Origin: a virus
Virus record (IMG/VR): IMGVR_UViG_3300030370_000147
Coordinates: 1 to 55,854 of that record
Reading direction: 5' to 3' (one strand)
Length of the DNA stretch: 55,854 nt
Under the pieces are notes generated by a model. That model was not told the origin of the DNA and searched no databases. It was given only the letters and a program-made list of their open reading frames with translations. Positions 1 to 55,854 of this stretch are shown here, one piece after another. Made by a program: the position numbers and the translations under genes. Numbering within the stretch: position 1 is the stretch's first letter; every line of letters begins with the position of its first letter.

Positions 1-19
1 ATGTACAACCAAGCTGTAG

Positions 20-802
20 ATGCTAGACACAAAAGAAACGAAAGCCATGCCCAAAAGAATCAAGACCCGCCTGCCTAAGCGTATCGCATGGTATGAAGGC
101 GAGGTTCTGCACGTCATCCGCCTCGGCAAGACGAGCAATGACAAGATCGCAGAAGACTGGATGCAAGTCCTGCAGACGTACCACTTCGACCTACGTCAGT
201 TTGCCCTCGTGCGCTCACACCTCGACGGCAAGGGCAAGCACAGTATGAAGCAGTTCTTCGACCTCGATGCGGCGAACTGCCTCGACTGCCCGCTGTCCAA
301 CAACTCTGGCAACGGCAAGTGCTACACCCACAAGCTACGGCAGTACACGGGTATGCTATCCATGCTCAAGTCCCTGTGCAATGAGGATGTCTACGAAGGC
401 ATCAATCCAATGCAACGTGCTGCCCTCATGAAGATGGCAGAGCGTGCGGACTTCATCCGCTTCGGCACATACGGTGAGCCATCCCTGCTCGACATCGGAC
501 TTGTCGGTGACATCGTGCTGTCCAAGCGCGATAAGGTGCAGTGGACGGGGTACACCCACCAGGCACGCAAGCCATGGGCACAGGCATACAAGGCATACTT
601 CATGGCCTCGGCGCACTCCGACAAAGATGCCGCATCTATCACAGGGTGGCGCTCGTTCGTATGCACCGACCCTGACGACACTTCGACAGCGGTGCAATGC
701 CCTGCCTCCAAGGAACTCAGCGTCACCAACTGCGCAAGGTGCGGGCTATGCTCAGGTATCACGGGCAAAGGAGACAAGAACGTCAAAACCCTAATCCACT
801 AA
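20..802 (+). CDS. Cysteine-rich phage protein, DUF7227-like
   Basis: A 260-residue protein of unknown biochemical function. It carries two Cys clusters, CLDCPLS followed by GKCYTH near residues 90-105, and a C-terminal CARCGLCSG, which suggests bound zinc or iron-sulfur. The central FIRFGTYGEPSL and WTGYTHQ stretches and a later GWRSF motif recall a family (DUF7227) that I know from phages and mobile elements; this is from memory, not a search. The start at 20 directly follows an in-frame TAG at 17-19 in another frame, the usual arrangement of coupled genes here. An inner ATG at 47 (MPKRIK) is the alternative. First gene of the visible early operon. Confidence 0.7.
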   Translation: MLDTKETKAMPKRIKTRLPKRIAWYEGEVLHVIRLGKTSNDKIAEDWMQVLQTYHFDLRQFALVRSHLDGKGKHSMKQFFDLDAANCLDCPLSNNSGNGKCYTHKLRQYTGMLSMLKSLCNEDVYEGINPMQRAALMKMAERADFIRFGTYGEPSLLDIGLVGDIVLSKRDKVQWTGYTHQARKPWAQAYKAYFMASAHSDKDAASITGWRSFVCTDPDDTSTAVQCPASKELSVTNCARCGLCSGITGKGDKNVKTLIH

Positions 803-805
803 CAC

Positions 806-1153
806 ATGAGAGACAAAGTCCTTAACATCCTTCGGGATGTCCGCATGATTAATAGCAAGGAGGGAACCTTGAGCACCGAAGAACTGCTCGCAGAGATTGA
901 GACCAATGCCATGGCCGCCTTGCATGGTGACAAGGTCATGATTCCAAGCAAGCTGTTTGGCAATATCACCATACCCCATAAGGTCATTGACTCCATGAGC
1001 AATGGCGACGACGACCTGTGGTTCGGCGTGAGTAAGTACATCGATATCAACATATCCTACTGTGGTGAGCCAGAGCATTGGCAGTACATCATCTACCCTG
1101 TCAAGAACGGAGAAATCGACACATCTACAGAACTTGAAGTAGGTAAGCTATGA
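806..1153 (+). CDS. Hypothetical early protein, 115 aa
   Basis: I do not recognise this protein. It is 115 residues, acidic, with no membrane segment and a mixed helix/strand look. It starts 3 bases after the stop of the upstream cysteine-rich gene, and its TGA overlaps the ATG of the next small ORF, so it belongs to the early operon. An overlapping reading frame on the other strand is taken as a shadow. Confidence 0.65.
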   Translation: MRDKVLNILRDVRMINSKEGTLSTEELLAEIETNAMAALHGDKVMIPSKLFGNITIPHKVIDSMSNGDDDLWFGVSKYIDINISYCGEPEHWQYIIYPVKNGEIDTSTELEVGKL

Positions 1154-1326
1154 ACATGAAATACTGTGTCCCCAAGCCGTATAGACTTTTATATACCAAT
1201 CATTTTGGCGTAGTTGGTGTCATATCATACGCTAATAGCGAAGCGCATTTACAACACATTTTGACTGCAATCTGCGCCCGCAAAAAATTGAACATGGATA
1301 AAGTCCAACTGCAAGAAATCAAATAG
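1150..1326 (+). CDS. Small early protein, 58 aa
   Basis: A 58-codon ORF starting MNMKYCVPKPY. Its ATG overlaps the preceding TGA (ATGA), the pattern used by most genes of this operon. The product is slightly basic, without a clear membrane segment; the middle (HFGVVGVISYANSE) could form a short beta hairpin. No family recognised. Support rests on the coupled start, the orientation and the otherwise empty space of about 210 bases. Confidence 0.5.
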   Translation: MNMKYCVPKPYRLLYTNHFGVVGVISYANSEAHLQHILTAICARKKLNMDKVQLQEIK

Positions 1327-1364
1327 AAAAGTTATGACAGTATATATCGTCATCGCCTAACAAC

Positions 1365-1622
1365 ATGACTGAACAACAAAAGAAAGAAGCCGACATCAGG
1401 CTAGTCATAGCCTACACATGGAGCCAAATAGGCAGAGTCATAGACTTCTCCTTCTCCATGTGCGTCATCGTGGAGATGCTCGCCACCCAATTCGTGATGG
1501 ACCATCAACTGCCTGATGAAGAGTATGGCATTGGTGAAGATCGAGAGATGGATTGGGATGAACACGTAGAAAAATTCATGCTAAAAGGATTACATGACAA
1601 AGGTGTACCAGTAAACAGATAA
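1365..1622 (+). CDS. Hypothetical early protein, 85 aa
   Basis: An 85-residue protein with a moderately hydrophobic helix around residues 25-45 (IDFSFSMCVIVEML) and a strongly acidic C-terminal half (DEEYGIGEDREMDWDE). The function is not recognised. It follows a 38-base gap in which I see no convincing promoter, and the next gene starts 4 bases after its stop. Confidence 0.6.
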   Translation: MTEQQKKEADIRLVIAYTWSQIGRVIDFSFSMCVIVEMLATQFVMDHQLPDEEYGIGEDREMDWDEHVEKFMLKGLHDKGVPVNR

Positions 1623-1625
1623 ACC

Positions 1626-1937
1626 ATGAGTAAAGAAACTCCCCGACTCCCTAAGCTGGAGTATTTCAAACTGCGCCTAGCTCAAGCAGAAGCTAGAGGT
1701 GACAAGCGCAAGGCAAGGTATTATGAAGGCCGCATCAGTGAGATGACGGAAGAGAAGTCACGATCGCTTACCAAGCAAGAAGCAGAAGACTTGTTCCTTC
1801 GAGCCACCGCAGCAATGAACCAGCACCTGAACCTACAGAAGCTGTTGATGGTGCCGATGTCAGATGACTTGAAGCAGTGTGCTGCTGCCTTGCACGAACT
1901 CAAAGACTATTTCACCCCCCGAAGAGACAAATCATGA
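1626..1937 (+). CDS. Hypothetical helical early protein, 103 aa
   Basis: A 103-residue, Lys/Arg- and Glu-rich protein that should be mostly helical (residues 10-70 look like an amphipathic or coiled-coil segment). It is not recognised. Its stop overlaps the ATG of the next gene at 1934-1937, so the two are probably co-translated. Confidence 0.6.
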   Translation: MSKETPRLPKLEYFKLRLAQAEARGDKRKARYYEGRISEMTEEKSRSLTKQEAEDLFLRATAAMNQHLNLQKLLMVPMSDDLKQCAAALHELKDYFTPRRDKS

Positions 1938-2401
1938 AGAGAGGAAGAAGAACAGACCGCGTGGCTCAGGCCATTGGAGAAGCAATGACGTATGGTAATT
2001 GCATCATGACCTTTGATATGCTACACAACTTTGCATCGTCAGGATATTACTACATACCCTATGACCGAGAGGGTGAATATCTAGGCCTGCCGCCACGAGA
2101 GTCCATCTTTCAGGAAGTAGCGCAGATGCAGACACAGCTGATGCTAAAGGGTGAGCTGGAAAGTGAGTACGCCATCTTGTTTACAAGCCGCCTGGGTACA
2201 TTGCCCAACGCACTCATCAAGGACATGGATGTACGGAGTATCCGAGTGCAGCTCATACGATTCTGCTCGAAGTTTCCTTGGGAACTTGACAAACTCAAGA
2301 AAGACTACTTACGTAGTGCGGATGGTCAGGGTAACATCTATGAGTACAATGATGGAGAAATCACCACCATTGATTGGGACTACGGAGACATGCACGTGTG
2401 A
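1934..2401 (+). CDS. Hypothetical early protein, 155 aa
   Basis: A 155-residue protein, starting MKRGRRTDRV. The frame is open further upstream (to 1877), but the ATG at 1934 overlaps the previous stop and is the natural start. The basic N-terminus is followed by a mixed helical region. No motif was recognised. Its TGA shares a base with the ATG of the next gene (TGATG). Confidence 0.6.
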   Translation: MKRGRRTDRVAQAIGEAMTYGNCIMTFDMLHNFASSGYYYIPYDREGEYLGLPPRESIFQEVAQMQTQLMLKGELESEYAILFTSRLGTLPNALIKDMDVRSIRVQLIRFCSKFPWELDKLKKDYLRSADGQGNIYEYNDGEITTIDWDYGDMHV

Positions 2402-2592
2402 TGCCTTACTACATATACAACTTCGAAGAAGGCGGTTGGAACTCTAGCCAAGCTGCCAACATCCGATCTGCTCGTAAGAAAGAGAGGGAACGCTGGAAGG
2501 ACTCACCCAACCTCACCATCAAGGAAGATTCCTTCAAGAAGGTGACCTCAAAAGAGCTGTTAGAAATTTACGCAAGCACTTCACAACTATGA
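2401..2592 (+). CDS. Small charged early protein, 63 aa
   Basis: A 63-residue protein beginning MPYYIYNFEEGG, followed by a highly charged Lys/Arg/Glu segment. I chose the ATG at 2401 over the frame-open 2374 because it forms a TGATG junction with the upstream gene. Not recognised. Confidence 0.5.
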   Translation: MPYYIYNFEEGGWNSSQAANIRSARKKERERWKDSPNLTIKEDSFKKVTSKELLEIYASTSQL

Positions 2593-2852
2593 GCTACTAC
2601 ATAACAACGAAGACAGACATGCTCAGCAAAGAGCAACGAAAACAGTACCAGCGCATCAGCGATGTACTCGAAGAGCATGAGGAATTGGTAGGTGACATCT
2701 GGGATGCACTCGACCATGACGTTACCGACACGCTGCCTGATGACGGCACGGAGATGGAGAACTTTGTCAACGACCTCAAGACATTCGTCTTCGGGTGGGT
2801 GATGGGAGAGAAGATGAACGGCATCGAGGCCAGGATACGAAAAGCGAAATGA
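2589..2852 (+). CDS. Hypothetical acidic early protein, 87 aa
   Basis: An 87-residue acidic, largely helical protein. Both ends overlap neighbours by 4 bases (ATGA at 2589 and at 2849), a strong sign of a real gene inside a translationally coupled operon. No family recognised. Confidence 0.6.
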   Translation: MSYYITTKTDMLSKEQRKQYQRISDVLEEHEELVGDIWDALDHDVTDTLPDDGTEMENFVNDLKTFVFGWVMGEKMNGIEARIRKAK

Positions 2853-3097
2853 GTATTTGGAAACAAGAGCGCATCGACGGAGTAGTCCGTGAGATTGAGC
2901 GCAAGAGCCTGCAAGACATTGCAATCATTATCCTTGAAGAGCGATTCGACAGGAGGGTCAAGGGGTATGAAGCCGAATGGCTCGACACCCTCGCCACGAC
3001 ACTTCGCAATGGCGACTCCTTCAACGAGGTCGAGATGTGCGACGAGATGTTCCGTACCCCGAAGAGAGAACTCACTAAACGATACAAGAACGAATGA
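2849..3097 (+). CDS. Hypothetical early protein, 82 aa
   Basis: An 82-residue protein beginning MSIWKQERID, charged and probably helical. The reading frame is open back to 2795, but the ATG at 2849 overlaps the upstream TGA. It is followed by another ATGA overlap at 3094. Not recognised. Confidence 0.6.
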   Translation: MSIWKQERIDGVVREIERKSLQDIAIIILEERFDRRVKGYEAEWLDTLATTLRNGDSFNEVEMCDEMFRTPKRELTKRYKNE

Positions 3098-3789
3098 GAT
3101 TACCTAATTTACATGAGACCCCTCACTACTTCATCCTACAATCGATTGGAGGGATGTACGAGGGCTACTCGGAGACCAACTGTGACCGCATCTCAGATAA
3201 GGAATCCCCTGAGCACGCAAAGGCTATGGTTGAGGACTACGTAGACCAGTGGATGCATAGCATGGTGGAGTACTACACGAACCTCGCAGAGGAGATGATG
3301 GTCCCCATGAAGGATGTCAAGTTCAAGCACACAGAATGTCCTCACAAGTTCTGGCACAAGGTTGAAGTTGACCTCGGAGACTCGGACCCGCTAGACGAGT
3401 TCCAGTCAGCTCAAACGCTCTTCATCCAGACGTATCTCGGTAAGTCTATTGACCATCAGGTCGTAGTGTATGATCAAATGAATGACATAGTAGACATGGT
3501 CTGTGCCAAACATACAGCCATGCACCTGGCTGAGGAGACCATCTCCATCGACGCGCAGCGCATCAAGGCTCGGTTGCTCGACGACAAAAGCAAGTTGCTC
3601 GACACCACCTACTACGTCAACAACCTCATCTATTGCTACGACTCCCTCGCTGAGGTAGTGCGTGACCTTGAATCATCACACCCAGTAATGCTTGACATCG
3701 ACGACAGCTGCACCCACTACTTCCCTGCGGAGAGTGTGAAGAAGATGTTCTACGGCTGGAATAACGGCAAGATCGCAACACATCACTAA
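3094..3789 (+). CDS. Hypothetical early protein, 231 aa
   Basis: A 231-residue acidic protein with several His/Cys residues (HTECPHKFWHK, CAKHTAMH, CTHYF) that could bind a metal, although I see no known arrangement. No membrane segment. It is the largest of the unrecognised early proteins and is coupled to the upstream gene by an ATGA overlap. Confidence 0.6.
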   Translation: MRLPNLHETPHYFILQSIGGMYEGYSETNCDRISDKESPEHAKAMVEDYVDQWMHSMVEYYTNLAEEMMVPMKDVKFKHTECPHKFWHKVEVDLGDSDPLDEFQSAQTLFIQTYLGKSIDHQVVVYDQMNDIVDMVCAKHTAMHLAEETISIDAQRIKARLLDDKSKLLDTTYYVNNLIYCYDSLAEVVRDLESSHPVMLDIDDSCTHYFPAESVKKMFYGWNNGKIATHH

Positions 3790-3796
3790 TAATAAT

Positions 3797-4087
3797 ATGG
3801 CAGGATTCCTTACCCGCACCAAACACCTTGACAAGCACGTAGCAGAGCGAGTACGCCTCCGTGCCAAAGCCATCTCCGCTGATGCCAAGAGAGGCAACAA
3901 GCATCTTCCCCCAGGCGATAGGTATGGAGACATAGACGGCCCACCTATGCGTGAGTTGGCAAGCAAGTTCTCCAAGCACGAGGACACGGAGGCCATCAGC
4001 AAGTGGCTGAGGGAGCAAGACACTGCGTTCCGAGACTATGTACCACGCATGGTCTTCCAAATTCTTAAGGACAACACCTATGAGTAA
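3797..4087 (+). CDS. Hypothetical basic early protein, 96 aa
   Basis: A 96-residue protein with a basic N-terminal half (RTKHLDKHVAERVRLRAKA), consistent with nucleic-acid contact but without a recognised fold. It starts 8 bases after the 231-residue gene and overlaps the next gene by 8 bases. Confidence 0.55.
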   Translation: MAGFLTRTKHLDKHVAERVRLRAKAISADAKRGNKHLPPGDRYGDIDGPPMRELASKFSKHEDTEAISKWLREQDTAFRDYVPRMVFQILKDNTYE

Positions 4088-4418
4088 GATAAAACAGAGT
4101 GTAGGTTGCGGCCAGTGTGGCCACCCGACAGGCCCAGCAGGATGCACTGGTGCTTGCTTCAACAGCAACCTACCCGTCACCCCAATCCGTCCTGATGAGC
4201 TAACATACAGTGATGTCAGAGCAGAAGAAAAACCCGACACATCTTCTGTGTCCAAGGCACAACTTGATGATCTATGGGCTCAGGTAGAGTACATGACCGA
4301 ACAACTTAAAGACGACCCGACTAACCAAGGCTTGGCTAAGTTGCTGAGCAATACAGTTGCCACGTATAACGCAAAACTCAAACAGTATGACAGCCAAAGT
4401 AGACCCTGGACAGAATGA
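4080..4418 (+). CDS. Small protein with N-terminal Cys knot, 112 aa
   Basis: A 112-residue protein beginning MSKIKQSVGCGQCGHP. Four Cys (two as CGQC, then two more in the following 15 residues) suggest a small zinc-binding knuckle, followed by a charged helical tail. The ATG at 4080 overlaps the upstream stop; the frame is open to 4038 without a better start. Function unknown. Confidence 0.55.
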   Translation: MSKIKQSVGCGQCGHPTGPAGCTGACFNSNLPVTPIRPDELTYSDVRAEEKPDTSSVSKAQLDDLWAQVEYMTEQLKDDPTNQGLAKLLSNTVATYNAKLKQYDSQSRPWTE

Positions 4419-4692
4419 AGTAGACAAGACCGCACCCTTCTGGGCTGCGCTTGAAGATGAAAACGCGCCAACAATTATTGTAGATGGAGTGAAGATGAAG
4501 CACGCTGTGTGGAATCTACTGATCCACCTAAGAGACATGAGGATGTACTGTGGGCCCATTAGTATGAAGCCTCACAGGAATTGGAAGATCAGCACCGTCA
4601 AGAAATACTATGGTCTCAAAGGTGGCAAGCATAAAATCCATGACAGCCTTCGCCATATCTACAAGGAACTTCGTGAGAAAAACAAAAAATAA
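4387..4692 (+). CDS. Hypothetical early protein, 101 aa
   Basis: A 101-residue protein beginning MTAKVDPGQN, with a strongly basic C-terminal half (KYYGLKGGKHKIHD and a Lys-rich tail ending KNKK). The chosen ATG gives a 32-base overlap with the upstream gene; an ATG at 4357 is possible. It is the last gene before the promoter at 4693-4725. Not recognised. Confidence 0.55.
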   Translation: MTAKVDPGQNEVDKTAPFWAALEDENAPTIIVDGVKMKHAVWNLLIHLRDMRMYCGPISMKPHRNWKISTVKKYYGLKGGKHKIHDSLRHIYKELREKNKK

Positions 4693-4725
4693 TTTGCAGG
4701 TATCGACAATTACCCTATAAGTTTG
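4693..4725 (+). promoter_or_regulatory. Bacteroidota-type promoter
   Basis: TTTG at 4693-4696 is followed, after 21 bases, by TAAGTTTG at 4718-4725. This matches the known Bacteroidota sigma-A consensus, a TTTG (-33) box and a TAnnTTTG (-7) box. Predicted start of transcription is near 4730-4733, about 15 bases before the 27-residue ORF at 4748. It would drive the replication and recombination part of the early operon. Confidence 0.7.
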
Positions 4726-4747
4726 CGACAAACAATTGACATGAGCG

Positions 4748-4831
4748 ATGGAAGATCTTGACTTCACAGCAATTGGATGGGCAGGAATATTTCTGTGCCT
4801 CCTTGCCCTCATGGTAATGAAATTAATATGA
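4748..4831 (+). CDS. 27-residue single-span membrane peptide
   Basis: A 27-codon ORF beginning MEDLDFTAIG, then a continuous hydrophobic stretch (WAGIFLCLLALMVM) and a short KLI tail. It would be a bitopic membrane peptide with an acidic N-terminus. It is the first ORF after the promoter at 4693-4725, and its TGA overlaps the ATG of the next gene (ATGA at 4828). It could also act as a leader ORF for translational coupling. Function unknown. Confidence 0.5.
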   Translation: MEDLDFTAIGWAGIFLCLLALMVMKLI

Positions 4832-5310
4832 AAGAAAAAAAGTACAAGGTGCGATTCCACCTTGCCGCTGGCCCTAACTATCAACGATGGCAAGTGCGGC
4901 ATGGTGATGACGTAAAATACTACGACCCTGAAGATGTCACTTTAGATATGTACGGGTGCCAGCTGCGTAACCAAGCTAAAACAGCAGAGGGTATTTACTT
5001 AGGTAAGAGTAAGACAGTATGTGCATGGGTGCAGTGCGATCACCTGGAGGTGAAGGCCCGCCATGAGCACACCCTACCTGACCCCAAGGGATTTGTTGCC
5101 GTCCAATACAACCCACGGAAGGCACCTCATTGGTTCAGGGATAACTACAAAAACAACGTCGATAACATGAGGTACTTGTGCCTCACAACCATAGGTCGTC
5201 TCATTGTAATACCAGATATTCATGAAGAGTGGAAGCTTCAACAAGCATCTCGAAAAACTACACAGCCAAGCGAGGTCGTGCAGAGTGAGGATCATAGCAC
5301 AAACAAGTGA
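4828..5310 (+). CDS. Hypothetical phage protein, 160 aa
   Basis: A 160-residue protein beginning MKEKKYKVRFHLAAG. It has a beta-rich N-terminal domain with the stretch YQRWQVRHGDDVKYYDP and a CAWVQCDHLEV segment. I associate this pattern with uncharacterised proteins of marine phages, but I cannot name the family. The start at 4828 is fixed by the ATGA overlap with the small membrane ORF; the frame is open to 4777. Confidence 0.6.
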   Translation: MKEKKYKVRFHLAAGPNYQRWQVRHGDDVKYYDPEDVTLDMYGCQLRNQAKTAEGIYLGKSKTVCAWVQCDHLEVKARHEHTLPDPKGFVAVQYNPRKAPHWFRDNYKNNVDNMRYLCLTTIGRLIVIPDIHEEWKLQQASRKTTQPSEVVQSEDHSTNK

Positions 5311-5317
5311 AATAAGT

Positions 5318-5824
5318 ATGTCTAAAACAGAAACCGTTATTGCAAACGTTGTTATGAACTCTGTGTGTTCAGTGTTCATGGTGTCCCCCTCGGATCTCAA
5401 GGGCTCATCACGCCACAGCAGTATCATAACCGCACGCCATGCATATGTTATGCTGCGCAGCCAACTAAGTTCCCCCACCTACACTCAAATAGGATCCGAG
5501 CTGAATGGTCGCAGTCATAGCACAGTAATATCCAGCCTTCGCAAGAGCAACGAGCTCCTTGAATCCGACAAGGTCTTTGGCTTGCAGTGCAAGACAGTCA
5601 TGGATCAGTTGGTTGACTCTGATAACGTGGTCGTCAGGAGTCTGGCACGAGCGACACAGGAGAATGGAGAGTCAGACTTAGAGAAGGCAGCGGCAGCCCG
5701 CAAGCTGATGAGAGAGTTCCTCACCACCTTCGAGGGCTTCATTCAAGGCCACTCACCTTCAGTTGTACTCAAGAAACTACATGGCATCAGAGAAGAAGCT
5801 ATTGATGCAAACCTGAATGACTAA
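5318..5824 (+). CDS. DnaA domain IV-like DNA-binding protein
   Basis: A 168-residue protein that resembles only the C-terminal DNA-binding domain (domain IV) of the replication initiator DnaA. Residues 30-80 contain RHSSIITARHAYVML, then PTYTQIGSELNGRSHSTV. The last eight residues align with the DnaA signature GGRDHTTV, whose Arg and His/Thr contact the DnaA box. No AAA+ ATPase domain is present. The remaining 85 residues are helical and unassigned. It sits just upstream of the annealing protein and primase-helicase, so it may bind the phage origin or control host initiation. The ATG at 5318 was chosen; the frame is open to 5222. Confidence 0.72.
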   Translation: MSKTETVIANVVMNSVCSVFMVSPSDLKGSSRHSSIITARHAYVMLRSQLSSPTYTQIGSELNGRSHSTVISSLRKSNELLESDKVFGLQCKTVMDQLVDSDNVVVRSLARATQENGESDLEKAAAARKLMREFLTTFEGFIQGHSPSVVLKKLHGIREEAIDANLND

Positions 5825-5845
5825 AACCCAAACCCCAAACCTAAA

Positions 5846-6241
5846 ATGAGTTTATCCCAAAAGTCTTGGACATCCCATGAATTGGCTGTTGTCCACCATC
5901 ACCTTGCTGATATCCTAGAGGAGAGTAACGGTGGTGTGTCCTCCACGTCCCCAACCCTACTCCGCTTGCACGAGATGCTCCCTGACCGCAGCTTCAGTGC
6001 AGTATCCAACAAGGTTCGTGTAGAGATGGTACGCAAAGGCTTAGTGCAGCCTAAAACAAAACAGATCGAATCGCTGAAGCAACAGCTTGAGCTAATGAAT
6101 TCAGATGAGACTCTGCCAGTACTCGTGTTGCCTGACGCTGAGAAGCAGCAGGTCAATCATGGATCCATCGTGTCGGTCCCTTTGAAAAAACTGTACGGCA
6201 AAGTAGACTATGAAACATTTATGTCCCTGATCAATGAGTGA
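5846..6241 (+). CDS. Putative Myb/SANT-like DNA-binding protein
   Basis: A 131-residue protein. Residues 5-60 (WTSHELAVVHHHLADI, later LPDRSFSAVSNKVRVEM) have the spacing of a Myb/SANT-type helix-turn-helix, in which the last helix selects DNA. The rest is a helical segment with SLKQQLELMNS and a C-terminal tail. The assignment is by pattern only. It lies between the DnaA-like and annealing genes and overlaps the latter by 8 bases. Confidence 0.5.
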   Translation: MSLSQKSWTSHELAVVHHHLADILEESNGGVSSTSPTLLRLHEMLPDRSFSAVSNKVRVEMVRKGLVQPKTKQIESLKQQLELMNSDETLPVLVLPDAEKQQVNHGSIVSVPLKKLYGKVDYETFMSLINE

Positions 6242-6887
6242 ACCTAAGAAACCACGTGCGCCACGCACGACGACCTCTGTGTATACGCGCCTCAATAAAA
6301 TTGATGTTCGCCCTCGTGTAAGAAAGAAAGGTAAAGTTGAGTACATATCCTGGGCGGACGCGTGGCACATGCTGATGACTGAGTTCCCTGACTCAACTAG
6401 GCAGGTGTACAAGGATGAATCGACAGGCCTCAACTTCTTTACCGATGGACGCACTGCCTATGTGGAGGTGGGTGTTACAGTGAAGGGGACCGAGCATGTC
6501 GTAGACCTACCTGTTATGGACTTCCGTAACAACTCTATCCCCATCGACAAGATGAACAGCTTCGACGTCAACAAGACAGTCCAACGTGCTATGGTAAAAG
6601 CCATAGCTATGCATGGGCTGGGCTTACAACTGTGGACCAAGGAGGATCTGTATGATGCGGATGACAAAGCTCCTGTGAAACAAGAAGCTGCACCTGCTGC
6701 TGCTCCTGCTAAGCATGCAGCTGTAGATACCAATGACCCAAGTGCCATTGTAGATGCGACGATCAACTACCTCAAGACTCTTCCGAACGTCACGGCTAAG
6801 GAAAAAACATCTCAGAGTATGATCAATAAGTACAAGGACAAGCTCTCTGAGCAAGACATTGAAAAGATTAAAAAGTTTGTACGATGA
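6234..6887 (+). CDS. Single-strand annealing protein, Sak3/DUF1071 family
   Basis: A 217-residue protein of the Sak3-type phage recombinases (DUF1071), which anneal complementary single strands. Family hallmarks are visible in order: YISWADAWHMLMTEFP (residues 35-55), a DLPVMDFRNNSIP motif near 92-104, and the block MVKAIAMHGLGLQLWTKEDLY near 118-140. An Ala/Pro-rich linker (AAPAAAPAKHAA) then leads to a helical C-terminal domain. It overlaps the exonuclease gene by 4 bases. The pair would provide recombination-dependent replication or repair of phage DNA. Confidence 0.85.
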   Translation: MSEPKKPRAPRTTTSVYTRLNKIDVRPRVRKKGKVEYISWADAWHMLMTEFPDSTRQVYKDESTGLNFFTDGRTAYVEVGVTVKGTEHVVDLPVMDFRNNSIPIDKMNSFDVNKTVQRAMVKAIAMHGLGLQLWTKEDLYDADDKAPVKQEAAPAAAPAKHAAVDTNDPSAIVDATINYLKTLPNVTAKEKTSQSMINKYKDKLSEQDIEKIKKFVR

Positions 6888-7663
6888 GCTTGAGAGAATT
6901 ATTACAAGAGAGATTCGGTAAGGGACACTTGTCGTACTCATCAATCAAGTATGCCCTCGGTGACATGCGGAAGTGGGAGATGTATATGCGTGGTGAGATG
7001 AAGAAAGAGTCTACGGCTTTGAACTTTGGATCGCTTTACGACTGTATGCTACTGACGCCTGACGAATTTGATAGTAGGTATATGATCCTGCACGAAGAGG
7101 ATGTCTTGGCTGCTTGCAGTAAGGAGACCCGTTCCAAGAGCAGGCCTACAGCAACCAAAGAGTACGGTCAGGTGGTCGCTATGCTGACAGAGGATAGTGG
7201 CAAAGAGCTTGTCAAGGCTAGTGATCACCAGGAGGCCCTGCAAATGATCGAGCGCCTAGGTAACGAGGGGTTGATAGATCAGTATCTGACAGGCGGACAG
7301 GCTCAGGTGGAGTTCAACGTTGATGTCCATGACGTACCCTTGAGAGGATTCTTAGACTATTTACATGACGATTATATCTTGGACAGCAAGACAGTCGGAA
7401 GGGAGTCATCTAAGTTTAAGTGGGATGTGCAGTCATGGAGCTATGACATCCAGGCATACATCTATATGCAGGTCTTCCCTCGTAATCAATTCCTATGGCT
7501 AATACAGGAGAAGTCAGCACCTTTCTTTCCTGCCGTAGTTACCTGTACCGAGCAGACCTTGTTCAATGGTGAGATGAAGTTTGAGGAGGCGCTTGACAAC
7601 ATCAAGACGTGGTTGTCAACAGAACCTAGTGAACAAAGAGGCCATGGACGATTCTCAGTTTGA
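6884..7663 (+). CDS. PD-(D/E)XK exonuclease (RecE/YqaJ-like)
   Basis: A 259-residue nuclease, partner of the annealing protein. It begins with the typical HLSYSSIKYALGD segment, followed by FGSLYDCMLLTPDEFDSRY. The core motif FLDYLHDDYILDSKT supplies the catalytic Asp and the D-x-K, and a QAYIY helix follows. This order is shared by DUF3799-like phage exonucleases that resect double-stranded ends. Its C-terminus overlaps a tiny membrane ORF at 7644. Confidence 0.8.
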   Translation: MSLRELLQERFGKGHLSYSSIKYALGDMRKWEMYMRGEMKKESTALNFGSLYDCMLLTPDEFDSRYMILHEEDVLAACSKETRSKSRPTATKEYGQVVAMLTEDSGKELVKASDHQEALQMIERLGNEGLIDQYLTGGQAQVEFNVDVHDVPLRGFLDYLHDDYILDSKTVGRESSKFKWDVQSWSYDIQAYIYMQVFPRNQFLWLIQEKSAPFFPAVVTCTEQTLFNGEMKFEEALDNIKTWLSTEPSEQRGHGRFSV

Positions 7664-7715
7664 CGTTTTGTTATACGTGATATTAATTACCTTGCTGTCA
7701 CTAAATTTTTTATAG
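7644..7715 (+). CDS. 23-residue single-span membrane peptide
   Basis: A 23-codon ORF beginning MDDSQFDVLLYVILIT and ending LNFL: two acidic residues followed by one hydrophobic span. It starts inside the last 20 bases of the exonuclease and stops 2 bases before the SSB-like gene, filling the gap exactly. It resembles the 27-residue ORF at 4748 in size, polarity and position between DNA-metabolism genes. Function unknown. Confidence 0.4.
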   Translation: MDDSQFDVLLYVILITLLSLNFL

Positions 7716-7717
7716 CC

Positions 7718-8026
7718 ATGAGCGAAGAGATCAAGTCAGACAGTGTTCTGATGGGTTGGACTGACCCCCAAAAGCAAGATGAAGACGGGAGTTGCAAGTC
7801 TTGGAGAGTGAAGTTCAAAGCAGCTGAGTTGAAAGACATGCTTGAGAACTACGTCACCACTACTAATAAAGAGGGGCACGGTGGCAATGTGTATGTGACA
7901 CTCTTTGTATCTAAGTCTGGCAAGTCTTGCTGCAGAGTATGGGACCCGAACAGTGAGGGTGCCAAGGAGCAGCGAGATAAGGCTGCCTCAAAGAAGGCGT
8001 CACTGGCAGATGACCTGCCGTTCTAA
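7718..8026 (+). CDS. Putative single-stranded DNA-binding protein
   Basis: A 102-residue protein. Its C-terminus reads LADDLPF, the acidic-hydrophobic tip that SSB proteins use to recruit partners. The body is beta-rich with aromatic and basic residues (SWRVKFKAAEL, NVYVTLFVSKSG), compatible with an OB fold but shorter than cellular SSB. It follows the annealing protein and exonuclease, the usual neighbourhood of phage SSBs. The function is inferred from the tail and context. Confidence 0.65.
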   Translation: MSEEIKSDSVLMGWTDPQKQDEDGSCKSWRVKFKAAELKDMLENYVTTTNKEGHGGNVYVTLFVSKSGKSCCRVWDPNSEGAKEQRDKAASKKASLADDLPF

Positions 8027-8300
8027 AGCGACGATCTACCTCCTTGATCTGACGGTGCAGGTTAAAAAGAAACAGCACTTCAAGACCTTTAAATCATGGG
8101 CGGTGTCTTGCTTTACTGATCCCCTCGACATTATGAAATACGACAGCAAGACTGTCACTAGGTTGATGATAGAGGGTTATGGTAAGAGCAAGGTGAAGCA
8201 GCGCCTACTGAATATTAAAAGTGTCACAGTGGTAAAGGAGTTAGGGAAATCGCAGCAAACCTTGGATGACAAGAAGAGACCAGATAGTAGCAGCGACTAG
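8010..8300 (+). CDS. Hypothetical protein between SSB and NMAD1 genes, 96 aa
   Basis: A 96-residue basic protein starting MTCRSKATIYLLDL, with many Lys residues (QVKKKQHFKTFKSW). The frame is open to 7905, but the ATG at 8010 leaves only a 17-base overlap with the SSB-like gene. It overlaps the next gene by 35 bases. Not recognised; a role in DNA metabolism is suggested only by position. Confidence 0.5.
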   Translation: MTCRSKATIYLLDLTVQVKKKQHFKTFKSWAVSCFTDPLDIMKYDSKTVTRLMIEGYGKSKVKQRLLNIKSVTVVKELGKSQQTLDDKKRPDSSSD

Positions 8301-8646
8301 CAAAGTTAGAGAGTTGCTCCTTGAAAAGAACGATGCTTACGGTGACAGTGCGCTGTCCCCTCTGAACATCTTTTCTTCCGCCAACGCCGAGTATGGGATA
8401 CGAAACCGTATTGACGATAAGCTTAAGCGCATAAAGAACGCTGGCTTAAATGATCATACGGAGGATACCCTACTCGACTTGGCGGGGTACATCATCCTGC
8501 TAATGATTGCACGGGATGAAGGTCACCATATTCAAGACAATATTCGAGACGAGCGACCCGAAGTATCGGGACCTGTCAGTCATACTGAACAGGATTCGGG
8601 ATGGGGCGTCTCGTATGACCGTGGAAGCGGTACGACAGGGGAATAA
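8266..8646 (+). CDS. Nucleotide-modification-associated (DUF1599/MazG-like) protein
   Basis: A 126-residue protein. Residues 14-85 fit the NMAD1/DUF1599 domain: LLLEKNDAYGDSAL, then RNRIDDKLKRI and EDTLLDLAGYIILLMI, an all-helical fold related to MazG-like nucleotide pyrophosphatases. The family is linked to phages with modified nucleotides. The domain ends near residue 86; the last 40 residues are of low complexity and overlap the primase-helicase gene in another frame for 131 bases, suggesting a lost original stop codon. Enzymatic activity is unproven. Confidence 0.65.
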   Translation: MTRRDQIVAATSKVRELLLEKNDAYGDSALSPLNIFSSANAEYGIRNRIDDKLKRIKNAGLNDHTEDTLLDLAGYIILLMIARDEGHHIQDNIRDERPEVSGPVSHTEQDSGWGVSYDRGSGTTGE

Positions 8647-10423
8647 AGAGAGGAAGAAAGACCTCCCTGCGGTCCTGTTCAGTGGGACATTTGAGTCACG
8701 ATCAGACGAGAGTATACAGGACCACAATGGTCTTATCGTATTAGACTTTGATCACGTTGACGTAGAGGCGACGAAGTCTGCGCTTGCTATGGATGAGCAC
8801 ATCCAGGCATGCTGGATATCACCGTCAGGTGATGGCATAAAAGCCCTCACCAAAATAACAAACCCTGAGAGGCACCGCGATCACTTTCGTGCGCTGGTCA
8901 GGTACTTCGATGAGAGGTATGGCTTGGCTTTAGATGAGTCAGGCAAGAATGAAAGTCGGGCATGCTGGGAGAGCTATGACCCCGACATCATAATCAAGGG
9001 CAAGTGTGCCCCCTTTGGAAAGTTTGTAAGTGAGGAGGTAGCAAACGCCCCTCCTGCTGCACCGTCAGTCAGCACCACAGACTATACGAAACTGCAGATA
9101 GCTGTACGCATGATACAGAATGCTGCCGATGGTGAGAAGCACCATGTCTTAATCAAAGCAGCCACCCTCTGCGGAGGTTATGTGGCGGCAGGTAAGATCG
9201 AGGAGGACGAGGTTCACCGCATCCTATTGCGAGAGATCCTGAAGCGTAACATAAGCAGCGAAAAGAATGCCATCGATGCCATACAAGAGGGAGTAGAGTA
9301 TGGCAAGACGCGCCCCATCAGAGAGATCATTCAGGAAGAGGAGGAGCAAGTGCGACTCATGGAGGTCATGGATGGGGACATGTCATTCATCAGTAGTGAT
9401 GAAGATGACTACCACTGGATCGATGACTTCAGTGAGGGGCGTATTGAGCATGGCCTGGAGTCAGGCAATGAGACCTGGGATAAGTACTTCAGGTACAAGC
9501 GAGAGTTGACCATCATCAACGGGCATAGCAACGTAGGTAAGACCACCACTGCGCTGTACCTCATCGTGAACAGTGCAATTCGTCATGGCTGGAAGTGGTT
9601 AATCTACAGTGCTGAGAACAAGACTGCGTCCGTGAAGATGACGTTGATGCAGATGGCTGCTGATAAGCCCGTGTCCAGCATGACCTACAGCGAGAAGAAG
9701 AACAGCTACGATTGGGTCAAGAAGCATTTCTATATCGTCAGCAACACCAAGGTGTACAGCTACTTGGATATCCTCCTGTTTATGGAGAAGGTTCACCATT
9801 ACAATAAGATTGATGGTGTCTTTGTAGACCCATACAATAGCCTGCGCTTGGATCTTAGAAGATCGGAGATGCAGAACACCCACGACTATCACTACGAAGC
9901 GGCTACTGCATTCCTTACGTTCAGCACCAACAACAACATTGCGGTGTGGTTGAATATGCACGCAGTCACTGAAGCTCAACGTAGGAAAGGGGCTGATGGA
10001 TTGCCTAGCGCTCCTTATGCGGAGGACACAGAGGGCGGCGGTAAGTTTGTGAACAGGGCGGACTGCTTCCTGACCATTCACAGAAAGGTCCAGGCTCCTG
10101 ACCCGCACATTCGACAGCTGAGTGAGGTTCATGTGCGAAAAGTAAGAACGACTGAGACAGGAGGCAAGCCTACACCGCTGGCAGATCCTTTGACCTTGCT
10201 CATTAACAGTCGGCATACAGGATTTACTTCGTCTGGACTGAAGCCACTGGTTTCTAAGATCGACTTCAGCACTTTTGGTGAGCAGACCAAGATGTTAGAT
10301 AAAATGAATTGGGATATGTATCAATCGCCAATAGATAATAACGTCGATTTTCTTACTACATTGCCTGACAATGAGGAAGAAAGCAGGGGCTCGGAGGCCA
10401 AGTCGAAAGAAGAATCTAGGTAA
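8516..10423 (+). CDS. Primase-helicase fusion (BT4734/VirE-N-like plus RecA-like ATPase)
   Basis: A 635-residue replication protein. Residues 1-150 match the BT4734/VirE N-terminal domain seen with Bacteroidota primases: PAVLFSGTFESR, then LIVLDFDHVD near 74-83 and WISPSGDGIKAL near 103-114. The C-terminal half is a RecA/DnaB-type ATPase with Walker A GHSNVGKTTT from about residue 336, Walker B-like GVFVDPYNSL near 432 and VWLNMHAVTEAQRR near 480. It should unwind DNA at the fork and may prime it. ATG at 8516 is the first good start; 8507 would be TTG. No separate polymerase is in the window. Confidence 0.8.
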   Translation: MKVTIFKTIFETSDPKYRDLSVILNRIRDGASRMTVEAVRQGNKERKKDLPAVLFSGTFESRSDESIQDHNGLIVLDFDHVDVEATKSALAMDEHIQACWISPSGDGIKALTKITNPERHRDHFRALVRYFDERYGLALDESGKNESRACWESYDPDIIIKGKCAPFGKFVSEEVANAPPAAPSVSTTDYTKLQIAVRMIQNAADGEKHHVLIKAATLCGGYVAAGKIEEDEVHRILLREILKRNISSEKNAIDAIQEGVEYGKTRPIREIIQEEEEQVRLMEVMDGDMSFISSDEDDYHWIDDFSEGRIEHGLESGNETWDKYFRYKRELTIINGHSNVGKTTTALYLIVNSAIRHGWKWLIYSAENKTASVKMTLMQMAADKPVSSMTYSEKKNSYDWVKKHFYIVSNTKVYSYLDILLFMEKVHHYNKIDGVFVDPYNSLRLDLRRSEMQNTHDYHYEAATAFLTFSTNNNIAVWLNMHAVTEAQRRKGADGLPSAPYAEDTEGGGKFVNRADCFLTIHRKVQAPDPHIRQLSEVHVRKVRTTETGGKPTPLADPLTLLINSRHTGFTSSGLKPLVSKIDFSTFGEQTKMLDKMNWDMYQSPIDNNVDFLTTLPDNEEESRGSEAKSKEESR

Positions 10424-10823
10424 GTTTAAAAGTGGGATTGAGAAGTATTGCAATGATCAACTTCGCGCCGCTGGCCTAGCATTTGAGTACGAGGGCAAGG
10501 AGTATTTACTGGCAGAGAAGTTCAGATACCCTGGTAGATACCTGAAGATGACTGCTAAGCGCAAAGACCTTAGCGATCGCACTGACACTATACAGCTGCC
10601 TATAAGGTACACCCCTGACTTCGTTGCAAAGGATGAGAGCTGGGTCATCGAGACGAAAGGTTATGTGCATTCCCATCATGACTTCCCTATGCGATGGAAG
10701 CTTTTCCTGAAGCATCTTGTTGATAATAACAAGACGTGCGCAGTATATATTGCAAAGAATAAGTCGCAAATTGATAGTGTCATTGCAGATATAAAACGGA
10801 TGCAGGATGAAGGAACTGAGTGA
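10371..10823 (+). CDS. Endonuclease, T7 endonuclease I-like PD-(D/E)XK
   Basis: A 150-residue basic nuclease. After a basic N-terminus come FKSGIEKYCNDQL and FEYEGKEYLL, then the active-site block IRYTPDFVAKDESWVIETKGY, in which the Asp of PDF and the E-x-K of ETKG are the expected metal-binding residues. This matches the T7 endonuclease I-like family, which cuts branched DNA. It overlaps the primase-helicase by 53 bases, placing it in the replication module. Junction-resolving activity is inferred from the family. Confidence 0.75.
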   Translation: MRKKAGARRPSRKKNLGKFKSGIEKYCNDQLRAAGLAFEYEGKEYLLAEKFRYPGRYLKMTAKRKDLSDRTDTIQLPIRYTPDFVAKDESWVIETKGYVHSHHDFPMRWKLFLKHLVDNNKTCAVYIAKNKSQIDSVIADIKRMQDEGTE

Positions 10824-11031
10824 GCTGTTTCGAGGGGCATGTGACAGGATTCATACAGCCACTACGGATTTGTATGAAGGCTTGCATGGGGATGACGGAC
10901 TCCCAATCACCGATAGGGAGGTGGTGGCCAGCAAGCTGACTGAGTGGAGGCAGTGGATTAATATTGAAGTGGATTTAGTTAGACAATCCATTCGAGAACA
11001 CGAGGAGTATTTTGGACAAAAACCTCAGTAG
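10807..11031 (+). CDS. Hypothetical helical protein, 74 aa
   Basis: A 74-residue acidic protein, predicted all-helical, starting MKELSELFRGACDR. It overlaps the upstream endonuclease by 17 bases and the downstream nuclease-like gene by 20. No family recognised. Confidence 0.55.
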   Translation: MKELSELFRGACDRIHTATTDLYEGLHGDDGLPITDREVVASKLTEWRQWINIEVDLVRQSIREHEEYFGQKPQ

Positions 11032-11533
11032 GATACGCAGTTGGCAGCGTGGTAATAACGCAGCGAAGAGGTACGAACGTGCCAACCCTGAAATACGAAA
11101 GTCATCACGGGGTGAAGACATCTTTATGCATGTTGATTATTGGCATGATGACTTGGGTGTGGACGTCAAAGGCAATAATCTGCCTGATGAAATTTGGGTG
11201 GAGTTTAAGAATGTCAATGGCAAGAAAGGCTGGCTGTTTGGTGAAGCCACTACGATTGCATTTGATATGCCAGAACTAGCAGGGTTTGTAGTCGTTGATC
11301 GTAAAGACCTGGCTGACTACTGCAAAGAGAACGTAGACTTTTCTGCCACTGTTCCGCGCAAAGACGCATACAAGAAGGTGTATCGACGTCATGGTAGGCA
11401 AGACATGATAACTAAGCTGTGCTTAGAGGATCTTCAAACCCTTGATAGTTATCGAGTCATGGGGTACTGTCAGACCTACACACATCCAGCAGAATATTAC
11501 ATTTGTAGTATTAGCAACGAGGACATACCTTAG
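11012..11533 (+). CDS. Putative PD-(D/E)XK-fold phage nuclease
   Basis: A 173-residue protein with the core DDLGVDVKGNNL followed by EIWVEFKNVNGKKGWLFGEA. The Asp of VDVKG and E-F-K are positioned like a PD-(D/E)XK active site, and the G-W-L-x-G-E-A block is shared with uncharacterised phage proteins I remember. No in-frame ATG or GTG lies before residue 39, so translation probably begins at the TTG at 11012. It is the last gene of the early operon, followed by hairpins. Function is inferred from motifs only. Confidence 0.55.
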   Translation: MDKNLSRIRSWQRGNNAAKRYERANPEIRKSSRGEDIFMHVDYWHDDLGVDVKGNNLPDEIWVEFKNVNGKKGWLFGEATTIAFDMPELAGFVVVDRKDLADYCKENVDFSATVPRKDAYKKVYRRHGRQDMITKLCLEDLQTLDSYRVMGYCQTYTHPAEYYICSISNEDIP

Positions 11534-11600
11534 TGTCGCCATCCAGCACACCCCTTGCCTGATCGGGGTGCGGATTATGGAGATCAGGTGATGTTAGTGG

Positions 11601-11635
11601 GAGGGAGCAGGCAGGGTCAAAGCCGCTCCCTCTTT
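11601..11635 (+). terminator. Intrinsic terminator of the early operon
   Basis: An 8-bp perfect stem GAGGGAGC (11601-11608) pairs with GCTCCCTC (11625-11632), followed by TTT. It lies 68 bases after the last early gene. A smaller 6-bp hairpin, CACCCC with GGGGTG (11549-11570), precedes it. The short T run makes it a moderate terminator. Confidence 0.6.
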
Positions 11636-11711
11636 ACACATTATACAAAAGTTGATGCGTACATTGCTCCTCATGCGAGACAAGCGCATAGATTTGGTTG
11701 ACATTGCGAAG

Positions 11712-11737
11712 AAGAGGGGGGCAACGGCCTCCCTTTT
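11712..11737 (+). terminator. Second hairpin terminator in the convergent gap
   Basis: AAGAGGGGGGC (11712-11722), a 4-base AACG loop and GCCTCCCTTTT (11727-11737) form an 11-bp stem with two G-U pairs when read on +, and end in T4. Read on -, two pairs become mismatches. It touches the stop codon of the last late gene, so it may stop read-through from both sides. The 203-base gap 11534-11736 holds no convincing gene. Confidence 0.55.
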
Positions 11738-12045
11738 CAATTGCAGTCCTTTTGCCTGAGCTCGTCCACGAGAATCTCTAGGTGTGCAATGCGCTTCTCA
11801 GCATGCGTCAGCCTTAAGTTCTGCTCCGCATCATCAGGTAGGCTGCCCATCTCTCCTCGTGGCCACTTCACCCTGAAGTCAGAGTTCAGTTCTATCTCCT
11901 GGTTGTGTCGCAACGTTTCAAGCTCCAGGTTATTCAGCGAAGACATGATGGTAAAGTATAAGGTGACTGCAGCACCTACGCCCAAGACAATTTGAATCAA
12001 CCACTTGATGTTGATCCCCATGCTGGTGTTGTCGTCGAGATTCAT
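11737..12045 (-). CDS. Membrane-anchored coiled-coil protein, possible spanin-like
   Basis: A 102-residue protein with one membrane span at about residues 13-34 (IKWLIQIVLGVGAAVTLYF) and a helical C-terminus (LRLTHAEKRIAHLEILVDEL). It is the last gene of the late operon, right after the 3TM holin. A membrane anchor plus coiled coil next to a holin fits a lysis accessory or spanin-like role, but this is inference; no lipobox or paired outer-membrane spanin is visible. Confidence 0.6.
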   Translation of the reverse strand: MNLDDNTSMGINIKWLIQIVLGVGAAVTLYFTIMSSLNNLELETLRHNQEIELNSDFRVKWPRGEMGSLPDDAEQNLRLTHAEKRIAHLEILVDELRQKDCN

Positions 12046-12065
12046 AATGTTAAGCGAATGTTATG

Positions 12066-12131
12066 TACCTTTGTGAGATGATTGAATTTATTATCTGTGT
12101 ATTTGGCCTGGCGGTCATGGTCAACGCTTGA
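12066..12131 (+). other. Promoter-like site with a 17-codon hydrophobic ORF
   Basis: On the + strand TACCTTTG (12066-12073, matching TAnnTTTG) is followed after 4 bases by an ATG at 12078 that opens a 17-codon ORF, MIEFIICVFGLAVMVNA, ending TGA at 12129-12131. The 4-base spacing equals that at several late promoters. No TTTG (-33) box is visible, and the ORF is short enough to be chance. It lies in the gap between two lysis-type genes on the opposite strand. Confidence 0.25.
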
Positions 12132-12549
12132 CTTTTTCTACTGTTCGCCCCGCGAAGTATGCTCCGAATACCGTGAGCATGAGAATCTCTAACAGGTTGA
12201 TGTAGTTTTCTGGCGGCATAAACGATGGATCAATGCCGTCCCATATAGTTAGAGTCATATAGAAAAGGGAAAGGGAAATAAGTGTAACGGGGCGGATCAG
12301 CTTCGCCAGCTTTACATCCGATTGCGCATCTGCCTTCCATCGCTCGGTGACATTCTCTTGAGCCTCTACCTCTGCGTCCATGACTGCCTGGAAGCTCTCG
12401 CTGTCCAGGGTAGGATCCTTGTCCACCAGATTCTTCACCACCCCCAGCACGCCTCGGTCGGGCAGTACATCGCCCACCACATCGAGGACAGAGGGGGCCT
12501 TTTCGCGTAGCCACTGACCAACCTTTGTTTCCTTTATTTTTTGTGGCAT
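12121..12549 (-). CDS. Holin, 3TM (GTA-holin-like) family
   Basis: A 142-residue protein matching the 3TM phage holin family. It has an N-terminal amphipathic region and the block VTERWKADAQSDVKLAKLIRP near residue 68. Hydrophobic segments follow (VTLISLSLFYMTLTIW and LLEILMLTVFGAYFAGR), with a basic EKVKR end. Such proteins form membrane lesions that release the endolysin or collapse the membrane potential. It starts at the stop of the giant internal virion gene, at the end of the late operon. Confidence 0.75.
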   Translation of the reverse strand: MPQKIKETKVGQWLREKAPSVLDVVGDVLPDRGVLGVVKNLVDKDPTLDSESFQAVMDAEVEAQENVTERWKADAQSDVKLAKLIRPVTLISLSLFYMTLTIWDGIDPSFMPPENYINLLEILMLTVFGAYFAGRTVEKVKR

Positions 12550-15500
12550 CAGGGATCAGGCTTAAGGTATTGATCTGCATAACGAAGAAAGAGAATCATG
12601 AGTGTCTCAGTTCTAGCATCATGAGCAGCTAGTTCTTGATTGAGCTTGTAGTATTTATTGCGAGTACTGTCTGGAGAATTCCAAGTGTAGTCAAGCTCAT
12701 TAATCTGACGCTTAATGCCAGCACGTATTGTACCCATGCCTGTACGGTTCATACCACTCAGATCACGCTTCAGTGAAAATTCACCTCCACCCATCACCGA
12801 GTTGAGCTCTTGCTGTACCAAGCCTGCCATGATGTATGCTTCGTTACGATCGAATACGTCAGCGTCATCACTGAATACACGTCCGTCAACTGCATCCCTC
12901 GAAGGTTCCGTCATGCTCTCATACTTCTCCCAGTCTAGAAAGTCTGTAATCTGATTTCGCTGCGGGACCAGGCGCTCTAGTGTTTCGTAGTAGCGCTGTG
13001 CAATCTGATTGTTTGGAGCCTCCTCGTAGTAGTACCTAACAACAGGCGTGTTGTTAGCATTCAACAAGCGACTAGGTGTTTCTACGATCTGACGAATTAA
13101 TTCTGCACCGCCGCGAACCTCTTGCTCTTGATTAATATATAGGCTCTTCTCCTTGGCAGGGATATCACTCTCCTTAACATACTCACCAGTATGCATGTGT
13201 ATGTAGAACTGCTCAGCATTGATCTGCTCATTGACTGCATCCAGCTCAGCTTGCAAGGCCCCTTGCCCACTAGCAATGGTTTTTTTTGTGGAGTACCAGT
13301 TCCCTACACTGTTGAATGTCATATAGACTCCCCCCATGTATGACTGAATAGGATACCACAAGTAGTCAGGATTCATATCGACTCCTCCAGAGCGGTAGTC
13401 ATCACCCCCCGTCTTGACATTCAGCATCTGAAAAAACTCACGCACAGGCCTAGGGGCCATACGACTGCGCTCTGCGTTCGACATTTTACTGAGGTACTCT
13501 GGCTCGATAGGCATACCATTGTACATCTCGTTAGTCGCTAGGTCAACGATAGGTTGCAGGGAACTGGGTAGCACAACATCCAACATCTCTTTGGAAAGAT
13601 CAGGACTAGGTGACCGTGCTGCATCCTCAGCATAAGAGTGATCCGTAATCATCCAGGGGCTAAAGTTGTGCTTGATCCCTGTGACTATATCTCCACCTGC
13701 CTCCAACATGCTCTGCCTTCCGTTCATAGTCTCAACTAATTCACGGCCCATGTCAGTAAAGAACCCTACGGCATACGGCTTAGGGAACTTAAGCATCTCT
13801 CCATCAGTTCCAGGTAGCATAATAACGAAGTTGCGCTGAAGGGTGGTATGATCAAGCTGATCGTAGTAAGGAATCCCCGTCTCATCTACATCTCCGAAGA
13901 GCATGTTCCACTCCGTTAGGAATGCTCCAAACGCAACCCCTGCCGCTGTCATTTTCTGCATGATCTGCCTGCGGTTTTTGATTGGCTGACCATCCATATC
14001 CAGCTCAGGTTTCTTGGCTGTAACCATACGGGCAAAGTTGTCTAGTCCCTCTGCACTAGGATTAAAGAACCAGTACCACTGACCAAGTTGATCAGTCATA
14101 CTTCCCTTTCGATTAAAGTCTACGGAGAAGTCGCGACCAAATGCTGTAGCGTACTCCCTGCTTACCCCTTGATCTCGCAATGCCATATAGCTGGCAAACC
14201 TTACGCCATTCTCTGCCGTATTGTTCATGGCCTCAATCATCTTGAAGAAGTTGGCTCGATCGAAAGCGCTACGGGCTTTGTCGTACCTCTTCGAAGGGTC
14301 AGTCTCCCGATCTAGCTGCTGCTGGATCTTACGCATATCATCGAGGTGACCATAACCTGTGACAAGTCCGTCTTGCTTTGCCTCATTCCAATACTTGTGA
14401 TGCTTGCGCGATAGGTTTGGATCTTTTACACCTCTGAACAAACCAGTGGTATTGAACTCGTCTCTAGCTACAGCGTACATAGCCATAGGAATGTTCTTTG
14501 TGACGTCTGCTAAGACCGTCGAGCTGTTGAGCTGGTTGCCCTTAGCGTCAGTTAGTCCCCATCCAAACTGCTTTTGCGTGTTCACGTATGCGTTGTGATA
14601 GCCGAATACGATGTCCCTGACAGGAGCGTAGGTCACAAACAAAGGATTGTACGAGGTAAATGTCTTCCTAAACTTAGAAGTAAACTGAAAGAATGACTTA
14701 GTCATTCCCAACATAGAATTCGCTTCGCGTGGACTAGCGTTGGTTATTTCATCGACAAACCTGTGACCAGGGATAGTGACCATGTCCTCATCGCGTGCCC
14801 TTTCCACCCGATCAAACATCGGGCGGTTGCCCATTCTTCTAGATCTGGCATCCCTATACATCTGATAGCGATCACGGTTTGTCTTGGACACCTCCTTGTC
14901 TAAGAACATAATGTAATGTTCCTGGCCATCTTTAAAGCTGAGCAGCACATTAGGGGCAAGGTTACCCTTGACGTCGCGGATCGGACCGACAGGGTCATCC
15001 TTGAAGCCATACTGCATATGCTTTTCGTAGCTTTCTTTGGTGAAGGTGCGGTATGAGGAGTCAGGATATTCGTTGAAGAAATCCCAATAGCTCTGCATGA
15101 CTTTGTTCTTGGCAGCCAAGATGTAGTTACGTTCGTGCTGTTGCACCATGCGCCCGATTACGTCAGTGATCTGCCCCTCCCTACCCATGGACTCTCGGTA
15201 AGGATACCTTTCTGAAAACTGCTTAGGTACATTGGGGTAGGCTCCAGTGCTAACGGGTACACCGTCCGAATCAACCTCTGATCCATAGAGTTGGATGTAG
15301 TTTTTAAATCGGGCCTTGCCGTCAACATATGCTTGCTCACTGAGAAAGCCGCCCTCATACATGATCTCCCAATTGCTGTCAAAGTCTTTACGCAAAACTT
15401 TGTTGAGCTCCTCAAAAGAAGTAAGCAGCTCATCAGGCAGTGCCTTGAGGAACTGTGCTGCTGCTTCATCAGTAAGGCCACTACCTGACCGACTGTTGAT

Positions 15501-18353
15501 GCGATCCAATTCATCTTGCTCATCCTGCCGCAATTGCTTCTTCGACATCAAAGTCTGACGCCTCTTCTGTGTCTCCGCCTTATTGTAGATGAAGTCATTG
15601 CGCTCTGAAGCATGGACAGCTTGGAGCAGATAGCTGAGAAATCCGTCTGTGGTTCTAGGGAAATCCTTAGGCAGAAGGTCAAGCTCAGCTTCCGTAAGGC
15701 CCTTACCCCATGCTAAAATCTGATCATACATCCCACCCCTACCAACACGGGCGTCTTGATACCTCTTGAGGTAGTCCTCTGTCTGTGTGCCTAACAGCTT
15801 ATACAGCACCTCTGGGTCCATGCCTTTGTTCAACGGAGGACGTAAGCCACGCTTAGCGTCAGGCTCCTGACTCCACCTATCTAGTACCAGCCTATCTAAA
15901 GAAGCTGAGCTACTCTTAGCTTCCTCATACCACCGAGCATATGGTCGCGTGGTGAGAGGATACAGGGGCACAACCTTCTGATCCTTCTCACGAGGTACAA
16001 AGTAGAGAGATCCATCTCGCTCAGGGATACCATCTTGCAATGGCTTGAGAGGAACTTCGTTCTCTCCCCTCTCATAAAACATCTCTAGCTTATTGCGCTG
16101 GACAGTGAGCTCTTCGAACTTAACCTTGAGCACTTCGGATTCATCCTCTGTAGAGACGCGAAGCTTTCTTAGTAGATCGGTCTGCTCTAGGCTAATCACT
16201 CGAAGGGCTTCAATATCCTCAGGATTCATGTTTGCGTAGAACTCTTCATCCTGCAACAGCCTGCTAGTATTGGGCGTGTTGTATAGATCCCTCAACTGCT
16301 GCTCCATCCTCTGCTTGTAAGCAGTGCTTACATCCTCACGGAGTAACTCTTTACGAAGGATCATCTCGGTCTGATGAAACTTTAGGTTGCGACCACCCCG
16401 CCCATACGAGTCTCTAGACAGTGCAATGCCAGTCATCACACCTGCAGAGCTCATGCCACCAGCCAAAACTCCGCCTCTTACAGCAGCTTCAACGCCAACC
16501 TCCCTAAGCTCGGCCCAGGTAGCTGTCCTCCCTGCAAGCTCTTGCTCATCGGCATATTGCTGCATGGCTACGACTCCACCAATGGTCGCACCTTGAGGTA
16601 CGCTGATGCCTGAAGCGATTAGGTGGTGCTTCCACCACTGCATTCCTGCCCCTGTGACATTGTTTGGCGCAATGCTGCGCAGTCCACGAACAAAAGCCAG
16701 GCTTGTTACGCCATCAACCACGAAGTTGGTTAGAAAGACTTTGCTCAAGAAACCATTCTTGGCGTTGGGGTTAGCCTCCGTGCCCCACTCTACTTTTGAA
16801 TCAGGGTTTTCCTGCTGGAACTGCATATAGCCCTCGTAGTCAAGGACCTCTTCTGTTTTAGGGTTGGTGTATGTCTGGAAGTACGGGCTGTCTACATACC
16901 GAGCAGCCGTTGTTGCCGTATGTAAAGTCGCCCCCTCTAAAGCAGTGAGTGCTACGATCCAGGTCGGTCCAATACCCGTCATACTTAGGGCCACACCAGA
17001 TGGAACGAGGAGGCTCATGGTTGGGGCCGCCTCTAGGAATCCCCCCATTGCCTGCTCTGCTTTCTGTTGAAACTCAGCTTCAGTAATCCCCTGCTCGTAC
17101 TGTCGCGTGGTCCCCCTGGTTTCTTCGGCCCGCTTAGCATAGTCCTTTGCAAGTTGGGGATCATTTGAAAGCATAGCCCATGCAGAAAGCAGATCCATTT
17201 CCCCCGCTTCCAGCATATCGGCTACGTATCCCGTCCACTTAGGTACAGGAAACTGGAACCCGCCAGTACCATTTCGTCCATCACCACCATACATCTGCCA
17301 GCCTTCCCAACGGGCAAAAGGTACATTGCCTACAATGCCATCCTTATCCATGTCGAGCATAGTACCATACTCTTCCAGGAAGTACTGCTCAAGACCTTCG
17401 ATGTACGCGTCATCTGTTTGATACTCCGTAGGCAGCATCTTCAGGTACTGTTCGGCTAGGGAATCATACAAGGTCTTCTCCATATACTGAGAGACCTCGT
17501 ACTTCAGCTCAGCCCTAGACTTCATCTGTTTGTTAGGGAACATCATAGACTCGGCAGGAATCTCAGGCGCATCAACAGGGCGGCCTTCATTGTCCCGCCA
17601 GTACAGCATACCCTTGTAATTCTTCGCGTTGTTTTCAGCACTGCCTTCGTGGAACATACTGATGTTCATCTGCTGCAGGATATCAGGGCTTTGCATAGCC
17701 AAGTCCCCGATGGCACCGAACCCTTCAAACGCAGGGGTGTTTCCAAAGACTACCTGCTGCATGATGTCATTAACCTGTTGGCCCTGCTCTTCATTCCAAT
17801 TGAAAAGCTTTTGGCTGCGCGAAATCACATCGACCCCAGCAATCTCAGCTAGACTGTAAAAAGCCTCTGGACTTTTTAGAGCCTGCTCGTAGGCATTGAC
17901 ATCCTCAAGCGATCCCGCAATGACATCAGCCTGATTAAATTTCCGCGAATCAAACGGAGAGTCTACTAAAAGCTGATGAGCTGACTGAGCAGCATCTCTC
18001 CTTCGACCCTCGTAGTTCGGACCTTCGTAATTAAGACCAGGTACATCCTGCTCGATAGACCCTGGATCCAATGTGGAAGGAGAGTCCAAAGAAGTTGCCG
18101 CTTCTACCGAAGGAGGCGGAGAAAGTTGTGGGGTCCCCCCAACTGCGGTCTCGTCTTTTTTTTTTAAAGGATCGGACACACCGTAATCAATCTGTCCTTG
18201 ATACACTGGGTATTGCTCCTCAATAGATCGAGCTACCTCCTCATCACTCATGTTATCATAAGTACCAGGGCTTTGCTGCCTAATTTGAGCAGCAAAATCT
18301 TGGACGTTGTAGAGTGTCGATGGTCCTGTGACCCCTGTTGATTCTGTAATCAT
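12549..18353 (-). CDS. Giant internal virion/ejection protein with LPD38-like domain
   Basis: A 1934-residue protein. The N-terminus has the virion-type segment FAAQIRQQSPGTYDNMSDEE. A hydrophobic, membrane-active-looking region lies near residues 440-475 (APTMSLLVPSGVALSM, WIVALTALEGATL). From about 1230 to 1440 it carries the large polyvalent protein domain LPD38 hallmarks YNPLFVTYAPVRDI, NGVRFASYMALRDQG and WYWFFNPSAEG. Such proteins are stored inside podovirus heads and ejected with DNA. A 10-A run with a hairpin behind it lies at codons 63-66. No lysozyme or RNA polymerase motif was recognised. Confidence 0.7.
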   Translation of the reverse strand: MITESTGVTGPSTLYNVQDFAAQIRQQSPGTYDNMSDEEVARSIEEQYPVYQGQIDYGVSDPLKKKDETAVGGTPQLSPPPSVEAATSLDSPSTLDPGSIEQDVPGLNYEGPNYEGRRRDAAQSAHQLLVDSPFDSRKFNQADVIAGSLEDVNAYEQALKSPEAFYSLAEIAGVDVISRSQKLFNWNEEQGQQVNDIMQQVVFGNTPAFEGFGAIGDLAMQSPDILQQMNISMFHEGSAENNAKNYKGMLYWRDNEGRPVDAPEIPAESMMFPNKQMKSRAELKYEVSQYMEKTLYDSLAEQYLKMLPTEYQTDDAYIEGLEQYFLEEYGTMLDMDKDGIVGNVPFARWEGWQMYGGDGRNGTGGFQFPVPKWTGYVADMLEAGEMDLLSAWAMLSNDPQLAKDYAKRAEETRGTTRQYEQGITEAEFQQKAEQAMGGFLEAAPTMSLLVPSGVALSMTGIGPTWIVALTALEGATLHTATTAARYVDSPYFQTYTNPKTEEVLDYEGYMQFQQENPDSKVEWGTEANPNAKNGFLSKVFLTNFVVDGVTSLAFVRGLRSIAPNNVTGAGMQWWKHHLIASGISVPQGATIGGVVAMQQYADEQELAGRTATWAELREVGVEAAVRGGVLAGGMSSAGVMTGIALSRDSYGRGGRNLKFHQTEMILRKELLREDVSTAYKQRMEQQLRDLYNTPNTSRLLQDEEFYANMNPEDIEALRVISLEQTDLLRKLRVSTEDESEVLKVKFEELTVQRNKLEMFYERGENEVPLKPLQDGIPERDGSLYFVPREKDQKVVPLYPLTTRPYARWYEEAKSSSASLDRLVLDRWSQEPDAKRGLRPPLNKGMDPEVLYKLLGTQTEDYLKRYQDARVGRGGMYDQILAWGKGLTEAELDLLPKDFPRTTDGFLSYLLQAVHASERNDFIYNKAETQKRRQTLMSKKQLRQDEQDELDRINSRSGSGLTDEAAAQFLKALPDELLTSFEELNKVLRKDFDSNWEIMYEGGFLSEQAYVDGKARFKNYIQLYGSEVDSDGVPVSTGAYPNVPKQFSERYPYRESMGREGQITDVIGRMVQQHERNYILAAKNKVMQSYWDFFNEYPDSSYRTFTKESYEKHMQYGFKDDPVGPIRDVKGNLAPNVLLSFKDGQEHYIMFLDKEVSKTNRDRYQMYRDARSRRMGNRPMFDRVERARDEDMVTIPGHRFVDEITNASPREANSMLGMTKSFFQFTSKFRKTFTSYNPLFVTYAPVRDIVFGYHNAYVNTQKQFGWGLTDAKGNQLNSSTVLADVTKNIPMAMYAVARDEFNTTGLFRGVKDPNLSRKHHKYWNEAKQDGLVTGYGHLDDMRKIQQQLDRETDPSKRYDKARSAFDRANFFKMIEAMNNTAENGVRFASYMALRDQGVSREYATAFGRDFSVDFNRKGSMTDQLGQWYWFFNPSAEGLDNFARMVTAKKPELDMDGQPIKNRRQIMQKMTAAGVAFGAFLTEWNMLFGDVDETGIPYYDQLDHTTLQRNFVIMLPGTDGEMLKFPKPYAVGFFTDMGRELVETMNGRQSMLEAGGDIVTGIKHNFSPWMITDHSYAEDAARSPSPDLSKEMLDVVLPSSLQPIVDLATNEMYNGMPIEPEYLSKMSNAERSRMAPRPVREFFQMLNVKTGGDDYRSGGVDMNPDYLWYPIQSYMGGVYMTFNSVGNWYSTKKTIASGQGALQAELDAVNEQINAEQFYIHMHTGEYVKESDIPAKEKSLYINQEQEVRGGAELIRQIVETPSRLLNANNTPVVRYYYEEAPNNQIAQRYYETLERLVPQRNQITDFLDWEKYESMTEPSRDAVDGRVFSDDADVFDRNEAYIMAGLVQQELNSVMGGGEFSLKRDLSGMNRTGMGTIRAGIKRQINELDYTWNSPDSTRNKYYKLNQELAAHDARTETLMILFLRYADQYLKPDP

Positions 18354-18356
18354 CCT

Positions 18357-20054
18357 TTAATTTCTACTTCCACTTCCTGGTCGTCCTTGATTTGGTGGTC
18401 GCACACCCAGTGGGTTAGGGTCTACCAAACCTAGCAACTGCTCCAAAGAACTTGGTGGGTTAGCGTTTAACAATGCCTGCTGAACGTTAGACAAAATTTG
18501 TGTTTCACTTGGTGTACGTTTGGTCTGATCCATAGAGATTGCAACAGGTGTTGTGTGACCTACAGGCTGGACCATCAAGATGTCATTGCGATCATCAATC
18601 ACTCCTATTCCTGACACCTCAATGTTGGCATACGGATTACCCCTCACCATCTGATCAATCAAGGAGACTAGAGTACCGTCGGCGGGATTGGCGGCACCTT
18701 TGGAAAAGTTTCCAGTCAACTCATTAAACTTGACATATTTTTTTTGGATCCAAAACGCAGCACCTCTAGCGAACTCAGGCTTTAAGAAGTCACCCTTTAT
18801 TGTTTGGATTCCTTGGCTGCCCAAAGATTGGATAGCCAGCATTCGAAGTTGACCAATAGGCTGCTGCCTGTTCACATCATTGTTTGACGAGAAATTCAAC
18901 ACCTCTGTGTTACTCCAGTACTGACTGGCCTGTACATCAGTCAGCTCAGAAGGGAATGCTGCTTCGTCGTAAAGGGTTTCCAAGGGTCTACCTGATCCAC
19001 TACCCTGCGGAAGTCTATAGCGGACCATGGGCTCGAAGACCTCATTCCATTCCTTCTTCAGCTCCTGCTTAATGGTGGTGGTCAGCGTTGGATAGTCCTC
19101 TTGTGCCTTGGAATCCAGGTCAAACATCTCAACCAGTACCTCTGGTGGCATCTGTGCTGCGATTTGATTGTACCTACTACTGTCAGGGTTACGCATGTCC
19201 ATCATTATGCGCTCAGATGCAGCCAACCGCCACTCGTATGATTCAGACTCACGATTGCTTGTCGCAAAATCCATAGGGTCTTGCCAGTGCCGACTCAATT
19301 TAGCAGTGAGGGCGTCCCAGTCGTATTCATTTCTACGGCCAGAGTAGCTATTTGCAATATCTAGAGCAATCTCTTCGTACTGACGGGGTGCAACACGCAT
19401 GGTGCTGGGGGTAAACCAACTCTCGTCATTGAAGTGCTGCCCCATACGCCCATCAATCTCTGTTGCACTTACTGGTTGCCCTGTCGTAGGGTCCACGTCG
19501 AAGCCCATGACACTGAACGAACCATCAGGGTTGTATACGTTGTGCGCATTTTGCAGCAACCCTTTTGTCTGGTAGTTCCATTTCTCTTGATACTCCTGCA
19601 TGCTGGCGTTCAGCCTACGGTCAGCAGGGAGTGACGACTGCATGGTGCTGTAAGCTTCAGAATTGGGGTCGATATACCCAGGGTATTCCTGAGCCTTGTC
19701 GATCATGCCCTGATTTACTTTGTACTTGTCTACAGAACTGACAAAGCTTTCATACTTCATCTTCATTGCCCCTGGAGCTACGCTTGGATCCATGCGTAAG
19801 ATCGCAGGGACCTCTTCAGTAATGAAACGATTATATGCCTCTGTGACAAAGGGCTTATAGAATGGGTGGATGTCCTGCTCAATACCTCCTAACTGAGCCA
19901 AAGTCTTAGACCGCGCATCATTTGCTGCCTTCAACGCATCGGCCTGTTGCTTTCGCCCAGCTGCATACGCCTTATTACGAGCAAGGTATGCCTGGGGGAT
20001 CATCTCCATCCCCTTAGTCAGGTCAGGTATAGCAATCTTTCCTGTATACTTCAT
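18357..20054 (-). CDS. Putative internal virion protein, 565 aa
   Basis: A 565-residue, mostly helical protein starting MKYTGKIAIPDLTKGMEMIP. I see no enzymatic motif. Size, helicity and position between the 383- and 1934-residue proteins fit the trio of ejection (internal core) proteins found in T7-like podoviruses. Its start overlaps the upstream stop (ATGA at 20051). Confidence 0.55.
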   Translation of the reverse strand: MKYTGKIAIPDLTKGMEMIPQAYLARNKAYAAGRKQQADALKAANDARSKTLAQLGGIEQDIHPFYKPFVTEAYNRFITEEVPAILRMDPSVAPGAMKMKYESFVSSVDKYKVNQGMIDKAQEYPGYIDPNSEAYSTMQSSLPADRRLNASMQEYQEKWNYQTKGLLQNAHNVYNPDGSFSVMGFDVDPTTGQPVSATEIDGRMGQHFNDESWFTPSTMRVAPRQYEEIALDIANSYSGRRNEYDWDALTAKLSRHWQDPMDFATSNRESESYEWRLAASERIMMDMRNPDSSRYNQIAAQMPPEVLVEMFDLDSKAQEDYPTLTTTIKQELKKEWNEVFEPMVRYRLPQGSGSGRPLETLYDEAAFPSELTDVQASQYWSNTEVLNFSSNNDVNRQQPIGQLRMLAIQSLGSQGIQTIKGDFLKPEFARGAAFWIQKKYVKFNELTGNFSKGAANPADGTLVSLIDQMVRGNPYANIEVSGIGVIDDRNDILMVQPVGHTTPVAISMDQTKRTPSETQILSNVQQALLNANPPSSLEQLLGLVDPNPLGVRPPNQGRPGSGSRN

Positions 20055-21202
20055 GCCTCTTGGAATTGCGGTAAGGAGAAGAGCATGCTCATATAGTTCA
20101 GCAGCCCCTGGGCGTCCCGTCCTTCCACAAAGTCTTCGATCTTATCTGTCTGCTCTGGGTTAAACACGATCTCCCCTCCAGTCAACTCACCTTCTTTCTG
20201 TCCGTTCTCCTCGTCGATGATTGCCTTCTTGTTGGTGTCGTGGCTAAACTCCCCTTCAGTCACACCTCCACCTTCGGCGATATAGCCACCCTTCTCCTTG
20301 CGGTAATACTGTCCTAGGCCTAATTGAGATTGATTAGTGAAGTCATCGACGTCTCCCAAGTCTTCCATGGGGTACCCACCAAATGGGGCACCATAACCAT
20401 ATTCAGGATTAGGCGCTCCAAACATCTCACCAAGGTTATAACTCTCCCCTTGCATAAAGCCTTCAGCACCACTCATGTCCACTGTGCCAGGGCGAATGTC
20501 GGCAGGGGCATTTTGAAACGCTGACTTCAACCTCATAGCGCCATAGTTTGGCGAATCCACATTGTCGCCGCCTCCGCCGCCACCGCCGCCGCCCTGACGC
20601 TGGGCTCTTGACATGGCCCGCTGATCAGGCGTACCTGAAGCAGCAATCAGTGAACTACTGAGGGTGGTGCCTGCTGCTGCAAACTGTTCCGCTGCCGCTG
20701 CCTTACTACCGAAGTAAGCGTCCATGCCCGTATTGATGCGGGCTAGGTCACGCTCCCTGGTGTCAGCGATATTGAACTCCATGCCGCGCTTAGTGTCTTC
20801 AAGAGCTTCAGCTCTCTTAGTAAGCCCCGCTTCACCCTGAAGTTTCATAAGCGCACCCTCTAGCCGAGCGTCACGCTTACCCTTCATTATGTCTTTGACC
20901 TTACCAATAGCAGCCATCTCCTCACGGGAGTCGCCGATGCCTGCCATCATCTGTGAGGCGATCTCATCTGCGTCTGCTACACCAGCTTTGGATAGCTCCT
21001 CGGCAATCTGATAGTGGGTGTCCCGTTGCTTATAGCTCTGCTGGCTAAGACCTACGTCATTAGCAATATTAGTCAGGCGGTTGATGGAGACATCATAATC
21101 TGCCTCCCCGCCAGCTGCCAAAGCTTCACCTTCTTCGCCAATCTTTTGATTCTCCTTGTACCCTAAGTACTGACCTACTGCAAATGGTATTAACTGCCAC
21201 AT
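20051..21202 (-). CDS. Putative internal virion protein with poly-Gly tract
   Basis: A 383-residue protein beginning MWQLIPFAVGQYLGYK. A helical Ala-rich first half is followed by a run of nine Gly (encoded near 20570-20594) and a Tyr/Gly/Pro-rich segment. The C-terminal part contains YYRKEKGGYIAEGGG and ELTGGEIVFNPEQTDKIEDFV; the TGGE-(Y/I)-V-x-N-P-E-Q motif recurs in Bacteroidota phage virion proteins as I recall. It probably belongs to the internal core with the next two genes. A TACTTTTG site precedes it. Confidence 0.55.
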   Translation of the reverse strand: MWQLIPFAVGQYLGYKENQKIGEEGEALAAGGEADYDVSINRLTNIANDVGLSQQSYKQRDTHYQIAEELSKAGVADADEIASQMMAGIGDSREEMAAIGKVKDIMKGKRDARLEGALMKLQGEAGLTKRAEALEDTKRGMEFNIADTRERDLARINTGMDAYFGSKAAAAEQFAAAGTTLSSSLIAASGTPDQRAMSRAQRQGGGGGGGGGDNVDSPNYGAMRLKSAFQNAPADIRPGTVDMSGAEGFMQGESYNLGEMFGAPNPEYGYGAPFGGYPMEDLGDVDDFTNQSQLGLGQYYRKEKGGYIAEGGGVTEGEFSHDTNKKAIIDEENGQKEGELTGGEIVFNPEQTDKIEDFVEGRDAQGLLNYMSMLFSLPQFQEA

Positions 21203-21210
21203 TATTATTA

Positions 21211-21218
21211 CAAAAGTA
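21211..21218 (-). promoter_or_regulatory. Late promoter -7 element TACTTTTG
   Basis: On the - strand TACTTTTG matches TAnnTTTG and lies 8 bases before the ATG of the 383-residue protein. No TTTG box is visible about 21 bases upstream. It could start a unit for the internal virion proteins and the holin. Confidence 0.5.
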
Positions 21219-21223
21219 AATGA

Positions 21224-22159
21224 TTATTGTCTACGACGCCTTTGGTTCCTTGACCGCTGTGGCCTTGCAGCCGTTTCGCGATGGTCATAGTCTGTTGCTT
21301 CATACTCTAGGTTTAAAGCATATAACTCATAGTCAGCTGCACCCAACGTAAGAACTGCATTAACAGTATGTCCGCGTGCCTGCTCCCCATTGATATTGCC
21401 TGGAGTCACGGAGTACAGGTAAGTATTACCCACTCCAGGTAGTGTGATCTCGCCGCCAGATAGGTATATAACATTTGTACCTATACTTTCCTGATCAGCT
21501 AAAGGAGTCAAAGCCAAGCCTGTAGGGATTCCAGCGTAAGTCTGGATGGCAATGGGACTGGCGACATTAAACTGAAAGTATGTCGTCGCGGTCGAGCCAT
21601 CAGGGTTGTCCTGAATATTGGCCAAGAAATACTTTGTGTCCCCATCCTGATCGAAGTTGTATGCCAGGCCGCCATCAATGAACTGAATAGAAACTGTGTT
21701 TACACCAACGCTAAACTGATTGTCCTGCACCACACCCATCAGCTTGACATTTGCTCCTGTCAAACGAGTGTCGAATCCAACGCTGCCATAGAGTATGCCG
21801 CCCCGTTCCGTAAGTATAGAAGCAGATGGGTTGACCGCCTGGTCAGCAACAGTGCTATCGTTTACAGTTAAGACTGACAAGCCTTGTACATTATTGGTTG
21901 ACTCTAATGAAAAAGATTTATAGATCTTGTTTCTACTAGGCTTGTCATTGAATGACACTGCAATAGAACTGCCGCCAACCACCCCATAAAAGCTCGTTCG
22001 TGCAGCGCCCTCTACGTTGTGCTCCCAGATCGGCTGCCGTTCAAAAACTTGGTTGAAGCTAAAAAACAGGCGATCAATGAAAGCATAACAGTAGCTGTAA
22101 AAGCTATACCGTGTCTTCCAGAATCCCCCCTTATGGCTAAATGCTATTGTCCTAGGCAT
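21224..22159 (-). CDS. Tail hub-associated protein, 311 aa
   Basis: A 311-residue beta-rich protein. The N-terminal segment (FSHKGGFWKTRYSFYSYCYAFIDRLF, here split by an aromatic cluster) leads to PIWEHNVEGAARTSFYG and NDKPSRNKIYKSFSLES. I recall this signature from the C-terminal end of long tail-hub proteins of Bacteroidetes phages, so here it may be a separately encoded piece of the upstream 2290-residue protein, with which it shares a TAATG junction. The C-terminus is Arg-rich (RPQRSRNQRRRRQ). Confidence 0.55.
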   Translation of the reverse strand: MPRTIAFSHKGGFWKTRYSFYSYCYAFIDRLFFSFNQVFERQPIWEHNVEGAARTSFYGVVGGSSIAVSFNDKPSRNKIYKSFSLESTNNVQGLSVLTVNDSTVADQAVNPSASILTERGGILYGSVGFDTRLTGANVKLMGVVQDNQFSVGVNTVSIQFIDGGLAYNFDQDGDTKYFLANIQDNPDGSTATTYFQFNVASPIAIQTYAGIPTGLALTPLADQESIGTNVIYLSGGEITLPGVGNTYLYSVTPGNINGEQARGHTVNAVLTLGAADYELYALNLEYEATDYDHRETAARPQRSRNQRRRRQ

Positions 22160-25100
22160 TATAATGGATTATTGTTAATAACGCTTTGCACGACGGATAA
22201 GAGTTCTTCTGTAGACAGCGGACGAGTAAGCTGGGCTCCAAAGTTCTGGAATAGCGGGATTGCAAACTGACTTATATATCCACCATCAAGTTTAGTTGAC
22301 TTTGCAATCCAATCACCATAAGGCCCAGAAAGATCTAGTGGGCCCTTTTTTACCAGAGGCAAGACCTGGCCGTTGCCGAAGACCATCTCCCAAAAGCTGA
22401 GACCAGTTTCTTCATCCACCGCGCTAAATTGTTCATAAATAGCGAAGATGTCGCCTGGATTATACTGAGTAGGCGGAGGAAAATCAAGGTGCGTAACCCC
22501 TAGATCAGAGTAATTTTCTGCAGTTGCAGCAGTATTATTGCCGTTTGGCCCATTCTGAAACCACAGGACACCAAGCATTATAGTTTGGGTAATCGATGGG
22601 CCTGAAGCAAACGGCTCTGGGTTGAGAACCGCAACCCCAGCCCTTCCAGCGAAGTAATCATCACGATACGTCTGGTAAGGGTCTGAAGAGGTAAGCATAT
22701 TGTAAGTATTCACAACCGCAGACCGTCCACCCGAATCAGAAGCTGTTCCGCCATAAAATTCTCCTGGTGTCTCATAGACGCTTAAGATGTCAAGGACATC
22801 GGTTACTCCAAAAACCCCATCAGGCGAGTTTAGAGCGCCAAGGTCAAGCGGGTTAAACAAATTTCCTAACCCTCTCACTAACTCCGAGTTTCCCCTAGTG
22901 GGAATATTCTGATTTCCTCGAATGCTGAATACATCATCCGTAGCTCCCGATTGAACAGCAACTTCTTTTACAACATCAGCTACAACCTTGATGATATAGT
23001 CTTCCGTGATCTCAGCATCGTTGCCACCACCAAGACCTAGGTTTTCCACGATAAACTGAATAGTCTCAAGACTAAAGGAACGCTGTACATCGTCAAAACC
23101 TAAGACGCCATCACCAGCAATGGTAGATACAGTTGTAGACTCAAGCTGACCAGATGTGACATCAGGTATAAACGTTGCTGCACCTGGAGCAAAGCTACTA
23201 GGAGCGTCACTTAAAGCCTGGACTTGATCAGCCAGTACATCCACCTGCCCCCGTAGCGTTGCTGCTGTGTCAACCAACTTTGCAACAGCGGAACTAATGT
23301 CGATAGAGTTTAAGTTGAGCAGTGGCGTTATGCTATCGCCGACATTACCGACTAGAGTCTTAAGCTGCGTTAGACTGTTAATCTCTGGACCACCCAAGGG
23401 GTAATCGGTTTCCTGAAAGCTGGTCAGTCCTGAAACAGCTACATCCGTTTTCAACTTAGAGACGAAGTTGATTTGAATAGGCGCCCCCGCCATCATCACC
23501 GTACTCATATAATCCTGCAGCGCTTCGTTTGCTACAACTGTAGCGTTCAACAGGACAGCAAGATTCGGCTCGGTGGCTAGTCCAGCGGCAGCCAACTGAT
23601 CTGACACATCAGCTACTGTACCGTCTATACCTGCAACGAGCTGTACAATCTGATCCTCTGCGCCTGTTTTTAGGCCTACAATTATCTCCTTTACTGTGTC
23701 TCTTAAAGCCAGGGATCGCACCTCATAGGCAATCTTTAAAGGAACGCCAGGTATATTAACATTCGGATTTACAATTAGGTTGTTGTCTAGGTAAGCTTCG
23801 TAATCATTCTGCTCAGGGATACCTGGACCGTTGTACGTAAGACCTGAAACAAAATCAATAGCTTCATTGACACTATTGATGAGACCAGCATTGGCTTTAA
23901 AATTACCGAGGTAAGCGCCCTCCCCGTTGGTCACGGTGAAGTCCCCTAAGGTTCCTGCAACTCCATCAGTAAGGACCCCCTTTGTACTTACGCTTACCCC
24001 CGTGGAGGTCGATGATGTAGCGCCTTCCCAAGATGTAAGCTCATACGGAGGGTCAAACCCATTAGGGCTGTTGCCATTAAAGTAATCTATAATACGGTCT
24101 TTATTGAAGTCTGCAACGCTGACTGTTCCAGGAGGATTCGTCGGCGGGAAAGGGTCGGCATCCGTTGGGGCCACGCCGTCTGGTGCGGTGCCACCTGTGT
24201 CAACCACCTCCTCCACCAAGTCTTCCATGGGACCACCGTAAGAATCATCCCATTCAGTAATCCCATCGCCTTCCTCATTAGGAGTAAATCCGCCATCTGG
24301 AAAGTCGCTGAGTAATTCTATGTTTGGCTGTGTATATGGTGCATAAGCGCTCTGGTTGATCACATTGGTGGTCATTACCGTTATGATGTACTCATCATTG
24401 AGGGGGTCGTAACCACTAACAACACGCACTAAATCGCCATAACCGTACTCCTCAAAAGTATCGACGAAGTATGCGTTCATACCTGCATCAGAGATGACTT
24501 CGACACCCTTTTTAGGATTGTACCGATAGACCTGCTTCTTTGTCTTGTGGGCAAAGTATACACTGTCGTCAACCTTAATGACACTCTCTCTATTGTTGTC
24601 CGCCCCTGCGCTGCTAGGCATCATCTGTTGATTGCCAACAACTTTACTGGTAGCAATTAGGCTTTCTGCTCCAAGGACATCACTAATAATCTGCCTGTTT
24701 ACAGGGAGCATGCTCACCTTGTCCTCTTGTACCACAAACAAAGAGTCGTTGTAGTTTAAGAGCGCATTGATGTTTCCAAACTCGTTGGGCAGATCTTTAA
24801 ATGGTGCTAGATAAGGATTGAATACGGTGAACCTCAAGCGACGAACACTGTAGTTGTTCTCGTCACTGAATGTGACACTTGAAAATCGGCGGACTTGGGC
24901 AGCGTCAGGCTTGTACCTTTTTACTTTACCTAATCCATTGACGTCACAGCCTGGAAAGGTGTCGTTGAAAGTGTCGGTCTCAAGATAGACACTGCGAAAC
25001 CGTGGCTGCGTGGGAAACGTATTGGCCTCTCCGAAAGCATCTACATCAGGTTGAATGATGTTTATGAAATTACCGTCTTGGTAGTCATTGATGTTAACGG

Positions 25101-28100
25101 GAACAGCCCTCCACCACACATCACCATTGGCAAACTGTATCGTTGGGGTCTGGTAGTATACACCATTAGGCCTCCGACCTATATTGTATACCTGTGAGGT
25201 CTCCTGATACACTATTTCCTCCCCTTCAGCCAAACGATTAGGGGTCACAATCTCTACTATGCACCGCCCCCGCCAAAAGTTATTTCCTTGAGGATTGTTG
25301 TTGTCGAGAATGACCGAGTCAAAGCTGAATCCACCTGCCTGTTGATTGTTCTTCAGTATTAAAAACTGACCTGTCAAGTGAACCGCATCTGAGTCGTCAG
25401 TCTCCATCAAAGGATTGGTGTCTGAATCCGACGTTAAGGTTACTTGACCCGCAATCTCAAAAATAAGATTCGAAGGATAGATCTGAGTAGTGTCGTCGGT
25501 AAAGTAGCTTATGACTCTTAGGTAATCACCTGGAGAATATGCGTAAAGATCGCTTGTGCCATCAGGATGCACCGCACCAAAGGCCTCAGAGTACGAGACA
25601 GAAGGATTGAACTGCAGGTAGTTTAAAGAGACGTAGATGTTGTTCAATGCCTCCTGCTCAGAGTCAATAGCATGATACCCACCACCAACGCTGTACTGAA
25701 TGAAATCTTGAACTGTACTGCTGCCCGCATAAACTAGCTGAACATAATGAGCCCAATCTGGAGGATCACTAAGCAATGCTATGTCCATACTAACACGCCC
25801 CTGACGACCAGTACCACCTCTCTCTGCTGGAGAATAGCCTGGTACAAAAACAGGGGGGAGTGGACGAACGTTTCCTGGTCGGCCCCTTTGATCGTAATGG
25901 ATGATACCTAAGGCGTGAGTAGCATTGGTCTTAAATGTGCGGTATGTGCCACTAACATCAGTCTCGCCTAAGAATATATCAGTTGCAATCTCTGCCCTAG
26001 GTCCTGCAGTAGAAGATTCAAAGCTGAAATTGTAAAATTCTGTTGGGTCACTTGGATCCTCATCAACCGCCCCAGCACCGCCACTATTAATGAGTTGACC
26101 ACCAATCCTTTCAAGCGTACTATTGAAACTAAATCCTTCAGGGAACAGGTCACCAATATCCTCACCTTCAATGTTTTGAGAAAACCCTGTTGCCCAGGCA
26201 GCAACGCCCCAACAGATTGCCATAGATCCATAAGGCCCTATCTCAGGGTCACTAGACATGTGAACGTGATCGGTGCCTGAAGCTCCTAATGGTGTGGCAT
26301 AATCACGGTATTCTCCTCGGTAGATAGCGGCATGGATCTCTCCGTCACACAACGAAGCACCTGCTTCAAACGGTATATTACTGTTTAGGACTGCAATATC
26401 AGTTGGGTCCAGACCCTGCTCAGTCAGATAATCTATCCTCCGTGTCGTATTGTTGACAAAGAGATCGTCACCAGGAACTGGACCCGTTAATGTACCCTCT
26501 GTACTATACAGCCAACCTAGAAGTCGTGACCGTTTAGTCAGTGGCAGCATATCATTATTATTCCCGCCTGCCATCGTCCCTAAGAAAGCAGTCTGATCCC
26601 GTGGGTCAGCATCGGAAAAACCGAACAAATTGTTTTGGGATAGGTAGGTCGGGGAGAACACACGCCACCCTTCAAACCTTAATCGCTGATCGATAGGTCC
26701 TGCACCAGCTACAGTACCAGCAGAATTAAGTACAGGCAAGCACGTACGCACATCGCAATCACTTAAACCATCAATCTCTAAGTGCATTACAAGCGCACCG
26801 TTTGGGTCGGCAGTTATTGGAGTATTCCTAAGTCTGAAACTAATACTAGCAGAGTTTACAATACAGTAGCCTATTGGAGCATTTGAAGCCCATATGGATG
26901 CATTGTTACCATACGTATTGTTTGCATTAGTACTGATAACTGGAAAGATGAGCTTGGATACTTCTAGGTGACTGCTGTTTTTAGTAGGAAGGATAGCAAA
27001 CGCTGGAGTGTCTGTATTAATGACGGCATATGTTGCGGCATAATTGTCGTAAGTTGCCTCAGGGGTTGAGCCCAATGACAATCCACCAACACCTTCGATG
27101 CCTGGAATCGCAGTTCCAGGGTCATTCAGATAATCTAGGTAGGCGTCGCTGTCAGTCGGGTCCAAAAGTCCTAAGTCAAAAGCATAGGATGGATTGACCT
27201 GTGAGTTTACCACATCCCATCCAGCGGGAGCCAGCTCTTCAGGCTGGCCACTCAAGCCATACGCTAAGATAGCACCGATTTGGGCCTCAGGGTTAGTAAT
27301 TGCCCCCTGAGACACAGCAGTAAAAGAAAAATTCAGTTGCTCTGCAGAGCCTTGCGGCCCACGAAAACGAAGGGGAGACAAACCATGATAGCCACACCTC
27401 GCCTGAGAGATGCTAGGGTTATTAAATATGCTTTGGCCTTCTGCTGTAGACCTCCACCGTAAATTACCTGTTCCAATACCAGTACCAATACCACCTACAG
27501 GTAGTGAGCCACGAGATGCATTGCTACTAGCATAGGTCTCACCAGGTAGTTGACCGTTCTGAAACGCATCATTATTAGCAAAGTCTAGGGTTTGAGCATT
27601 CGTAGCGAGTGAGTCTACACCTATAGTTTGACTAGCGTGGTAATTATTTTCTGCTTGATACGCCTCAATAGCTCCTCCAAAAGCCACACGAATTTGAGCG
27701 GTTATGTTCGTCCCTGCAGGCAGGGAATCAGGCAGTTGGGAGAGATCCATCACAAATCCCGTCGATCTGTTTGAGAAGTTAGTCCCTACACCCTCTAATG
27801 TGGTAGCTTGATTATCTAGGGGAACGACTGCTGCCCGTACAGGGATGTTGACGTTGATGAACTCGTTAGGTCGATCTTCATATACCAGCGTGATATTACC
27901 CTCTATAGGTTCCTCATCAAAACCCTCAACATAATTACCATAGAACAACCTGTTCTCAACTACTGAGACAGCCTCAGCAACTTGAGGGTGGGCATCAAAA
28001 TCCCTGTTCTGTTCTTCGTTGGTCAGTCCTGTAAGAACCTCATCGTTATAGAAGTCGTATACAATAGGGTTACCTCCAACACCAGGCCATTCTACTTCGT

Positions 28101-29031
28101 CTATTTCATACCACGCTCCAATGTTACCCTGCCTCACCAAGAGACGCACACGCTCTACCTCTTCGGAAAAGTTAGGCACCAAGTCAACAGCAGACGGAAC
28201 AACAAGTCGAATAAACATCGGGAGCTCTAGCTGCGTAGCGGTAAAGCCTTGCCGCAGATACTCCTCTGGGACAGCGATGTCAGAATAAGTTGATATAGCC
28301 GACTCTTCCCCAGTAAAATAGATGCACTGAAAAGCAAACTGTAATCCAGGAATCCGACGGAAGTTGCTTTGAGCCCGCGTGGGATCAGGTTGGAAAGTAA
28401 ACTGGATAGGGTGGATAGGGGCCTTAGTACAAGCCGTTATTAGATCCACGTCATCTACACTGTTTTCTGTATAGTTAAAACCAGTAGGGCCATAACCATT
28501 TTCTACACAGCGCAGAACGTCAAGTCTCCGAGGCTCATTCTCATTGTCCGTAAAGTATAGGATGGGACGGTAAGTATCGTTAGGGCCTGTGATATGGACT
28601 ACATCACCGACAACTCTGGCGGTAGAGCTGAATTGAAACTCACTCGTTCTATATATCGGTCTCCATGCTTGATCACCCCCAGCAAAAAATCCATAAGCAT
28701 CGTAAGCATACACCCCCATTTCACTAGGGTCCTGGGAATAGATGAACATGTAGATCACTCCTGACCTAGGATCACTAATCTTACCCAGTACCCGTCTTTC
28801 ATAGACTGGCTCAGGGGGGAATACGTCATCTAACTCAAACGTCTTAATGGCTCTTAGCTGATTACCTTTCTGAGGTTTTACTACACCTGAATCACCGCCA
28901 TCGTTTGCGCCCACCAAATTATCGAAGTCCTCTGTGACTACGACGTTTAGGGCGTCGTTCATCTCAGTTTTCTTTCGGATCCGATTGTCCTTTCCTGAAT
29001 TAAGAAGTCTGGGAAATAACTTATCGATCAT
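22159..29031 (-). CDS. Tail hub/stabilization protein, 2290 aa, with dockerin-like repeats
   Basis: The largest protein of the window. The first about 1550 residues are beta-rich, with DPRSGVIYMFIYSQDP and FGNINALLNYNDSLFVVQEDKV, a pattern I associate with the tail stabilization proteins of crAss-like podoviruses, which plug and extend the tail tube. The C-terminal third differs: it holds three Asp-rich segments resembling dockerin/EF-hand loops, VADFNKDRIIDYFNG (about 1637), AGDGVLGFDDVQ (about 1970) and DGVFGVTDVLDILSVYE (about 2070), which could bind calcium. It follows the two tail adaptor-like genes, as expected. Confidence 0.65.
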   Translation of the reverse strand: MIDKLFPRLLNSGKDNRIRKKTEMNDALNVVVTEDFDNLVGANDGGDSGVVKPQKGNQLRAIKTFELDDVFPPEPVYERRVLGKISDPRSGVIYMFIYSQDPSEMGVYAYDAYGFFAGGDQAWRPIYRTSEFQFSSTARVVGDVVHITGPNDTYRPILYFTDNENEPRRLDVLRCVENGYGPTGFNYTENSVDDVDLITACTKAPIHPIQFTFQPDPTRAQSNFRRIPGLQFAFQCIYFTGEESAISTYSDIAVPEEYLRQGFTATQLELPMFIRLVVPSAVDLVPNFSEEVERVRLLVRQGNIGAWYEIDEVEWPGVGGNPIVYDFYNDEVLTGLTNEEQNRDFDAHPQVAEAVSVVENRLFYGNYVEGFDEEPIEGNITLVYEDRPNEFINVNIPVRAAVVPLDNQATTLEGVGTNFSNRSTGFVMDLSQLPDSLPAGTNITAQIRVAFGGAIEAYQAENNYHASQTIGVDSLATNAQTLDFANNDAFQNGQLPGETYASSNASRGSLPVGGIGTGIGTGNLRWRSTAEGQSIFNNPSISQARCGYHGLSPLRFRGPQGSAEQLNFSFTAVSQGAITNPEAQIGAILAYGLSGQPEELAPAGWDVVNSQVNPSYAFDLGLLDPTDSDAYLDYLNDPGTAIPGIEGVGGLSLGSTPEATYDNYAATYAVINTDTPAFAILPTKNSSHLEVSKLIFPVISTNANNTYGNNASIWASNAPIGYCIVNSASISFRLRNTPITADPNGALVMHLEIDGLSDCDVRTCLPVLNSAGTVAGAGPIDQRLRFEGWRVFSPTYLSQNNLFGFSDADPRDQTAFLGTMAGGNNNDMLPLTKRSRLLGWLYSTEGTLTGPVPGDDLFVNNTTRRIDYLTEQGLDPTDIAVLNSNIPFEAGASLCDGEIHAAIYRGEYRDYATPLGASGTDHVHMSSDPEIGPYGSMAICWGVAAWATGFSQNIEGEDIGDLFPEGFSFNSTLERIGGQLINSGGAGAVDEDPSDPTEFYNFSFESSTAGPRAEIATDIFLGETDVSGTYRTFKTNATHALGIIHYDQRGRPGNVRPLPPVFVPGYSPAERGGTGRQGRVSMDIALLSDPPDWAHYVQLVYAGSSTVQDFIQYSVGGGYHAIDSEQEALNNIYVSLNYLQFNPSVSYSEAFGAVHPDGTSDLYAYSPGDYLRVISYFTDDTTQIYPSNLIFEIAGQVTLTSDSDTNPLMETDDSDAVHLTGQFLILKNNQQAGGFSFDSVILDNNNPQGNNFWRGRCIVEIVTPNRLAEGEEIVYQETSQVYNIGRRPNGVYYQTPTIQFANGDVWWRAVPVNINDYQDGNFINIIQPDVDAFGEANTFPTQPRFRSVYLETDTFNDTFPGCDVNGLGKVKRYKPDAAQVRRFSSVTFSDENNYSVRRLRFTVFNPYLAPFKDLPNEFGNINALLNYNDSLFVVQEDKVSMLPVNRQIISDVLGAESLIATSKVVGNQQMMPSSAGADNNRESVIKVDDSVYFAHKTKKQVYRYNPKKGVEVISDAGMNAYFVDTFEEYGYGDLVRVVSGYDPLNDEYIITVMTTNVINQSAYAPYTQPNIELLSDFPDGGFTPNEEGDGITEWDDSYGGPMEDLVEEVVDTGGTAPDGVAPTDADPFPPTNPPGTVSVADFNKDRIIDYFNGNSPNGFDPPYELTSWEGATSSTSTGVSVSTKGVLTDGVAGTLGDFTVTNGEGAYLGNFKANAGLINSVNEAIDFVSGLTYNGPGIPEQNDYEAYLDNNLIVNPNVNIPGVPLKIAYEVRSLALRDTVKEIIVGLKTGAEDQIVQLVAGIDGTVADVSDQLAAAGLATEPNLAVLLNATVVANEALQDYMSTVMMAGAPIQINFVSKLKTDVAVSGLTSFQETDYPLGGPEINSLTQLKTLVGNVGDSITPLLNLNSIDISSAVAKLVDTAATLRGQVDVLADQVQALSDAPSSFAPGAATFIPDVTSGQLESTTVSTIAGDGVLGFDDVQRSFSLETIQFIVENLGLGGGNDAEITEDYIIKVVADVVKEVAVQSGATDDVFSIRGNQNIPTRGNSELVRGLGNLFNPLDLGALNSPDGVFGVTDVLDILSVYETPGEFYGGTASDSGGRSAVVNTYNMLTSSDPYQTYRDDYFAGRAGVAVLNPEPFASGPSITQTIMLGVLWFQNGPNGNNTAATAENYSDLGVTHLDFPPPTQYNPGDIFAIYEQFSAVDEETGLSFWEMVFGNGQVLPLVKKGPLDLSGPYGDWIAKSTKLDGGYISQFAIPLFQNFGAQLTRPLSTEELLSVVQSVINNNPL

Positions 29032-29894
29032 CAGTGCTTGGGGGACTGTCGGAAGTTCTGACGCACAGTCTTCAACGCCTCTTCTTTAGTGAAGTTGTTC
29101 ATCCGTGCCTTAGACTTACGTCGCTCATTGTAATACTCTTGCCGAGCCCGTGCCTTCTCGCCCTGAGGAATCGTTGACTTACGCTCACACAGCTTGTAGT
29201 ACATGTAGCTACGCAGAGCTTCTTCAGCATAAACATGAATCACAGGGAATGTAGAACGTGCCTCATCTGCCACATACTCAAGGACTACCTCAGATGTAGT
29301 GGAGTTAGTATCAAGTTCAATCCTATTTTGCTCCAGGTTCATGCGGTAAAAACCGCGAAGGTGGCCACCGCCTGCACCGTAGAGTCGGCCCAGTCCACCC
29401 TGGTATAGGTAGTTCTGAAACACATAGAAGTCGTGATCGTTTTCGCCACTGCTGGAACCTGCTGTGTCTGTGCCATCAGCATCTCGATTATCAATGAGGT
29501 TGGCTGGGATAGGCAGAGTACCTGCTTCACTGTCCGCTTGACTAATCACACTGTCTACCGCAGGCTCGACGACTTGACTCATGTTCAAGTGCTTGTTCTC
29601 ACCTAGCACATACACCACGCCACCTGAAACCACGCCAAGCTTTATTAAATCCACGAAGTCGTCGGGCAGGGTTACCGTATTTGTTGTAGCATCTATGGTC
29701 CTCTTTATAGATCTCACTCGACTTGTTACGTCAAAGCCAAACTCACGGATACCCCGTAGCGCGATGTTACGGATTGCAGTATCGTTGACATTACTGATGT
29801 AATCATCAGTGTCCATTGTAATAATGAAATCGTCAATCACCTGTCGGAGACTGACGTAGTTCATGGCATCCTGTGCGACGTTAGTTAATGGCAT
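29031..29894 (-). CDS. Tail adaptor/tubular protein, 287 aa
   Basis: A 287-residue structural protein. The first half (LRQVIDDFIITMDTDDYISNVND, written here only in part) and TVTLPDDFVDLIKLGVV resemble the connector/tail-tubular proteins between portal and tail hub in podoviruses (T7 gp11 or P22 gp4 type). A central Gly-rich loop (GLGRLYGAGGGHLRG) and a basic helical C-terminus follow. It lies between the related 285-residue protein and the hub. The role is by position and pattern. Confidence 0.55.
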   Translation of the reverse strand: MPLTNVAQDAMNYVSLRQVIDDFIITMDTDDYISNVNDTAIRNIALRGIREFGFDVTSRVRSIKRTIDATTNTVTLPDDFVDLIKLGVVSGGVVYVLGENKHLNMSQVVEPAVDSVISQADSEAGTLPIPANLIDNRDADGTDTAGSSSGENDHDFYVFQNYLYQGGLGRLYGAGGGHLRGFYRMNLEQNRIELDTNSTTSEVVLEYVADEARSTFPVIHVYAEEALRSYMYYKLCERKSTIPQGEKARARQEYYNERRKSKARMNNFTKEEALKTVRQNFRQSPKH

Positions 29895-30751
29895 TACTCA
29901 GCTTGGGTTTCCATCATTCCATATTGCATCAGCACACTGTCTCGAAGGCGGACGCCAATAAGCTGACAAATCTCCATAACAACCTCATGAATGTAATGAG
30001 GAGGAAGGTCAAAGCCCCTACTGCTGTTCAAGTTGGGGATAATAAATCCTGTCCCATCATTGACTGTATTTGCCACGAATCTTGGAGAGCTGTTTGGGAT
30101 AAGATCGCCAAGGGCATATTCCTGAGCAAAGCTCGCTCCCTCTACCACTGTGGCCAGAGTGACCGCTGCCTCAGCACGGGATTGTGGCTGCCTGTAATAC
30201 CGCAGCACCACCCCTGTAATATCTGTAGGGAAAACCTGAAACACTTCGTTCATTTCCAAGGCCACAGGGAACTGCAGTGTTGGTGTGGAGAGGTTACTGT
30301 TCAATACCCTATTAGCCTTCTCAGAATCGTAGAGTAGTTCTACGCTAGTATTAGTACCCTCTACTTGCATAGATATCAGGTGACCAAAATCCGATGGCCT
30401 TCGAAAAGTAAACGCTCCGTCAGGGTTAATCTCTACAGTAATCTCCTGTTCTGGATTGTCAGGGTCTGCGATCGTGTCTTCATATGCATCAATGTCTACC
30501 GTGATCAGACGGTTGTTGATGTAGGTAGAAAGATCTTCCTCCACCATCTTGTATGCTGACTTGTCTCTACCACCATCCCGACCAGACTTGCGTAGGGCTG
30601 TGGCAAGTTTCATTTCATTGAACATCTCATTATAGATGTTCTGTTGCGCCACCTCTGCAAATGAAGAAAAGACGTTAGGGGATATGAATCCCTTTTGATC
30701 CTTATTCGCCATATCGCGAACAATATTGTACACCCTGACGATACTGACCAT
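29894..30751 (-). CDS. Putative head-tail connector/ring protein, 285 aa
   Basis: A 285-residue protein beginning MVSIVRVYNIVRDMANKDQK. It has the segment ISPNVFSSFAEVAQQNIYNEM, then a beta-rich middle with FTFRRPSDFGHLISM, and ends with an amphipathic helical region (YIHEVVMEICQLIGVRL). I remember similar proteins in crAss-like and other Bacteroidetes podoviruses next to the tail tube. ATG at 30751 preferred; the in-frame TTG at 30760 is less likely because the promoter motif ends at 30758. Confidence 0.55.
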   Translation of the reverse strand: MVSIVRVYNIVRDMANKDQKGFISPNVFSSFAEVAQQNIYNEMFNEMKLATALRKSGRDGGRDKSAYKMVEEDLSTYINNRLITVDIDAYEDTIADPDNPEQEITVEINPDGAFTFRRPSDFGHLISMQVEGTNTSVELLYDSEKANRVLNSNLSTPTLQFPVALEMNEVFQVFPTDITGVVLRYYRQPQSRAEAAVTLATVVEGASFAQEYALGDLIPNSSPRFVANTVNDGTGFIIPNLNSSRGFDLPPHYIHEVVMEICQLIGVRLRDSVLMQYGMMETQAE

Positions 30752-30757
30752 AGTATA

Positions 30758-30765
30758 CAAATATA
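30758..30765 (-). promoter_or_regulatory. Late promoter -7 element TATATTTG
   Basis: TATATTTG on the - strand ends 6 bases before the ATG of the connector gene (30751), and lies just after the T run of the terminator at 30774-30794. The predicted mRNA would have almost no leader. No -33 box is seen. Confidence 0.6.
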
Positions 30766-30773
30766 AAAAAGAA

Positions 30774-30794
30774 AAGGCCGCGCTAGGCGGCCTT
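30774..30794 (-). terminator. Intrinsic terminator after the 282-aa gene
   Basis: A perfect 8-bp stem, AAGGCCGC/GCGGCCTT, with a 5-base loop, followed on the - strand by TTCTTTTTT. It ends transcription of the upstream 282-residue gene; the promoter element for the next unit begins inside the T-rich tail. Confidence 0.85.
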
Positions 30795-30814
30795 GTCTCT
30801 TGTTTGTCAAGTAC

Positions 30815-31663
30815 TTAGGCCAGCTTCCCTAGCTTATCTTCCAGGGACCCTAATACCCCCGCTCCTTTCTCTGTCAGACAGAAGCGCGTCATCACATCAA
30901 CTGGGCTCATACCTGCGGGTACACTGACAATAACCTGGTTACTATCAAACCACCGTACTGAGTCAGTCTTCAGGGCAATAAACTGATAGTCAGCAGCCTG
31001 CTGGACGATCGAGCGAGCGCCGACCATGGGGTCATCAAAGGACTGAATGAAGTTACCAGGGTTTTTCTTGGCCACCTGTAGGAGGTTGTAACGAATGTCA
31101 CTCGTGTTAGCGTTGACGTTTACACCATGATAAATAGCAACAGCAAGGAGGTCCTCGATCGCTTTCTCCCTAACCATTTGGATAGCATCGTTCAGCAAGA
31201 ACTCCTTCTCCAACTCCTTCTTAGCTTCCTGTCTCTTATCGACCAACCGAAACAGTTTTCCGCCATTAAGATGATTGCCTGGGTGCAGCTCCAAGAACTT
31301 CTTGAGATTAGGCTTCTCCTTAGGTACAAAGATCCGACCATCCCGAAAGATTACTGCTTCTCGCCGTGCCTTGTCGCCCTGCTCATCTGTCCAGATGCTA
31401 GGCTCATTAGGGCAATAGCGGATCTCCCGTACAGTATCTTGCTCTGAATCGTATACCGTCACTCCTTTCTGAGGAAGCATAGTAACGATACCCGCACCAG
31501 AAACAATTTCGTATTCCGTGTTTCCCGTCGGCGCCTCCTTACGCTTTAAGACATTTTTCTTTTTACTGGGGGTAGCTGGGGCTGCTTCAACAGGCTTGGT
31601 TTCAGCTTTGCTCTCAGATTTTCGTGGACGACCTGGCGCCCTACGGGTAGTAGTTTCACTCAT
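30815..31663 (-). CDS. Conserved phage protein with N-terminal AT-hook-like motif, 282 aa
   Basis: A 282-residue protein. The first 40 residues are basic and disordered, with RRAPGRPRKSES, a core GRP as in AT-hooks that bind the DNA minor groove. A Lys-rich linker (SKKKNVLKRKE) leads to a globular domain with IWTDEQGDKARREAVIFRDG and LELHPGN. I recall similar proteins in Bacteroidetes phages but no function. It has its own promoter element and terminator, so it is a single-gene unit among virion genes. Confidence 0.55.
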   Translation of the reverse strand: MSETTTRRAPGRPRKSESKAETKPVEAAPATPSKKKNVLKRKEAPTGNTEYEIVSGAGIVTMLPQKGVTVYDSEQDTVREIRYCPNEPSIWTDEQGDKARREAVIFRDGRIFVPKEKPNLKKFLELHPGNHLNGGKLFRLVDKRQEAKKELEKEFLLNDAIQMVREKAIEDLLAVAIYHGVNVNANTSDIRYNLLQVAKKNPGNFIQSFDDPMVGARSIVQQAADYQFIALKTDSVRWFDSNQVIVSVPAGMSPVDVMTRFCLTEKGAGVLGSLEDKLGKLA

Positions 31664-31682
31664 ATTAATTAAATTTCAATAA

Positions 31683-31690
31683 CAAATATA
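31683..31690 (-). promoter_or_regulatory. Late promoter -7 element TATATTTG
   Basis: TATATTTG on the - strand, 19 bases before the ATG of the AT-hook-like gene. The leader between is AT-rich (TTATTGAAATTTAATTAAT). It is part of a family of identical sites in this region. Confidence 0.6.
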
Positions 31691-32965
31691 CTACAAAGGA
31701 TAGTAGTTGTATCTAGCGAAAAGCTCTTTCGCAATACGACTGGCCTCAGCAGCTCCAATGTCAGATTCAATCACACCGAATCTAGCCAACTCACCCTTCC
31801 AATCAGGAGAGCTTCCTGATCCTCCGAGGCGATCAATCTTCAGGTCTCCGTCAGTTCTGTGATCTGCTGAAGAAACACCTCCCACTTTTGCTGGGAGAAA
31901 CCCTACCGCCTCTCCCGTGTAGTCATGTACATAGAGATTAAACTTTGTATCACGTCTAATTACCCATACGTTACAGATCCGAGCCCCTAGAGTTCCTTTG
32001 TTAGCTGTAGTTAGGCTGTCGAGTTTGGGATCTTGAAGCCTAATTGCCTTAGTCCCAAATTTGGTATCGTTCAATTGTACCTCTGCTGGGCGCCCTACAT
32101 TGCCATCAAACTTGAAGTACATAGTGTTGTCCACCTTACCGTCACCAAAGCCTTGAGTCTGCCCAGAAGCGTCCCCGTAGATTGGATACATCTGAATGAC
32201 ACCTGCCAGCCCGTAAACCACATACATTGTAAAATCACCCTGGACAGTCAACTCGTTGCTAAAGTGCAGTGAGTCACTAGCAGTAAGCGTTACAGCATTA
32301 GTCGCTAAGTCGTTATTCCTGGCTCTACTCTGAATAGGGTTTCCTGTATCCGCATCTAAAACGTAGGTATTTCCTCCCCGCCCCGCGTTAGCCCATGTAT
32401 TCGTAGCCCCTACGTTAGCTCCTATAGACCCTGTTAAGGTCGTCTCATTGAAGTCAACAATAGGACACAGTGTATGACTCGTGAATCGGATTCCTGCGAA
32501 TTCGTTGGAGAGCGTAGATGTCACATCTGCATCGTCAGGGTTATTACTGACTAACTGTGTCGACATAACCACTGGCTGCTTGAAGACCTTAGCACTAATG
32601 GCCTGTGGTGCTGTAAGCTGCGGCTGACGAAATGTAGATGTACCTGTGACCACGTCAAACACCATCGTGTTCTTAGTGGATTTATCGTTTGCTATAAAGT
32701 CTAGCACGTCACGGATCATACTGAACTCCTCACCCTCGCTGCACCCTACGTCGATACTGGTTTTTCTCAGTGCTTCTCTTACACTACTAGTCTGCTGCTC
32801 ATAGACTCCTGCATCATTAAATACAAATGTCACTCCTCCCGAAATACCTTTAATGTGGGATATGTGGGAGGCTGGGATAGCAATGACAGACAGATTCTCC
32901 CCTGTGTTTGAAACATCCTCACTAAAAATATTGGGCGTCTCTCGGCGGAATAAGAAGAACTTCAT
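31691..32965 (-). CDS. Virion protein with LamG-like C-terminal domain, 424 aa
   Basis: A 424-residue protein starting MKFFLFRRETPN. The N-terminal 120 residues are a separate small domain. The C-terminal about 280 residues look like a laminin-G/concanavalin A-type jelly roll: LTVQGDFTMYVVYGLAG, a DNTMYFKFDG strand, WVIRRDTKFNLYVHDYTG and the typical final ELARFGVIESDIGAAEASRI. Such domains bind glycans, so this may be a decoration or adsorption protein. It has its own TATATTTG site 4 bases before the ATG. Confidence 0.6.
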   Translation of the reverse strand: MKFFLFRRETPNIFSEDVSNTGENLSVIAIPASHISHIKGISGGVTFVFNDAGVYEQQTSSVREALRKTSIDVGCSEGEEFSMIRDVLDFIANDKSTKNTMVFDVVTGTSTFRQPQLTAPQAISAKVFKQPVVMSTQLVSNNPDDADVTSTLSNEFAGIRFTSHTLCPIVDFNETTLTGSIGANVGATNTWANAGRGGNTYVLDADTGNPIQSRARNNDLATNAVTLTASDSLHFSNELTVQGDFTMYVVYGLAGVIQMYPIYGDASGQTQGFGDGKVDNTMYFKFDGNVGRPAEVQLNDTKFGTKAIRLQDPKLDSLTTANKGTLGARICNVWVIRRDTKFNLYVHDYTGEAVGFLPAKVGGVSSADHRTDGDLKIDRLGGSGSSPDWKGELARFGVIESDIGAAEASRIAKELFARYNYYPL

Positions 32966-32969
32966 ATTA

Positions 32970-32977
32970 CAAATATA
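32970..32977 (-). promoter_or_regulatory. Late promoter -7 element TATATTTG, 4 bases from start codon
   Basis: TATATTTG, then TAAT, then the ATG at 32965 on the - strand. Transcription starting the usual few bases after TTTG would begin at or inside the start codon. It sits directly after the terminator at 32990-33009. Confidence 0.65.
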
Positions 32978-32989
32978 CCGACAATAAAA

Positions 32990-33009
32990 AAGGCCCCCGT
33001 AGGAGCCTT
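32990..33009 (-). terminator. Intrinsic terminator after the 205-aa gene
   Basis: On the - strand AAGGCTCC, loop TACG, GGGGCCTT: an 8-bp stem with one G-U pair, followed by a T run (TTTTATT). It closes the unit ending with the 205-residue gene. Confidence 0.8.
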
Positions 33010-33032
33010 TTCTTCTGCAGATATTAAATATA

Positions 33033-33650
33033 TCAGGGTCCAGTAATCGTTGCAGCTTTACTTACGGTCAAGTTACTGTCGCTCGTAGGGAGTGTCAGTG
33101 TAATCTCAATCGTTGCAGCACCAGCACTGAAATCAGTGCTGTCAAAACTAATAGCATCGGTAGCGGTTGCAATGGCGCCTGTCTTAGTAGATGTTGCGCT
33201 GTCATCATTCATGCTTAAGGTAGCAGAGAATCTGCAACCAACCGTGGCGGTAGCCAAGGTAAATGTAAAGTCATCTGTTGCAGTAGCCGTGATTGCCACG
33301 TCAGTGTTCGTGATCGTAAAATCAGGAATGCGAACGCCAGGGATACTCCCCACCGTATTGATTCGATTCGGTCCGATCTTTACTGCTTGCCTGTGCTTTT
33401 GCAAGCCACTCAACGCAGAGATCAAAGACTCCGCCCCAGCCTCAGCACCACCAGAAACAGCATCGAGAACGATACGCTCTGAAGTACTAGCGTTGCTGTC
33501 TCCTGTGTTGTCAAGCTTCGTGAAGAATAGCGTGACCTTATCATTCGTAGTGTCGGCCTGAATAGCACGAATGCGACCATTAACCACCTGATAGATTTGA
33601 TCAGGTGTCAATGCTGCAGCCAACCCACTATTGGAAAAAATTGTATCCAT
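33033..33650 (-). CDS. Putative capsid decoration protein, Thr/Ala-rich, 205 aa
   Basis: A 205-residue protein starting MDTIFSNSGLAAAL, very rich in Thr, Ala, Ser and Asp, with alternating strands in the C-terminal half (FTITNTDVAITATATDD, ATIEITLTLPTSD) like an Ig-type beta sandwich. It lies downstream of the capsid gene in the late operon, where decoration proteins occur. ATG at 33650 preferred to the in-frame GTG at 33692. Function inferred. Confidence 0.5.
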   Translation of the reverse strand: MDTIFSNSGLAAALTPDQIYQVVNGRIRAIQADTTNDKVTLFFTKLDNTGDSNASTSERIVLDAVSGGAEAGAESLISALSGLQKHRQAVKIGPNRINTVGSIPGVRIPDFTITNTDVAITATATDDFTFTLATATVGCRFSATLSMNDDSATSTKTGAIATATDAISFDSTDFSAGAATIEITLTLPTSDSNLTVSKAATITGP

Positions 33651-33671
33651 CTTGAGGCTTTGTGATGTCAA

Positions 33672-33693
33672 GGTGGGGACCGAAGCCCCCACC
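33672..33693 (-). terminator. UUCG-capped hairpin between capsid-proximal genes
   Basis: On the - strand GGTGGGGGC, TTCG, GTCCCCACC: a 9-bp stem (one G-U) closed by a C(UUCG)G tetraloop, among the most stable RNA hairpins. No T run follows (TTGACATC), so it could be an attenuator, an RNA-end stabiliser or a processing signal rather than a full terminator. Confidence 0.6.
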
Positions 33694-33709
33694 CATCAAT
33701 CAGTTCGTA

Positions 33710-33982
33710 TTAATCTGCCCAAGTAGCCGCCGTGACCTCTCCGTGAACATCAAGCAGCGCAATGACTACTTGCTTTCCGAAGTTGATCTCGTCGATCAAA
33801 GCCTCAGCAATCTTGTCAGGCACGCCTGCAGCGCCACCATCAACAGTAAGACTGTCATTGGTAGGAGTGCCTGCTAGAGCCTTCACCTCCACCACAATAT
33901 CGTTGGTGGCTGTGGCGATGATGCCGATAACGTTCTCGGCAGGGAAGTAGTAACCGTCAGTGGTCTTCAAGTACTTAATCAT
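33710..33982 (-). CDS. Small capsid-associated protein candidate, 90 aa
   Basis: A 90-residue protein, beta-rich at the N-terminus (YYFPAENVIGIIATATNDIVV), with a helical middle (IAEALIDEINFGK). It lies 25 bases after the major capsid gene in the transcription direction. A minor capsid or cement role is inferred from position; no family recognised. Confidence 0.5.
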   Translation of the reverse strand: MIKYLKTTDGYYFPAENVIGIIATATNDIVVEVKALAGTPTNDSLTVDGGAAGVPDKIAEALIDEINFGKQVVIALLDVHGEVTAATWAD

Positions 33983-34007
33983 GAGTTCTCAGATTATATG
34001 TTAATGA

Positions 34008-35429
34008 TTAGAGTCCCTTGATGATCACGTGCTTGTTAGCAGCGCGGACACACAAAGCAATCTCAGAGCGGTAGTGGAACGTAGCCACGTCGCGACCTGC
34101 GTCACCGTTGTTGTTGTGTCCGAGGACGCCACCACCAGTAATCCAGTGCTCCATCTCACGGCTGTAACCGTTCGCCTCCTTGTAGTACATGGCCAAAGAC
34201 GGAGCGCTACCGCCCGTGCGTGGGTCAGTTACGTTCGCCAATGGGATGCATGCACCCTGAAGGTAGTTGGTCGCACCCAAGAGGGTAGGATCGTTCAGCA
34301 ACTTCCAATCGTGCTTGTGGAATGTATACCCACCACGCGTGAAGCTCTTGAAGCCAAGCTTGACAGCCATATCAGCATCGTTGTTGAACGCACCGAACTG
34401 ACCAGGAAGACCAGCAGTAACACTCGTAGCGATACCTGACGCAAGCATGTCGTCGATAGCGAGGTCTTGCTTCCGATTCAAGTACATAGCGTACTCGGCA
34501 GGAGCGCCTTGCTTATCCAGCTCAAGGATGAGGTCGTCAAACTCTGAGAAGCTGTCCATCGGGTTACCGAATGCTCCAGAGATTACGATACCGCGATCCT
34601 CAACAGCAGAGACATAACCCTCGGAACCGAGACCCATGTCTTGATCAGTGTTATAAGCTGCGTCGTTACCTGTAGAACCGTCGTTACCAGTCTGTCCGAA
34701 GAGCATCATCATCTCACGGCGATCCTCGAAGCGCTTCCGTGCCTCTTGCTCACCGTACATAAACCAGCGGTACTCACCACCACCGACGTTTACCCAACCG
34801 ATGTTCGTAGCCTGAGAACCGTTCACTTGGTAGCGGTCCTTGACAATCATGAATGGGTTCTTACGCTTAACCGCGTCAGAGTCCGTGAAGTGAGCTGGCT
34901 GCTCCGTTCCCTGACCGTACATGTTACCGAGGACGATAAACTTACGATCGGTAGCGTTGGCCGCGTCAGCAGCAGCACCATCCAAAGGCTGGATAGTAGC
35001 CTCCGTAGCAGCGGTCTGAGAAGCGTTGTTCACAGCCGTCACAATATAACGGCGACCGTTAGCGCTGTCCATAACCACATCGTTTGCACCGATCGGAATT
35101 CCGTTGGTGCCGTCAGTGGCGAAGTGCAATTGCTGTGCGTCAGGGTCAGTGGTTGCCGCATCATCCGTACTTGCAGTAAGCGTGCGGTGACGACGTCCAG
35201 CTTCCCACCAATCGACTCGGTCAGCAGTACCGCCGCTCTTGACAGCACCAGTAAGGTCGAGGAATCCAGTGATACCCTGATCGCCGTAGGTCTCTACGAG
35301 GTCGGGCATGACGAAGTCCTTCGTCGTCTTGACGAGGTTGTCAAGAGTTGTATATGTTTCGGGGGTCAGCTGAAGATTAGCTGGGGCCCCATCCAAGGCA
35401 TAGTTAGTGCCCGTTCCAATTGTTGCCAT
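34008..35429 (-). CDS. Major capsid protein
   Basis: A 473-residue protein, the probable HK97-fold major head protein. It has the N-terminal helical segment TLDNLVKTTKDFVMPDLVETYG, quoted only in part, then RVDWWEAGRRHR, a central FMYGEQEARKRFEDRREMMML helix and a beta-rich C-terminus ending in CVRAANKHVIIKGL. Length and motifs fit capsid proteins of Bacteroidetes podoviruses, including crAss-like ones. The upstream neighbour is a scaffold-like gene, the standard arrangement. A 274-codon open frame on the opposite strand is treated as a shadow. Confidence 0.85.
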   Translation of the reverse strand: MATIGTGTNYALDGAPANLQLTPETYTTLDNLVKTTKDFVMPDLVETYGDQGITGFLDLTGAVKSGGTADRVDWWEAGRRHRTLTASTDDAATTDPDAQQLHFATDGTNGIPIGANDVVMDSANGRRYIVTAVNNASQTAATEATIQPLDGAAADAANATDRKFIVLGNMYGQGTEQPAHFTDSDAVKRKNPFMIVKDRYQVNGSQATNIGWVNVGGGEYRWFMYGEQEARKRFEDRREMMMLFGQTGNDGSTGNDAAYNTDQDMGLGSEGYVSAVEDRGIVISGAFGNPMDSFSEFDDLILELDKQGAPAEYAMYLNRKQDLAIDDMLASGIATSVTAGLPGQFGAFNNDADMAVKLGFKSFTRGGYTFHKHDWKLLNDPTLLGATNYLQGACIPLANVTDPRTGGSAPSLAMYYKEANGYSREMEHWITGGGVLGHNNNGDAGRDVATFHYRSEIALCVRAANKHVIIKGL

Positions 35430-35441
35430 GTTTTCTTGGTC

Positions 35442-36611
35442 TTAGATTTTGAAGGTCATGGTTGACCGATTTTGTTGAAGAATGCTCCTGACCTGTTCGC
35501 CCAGGGGATTCGAGTTCTGTGTCCCCGAAGTATCATCGGGGGATTTTGCTTGCACGTTCGCTGCATTCTGCACTACACCTCGTTGACCGTCACTCATGCC
35601 CTGCCGATAAGCAGACTGCACGATAGTGTCGATGTTGTCAATTACAGTGCGGTGAGAGGACAACATATCGTAGTCCCAGCTTCCGTCTTCACGGACATAC
35701 GGATCAAAGAAGTTTTCGAGCTTAGCGTTTTTCTGCGCCAAGTGCTTCTTGTAATTATCATCCATCCCGAAGGTGAATGTCTTGTCGTTACCGAGATCGA
35801 ACTCGATACCTTCCATAGCGTCCAGGTTATGAACCATCTCCGAAACCCAGTTCTCATCAACCAGTGGCTCATCAGCCTGCTGAGGGACCTCTTTGGGTTT
35901 TGGGGTGGCGTAACCAGAACGCATACGATCGATACCTGATCGAGCAGTCTCGGCGTCCATCTTCAATTGAAGCTGAGCCATACGCTTCTGATCCTCCGTA
36001 GCGTCGGAACTAAAAGCATACTTACTCTTGATGAGAAGTCCCAGTTCCTCTCCGTTCAGGTTTGGATGCTCTGACGCCATATGGACACGCACCGCCGTCA
36101 TATCGTCCATCTCGGACGGGTTCAACGACTGATACCTAAACCAATCTTGCGCAGACCTACCAGTGTCCTGCATAAACTTTGAGATAACCTGCAGCCCCTC
36201 ATCGAGCTGTGGTTGCGATAAGTCATCGAATGACTGAACTTGCCTCCCCAGCTTCTCGCTGATATAGGACATTACAGCACCATCAACATCTTGTTGCGAA
36301 AACTGCCCCTGCTGTGGCTCAGGCTGAAACCTTTGCTGCTCGGCTGGGTTGTTTTGGATTGCCTCTTCCTGAGGCGCGGGCTCGACATCCTGACCTTCTG
36401 TAGGCAATGCAGCCTCTCGCTGCATACTAGCCGCCAGGTCGGCAGGGTTGTCAAAGATTTCAAACGGAGCTTTCGTCTCTGGTGCAGGGGTTTCCTGGAC
36501 CTGAGGTTCTTGTACTGGTGCCGCTGATGGGGTTTCCTGTACTGTCTCCGTTTCCGCTTGTTGTGCGGGAGCCTGCTCGATGACAGGCTCTTGTACTTGC
36601 GCTTCTTCCAT
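35442..36611 (-). CDS. Head scaffolding protein
   Basis: A 389-residue acidic protein. Residues 1-115 are disordered and rich in Glu, Gln, Pro and Ala (APAQQAETETVQETPSAAP), followed by helical segments and a Gln/Asn-rich C-terminus ending QQNRSTMTFKI. Such composition and a place directly upstream of the capsid gene are typical of scaffolds, which guide procapsid assembly and leave or are degraded. No protease is encoded next to it. Confidence 0.75.
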   Translation of the reverse strand: MEEAQVQEPVIEQAPAQQAETETVQETPSAAPVQEPQVQETPAPETKAPFEIFDNPADLAASMQREAALPTEGQDVEPAPQEEAIQNNPAEQQRFQPEPQQGQFSQQDVDGAVMSYISEKLGRQVQSFDDLSQPQLDEGLQVISKFMQDTGRSAQDWFRYQSLNPSEMDDMTAVRVHMASEHPNLNGEELGLLIKSKYAFSSDATEDQKRMAQLQLKMDAETARSGIDRMRSGYATPKPKEVPQQADEPLVDENWVSEMVHNLDAMEGIEFDLGNDKTFTFGMDDNYKKHLAQKNAKLENFFDPYVREDGSWDYDMLSSHRTVIDNIDTIVQSAYRQGMSDGQRGVVQNAANVQAKSPDDTSGTQNSNPLGEQVRSILQQNRSTMTFKI

Positions 36612-36627
36612 TTAATTTAATTGTATA

Positions 36628-36888
36628 TCAATAGTATGCGATTAGTGTGGCACCAACTACCGACGTAAAGCTGCCGTACAGAGTCCCGCCAGGCTGAACT
36701 GCAATAGTCTGACCAGTGGCAACATCTTTGTAAGCAGGAGATTGATACGTCTTTATTCGACCAATCACTGTGGCGTTGACGGCAGCAGCAGTGGGGTTGT
36801 GCAAGGCGTAAGTAATGTTATCCGTGAAGGCATTGCTGCCTGACAGGATTACCATATTGGTGGGTAGGGCGTTACTTGGATGTGCCAT
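36628..36888 (-). CDS. Small beta-rich virion protein, 86 aa
   Basis: An 86-residue protein beginning MAHPSNALPTNMVI, with FTDNITYALHNPTAAAVNATVI and a GGTLYGSFTSVVGATLIAYY end (quoted in parts). The strand-rich pattern recurs in small phage structural proteins as I recall. It starts at the stop of the next upstream small beta-rich gene (36888), suggesting a cassette of decoration proteins upstream of the scaffold. Confidence 0.55.
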   Translation of the reverse strand: MAHPSNALPTNMVILSGSNAFTDNITYALHNPTAAAVNATVIGRIKTYQSPAYKDVATGQTIAVQPGGTLYGSFTSVVGATLIAYY

Positions 36889-37295
36889 TAGCTAAGTCTT
36901 ACTGCGGAGCTGTCCAATCCGAACACTCCATAATCGATGAGCTGATCCACCTTAGTCCCGTAGGCCTTCAGGCTGGTATCGTTTTGAGCAGGAAAAAAAG
37001 CAAACTCACCAGCAGCGAGTTTCATGATGACGGGATCATCAGCTGCAGTGTCTGCATAGATGTAGATGTAATCCTCCTTCTCAGTAGCGAGATTCTGAAT
37101 GAATACGTAGGCTACGTCAAGCTTATCGCTGGGCTTATTAATAACCGTGGCGTCAGCCCCTACAGAAGTACCAAGCACCTTACCCCGAATCAAACTTCCT
37201 GAGTCTGCGAGAAGGTTTGTTGAAGCACTAAGTGACAAGGGTGAACTCATCACCCCTGGGCTCTGAAGCGTAATATTCGCCCGAATGTTTGCCAT
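36888..37295 (-). CDS. Beta-rich decoration protein candidate, 135 aa
   Basis: A 135-residue protein. The core VAYVFIQNLATEKEDYIYIYA followed by KLAAGEFAFFPAQ has the same order of strands and the same 'N-x-Y-...-L-x-x-G-x-x-x-F-P' pattern as the 136-residue neighbour and the 150-residue protein at 52287, so the three look paralogous. Probably a trimeric-type head or fibre decoration; function unproven. Confidence 0.55.
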   Translation of the reverse strand: MANIRANITLQSPGVMSSPLSLSASTNLLADSGSLIRGKVLGTSVGADATVINKPSDKLDVAYVFIQNLATEKEDYIYIYADTAADDPVIMKLAAGEFAFFPAQNDTSLKAYGTKVDQLIDYGVFGLDSSAVRLS

Positions 37296-37705
37296 TAGGC
37301 TTCGAAGATCAACGCGTATTCAACCGTCAGCGTAGTAGCTACACTTGGCGTATAAAGAATGTCTGCGTTAGTACCTGTAGTGTCAGCATTCCATGGGATG
37401 AAAAGCCAGTCACCAGAGTACAGACGTCCAATCTCAGTACCTCCGATCTTCACTTGAATGTACTCCGTAGCTACCGTGCTGGTATTCTTGATGTACACCT
37501 TGTGATTCTTATCATCAGTGTAGTCAGCAGCAGCGAACAGAGTTACATCTGACGTAGCAAGAGTTGTCTTACGCCCAACACCAGTGGTCTGATCCAGACC
37601 AGTTGTTGTCCCCGCCTTCGTCAGCGTAGAAGTTGTAGACAAAGCTAGTGCGTCACCAGTCAGGTCTGAACTTGAGAGAGTTACCGTTGCAGTTGTCGTA
37701 GGCAT
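37295..37705 (-). CDS. Beta-rich decoration protein candidate, 136 aa
   Basis: A 136-residue Thr/Ser-rich protein beginning MPTTTATVTLSSSDLTG. The block KVYIKNTSTVATEYIQVKIGG then GRLYSGDWLFIPW parallels its downstream neighbour and the protein at 52287. A TATATTTG site lies 21 bases before its ATG, so it heads the unit containing scaffold and capsid. Decoration or adhesion role inferred. Confidence 0.55.
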   Translation of the reverse strand: MPTTTATVTLSSSDLTGDALALSTTSTLTKAGTTTGLDQTTGVGRKTTLATSDVTLFAAADYTDDKNHKVYIKNTSTVATEYIQVKIGGTEIGRLYSGDWLFIPWNADTTGTNADILYTPSVATTLTVEYALIFEA

Positions 37706-37726
37706 CTTACTGTTAGTATTTACCTA

Positions 37727-37734
37727 CAAATATA
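37727..37734 (-). promoter_or_regulatory. Late promoter -7 element TATATTTG before the capsid unit
   Basis: TATATTTG on the - strand, 21 bases before the ATG at 37705. The genes downstream run nearly without gaps through the scaffold to the capsid gene, so this is the likely main promoter for head proteins. No terminator hairpin precedes it. Confidence 0.6.
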
Positions 37735-37743
37735 ATACTAAAT

Positions 37744-38004
37744 CTATTTGCTCTTTTTCTTCTTGATCACCCGAAACTTCTTTGTCTTCTTGGCGACCTT
37801 CTTTGGCTGGGCAACATGTTGCTTGCCCTTCTTATTGCCAGCAGCTTTCGCCTTATTTGTTGCTGCTTTCTCTGCAGCACTCAATGACTTCCAAGCAGCG
37901 TCTGGCAAATAGCGCTTCTTACCTTTCGACTTACTGCCGTCTGAGGTACGCCATTTCTGTTTAGTCCAGGCTCGTAAGGACTCTTGTGATGCCTTCCTTG
38001 CCAT
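37744..38004 (-). CDS. Small highly basic virion protein candidate, 86 aa
   Basis: An 86-residue protein with very high Lys content, beginning MARKASQESLRAWTKQKW and ending in KKTKKFRVIKKKKSK. The N-terminal WTKQKWRTSDGSKSKGKKR recalls small basic proteins of phages and giant viruses. It could neutralise packaged DNA. It is followed upstream by another basic protein at 38004, one base apart. Confidence 0.55.
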   Translation of the reverse strand: MARKASQESLRAWTKQKWRTSDGSKSKGKKRYLPDAAWKSLSAAEKAATNKAKAAGNKKGKQHVAQPKKVAKKTKKFRVIKKKKSK

Positions 38005-38204
38005 CAGTCCCGATACCCTCCCCCTGCGGCTTTGTATTGCTGGGCCAACATCTGCGCTTTACGTGCTGACCACTGACCTGGCTTACCACCTTTAGATCCC
38101 GCTTTGATCTTATTGAACAACCTCTTGCGCATACCAGGCTTGGTGTAATTGCCAGCCTCATTGACACGCGACTTAGTCTTACCACCTTTCTTTAAGACCT
38201 TCAT
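38004..38204 (-). CDS. Small basic protein, DUF5872-like, 66 aa
   Basis: A 66-residue basic protein. The C-terminal part GGKPGQWSARKAQMLAQQYK followed by GGGYRD matches the DUF5872 pattern that I recall from phage and viral small proteins. The N-terminus (MKVLKKGGKTKSRV) carries the Lys-Gly-Gly motif repeated in several small proteins of this phage. Function unknown; DNA or virion association is likely from its charge and setting. Confidence 0.6.
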   Translation of the reverse strand: MKVLKKGGKTKSRVNEAGNYTKPGMRKRLFNKIKAGSKGGKPGQWSARKAQMLAQQYKAAGGGYRD

Positions 38205-38386
38205 CCGTGGGTCACTGTTTTAAACTTCGCTTTCTCTACAGCACCTGGGTGTGGCTTGTACCCACCCTTCATTAGGAAGTACCTACCGTTCTCCTGCATC
38301 CAGTGGTATCCAGACGGTGGGTCTACGCTCACAGTCTTAGAGCTGACCTTCAGCTTACCACCCTTGTTGTACTTGACGGTATTCAT
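38201..38386 (-). CDS. Small Lys/Gly-rich protein, 61 aa
   Basis: A 61-residue basic protein beginning MNTVKYNKGGKLKVSSK. It has an aromatic middle (GYHWMQENGRYFLMKGGYKP). It overlaps neighbours by 4 bases on both sides, so it is part of a coupled run of five small basic or membrane proteins. It carries the KY-x-x-GG motif. Not recognised. Confidence 0.5.
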   Translation of the reverse strand: MNTVKYNKGGKLKVSSKTVSVDPPSGYHWMQENGRYFLMKGGYKPHPGAVEKAKFKTVTHG

Positions 38387-38586
38387 TGCACTTGATTCTT
38401 AGCAAGCAGCATCTTGATCTCTTGGATCTCCGTAAGTAGGGTGTCAATCTTACCCTTAAAGGCGCTGTTGTCCATCTCTAGAACTTTGACTCTAGACTTC
38501 AGCGTAGTGAACTCAGACTGAAACTTCAGCCACATTCCAATTAATGCCCCCGCAATACTTAGTAATTCAAACTGTGTCAGATCCAT
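38383..38586 (-). CDS. Membrane-anchored coiled-coil protein, 67 aa
   Basis: A 67-residue protein: a hydrophobic N-terminal segment (FELLSIAGALIGMWL), then a heptad-like helix (LKSRVKVLEMDNSAFKGKI, LLTEIQEIKMLL). The ATG at 38586 forms a TAATG junction with the upstream gene; an upstream GTG is less likely. It resembles a short version of the protein at 11737 and could be a lysis or virion membrane factor. Confidence 0.55.
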   Translation of the reverse strand: MDLTQFELLSIAGALIGMWLKFQSEFTTLKSRVKVLEMDNSAFKGKIDTLLTEIQEIKMLLAKNQVQ

Positions 38587-38864
38587 TACCACTTCACTTT
38601 ATTAGCCCAGTATGCTGCGCTCATCTTACCCTTCTTAATATTCCTTGCATGACGCGCCTTGAATGAAGCACGCTGCTTTGCATTCTGGTTTGTCTTGGCC
38701 CCCTGCTCTCCGAACCTGATCAGCTTCACCTTGTTCCCATCTTTAGCCAACACGATGTGTGACTTCTTCGGATGCTTAGGTGTACGCTTAGCTTTATTTA
38801 CACCAGATAAACCGTGCTTCTTGAGTAGGTTTTTTACTCGTGTTGCTGTAGGACTACTTGCCAT
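38586..38864 (-). CDS. Conserved small basic phage protein, DUF6321-like, 92 aa
   Basis: A 92-residue basic protein. The stretch KRTPKHPKKSHIVLAK, then KLIRFGEQGAK, QRASFKARHARNI and AAYWANKVKW, is a pattern I have seen in many marine phage proteins (DUF6321, from memory). Function unknown. A TATCTTTG site lies 4 bases before its ATG, so it heads the coupled run of small proteins. Confidence 0.65.
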   Translation of the reverse strand: MASSPTATRVKNLLKKHGLSGVNKAKRTPKHPKKSHIVLAKDGNKVKLIRFGEQGAKTNQNAKQRASFKARHARNIKKGKMSAAYWANKVKW

Positions 38865-38868
38865 TAGG

Positions 38869-38876
38869 CAAAGATA
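38869..38876 (-). promoter_or_regulatory. Late promoter -7 element TATCTTTG, 4 bases from start codon
   Basis: TATCTTTG, then CCTA, then ATG on the - strand. It fits TAnnTTTG and has the same 4-base spacing as the sites at 32970 and 52744. Confidence 0.6.
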
Positions 38877-38880
38877 ATAT

Positions 38881-39135
38881 TTAAGGCTTTACACCATATT
38901 CACCTGCGACCAAAGTATAGGTGGTTTCCCCGTTAATAGGATGCACGTAAGTGAAAGTCTTATCGTCCGACAACTCAAAGCTCTCGTATGACGCGGTATA
39001 CGTTCCGTCTCCGTTGTCTACACATTCATCCAGCTCGATCTCACAATACCCAAAAGACATGTGCGGAACGTCACTGTCCAGCCAATTGGTCAAGAGGTCA
39101 TCCTCGCTATTGATTATTACCGTGTATTTAGCCAT
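38881..39135 (-). CDS. Small protein after the RCC1-like fibre, 84 aa
   Basis: An 84-residue acidic protein beginning MAKYTVIINSEDDLL. Beta-rich, with CVDNGDGTYTASYESF and YTLVAGEYGV. It starts 1 base after the stop of the RCC1-like gene; the frame is open to 39228 without a better start. Possibly a fibre chaperone or accessory, by position only. Confidence 0.5.
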   Translation of the reverse strand: MAKYTVIINSEDDLLTNWLDSDVPHMSFGYCEIELDECVDNGDGTYTASYESFELSDDKTFTYVHPINGETTYTLVAGEYGVKP

Positions 39136-39136
39136 A

Positions 39137-40462
39137 TCAATAAATTGCTGCAATTGCGTATCGAGTAGTGTTGCCTGTATTCGGGAATGGAATCCACACG
39201 TTTCCTGCCGCAAGGGTCTGATCAACAATAAGTGTCGCAGTCGAAATGTTACCTAAGGTTCCGTTGATGACCCCACCAAACTGGTTGTATCCCCAGAAGT
39301 AAATCTTACTACCTTTCAAAGCAGATAGGCCATAATCGCTGCTTGCTATACCCGACGGGTCCGCAGCTATCTCTTGCCAGTCAGTATCCGTTCCGATCTG
39401 AACGAAGTCGCCATTCTTAGAATCAGTAGTCAACCCATCGCCTCTTCGGACGTTCCCTTCCCCAGTGTGATATAGTTCGCCACTAGTGTTGATGAGGTGC
39501 ATGCTGTTGTTTGTCAAGGCTCCCGTTACCCAGTCTGTTTGGAAGCTACCGCTAACTTTTCCTGTCTGGGTTGGCACTTGGATGTCGGCACTGGTATTGG
39601 TTCCGAACCTTTCGTTAGAATCGTTATCTCCCCATGCGTAGACTTCACCACCTGTAATCAGGTAGCCCCCGTCATAGTTGACTCCAAAATCCGTGATTCC
39701 ACTATTGGTGAAGTTGGTATCGTCAATGGCAGTCCATGACGTAGTGTTCCCGCTGTTGGTTCCCTGACCAGTCATGTAAAGATAGTTTCTGCCCGCACTG
39801 TACAGAACGTCGCTGGTAGTCTTTGTAGCAAGGGAGTAGAATCTACTCCTCTTCACATTCTGCCAGTCAGTCGCACTACCCACCTGTGTAAATGATCCGA
39901 AGGAGTGCGTTGTATTACCAGTTCCTGCTTGACCATAGCCATTGAGACCGACGTAATACATCTTACCACTGTTGATTGCCAAAGCCCCGTCATACGAAGA
40001 GCTGACATCCGTCCACCCAGTATCTGAATCACCCACGCCAGTGACCTGAGTAAATACGTTTCCAGTGTCGTCGGTGCCCGCCATGTAGGTAGAGCTGGAA
40101 CCAATCTCCCACATCTGGCCACTACTGGTGATTCCAAAGGCGGAATACCTACCGTAGGTAATGTGGACGAAGTCTGATTTGCTCTCAGCCACACGCAGGT
40201 GAGCGCCATCCTCGTCGCAGGAGAAGTTGACTACTGGCTGTCCGCCATAAGAGTATCTAGGGTAAGACTCGGCAGTGTCGCTTGATAATATTCCTCCACT
40301 AAACCTCACTCCGCCAAACTTGATTAGTCCAGATGTCGGTACAGTTTCTATGTAGGTGCCAGTACCCGCAACGGGGTCGTAGGCCCCCCCAGAGGATACC
40401 GTCTGATCGTTGATTTTTGCAATGTTAGCCAAGTCAATTCCGTTTTTACCAGCAACTGCCAT
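39137..40462 (-). CDS. RCC1-like beta-propeller tail fibre protein
   Basis: A 441-residue protein. Repeats of about 50 residues contain G-x-(M/V)-(Y/W)-x-x-G patterns such as SGQMWEIGSSS, SGKMYYVGLNGYGQ, GEVYAWGDNDS and SKIYFWGYNQFG, typical of RCC1-type seven-bladed propellers. Phages use such domains in fibres or adhesins. It follows the collagen-like fibre gene with a coupled start and precedes an 84-residue protein, so it probably forms the distal receptor-binding part. Confidence 0.7.
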   Translation of the reverse strand: MAVAGKNGIDLANIAKINDQTVSSGGAYDPVAGTGTYIETVPTSGLIKFGGVRFSGGILSSDTAESYPRYSYGGQPVVNFSCDEDGAHLRVAESKSDFVHITYGRYSAFGITSSGQMWEIGSSSTYMAGTDDTGNVFTQVTGVGDSDTGWTDVSSSYDGALAINSGKMYYVGLNGYGQAGTGNTTHSFGSFTQVGSATDWQNVKRSRFYSLATKTTSDVLYSAGRNYLYMTGQGTNSGNTTSWTAIDDTNFTNSGITDFGVNYDGGYLITGGEVYAWGDNDSNERFGTNTSADIQVPTQTGKVSGSFQTDWVTGALTNNSMHLINTSGELYHTGEGNVRRGDGLTTDSKNGDFVQIGTDTDWQEIAADPSGIASSDYGLSALKGSKIYFWGYNQFGGVINGTLGNISTATLIVDQTLAAGNVWIPFPNTGNTTRYAIAAIY

Positions 40463-42294
40463 TATGATAATTCGATGTAGTCTTGCGACGGATCAATGTA
40501 GATGAGCTGAGTACTCATTGCATACCCAATCACACGAACAAACTCTCCCGTTGCTGATGGGGCAGTGGCTGATACAGTACCCTCAGCATTACTAACGTAT
40601 AGTACAGACCCCACAGCAAACGCATTGCTAAATGCCCTGAACCCACGCACAAGCAACCCGTCTGATGTAGGGCTAGTACCTAGTGCAATACCAAACAACC
40701 CAAGAGTCTTTGCCTCGGTATCGGCGTCTGTAGCGACCCACCCCGATGAAGTGAACACATAAGACTTGTTGCTTACTAATGTTCCCGTTCCAAACTTAAC
40801 GACATGGCCTTCGAAGGACTGAGCTCCATAGGCGCTGCTTCTAGTAATGACCTCCAGATACTGACCATCAAGTTCGTTTGTAGAACCTGCTGCGCCTGTG
40901 GGACCCGTGGGTCCTGTAGCGCCATCAGTACCATTGGTAACCCCTGTAACTGTCACTTGGCTAGACACAGCCTCAAAGACCATACCCAAACATCGAACTG
41001 CTGTTCCTGGTGATGTCCTGCCAATGTTCTCCACGTAGAGCTCTACATAGTCATTCTCTGTAAGGTTAAAGGTTCGAGTGAAGTTAGCTGTGTTGTCAAA
41101 AGAATTGCCAGTGTTACGCAGATAAGTGCTGCCTGCCCCTTCTACCTCAGTACCGTTGACTCTAAAGGTAAATGTAGGTTGAGCGCGTTCAATTCCTATG
41201 GTATTAAATATACCCGACGCCCTAAACGTATATAAGCCATCTTCGCTAACAGTAAACTTATTACTACCCCAAGTAATAGCGCTGCCTACTGACGTTGCTT
41301 GCGCTAGGTTTGAAACTAAGGTTGGCGAAGTGTAATTGAAATCCATTACGGAGGCACCGCCATGGAGGTACGCCGCAGGCAAGTCAACTTCAACATAATT
41401 TTGATTTAAGTCCGCAACAGCAGTTGATGCCCTTAAATCTCCTGTACTAAAACCCAGACCGTCATCAGAGGTAAAGCTAACCGTACCTGTAGAGGAATTG
41501 TAACTGCCCCCTGTAAAGCCTAGACCGTCTGCGCCATCTGATCCATTAGTACCGTTAGTGCCATCGCTACCTGCAGCGCCAGTCGGGCCAGTAGGACCCG
41601 TGGGTCCTGTAGCGCCATCAGTACCATTGGTTCCATTAGTACCTGCCGCTCCAGTTGGACCAGTCGGTCCTGTGGGTCCCGCTACAGTAGAGTCTGCACC
41701 AGCAGCACCAGCAGCACCTGTCGGACCAGTTGGACCAGTTGCGCCAGTGGCTCCTGTAGCCCCATCTGTTCCGTTTGTACCATTCGTGCCTGCCGCACCT
41801 GTCGGACCAGTGGGTCCTGTAGCCCCCTCTGTTCCGTTTGTTCCCGCTGCACCTGTAGGGCCCGTGGGGCCCGTGGGTCCAGTTACCCCGTCTACCCCCT
41901 CAGTTCCGTTAGTGCCAGCCGCTCCCGTTGGACCAGTGGGTCCCGTAGGTCCCGTAGCTCCATCCGCCCCATTAGTACCATTTGTACCAGCGGCACCCGT
42001 AGCACCTGTCGGACCCGTGGGTCCTGCGACTGTAGAATCTGCTCCAGTGGGGCCCGTTGGTCCAGTGGGACCCGTTGGGCCCGTGGCACCATCGCCTCCA
42101 AGAACACCATCCTGACCTGCAGCACCTGTTGGACCTGTAGCTCCCGTAGGACCTGTCGCTCCCTTCTCCCCTTTACTACCTCTGCCTGATACTGTAACAG
42201 CGGAATCAGAGACACCTACAACGGATACAGATGACGAAGCAGGTGCGTTGACATTAACCGACGTGCCTCCAGATACCGTAATCTCTGTTGCCAT
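40462..42294 (-). CDS. Collagen-like tail fibre protein, 610 aa
   Basis: A 610-residue fibre. Residues about 35-255 are Gly-x-y repeats ([19 protein letters not shown] type), expected to form a collagen-like triple helix. A C1q-like beta domain follows ([41 protein letters not shown]), then a second short GPTGPTG block and a C-terminal beta domain ending [12 protein letters not shown]. The DNA repeats may vary in number by slippage, giving fibre length variation. It lies between the BppU-like and RCC1-like genes. Confidence 0.75.
41530..42190 (-). repeat. Collagen-like coding repeat region
   Basis: About 660 bases made of imperfect 9-base units (GGACCCGTG, GGTCCTGTA, GCACCTGTC and variants on the + strand) coding Gly-x-y. 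Longer modules recur, such as those coding the [13 protein letters not shown] stretch, which appears twice. The repeats explain the long opposite-strand frame at 41558-42115. Confidence 0.8.
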
Positions 42295-42761
42295 TAGATA
42301 CTCTTTGAGACGTCTGAGTTGACTCTAAAACTGCCCTCTAGAATTGTCTTCTGTGTAGTTCCTACATTGTACTGCAGGTCATATTTATATCTCCCTGGTG
42401 CTACCTTCCGCATATCCTCAGCGGAAAGAAAGACAGTCACATTCCCACTATCATCTTTGTTGAGGAAGCTGAAATTGACTAGGCCTTTAACGCCAGATTC
42501 TGAACTACCAACGACAATGCCGTCACTGATTATAGCATCGTCAGAATCCGCCTCACCACCGCCTCCTGAAGGAACCCTGAGTACGGAAGGGCCCACAGCT
42601 TTAATGTTCTTCTTTACCTGCATCAAGAAAGTGTAATCATCAGTGACTAATGGCAAGGCGTCACCAGCAGAATCCTTAAGGGTGAGGGTGAGCTCAAAGG
42701 TATCGCCACCTCTGCAAGTAATGTCTAGCCTCTCGGCTATGTCAAGATTTACTTTAGACAT
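42294..42761 (-). CDS. Baseplate/fibre anchor candidate, BppU-like N-terminal domain
   Basis: A 155-residue protein beginning [20 protein letters not shown]. The strand order with [15 protein letters not shown] and [11 protein letters not shown] resembles the N-terminal beta domain of upper-baseplate (BppU-like) proteins that attach fibres. It sits directly upstream of the collagen-like fibre. ATG at 42761 overlaps the portal stop by 8 bases; the frame is open to 42791. Confidence 0.55.
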
Positions 42762-45207
42762 CTTTCTGTGTAAGTATTGTATCGAGATCAAGAGACATCA
42801 TTCCAGCCGAAGGATCTCCCTGCAACTCTTCCCTAGATCCCTGGCGCTGACTAATAAGTTTGCTTTGCTCTACCGCTTGCTTTTTTACCCGTTGATCCTT
42901 ACGATCATCTTTCTGCGTTTCAATATCCTTCCTATTGGCCACCTCACCCTGCTGGGTAGCAGACTGAATCTGCATCTTCATCTGCATAATCTCTTTCTCA
43001 AACTGATGCTTGATCTTAACGAGCTCAGCATCAGCCATGGCCTTAGCCTGAATAACCTGGACGTCAGCCTGAGTCTGAGTAGCAATCTCTTGTTGACGCC
43101 CCTGCATTTTGACGGCCTCTGTTTGCTGAGCTTGCTGAGCCTGAGCCTGCTGCATCTGCATCTGCTGATCCTGCATCTTCTTCATGCGCTTTTGACGGCG
43201 CAGAATCAAAAGGCGTTCTGCTTGATTGATGTCCTTTAGACCACGGATTGCCATGACATCCTCCAGGTCTATCTCTTTCTGATTTAAAGACATCTGGATG
43301 TTCTGTTCTAAGTAAGCCTTGTCTTTATCCTCCATGTCCTTCATGACCTTCACCCCAAAGTTGTACATCGGGAGATCAGAAAAGCTACCTAGAACCCGCA
43401 TATTCGAATCACCAATAGCATCTCGATAACTCTTGTGGATGATTGTTTCCTCAGGTAAAACCTGTAGACACTTCACTACGTCCTCGCAAACCTTACGGTA
43501 CAAAACCATAGCCGCGTTCGTAATATCATAAGTCGCATTATTACTCGCCGCAATAGCCTGCTGCTGCACACCCACCAACGTATCACCCTTAGGTGTTGAA
43601 GCGTCAGCCATCTCATTAATTCCAGTAGTGTCCCGAATCATTCTGAGGTAATGATTGTACAAGGCAATCAACTCATTAATGTTCCGAATACTATTGCCGA
43701 TCTCTCGAACAGGAGGATTTTGGAAACCGCCTTCTGGATTCTTACTCCTGTAATAGAAGACACCAGTTTGCTCATAGATGTCGTGGAGATCCAGCGGCTG
43801 AAGTTCACCACTCTTACCTAACTGAACGTTCTCTAACCCCTCAATGTCAATGATCAAACCATCAGGCTTAGCTTTAGCGATAGCCTGCTGCAGCTTCAAG
43901 TGAGTTAGCTGAAGCATATCAGAGAATCCAACACAGCTGTCCACCATGGACTTTGGCATATTGGCCACCATGTTCGTTGATACCACAGAGTAAGACATTG
44001 CAGCCCTGGTGATATCGTGCATGTTCTTAGGCGTGTTGTACTGCTTGCCATAGTTGATTAGGTGCTCAGTACCCAGGACATACATTCCTTTGTAGATACA
44101 CTCAATCTCCATGCTATGGGCAGTGCGGTCGTAGACACTCCCCTTCTTCTCTTTGTATGAGAAGCCCTCATAAAAGAAGTTGGTATTACCATACTGGTTC
44201 TCCTTCTCCTCGAAGTACATGCAGTCCACGGTCTTGAACTCAAACTCCAAAACCTCGACGACATGCCCGCTAAAATTCTCGCGCTGAACACCTCCACTTG
44301 AATAGGGATGATCTGGATATTTACTGGAGCTAGAACGACGGGACTTCTTCAGCAATTCCTTGAGGTCTTTTTCAGAAATCTGATCCCCTGCAAGACGCTT
44401 CAGTTCTGACACAGTGATCTCGCGGACGTGCCCCATATACCCAACGTCCTCAAAGTTTGGGTCCTGTGTATACCCATGGACAAAGTGAACAGGGTCTACG
44501 TAGTCCAGCTTAATACCGTAGTTAGGGTCATTGCTTCTCTTCACAACCGCCATTCCACAGGAGGTCAAGTCATTCACGCACCTGCGATAAGACCCATCAG
44601 TAAAGCCATTCCACTGCAGAGTTAGTTCAGTGGCTACCTGGGCTGCAATCTCAGCGTCCGTTTTGATGTTGGATTCTAAGAAAATCTCAGCCTCCTCTTG
44701 TGTTTCGGGGATCTGTTCGCTAGGCTCATCCAACACTGGGCTGCCCATCCTCTTCTCCAAATCCATGAACATAGGTCGCATAGCAACCTTGTTCTTCATT
44801 ATGTTCTTTTGCTCATTCTTCTCACTCGATGAGAGTGGATCGACAGCCTCCAGGTTCGGATACATATTCCGACCTAAGATTTTATTGACTACGATACGGA
44901 CGAACTTGGGTAGGATAGGAACAGGAGTGTAGTCCAGGTTCATCAAAGAACCCTCTCCGTTGTTCGGATCAGATGTATTCAGCAGCTGCTTATAAATAGC
45001 TGTGTCCTGTGTGCCGTTAGCGTAATCTCTGTTACGAGCAAAGATTGACTTACGACCTCCAAAGGTAGAACTGCTATCTTGCGTATTGCCCCATTGAGAC
45101 TCAATCGCCTTAGCATATTGCAACCCATACTTTTTCGTAAGCTTCTCCTCTTGCGATGCCAGTGGATCTGGAAAACCCCCTGGATCACTTGGCTTTTTAT
45201 TGTACAT
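42754..45207 (-). CDS. Portal protein
   Basis: An 817-residue protein, the dodecameric channel for DNA entry and exit. It shows LTKKYGLQYAKAIESQWG, RNRDYANGTQD, NLDYTPVPILPKFVRIVVNK and, later, DTTGINEMADASTPKGDTLV, the order seen in crAss-like phage portals. The C-terminal about 170 residues are a Gln/Lys-rich coiled coil (QDQQMQMQQAQAQQAQ), suggesting an internal barrel. It follows the terminase gene, the standard order. Confidence 0.82.
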   Translation of the reverse strand: MYNKKPSDPGGFPDPLASQEEKLTKKYGLQYAKAIESQWGNTQDSSSTFGGRKSIFARNRDYANGTQDTAIYKQLLNTSDPNNGEGSLMNLDYTPVPILPKFVRIVVNKILGRNMYPNLEAVDPLSSSEKNEQKNIMKNKVAMRPMFMDLEKRMGSPVLDEPSEQIPETQEEAEIFLESNIKTDAEIAAQVATELTLQWNGFTDGSYRRCVNDLTSCGMAVVKRSNDPNYGIKLDYVDPVHFVHGYTQDPNFEDVGYMGHVREITVSELKRLAGDQISEKDLKELLKKSRRSSSSKYPDHPYSSGGVQRENFSGHVVEVLEFEFKTVDCMYFEEKENQYGNTNFFYEGFSYKEKKGSVYDRTAHSMEIECIYKGMYVLGTEHLINYGKQYNTPKNMHDITRAAMSYSVVSTNMVANMPKSMVDSCVGFSDMLQLTHLKLQQAIAKAKPDGLIIDIEGLENVQLGKSGELQPLDLHDIYEQTGVFYYRSKNPEGGFQNPPVREIGNSIRNINELIALYNHYLRMIRDTTGINEMADASTPKGDTLVGVQQQAIAASNNATYDITNAAMVLYRKVCEDVVKCLQVLPEETIIHKSYRDAIGDSNMRVLGSFSDLPMYNFGVKVMKDMEDKDKAYLEQNIQMSLNQKEIDLEDVMAIRGLKDINQAERLLILRRQKRMKKMQDQQMQMQQAQAQQAQQTEAVKMQGRQQEIATQTQADVQVIQAKAMADAELVKIKHQFEKEIMQMKMQIQSATQQGEVANRKDIETQKDDRKDQRVKKQAVEQSKLISQRQGSREELQGDPSAGMMSLDLDTILTQKDV

Positions 45208-45230
45208 GTGGGTTATCCGTTATCACCCAC
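45208..45230 (-). promoter_or_regulatory. Inverted repeat in the portal leader
   Basis: Between the TATATTTG site and the portal ATG lies a 6-bp inverted repeat, GTGGGT (45208-45213) and ACCCAC (45225-45230), separated by 11 bases. It could be an operator or a leader hairpin that affects portal translation. Nothing in the window identifies its binding partner. Confidence 0.35.
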
Positions 45231-45237
45231 AAATATA
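45230..45237 (-). promoter_or_regulatory. Late promoter -7 element TATATTTG before portal
   Basis: TATATTTG on the - strand, 22 bases before the portal ATG, within the 36-base gap between terminase and portal. The leader contains an inverted repeat, which sets this site apart from the near-leaderless ones. Confidence 0.6.
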
Positions 45238-45243
45238 ACTAAT

Positions 45244-47367
45244 TCAACCGCGCACGTCATAGCGCCTGAAAAAGCGCTTCTCGTCAAAGTTATCTTTCTT
45301 TTTTTTCTGCTTGACTTTCTGTGCTGCTAACAGCGCAAGACCCGAACTAATAGTTAAGTCAAACTTGGTCCTGTTGTGGATGTCATAGCCAATCCAATCC
45401 TCTAAGGTTTTGTTGAAGTACATACTCCCCATCTCACCACTCTCCCTATTGACCCCTACATATCCGTGGATATACGCTTCGATAGCCTGGGCGTGAGACT
45501 GTATTACATCCGCTGAGTTTGACGGGATGCCCTTGGTCTTCACCTTTATATTGGTATTGGGTGCGATCAAATGCTTAGGCCTGTCCATCAAGTAACCATC
45601 GTACCCACGCTGCTCAAAGTACCTGGCTATACCGTACTTGTTATTCTCGATTAAGATTGGATACCCATAAAACACTGCCGCCATTAATACGTCCTCATAA
45701 AATATTGCAGCCAGTGGCGGACGGGAAGCGTACTCAAGAACAAACATATTAGCAGGTACTTCCATATTGAACTTGTTGTACAAATGCAACGCACCCTTGG
45801 ATCCTCTGCCATCCACAGTAGCATCGAGATCGTAGCTATCCACCCCCCCACAACCAAGGTGAGCGTTAGGTGCGATTCTCTTATTTTTTTCATACACCTT
45901 TAAGTTCCTTAACTCCTTCGGAGGGAGCCATGCAATATTGAATCGACCATTGACATCGGGGGTAAAGACCACCTCACTATCCTTCTTGCCCCCCGTCCAG
46001 CTCAGGCTTCCAGTGATAACGGGATTCGGATATAGGTCGTCATTGTGTTCTATCTGCTCATAGATCTGACCGATATTAAAGAGACTCGACTCTATGCTGT
46101 CACGAAATGCCTCATCCGTGGTGAAGGGGAACTGTCTTATGACTTCGTTCAACTCACTGGGGTCATCACGCATACTATCCCTCTCATTCTTAAGGAAGGT
46201 CTTAGCGCCCATATGCACCCACTCCCCATCGATACCCTGAACATTTTCTTTAGGATCCTCTACAACAGGCCTACCATAAATATCGAAGAACCCCTCTAGT
46301 GACTCATAGGCAGGAATGAATAGCCGATACAGCCCCGACCTAGTCCTCCCATTCTTGTTCCTCTCCTGAGGCGCCGAATCGTCCCATAAATCTTTGTACT
46401 CCCTTCCTCCCTTTCCCATAGGATTTACCGTGCTTCCGACCATCGCCTTGCCGACGACCTTGCGACCGACGATTAAACAAGTCCTCTGAATCCTCCAGGC
46501 TTCTCTTATGTCTGTGGGTTTTTCCCATTTCCCCGCTTCGTCTAAGTACAGCAAGTGAACTTTCTCACCGTCATAAGCATTGTTAGTTGTGTTCTTCCAG
46601 TTGATCACCGTGTTCAAGGCGTCTCCAACCAAAGCAGTTTTGTTTTTCTTGGTGATCTTTTTTGAGGGCTCACGGAAAGCCAACTCCATACGAGGGTTGG
46701 TAGTGCCATCTTGAATCGGCTTGAAGAAGAATGGATACTTACGGAACATGTTGACCACCTTCTTCATGAAGATGTTCTCTTGAGCGTCCTTACCAGTCTT
46801 GCTCTGTATGCCTATGAGCTTATCCTTAACCTGGGTTGATTCATCAACTATGACAGAAGAACAAATGTTAGTGTATCCAGATCGGCGACATTTAGTATAT
46901 AGCTGACCAATACATCTTGGGTCCGCCTCACACGCTGCCAAATGTAAGAAAATATCTCTCTGGAAATCAAGATAGTAAGGGGAGCCAACGTCCAGCTGCC
47001 CCCACTGCAACATCATGTAGTGTCTACCCGTGATGTATGTAGCATCACCTCGGTTGTAAAACCAAACACCTTCACGCCTCCGCCGAAACTCCTCTTCGAT
47101 ATATGGACGAAACTTCTCCCTGAATTCCCTCGGCATCTCCGCCCACTCATCCATAGAACGTATACGCGATAGCTCTTCGGGTATATCAGATCTCCGCCAG
47201 AACTGATCAAGCACGGGAAGATTATGGAAGAGGATGCTCCTGATCTTAGGGGTCTTGGGAAGGACAATGACAAGCCCACCGACTTCGACGTGGTCCCCCA
47301 TCGTACCGTTGGGACAAATCGAGATAGCTGGATCCTCATGGTCCTTTAATTCAATTAATGTATCCAT
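45244..47367 (-). CDS. terL: Terminase large subunit
   Basis: A 707-residue packaging motor. The ATPase half shows YTKCRRSGYTNICSS at the place of Walker A (without a canonical GKT/S) and a clear Walker B KVHLLYLDEAGKWEK, followed by the coupling segment AMVGSTVNPMGKGG. The nuclease half has GGVDSYDLDATVDG, with acidic residues suited to metal binding. The variant P-loop (C-R-R-S-G-Y-T) resembles crAss-like terminases as I recall. The C-terminus is Lys-rich (KQKKKKDNFDEK). Confidence 0.85.
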   Translation of the reverse strand: MDTLIELKDHEDPAISICPNGTMGDHVEVGGLVIVLPKTPKIRSILFHNLPVLDQFWRRSDIPEELSRIRSMDEWAEMPREFREKFRPYIEEEFRRRREGVWFYNRGDATYITGRHYMMLQWGQLDVGSPYYLDFQRDIFLHLAACEADPRCIGQLYTKCRRSGYTNICSSVIVDESTQVKDKLIGIQSKTGKDAQENIFMKKVVNMFRKYPFFFKPIQDGTTNPRMELAFREPSKKITKKNKTALVGDALNTVINWKNTTNNAYDGEKVHLLYLDEAGKWEKPTDIREAWRIQRTCLIVGRKVVGKAMVGSTVNPMGKGGREYKDLWDDSAPQERNKNGRTRSGLYRLFIPAYESLEGFFDIYGRPVVEDPKENVQGIDGEWVHMGAKTFLKNERDSMRDDPSELNEVIRQFPFTTDEAFRDSIESSLFNIGQIYEQIEHNDDLYPNPVITGSLSWTGGKKDSEVVFTPDVNGRFNIAWLPPKELRNLKVYEKNKRIAPNAHLGCGGVDSYDLDATVDGRGSKGALHLYNKFNMEVPANMFVLEYASRPPLAAIFYEDVLMAAVFYGYPILIENNKYGIARYFEQRGYDGYLMDRPKHLIAPNTNIKVKTKGIPSNSADVIQSHAQAIEAYIHGYVGVNRESGEMGSMYFNKTLEDWIGYDIHNRTKFDLTISSGLALLAAQKVKQKKKKDNFDEKRFFRRYDVRG

Positions 47368-47377
47368 GTACTTCTAG

Positions 47378-47385
47378 CGAAGATA
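47378..47385 (-). promoter_or_regulatory. Imperfect late promoter-like site TATCTTCG
   Basis: TATCTTCG differs from TAnnTTTG at one position and lies 10 bases before the terminase ATG in a 19-base gap. It may be a weakened member of the late promoter family or chance. Confidence 0.3.
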
Positions 47386-47386
47386 C

Positions 47387-48121
47387 TTAATCGTAGAAGC
47401 CTTGAATCAGCATCTGTAGTCTTGGGAAACGCGGTATGATTTGATTGGACGGAAGGTACTCTGGGTAGATCCTACGATAGGACTCGTAGTTGTGCATGTC
47501 CAAGGTGCTCTTGACATCGATGCAATCTTCTTCATCAAACTCCACATACTCAATAATATCCTTGCCCCACTTGTCTGTCATCTTGTCCAGAACCTTGCCG
47601 TCAAAGTTAAACTGCTGATCTAAATCGTAGACAGTCAGTATGTTGACAGCGTTAGTGAAACTGTATGTCAAGAAGAACTGACCTGAACTTATTAGGTAGT
47701 GACTGTGAGGCCTGAAGTGACAAGTCTTAGGGGTATCCTTATCTCTATGTAAGATGATGCAATTGCGACTTCCAAAGGTTGCGACCTTATTCTCACTGAG
47801 TTTGTTCAGCGCCTTCTCCCAGTAGCCATCACTGTGAATGTTATTGCTACCCATCCAACAGATGTAGTCTTTGTTCTCTTGTGCCGCTAACATCCAAGCA
47901 TAAGTGAACTTTCCTGAGAGAGGATCGTTAGGATGCCTTTCATGCTTCAACCCCCTGTTTTTTGCAAACCTTTCAATAACAGAAGAGGAGCCTATAGTAA
48001 TCCCCACAGCGTCAATGCCGCGCTCTTTAAACATATCAATAACGTCAGCCATATGATCTATGGCCATTCGAGTTACAGCTGGTCTACGGTGGTACACCAT
48101 AAAGAAGCAAACGCTCCTCAT
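47387..48121 (-). CDS. Glycosyltransferase-like (GT-A) protein, 244 aa
   Basis: A 244-residue protein beginning MRSVCFFMVYHRRPAVTRMA. The N-terminal alternating strands and helices, then YICWMGSNNIHSDGYWEKAL and VATFGSRNCIILHRD, fit a GT-A glycosyltransferase fold; the canonical DxD is not obvious, MGSN being at that place. It lies immediately before the terminase gene in the transcription direction. It might glycosylate virion proteins or modified DNA. No acceptor can be named. Confidence 0.55.
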   Translation of the reverse strand: MRSVCFFMVYHRRPAVTRMAIDHMADVIDMFKERGIDAVGITIGSSSVIERFAKNRGLKHERHPNDPLSGKFTYAWMLAAQENKDYICWMGSNNIHSDGYWEKALNKLSENKVATFGSRNCIILHRDKDTPKTCHFRPHSHYLISSGQFFLTYSFTNAVNILTVYDLDQQFNFDGKVLDKMTDKWGKDIIEYVEFDEEDCIDVKSTLDMHNYESYRRIYPEYLPSNQIIPRFPRLQMLIQGFYD

Positions 48122-48405
48122 GACTTACTCTGTGGACGGGTCAGATCTAAATCAACTACAATCGGCGTCTTGGGTCCTAAGTACCCTCCCAATGTATTGA
48201 ACTGTAAGTGCTCGACCGCAGTCTCATAGGTCATGGCGTCTCGATTCATGCACACGTCAACCATACTCTTCCAGTCGTAAACCGCCACTGGCTCTATGCC
48301 AACCGAGATCCCCACCAGGGCATCATCAAGTCCATCCCATGTAATGCACTCCTCCTCTTCCAAAGCGTCCATGAGTCTATCCCAGTTCTTTGCTTGCCAA
48401 GTCAT
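48118..48405 (-). CDS. Hypothetical protein, 95 aa
   Basis: A 95-residue acidic protein beginning MTWQAKNWDRLMDAL. The end reads TPIVVDLDLTRPQSK. It overlaps both neighbours by 4 bases, so it is coupled to the glycosyltransferase-like gene. Not recognised. Confidence 0.5.
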   Translation of the reverse strand: MTWQAKNWDRLMDALEEEECITWDGLDDALVGISVGIEPVAVYDWKSMVDVCMNRDAMTYETAVEHLQFNTLGGYLGPKTPIVVDLDLTRPQSKS

Positions 48406-48692
48406 TTTGAAAATCTTTCTGCGAAACCACCAGAGTAATCTTTACCCTCTTTCATTGTTCCACCCAATGTAAGATCTTTCATCATCTGCTCCAGCCTTTG
48501 TCTTTCAACAAGCAGCTCTTTGCAATCAATCGCCGTCTGCTTAATAGACTGAAGCTCAGCCTTTCTAGCACTGCCATTAATCTCTTTATCGACAGGCTTT
48601 TTGATCTCTTCGATCATATTGTTGATAGCTACCTCCATTGAGGCCATCAGGCGCTGGGCCGCATCAATCGCTGTGAATTTCTTTCTCGACAT
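48402..48692 (-). CDS. Helical protein upstream of terminase, small-terminase candidate
   Basis: A 96-residue, all-helical protein beginning MSRKKFTAIDAAQRLMASME, with a coiled-coil-like middle (KQTAIDCKELLVERQRLEQMM). Size, helicity and location in the same unit as the terminase make it the best small-terminase candidate in the window, although no DNA-binding motif is clear. ATG at 48692 gives a 29-base overlap with the GroES-like gene. Confidence 0.4.
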   Translation of the reverse strand: MSRKKFTAIDAAQRLMASMEVAINNMIEEIKKPVDKEINGSARKAELQSIKQTAIDCKELLVERQRLEQMMKDLTLGGTMKEGKDYSGGFAERFSK

Positions 48693-49263
48693 ACAATAAG
48701 TCAGATGTTCGTACACGGTACATAGTACCGCCTTCGAGGTTTTTAAAGTCGTATCGATACTTGCTAGGGAAGACAACCTTATCAAGCAGGTTTAGTCCCA
48801 TCTCCTCATGATCGCTAGTTACATATGTTAAGAGCCCCCTATCAGGATTCTCAGTCTCAAAGGACACAGACTCAATGACTGCAGATTCCTCCTGTATTTC
48901 TGCCGCACATGCAGATAGTACTGACCACATAGATAGCGGTATGATCTCATCAGAACCCTGAGGTGTGTAGGCAAACGCATGACAGTTGATCATCACATCT
49001 GGATCGTAAGAGACCAAGAACTCACCCTCTCGATCACCAAAGGGCATGCCTCCATCAACCACCACTAAGTGATGAAAAAAGAGCCTGTCCCCAACGTTTA
49101 CCGGAGTGTCATACTTCTCTGGCACAGAAATCACCTCACCATGGCAGACCCGATGATCGAACTCGTTGAACTTGGTGTCCACATATATCTCCTTGTCGCC
49201 AAGGGATACCGTGTCATGTAGCCGCTTCTCAAGCTTGACTACAAAATAGTGTAGCATTTTCAT
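48664..49263 (-). CDS. GroES-like co-chaperonin
   Basis: A 199-residue protein whose two ends together resemble a GroES fold. The N-terminal part has YFVVKLEKRLHDTV, GEVISVPEKYDTPVNVGDRLF; the C-terminal part has LLDKVVFPSKYRYDF and GGTMYRVRTSDLLYVE, like the final strands of GroES. The middle 80 residues would be an insertion in the mobile-loop/roof region. Phage co-chaperonins (T4 gp31, for example) replace host GroES so that the capsid protein fits the chaperonin cage. The assignment is by pattern only. Confidence 0.55.
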   Translation of the reverse strand: MKMLHYFVVKLEKRLHDTVSLGDKEIYVDTKFNEFDHRVCHGEVISVPEKYDTPVNVGDRLFFHHLVVVDGGMPFGDREGEFLVSYDPDVMINCHAFAYTPQGSDEIIPLSMWSVLSACAAEIQEESAVIESVSFETENPDRGLLTYVTSDHEEMGLNLLDKVVFPSKYRYDFKNLEGGTMYRVRTSDLLYVEKEIHSD

Positions 49264-49502
49264 CAGAAGTTCAAGTCAAATTCCACTAGGCATGGCAGAC
49301 CATCGACCGCCTTCCACAAGGACTGTGCGTCCCCCACAGTGATATAGATCATATACCTGCTGACACCGTAATGATGTAGGTGCGCTTCATCCAGGATAAT
49401 AGTGGAGACACTCCCGTCACCAACCCGCATGCCTACATAGTACGCCATCGCGTCCTTCGGGTTCGGACCGATTATGATTTTTCTAATTATTCCATTCATC
49501 AA
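49263..49502 (-). CDS. Conserved small phage protein, 79 aa
   Basis: A 79-residue protein beginning MMNGIIRKIIIGPNPKDAMAY, with YVGMRVGDGSVSTIILDE and an LVEFDLNF end. I recall near-identical small proteins in phages of marine Bacteroidetes, always unassigned. It overlaps or touches both neighbours, inside the terminase unit. Confidence 0.6.
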   Translation of the reverse strand: MMNGIIRKIIIGPNPKDAMAYYVGMRVGDGSVSTIILDEAHLHHYGVSRYMIYITVGDAQSLWKAVDGLPCLVEFDLNF

Positions 49503-49846
49503 TTACAAGATGGGTCAGGACCCCCTCTCGCATTCATCTCATCGATAATTTCTTTGTACCAGTTTTCACTAGCGAAATCAACATCCTCCTCTAGTGGGAA
49601 TAAGTCATCGAAGTAAGAGAACTTCAGGAAATCAAAAACCTCATCCATAAGATCCTCTGAATCAACGTCCATAGAGAATACCGCCTTGAGGATAGGCTCA
49701 TCAAACTCATCGCTTGACAAGAATCCCGTGAGCATAACATTAATGACCTCACCCTCTAAGCCATACTTCTTGACCAGCATGTCCACTATCTTGTGGACCT
49801 TCTGCATTTCGACAAGAAACATTTCCTTATTAGTTTGATCATCCAT
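49499..49846 (-). CDS. Acidic protein heading the terminase unit, 115 aa
   Basis: A 115-residue, strongly acidic protein beginning MDDQTNKEMFLVEMQK. Mostly helical, with DEPILKAVFSMDVDSEDLMDEV. The ATG uses a CATG (49844-49847) that also provides the ATG of the opposite-strand gene. The frame is open to 49909, but only through a TTG. Not recognised; a DNA-mimic or anti-host role would be speculation. Confidence 0.5.
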   Translation of the reverse strand: MDDQTNKEMFLVEMQKVHKIVDMLVKKYGLEGEVINVMLTGFLSSDEFDEPILKAVFSMDVDSEDLMDEVFDFLKFSYFDDLFPLEEDVDFASENWYKEIIDEMNARGGPDPSCN

Positions 49847-50252
49847 GTCAGTATCAAATAAAAAGATCTTTAGGGAACACTCCCGATTAAAACAAAGATA
49901 CGTAAACAAAAACGACCTTAAAGACTTGAGAGCCAGGCTACTATCTTTTGAACAGAAGTACGATCTCTATCAAAAAGAAATGTTTTTTATTCTATGGGCA
50001 TATGACCTGGAGTTCTGGACCCTTAGGTACGCAAGCCAAGAGTATGGGTACGACGAAAAAAAACTAGGAGATAGGATTGTATACCCCCTCCAAAAAGAAG
50101 GGTACATCCGAAAGCAGTTTGACAAGCTAACACCCTCACAGAAACGGGAAGACCACCTGTTTAGAGAAGAGACTAAGTACAACTACAGGGTCAGGTACGC
50201 CCTCACTCAGAAGGCTAGGCTAATGGTGCAGAGGTTCTACAACAGCCTTTAG
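49845..50252 (+). CDS. Winged-helix-like regulator candidate, 135 aa
   Basis: The only clear + strand gene in the late region. A 135-residue basic protein: FEQKYDLYQKEMFFILWAYD, LEFWTLRYASQEYG, then KKLGDRIVYPLQKEGYIRK and YRVRYALTQKARLMVQRFY. The order of helices plus the basic wing-like end fits a MarR-type winged helix. It is divergent from the terminase unit and convergent with the 192-residue gene (4-base overlap of stops), a setting typical of a regulator. The start at 49845 shares a CATG with the opposite gene; a later TTG start is possible. Confidence 0.65.
   Translation: MSVSNKKIFREHSRLKQRYVNKNDLKDLRARLLSFEQKYDLYQKEMFFILWAYDLEFWTLRYASQEYGYDEKKLGDRIVYPLQKEGYIRKQFDKLTPSQKREDHLFREETKYNYRVRYALTQKARLMVQRFYNSL
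49893..49900 (-). promoter_or_regulatory. Late promoter -7 element TATCTTTG before terminase unit
   Basis: TATCTTTG on the - strand, 46 bases before the ATG at 49846, inside the coding region of the opposite-strand winged-helix gene. Transcription of that gene would run through this promoter, so interference between the two is possible. Confidence 0.5.
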
Positions 50253-50827
50253 GCAGCGATGTACTCGAACTTAATCTTCTTGATGTACATGACGTCACCG
50301 CTTACAGGCTCGTTGGCAGTAGGATCTTCAAACTCGAACTTGATGTAGTCATCATCACCACTAGGGTCAGATGCTTCAGTCGCAAGAATTCGGTCATATA
50401 CCAGCGTTGCTATAGTGTTTTTCGCTGGCCCCGTAGTTGCCCTATTCTGTGCTCCAATCCAAATTCTAGCTCTGCTTACAGTCCCTGTATCAGTGTTGTC
50501 ACTGGGGAAACCGTATTCTAGGGTAAGCTGGAATGTACCACCTTCCGCTGCTACTGCATAGTAATCGTCCAAGTTGCCATCTAAAGCACCCTTGTCGAGA
50601 TGAAAAATTCCATCGGATCCTGTAGCAGTAGAGGTGACCTTGAGAAAATTACTAGAGCCAGCAAAGGTGTCAGTTGACAGCGCTATAGAGCAATTGCCAC
50701 CCGTCACAGAAAAATTAAAAGCGTCGAACAGGGTGAAATTCCCGTCCTTTTCATACAACACTTTAGACGGAAGGGGTTGCGACTTTATGTAGCCTCCCGT
50801 ACTTACACCAAGGCCGAGACCCAGCAT
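50249..50827 (-). CDS. Jelly-roll-like virion protein, 192 aa
   Basis: A 192-residue beta-rich protein. The N-terminus MLGLGLGVSTGGY is a signature I know from many virion proteins of Bacteroidetes phages. The rest (FNFSVTGGNCSIALS, FLKVTSTATGSDGIFHLDKG, FQLTLEYGFPSD, MYIKKIKFEY) has the strand order of carbohydrate-binding jelly rolls. Probably a fibre or head decoration. It starts at the stop of the 54-residue membrane protein (TAATG). Confidence 0.6.
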   Translation of the reverse strand: MLGLGLGVSTGGYIKSQPLPSKVLYEKDGNFTLFDAFNFSVTGGNCSIALSTDTFAGSSNFLKVTSTATGSDGIFHLDKGALDGNLDDYYAVAAEGGTFQLTLEYGFPSDNTDTGTVSRARIWIGAQNRATTGPAKNTIATLVYDRILATEASDPSGDDDYIKFEFEDPTANEPVSGDVMYIKKIKFEYIAA

Positions 50828-50991
50828 TACTTCTTCTTGATCCGATCAGTAAAGATCATGTTTACCAGTGCATCGACGTAACCAAATACCTGGTTGTCCT
50901 TCTCCGTTGGAGTAATGTTGACAATGATCTTGATGAATACCATCAATCCAATGACCAGCTCTCCAAGGTTTTCAATAATAAAATCCCACAT
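50827..50991 (-). CDS. Small membrane protein, holin-like, 54 aa
   Basis: A 54-residue protein beginning MWDFIIENLGELVIGLMVFI, one membrane span, then NITPTEKDNQVFGYVD and a basic tail DRIKKK. I recall closely similar peptides in other Bacteroidetes phages beside lysis genes. It lies 7 bases after the DUF5675 gene. It may be a holin, antiholin or pinholin-type peptide. Confidence 0.6.
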   Translation of the reverse strand: MWDFIIENLGELVIGLMVFIKIIVNITPTEKDNQVFGYVDALVNMIFTDRIKKK

Positions 50992-50998
50992 GTCGTAC

Positions 50999-51493
50999 TT
51001 ATTTAGGTGTATCGAAATCGGTGTACAAGATAGTAACTAGTTCCTTTCTCTCCAGAGCAGCAGCGATGTAAGGATATACGCGGAAATAAGCGCGAGTACT
51101 GTGCCCCACCCAACCATTCTTCTTTACTTGATTGTTCTCTTGTGTATCACCCAACAACAAACATCCAGAAGTATGCTCATCAGTATTACCGCAATGAATG
51201 AGAATATATTCAAAGCCAGGAACATCACGAACCCACAGCATTCCTTTATGAATCGTAGGAAATCGAGAGTCATACTTTTTGTGGAACCCACCAACCCTCC
51301 GAAAAGAAAGTTTATATTCTCCCGCTGGGATGCGTGTCTCACCAGCCACCTTCTCATCACGATGCTCGTCTTCTAGGGTATAGCATAGAAACTTTCTCGT
51401 TCCGCTGGAGATGTCGAATAGCGCACCGTTTGTCGAGTCCCACTCCGAGCTGAACCTTACGACCTCCAGCTGCATCCTTTTTAAGTTGCTCAT
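50999..51493 (-). CDS. DUF5675 family protein, probable lysis enzyme
   Basis: A 164-residue protein of the DUF5675 type: FLCYTLEDEHRDEK, ETRIPAGEYKLSFR, MLWVRDVPGFEYILIHCGN and TSGCLLLG in order. The His of IHCGN and the Cys of SGC resemble the H...S-x-G-C catalytic pattern of YkuD-type L,D-transpeptidases, so it may act on peptidoglycan. The family recurs in phage lysis regions, and here a small membrane protein follows. A 58-codon frame (51357-51533) overlaps its start. Confidence 0.65.
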   Translation of the reverse strand: MSNLKRMQLEVVRFSSEWDSTNGALFDISSGTRKFLCYTLEDEHRDEKVAGETRIPAGEYKLSFRRVGGFHKKYDSRFPTIHKGMLWVRDVPGFEYILIHCGNTDEHTSGCLLLGDTQENNQVKKNGWVGHSTRAYFRVYPYIAAALERKELVTILYTDFDTPK

Positions 51494-51532
51494 ACCTCTT
51501 TAGTCTAGGGTTGTGATAAAACTTGTTGGGCA

Positions 51533-51808
51533 TTAGCAGTTAGGCTTCAGGCAAGACTCCGATGTATTCCTTCCCTTTGATCGATTCCTGCGCTTACTAA
51601 CCTTCTGCTTTAGCCTAAGCATAAGAGAGTTTCGATTTACAGTATTAGGCTTAGGCTTTTTCTCTTCTTCTTTCTCTAGAACTCCCTCTCCTTGCATCTG
51701 AGCAGAAGGCAGAAACCTGGGGTTTTGAGGCGCTACGTTCTTGCGCTTCTTCTTTTTACTCGGTTTCTTCAGGATACCCCCGTCGTTATACTTCTTCTTG
51801 CACTTCAT
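51533..51808 (-). CDS. Small highly basic protein, 91 aa
   Basis: A 91-residue protein beginning MKCKKKYNDGGILKK, rich in Lys and Arg throughout (KPSKKKKRKNVAP, KQKVSKRRNRSKGRN), probably disordered. It carries the KY-x-x-GG motif found in several small proteins of this phage. It is coupled to its upstream neighbour at 51808. DNA binding is likely from charge; function unknown. Confidence 0.5.
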   Translation of the reverse strand: MKCKKKYNDGGILKKPSKKKKRKNVAPQNPRFLPSAQMQGEGVLEKEEEKKPKPNTVNRNSLMLRLKQKVSKRRNRSKGRNTSESCLKPNC

Positions 51809-52290
51809 TAGAGGAAAGGAGCAAACCTACCATTCGCCATACTTTGTGAGGCAAAGGCAGCAACTAGAGCCTGTAAGACCCTATTAGTCATAGCCTTCTG
51901 GTTCTGCACGGCCTGCTCATCCTCAAGACTAACACCCATACCAGGACGCGTCATCACACGCTCCCCATCGACCTGCTCGATGCCAGGAACACCGCCGACC
52001 TCTGTCCCCATAATACGTGGGGGATCGTACACAGCCTCTCGCGCCCCAAGGTCATCATTCTGCTCCCGGACTAGCTTACGTTCCAAAGCCTCCACTTGAT
52101 TGTTATAGCGCATATAAGGATTCTGCTTCAACACATTCCTAGCAAACCGCTGCTTGAAGGGATTGAAGTACTCACTCTCTGGATTGTACGCGCTGTTGGG
52201 GCGTTCATTGTACCTCTCCATGCGACCACGACGAGTCTTCTTTCCGTCTTCGGCGGTGTAATACCCGCCACCTTTGTATTTCGACCTCAT
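51808..52290 (-). CDS. Virion-associated protein candidate, 160 aa
   Basis: A 160-residue protein. It begins MRSKYKGGGYYTAEDGKKTRR, again with K-Y-x-G-G, followed by a helical charged region and a hydrophobic-leaning end (VLQALVAAFASQSMANG). ATG at 52290 overlaps the upstream stop (ATGA); the frame is open to 52320. Not recognised. Confidence 0.5.
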   Translation of the reverse strand: MRSKYKGGGYYTAEDGKKTRRGRMERYNERPNSAYNPESEYFNPFKQRFARNVLKQNPYMRYNNQVEALERKLVREQNDDLGAREAVYDPPRIMGTEVGGVPGIEQVDGERVMTRPGMGVSLEDEQAVQNQKAMTNRVLQALVAAFASQSMANGRFAPFL

Positions 52291-52739
52291 GTTAATGCTG
52301 CAAAAACCTCCAACTGGCAAGACGCACTGTCTGCCTGAGCGAGGATGTTATCGATGTCTGTTAAGTTCCCTGCCGCAGCGCTAGAATTACCAGCTGCATT
52401 GGCATCAAGCTTACTATTAAAGAGAAGGTAGCTTTCGCCAGCATCCAATTTAATCATATACTCCTCTGTACCATCGTTCTGAATGGTGATGGCAACAAAG
52501 TTTGTCGCGTCTAGATTCGTAATGCGGAAGTAAGAAACGTTAGTCGTAAGCAGAGTACCCCCTGCTGCGTTGGCTGCCGTAGCATCCATCTGAACTACCG
52601 TCTGCGCCGAAGCCGTACCAACGTCTAAGATCCGATGGAATGTCTCAGTGATGCTAGTGACATCAATAGAAACTTCACTGCCGCGCTCCCTTCCATTAAG
52701 CTCTAGCTCTTCAGTAACTTTTACTGTTAGTGTTGCCAT
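52287..52739 (-). CDS. Beta-rich decoration protein candidate, 150 aa
   Basis: A 150-residue protein. The core YFRITNLDATNFVAITIQNDG then IKLDAGESYLLFNSK follows the same strand pattern as the proteins at 36888 and 37295, suggesting paralogy. A TATATTTG site lies 4 bases before its ATG (52739). Head or fibre decoration is inferred. Confidence 0.55.
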   Translation of the reverse strand: MATLTVKVTEELELNGRERGSEVSIDVTSITETFHRILDVGTASAQTVVQMDATAANAAGGTLLTTNVSYFRITNLDATNFVAITIQNDGTEEYMIKLDAGESYLLFNSKLDANAAGNSSAAAGNLTDIDNILAQADSASCQLEVFAALT

Positions 52740-52743
52740 ACTA

Positions 52744-52751
52744 CAAATATA
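52744..52751 (-). promoter_or_regulatory. Late promoter -7 element TATATTTG, 4 bases from start codon
   Basis: TATATTTG, then TAGT, then the ATG at 52739 on the - strand. Predicted transcript is leaderless or nearly so. The site lies in a 34-base gap after the metallopeptidase-like gene; no terminator hairpin is visible there. Confidence 0.65.
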
Positions 52752-52773
52752 CTCAATGTTCAGTGGTCTAAAA

Positions 52774-54087
52774 CTACTTGTACTTGGTCTCGTCTAGATA
52801 CGGGTTAGTACGACCCCCTTCAGGTGGATATCCTGCCCTTCTGGCTTTTTGCCGATCGTTGACGTACCTCTTTTCACCAGTCCCAACGAAGTTGCGACCA
52901 TAACGAACGCTTGGCCTCACGTATCCTTCTTGATTAAGATAGTTCATGAGATTTCTCATTTCCTCTCTCTCCATTGGATCATTACCACTAACGTCTTTAT
53001 TTATAATTGAAACCAGGTTTCTTACGTGGTCAGGATTGGTTTGAAAGTACTCCTCGGAAACGTAATCTTCCAGCCCCATGTCTTTACGAAGGTGATAGGG
53101 CCTGTCTTCGTAGTACTTGTTTCCCTTTTTAGTCAGAGAAGGATTTCCAGAGTCGTCATACTTCCAGAATTTTTCCCTATCCTTAGGTAGATTCCTTGTC
53201 ATTACAGCAGAGTTCTCTATAGCTGCATTTCGAGCGTCTGCATTACCCCTAGTCGCTACCCCCTGATTGTATCTATCGACAATTCCAGGAAGATCGCCTT
53301 GTGTAATCTTACCTTCTGGAATTACACCAGTCTTAATCCCCTGCAGAAGTCCTGTATTCATCATGGCCTCTAACTCATGTTCTGCATTGCCGTGGCTATA
53401 AGGGTTCTCCTCGTTGCCTCCGTAATAAATAGACCTTGCTAAGTCGTCACTCTCAGAGTCGTTTAAGCCCAAGTCTTGTGACATGACTCCAGTCGGCGGT
53501 AGTACTTTAAATACTTTTCCTGAACCGCTATATTCTTGCTCTCTCGATGCATCAAGAAGACCCTGTATCGATCCGTCAAACGGCCTATTAGTCCCGTACT
53601 TCCCTCTTCCCTCTCTGAATGGGTCCTGTATAGAATGAGTAAACTCCTCTCCAGACGCAGTGCCTCTGTCTATGCCTCTCGAAGCTTCGGGACCAAAGTA
53701 AACCTCATCTGTCCGCGTATTAAAATAAGCCCCCTCTCCATCTCTAATCGGGTCTTTTTTTATCACCCTGACCTTGTCCATCTGCTCTATTAGCTCCTCT
53801 CGTCCTCCCCTTCTAGGGTTTCTGTCTGGATCGTAAAAGGCACTGTTTGGGTTTTGAGGCCTTCTCAATTTTGAAGTGAGGTTAGGGCCATACCGAGCCA
53901 TGAAGTTATTGAACACCTCATCCTTAGTCAAGTCCAGACGGTCGTCATAGTACGGGTCTTTCTCAGCCTCTTCTCTCGTCTTTCCATACGAACCAAGAAC
54001 CTGAAGCAGGTTGTCTGCTACACCAAAATTTTCTGGAGGATCTTCATCATGCCTTCCTCCGTGTAGATACTTACTTCTGACTCTCAT
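52774..54087 (-). CDS. Virion protein with degenerate metallopeptidase-like motif, 437 aa
   Basis: A 437-residue protein starting MRVRSKYLHGGRHDE. Around residues 120-155, YFNTRTDEVYFGPEA and SGEEFTHSIQDP resemble the approach and helix of a zincin, but the first His of HExxH is Glu (E147-E-F-T-H151). A later EHELEAMMNTGLL (about 236-248) could supply the third ligand. It may be a structural remnant or an altered metal site. The ATG at 54087 overlaps the stop of the newly placed 45-residue gene; the frame is open to 54129. Confidence 0.5.
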   Translation of the reverse strand: MRVRSKYLHGGRHDEDPPENFGVADNLLQVLGSYGKTREEAEKDPYYDDRLDLTKDEVFNNFMARYGPNLTSKLRRPQNPNSAFYDPDRNPRRGGREELIEQMDKVRVIKKDPIRDGEGAYFNTRTDEVYFGPEASRGIDRGTASGEEFTHSIQDPFREGRGKYGTNRPFDGSIQGLLDASREQEYSGSGKVFKVLPPTGVMSQDLGLNDSESDDLARSIYYGGNEENPYSHGNAEHELEAMMNTGLLQGIKTGVIPEGKITQGDLPGIVDRYNQGVATRGNADARNAAIENSAVMTRNLPKDREKFWKYDDSGNPSLTKKGNKYYEDRPYHLRKDMGLEDYVSEEYFQTNPDHVRNLVSIINKDVSGNDPMEREEMRNLMNYLNQEGYVRPSVRYGRNFVGTGEKRYVNDRQKARRAGYPPEGGRTNPYLDETKYK

Positions 54088-54221
54088 CCTGAGCAGCTTT
54101 CGCAATCTTCTGGGGAGTCCAGGTTGCACGTGATCTCTCCACTCTTCAGCTTCTCCGCTGTCTCCTGGAGTTTCTTCTTATCAAGGAATGTCGGAGCATC
54201 CCATTCTTCTTCCTGCTTCAT
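54084..54221 (-). CDS. Small acidic Cys-containing protein, 45 aa
   Basis: A 45-codon ORF beginning MKQEEEWDAPTFLDKKKLQE and ending LDSPEDCESCSG, with three Cys in the last 15 residues. Both ends show exact 4-base ATGA overlaps (54084-54087 and 54218-54221), and it fills what would otherwise be a gap. I recall similar short proteins with a C-terminal CxxC in Bacteroidetes phages. Function unknown; a small metal knuckle is possible. Confidence 0.65.
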   Translation of the reverse strand: MKQEEEWDAPTFLDKKKLQETAEKLKSGEITCNLDSPEDCESCSG

Positions 54222-55854
54222 TTCTTTATCACTTTAAACGGTGATCTCTTCTTGACCTTAATGCGACCGCCTTGCCTGTACCCTCGGACTTCGCCCTTGC
54301 TTTGCTGGAGAGACTTCGGTATCTTCAGCTCAAACCAAGTGTTGCCATGCTCATCCGTTACAGGTTTTAACTCATATCCCAGCTTCTTGGCAATCTTGGG
54401 TAGGCGGTCATAACTCTTCATTACTGTTTTATGACTATCGCTAACGCCGTCACCACGCCTTATTGCGTCGAGTTGCCCTTGAAGGCTGGCGATGTGAGTT
54501 AGAACAGACGCTTCTCGTCTCTTTGCCTCTGCACCGCGCCGCAGATTCTTACTCAAAGTCTCAACTTCTTCACTGAAGTTACTATAGGTGACCATTGCAC
54601 GCAGGTCTGTAACCCCGTGAAGGCTATAGATTTTATTGACCTCGTCCAACAAGTGCTTAAAGACCATGTCCTTCTCCATCATGAGACCAGGCTGCTGCAT
54701 ATACTGCTCAAGACTCACATTAGAGTTCACGTAATCGTTCGCTGCAATAGGCATATGCACAGGAACTTTATCATGCATTGAGCTTTTCCGAGCACTTCCA
54801 TAAAGCTCAGCAATGTTCATGTCTGTGGGCGTCGATCCCGCATCTTGGCCATACGTTTTCTGAGCGAAATTATCTATGTACAAATTCACGACGTCTTCGG
54901 TGGTCATCCGCATCCTGTCCAGGATACTATGGGGTGTGAAGAACCTTTGGTTAAACAGATAATTTTCAAAGCCCGTGGAGAGGCTCTCCATTGCCCCTAT
55001 ACCCTGATCAGCCCCCCTGTACTTCTGGTATGCTTGATAATCCGGATGCTCTAAGAAGGCTCCCGACAAATAATCTTCAGCTGGTAATTTTGTTACTACA
55101 AGTCTATCTTGATCGGCAGGGAGCTGATCGACTGCCCACTGAGCGTCATCTACTATACTATTGATACGGGTCTCAAGCTCCCCTGAGCCCATCTTGAACT
55201 GCTCATACATTCCCGCTAGTTCCTCACCTCGTTCAGGACTTAATCCAGAGGCATTTACAGCCATGACTTTATCCAAACTGGAGTATAACTTCCCATCGAC
55301 ACGAGGGGCAGCCTGTACATACATCTCTAGCCGAGTCCTGAATAAATTTAAATTCGCATTCGCCATGGCACGCGTTACCGAACCATTGCGCCATTGACGA
55401 GCGAACTTCATGAAGTTGTAACTATGTGCAGCTTTTTGCTGCGTCATTGATAATTCACCTCTGTATATTTTGTCATATACTCCGTCAGGATCAATAATAA
55501 AATCCGTAATCCAATCAGGCTGAATGGATTGCTTGTCCATGTAATCCTGCATTAAATCATCGCCTGTCAAGCTGGATTTGCCCTGACTTACAAGAGGTGT
55601 ATCAAACAAGAGTTGCTGAACATCTGATCCCAGAGATTCTATCTGCTGACCAAAAAGAGTAGCGTCACCATTGTCTAATGGGGTGGGGGTGTTTTCATAC
55701 TGACCAAGAGGACTGTCCAGCTGGTTCTGAGCGCGTTGATAATCCCGTTGATGTACCTGCAATCCTTGTTGTTGAGATTCAATTTGCTCTTGTACGCGTC
55801 GAGGACTGCTAGTGTAGCCCTGAATAATACCAGTAGTAACGCCAGTAGGAAAGC
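54218..55854 (-). CDS. Virion protein, N-terminus cut by the window edge
   Basis: At least 545 residues; the frame stays open to the right edge (GIIQGYTSSPRRVQEQ at the visible end), so the start lies outside. Helical and Gln/Ala-rich, with ARQWRNGSVTRAMANANLNL and LSKNLRRGAEAKRREAS. The C-terminus GYRQGGRIKVKKRSPFKVIKK is basic and carries an R-x-G-G-like motif. Its abundant Gln and helices fit an internal or structural virion protein, but no family was recognised. An internal TTG at 55762 is not needed as a start. Confidence 0.5.
   Translation of the reverse strand, partial: FPTGVTTGIIQGYTSSPRRVQEQIESQQQGLQVHQRDYQRAQNQLDSPLGQYENTPTPLDNGDATLFGQQIESLGSDVQQLLFDTPLVSQGKSSLTGDDLMQDYMDKQSIQPDWITDFIIDPDGVYDKIYRGELSMTQQKAAHSYNFMKFARQWRNGSVTRAMANANLNLFRTRLEMYVQAAPRVDGKLYSSLDKVMAVNASGLSPERGEELAGMYEQFKMGSGELETRINSIVDDAQWAVDQLPADQDRLVVTKLPAEDYLSGAFLEHPDYQAYQKYRGADQGIGAMESLSTGFENYLFNQRFFTPHSILDRMRMTTEDVVNLYIDNFAQKTYGQDAGSTPTDMNIAELYGSARKSSMHDKVPVHMPIAANDYVNSNVSLEQYMQQPGLMMEKDMVFKHLLDEVNKIYSLHGVTDLRAMVTYSNFSEEVETLSKNLRRGAEAKRREASVLTHIASLQGQLDAIRRGDGVSDSHKTVMKSYDRLPKIAKKLGYELKPVTDEHGNTWFELKIPKSLQQSKGEVRGYRQGGRIKVKKRSPFKVIKK

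Follow-up and report, generated by a model that had tools for sequence, protein, structure and literature searches.

A conserved host-type promoter box for the terminase unit lies within an opposing, predicted MarR-like winged-helix gene in probably crAss-related viruses

Background

What is the role of a gene that stands alone on its strand within a late region of ~44 kb, and whose start codon overlaps that of the gene heading the packaging unit? This question is raised by the window analyzed here, the whole 55,854-nt (55.9-kb) stretch of IMG/VR record IMGVR_UViG_3300030370_000147, which is a fragment of a tailed phage and kin of 60-kb podoviruses. Among named phages, its large terminase subunit (TerL) is nearest to those of MW202828 and Flavobacterium Elemovirus (41-48% identity). 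A crAss muzzle domain (PF25731, crAss_MUZ; 1e-12) was matched in the 2290-aa virion protein encoded at 22159-29031 (-), a sequence match that would link the virus group to the crAss phages. The group is a large and abundant set of aquatic, probably crAss-related Bacteroidota viruses. A Bacteroidota host is consistent with a fragment of a winged-helix (wHTH) gene homolog at a contig end of the Bacteroidetes MAG UBA10340 (L232:7-201), which is the only match to this gene family among genome contigs.

The window is divided into two blocks. Early-type genes (exonuclease, annealing protein, primase-helicase) occupy the + strand from 0 to 11.5 kb, and mainly structural and packaging (late) genes occupy the - strand from 11.7 to 55.8 kb; the two blocks converge at 11490-11740. 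Within the late block, a polyvalent protein of 1934 aa that carries an LPD38 domain is encoded at 12549-18353 (-). No lysogeny genes were recognized in the window. In Flavobacterium, the -7 promoter element is TAHHTTTG, transcription starts 4-5 nt downstream of it, and the -33 motif is weak (PMC6847099). Where promoters face one another, their overlap gives rise to transcriptional interference (PMC7498355, PMC3134472), and bistability has been modelled for the scbA-scbR pair (PMC3134472).

Results

Of the ORFs called from 11.7 to 55.8 kb, the wHTH gene is the only one on the + strand, in agreement with the first-pass annotation of this DNA, and both of the overlaps reported there were found (Table 1). 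At its 5′ end, the ATG at 49845-49847 (+) shares a single CATG with the opposite ATG (49846-49844) of the partner gene, which heads the terminase unit. At its 3′ end, the stop codon TAG (50250-50252) and the stop codon TAA of the converging gene (TTA on the + strand, 50249-50251) together form TTAG at 50249-50252. The converging gene is kept in only 2 of 63 relatives, so this second overlap reflects tight packing with a variable neighbor. Homologs of the wHTH gene were found at 434 loci encoding 177 distinct proteins, and most substitutions relative to other family members affect the third base of a codon (24/14/57 for positions 1/2/3 in comparison with relative L008); as judged from these two lines of sequence evidence, the ORF is a real gene. 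A weak terminator-like hairpin followed by a T run lies inside the gene on the late strand, at 50089-50066 (-). It is not clearly above shuffled sequences, and it could insulate the terminase unit.

Table 1 Features of the wHTH-terminase junction and the adjoining late genes
Feature	Position	Strand	Remarks
Portal protein gene (phrog_6547)	42754-45207	-	
Late promoter of portal gene, TATATTTG	45230-45237	-	Same box class as P(ter)
Large terminase subunit gene terL (phrog_6681)	45244-47367	-	
Gene for 96-aa protein	48402-48692	-	Lysine/glutamate-rich, probably helical; 79/79 relatives, 79% median identity
GroES-like gene (phrog_13932)	48664-49263	-	
Small conserved gene of terminase unit	49263-49499	-	79/79 relatives, 62% median identity
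Partner gene, heads terminase unit	49499-49846	-	Acidic protein, 115 aa, pI 4.05
CATG common to two opposite ATG starts	49844-49847		
wHTH gene	49845-50252	+	Predicted MarR-like winged helix, 135 aa, pI 9.7; from ORF, homologs and fold
P(ter), TATCTTTG	49893-49900	-	Host -7 box for terminase unit, inside wHTH coding region
wHTH codons 17-21	49893-49907		Top 5-codon synonymous constraint; family form CAA AGR TAC GTA AAA
Converging gene	50249-50827	-	Stop overlaps wHTH stop; not conserved

The 135-aa protein has no significant match to a curated family, whether Pfam or PDB sequence family, and no MarR family appears among the Pfam matches of 67 members. Structure prediction with AlphaFold2 from 67 relatives gave a confident winged-helix core (pLDDT >90 in the core) with a wing of low confidence. 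When the model was compared using Foldseek, MarR-type proteins accounted for all 50 of the 50 best PDB matches listed (probability 0.98-1.00); the matches are moderate, with a TM of about 0.5 and a best E value of 5e-3. The MarR core topology is present in the model, and the predicted fold is thus a MarR-like winged helix, which upholds the fold proposed by the first-pass annotation. The monomer model stops after a single C-terminal helix (122-134) and lacks the helix that forms the dimer interface at the MarR C-terminus. A viral model 91 residues long shares 78% identity with the wHTH protein.

The opposed arrangement is a constant feature of these viruses. No close relative whose flank reaches 2.75 kb or more lacks the wHTH gene, and in each of the 194 metagenomic loci holding both genes it is oriented opposite to terL, at a distance of 1.6-5.4 kb. 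The partner ATG lies between -30 and +2 nt in 171 of 175 unique loci. Its offset is +2, giving the exact CATG, in 26 of 129 loci, which belong to the window's clade and some others only. In strand relative to terL, in spacing of the partner ATG and in position of the promoter box described below, the layout exceeds chance. The conserved order is the wHTH gene, then, on the opposite strand, partner gene, small gene, GroES-like gene, gene for the 96-aa protein, a variable position, terL and portal. In the window, a gene with a weak glycosyltransferase-2 match (47387-48121, -) is inserted in the terminase unit, as in only 10 of 79 relatives.

The promoter of the terminase unit had been placed within the wHTH coding region, and this placement is supported by selection at the DNA level. 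The box TATCTTTG on the - strand is an exact fit to TAHHTTTG, and the spacing reported in PMC6847099 would put the P(ter) start site at ~49888-49889. Codons 17-21 of the wHTH gene cover this -7 box together with the AT-rich stretch before it. The corresponding position carries a box in 80 of 95 unique loci (background, 1.9%); overall, a P(ter) box is found in 153 of 175 unique loci and is embedded in 123 of those. Where the protein has Q-R-Y at this site, the codons are CAA AGR TAY in 37 of 37 representatives (<85% identical to each other), compared with 17 expected and a maximum of 27 in 5000 simulations; the simulations ignore phylogeny, and the exact excess is therefore not a probability. 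The same codons occur in 38 of 38 sequences added later. With these 38 included, all 114 unique QRY-coding genes read CAA-AGR-TAY, where codon usage predicts about half. Relatives encoding Q-K-Y or Q-S-Y instead still have a valid box. A deep clade has it shifted into the short gap between the start codons, and the deepest relatives are without an embedded box. These comparisons show that the P(ter) box is maintained by selection at both the DNA and the protein level, and they make it a clear case of a promoter preserved by synonymous selection within the coding sequence of an opposing regulator.

Two further candidates at this site were set aside. TACGTA was considered as an operator; it is enriched solely here, as part of the constrained element, and not at other late promoters. 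Alignment column 4, a box of serine codons (AGY), is the strongest single column, but serine codon islands persist without selection.

Of the 175 unique loci, 66 have a box on the + strand, 13-45 nt ahead of the wHTH ATG, where it overlies either the beginning of the partner gene or the short interval between the two starts. The top synonymous bias of the partner gene is in its first codons, where the + strand box falls. Both boxes are present in 63 of 175 unique loci, compared with 0.1% of control windows. Their left ends are 71-92 bp apart in the 29 loci of the first set that have both, and in the deep clade the two facing promoters overlap. If transcription starts at the published distance from each box, a typical pair would yield transcripts that overlap by about 70 nt. 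In the window and its nearest relatives, no + strand box is recognizable within 250 nt upstream, so only one promoter is shown for the window itself. No palindromic operator in the divergent region held up, and no binding site was identified from sequence. A dyad between the third positions of codons 10 and 13, considered as an operator or hairpin, came first among 3249 column pairs in the initial 47 representatives but failed in 36 new ones (z = -0.4).

The boxes of the late region are not confined to this junction. Six TATATTTG sites occur in the window, all on the late strand and close upstream of late genes, and eight late-strand sites of the form TAT(A/C)TTTG are located 5-47 nt ahead of late start codons. 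In relatives, TAT-N-TTTG occurs 399 times on the late strand and 118 times on the other (3.4x; shuffled expectation 107). It is conceivable, if unlikely in our estimation, that the wHTH protein is a phage-wide late activator or early-gene repressor that acts at many late promoters and not at the adjacent one only. The late-strand placement of all six TATATTTG sites would suit such a role, as would the single wHTH copy in the window's record and its retention in every close relative with enough flank; the RinA/Ltr proteins do govern a whole late block (PMC13123087). Furthermore, no RNA polymerase or sigma factor was recognized in the window, and timing therefore probably operates through the host polymerase. 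Against this, both TATATTTG and TATCTTTG fit the host -7 element (PMC6847099), which makes them ordinary host promoters whose boxes alone do not require a dedicated activator, and no shared operator or upstream motif beyond AT-richness was found at the late promoters. For these reasons the suggestion of the first-pass annotation that the protein could be the activator or repressor of the late promoters as a whole is not sustained. The missing -33 box was also rejected as proof of activator dependence, since the Flavobacterium host itself has only a weak -33 motif (PMC6847099).

The proximity of the gene to terL raises another possibility, namely that the wHTH protein functions as the small terminase subunit, delivering DNA to TerL, with the conserved DNA element in its own gene serving as the pac site to which it binds. 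In some phages, the pac site does lie inside the small-terminase gene. The DNA-binding fold of the wHTH protein, its constant presence and its distance of a few kilobases from terL agree with this idea, which we nevertheless regard as improbable. The gene is on the strand opposite terL in every locus, hence outside the terL transcription unit. That unit encodes the 96-aa protein, which is slightly more conserved (79%) than TerL itself (77%) and is a plausible and better small terminase candidate as far as sequence indicates; in crAss phages, gene 86, adjoining terL, has already been proposed as TerS (PMC7886860). In addition, the element is an exact host -7 box whose position in the deep clade follows that of the partner start codon, and the monomer model of the wHTH protein is without an extra (central) oligomerization domain.

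The partner protein has no PDB match to its fold. It is strongly acidic (pI 4.05; median of relatives 4.05) and is encoded beside the basic regulator (pI 9.7). From these sequence properties, it is conceivable that it acts as a DNA-mimic antagonist of the regulator.

Searches of named phages made directly with the window protein or the family consensus returned no relative; distant relatives were reached only by way of MW202828. Profile comparison related the wHTH protein to phrog_17028-type proteins of flavobacterial phages (probability 94%, E value 1e-7), a set comprising the MW202828 'repressor protein', elemo gp45, Panino CDS0105 and phi46:3 gp076. In MW202828 (L162:2950-3300), a late-strand TAnnTTTG box lies inside the gene of the distant relative and another lies just before the next late gene. 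These boxes suggest either an old origin or repeated origins of the embedded promoter.

That distant relatives sit elsewhere in other phages might indicate that the protein has an unrelated role, such as host takeover or nucleoid-like binding, and that only the promoter layout is adaptive. Interference requires no protein, and T7 Gp5.7 is reported to be a small, winged-helix-like phage protein that represses promoters used by the host polymerase (PMC5569994). We consider this explanation rather doubtful, given that the coupling between the wHTH gene and the head of the terminase unit persists in 175 unique loci, for which a functional link is the simplest explanation.

Discussion

It is hypothesized that the small, basic, MarR-like protein exerts local control at the packaging operon beside it, with mutual interference inherent in the layout, an interpretation to which we give somewhat better than even credence. 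The protein would regulate the adjoining packaging (terminase) operon and probably its own gene. As the first-pass annotation recognized, transcription of the gene must, by its geometry, oppose the packaging unit: P(ter) lies inside the regulator gene and points against it, so a full-length regulator transcript must cross P(ter). Transcription from P(ter) in turn crosses the start region of the regulator, which makes the 5′ ends of the two transcripts complementary wherever both boxes are known. The two units would then interfere through occlusion or collision of RNA polymerase and through antisense pairing, while the protein, binding in the junction region, would tip the balance. We infer that the regulator would be made before packaging starts and be shut off once P(ter) fires, such that regulator expression and the start of packaging probably exclude each other. 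We slightly prefer an adjacent late activator of the RinA/Ltr kind to a repressor.

A more elaborate version, which we offer as a tentative possibility well short of even likelihood, is that a strictly lytic lineage uses an overlapping facing-promoter toggle, with a MarR-like protein and both promoters in coding sequence, that delays packaging until replication is done. Regulator transcription would occlude the terminase promoter, and packaging transcription would then silence the regulator. The switch to packaging may be set by one small protein together with two ordinary host promoters. The junction of ~400 bp is compact, testable and conserved in hundreds of viral contigs, and it is offered as a candidate for the control of late-transcription timing in these probable crAss relatives.

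The locus resembles several known systems in part. As with the MarR regulators AbfR, YusO and SarZ, the wHTH gene combines the (predicted) fold with an orientation divergent from its putative target; in contrast to that family, its protein matches no MarR sequence model and its model is missing the last dimerization helix. The phrog_17028 proteins have a winged-helix domain homologous to that of the window protein and a longer C-terminus. In MW202828 and phi46:3, the relative is also alone on the opposite strand in the late block, as in the window; in Panino it is in a short + strand cassette, and in Elemovirus and phi40:1 the distant relative is, unlike the window gene, codirectional with the late genes. 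The phrog_17028 genes are located near groES/groEL or tail genes, whereas the window gene is directly at the terminase unit.

The RinA/Ltr proteins of Gram-positive siphophages (phi13 Ltr; PMC13123087) are likewise small (~130 aa), basic and encoded beside the packaging promoter. They differ in being encoded on the same strand, directly upstream of the promoter, whereas the gene described here runs against terL throughout the 194 loci with both, has a MarR-like predicted fold, contains the promoter within its coding region and belongs to phages of Bacteroidota. Finally, pR-pL of the P2-like phage 186 (PMC7498355) and scbA-scbR of Streptomyces (PMC3134472) share with the relatives described here a divergent regulator and target and, as predicted for those relatives that have both boxes, facing promoters and complementary 5′ transcripts. 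Unlike in those two systems, the target here is DNA packaging and the promoters lie within coding sequence; the window has neither recognized lysogeny genes nor a recognized second promoter, the box for the latter being present in about a third of its unique relatives.
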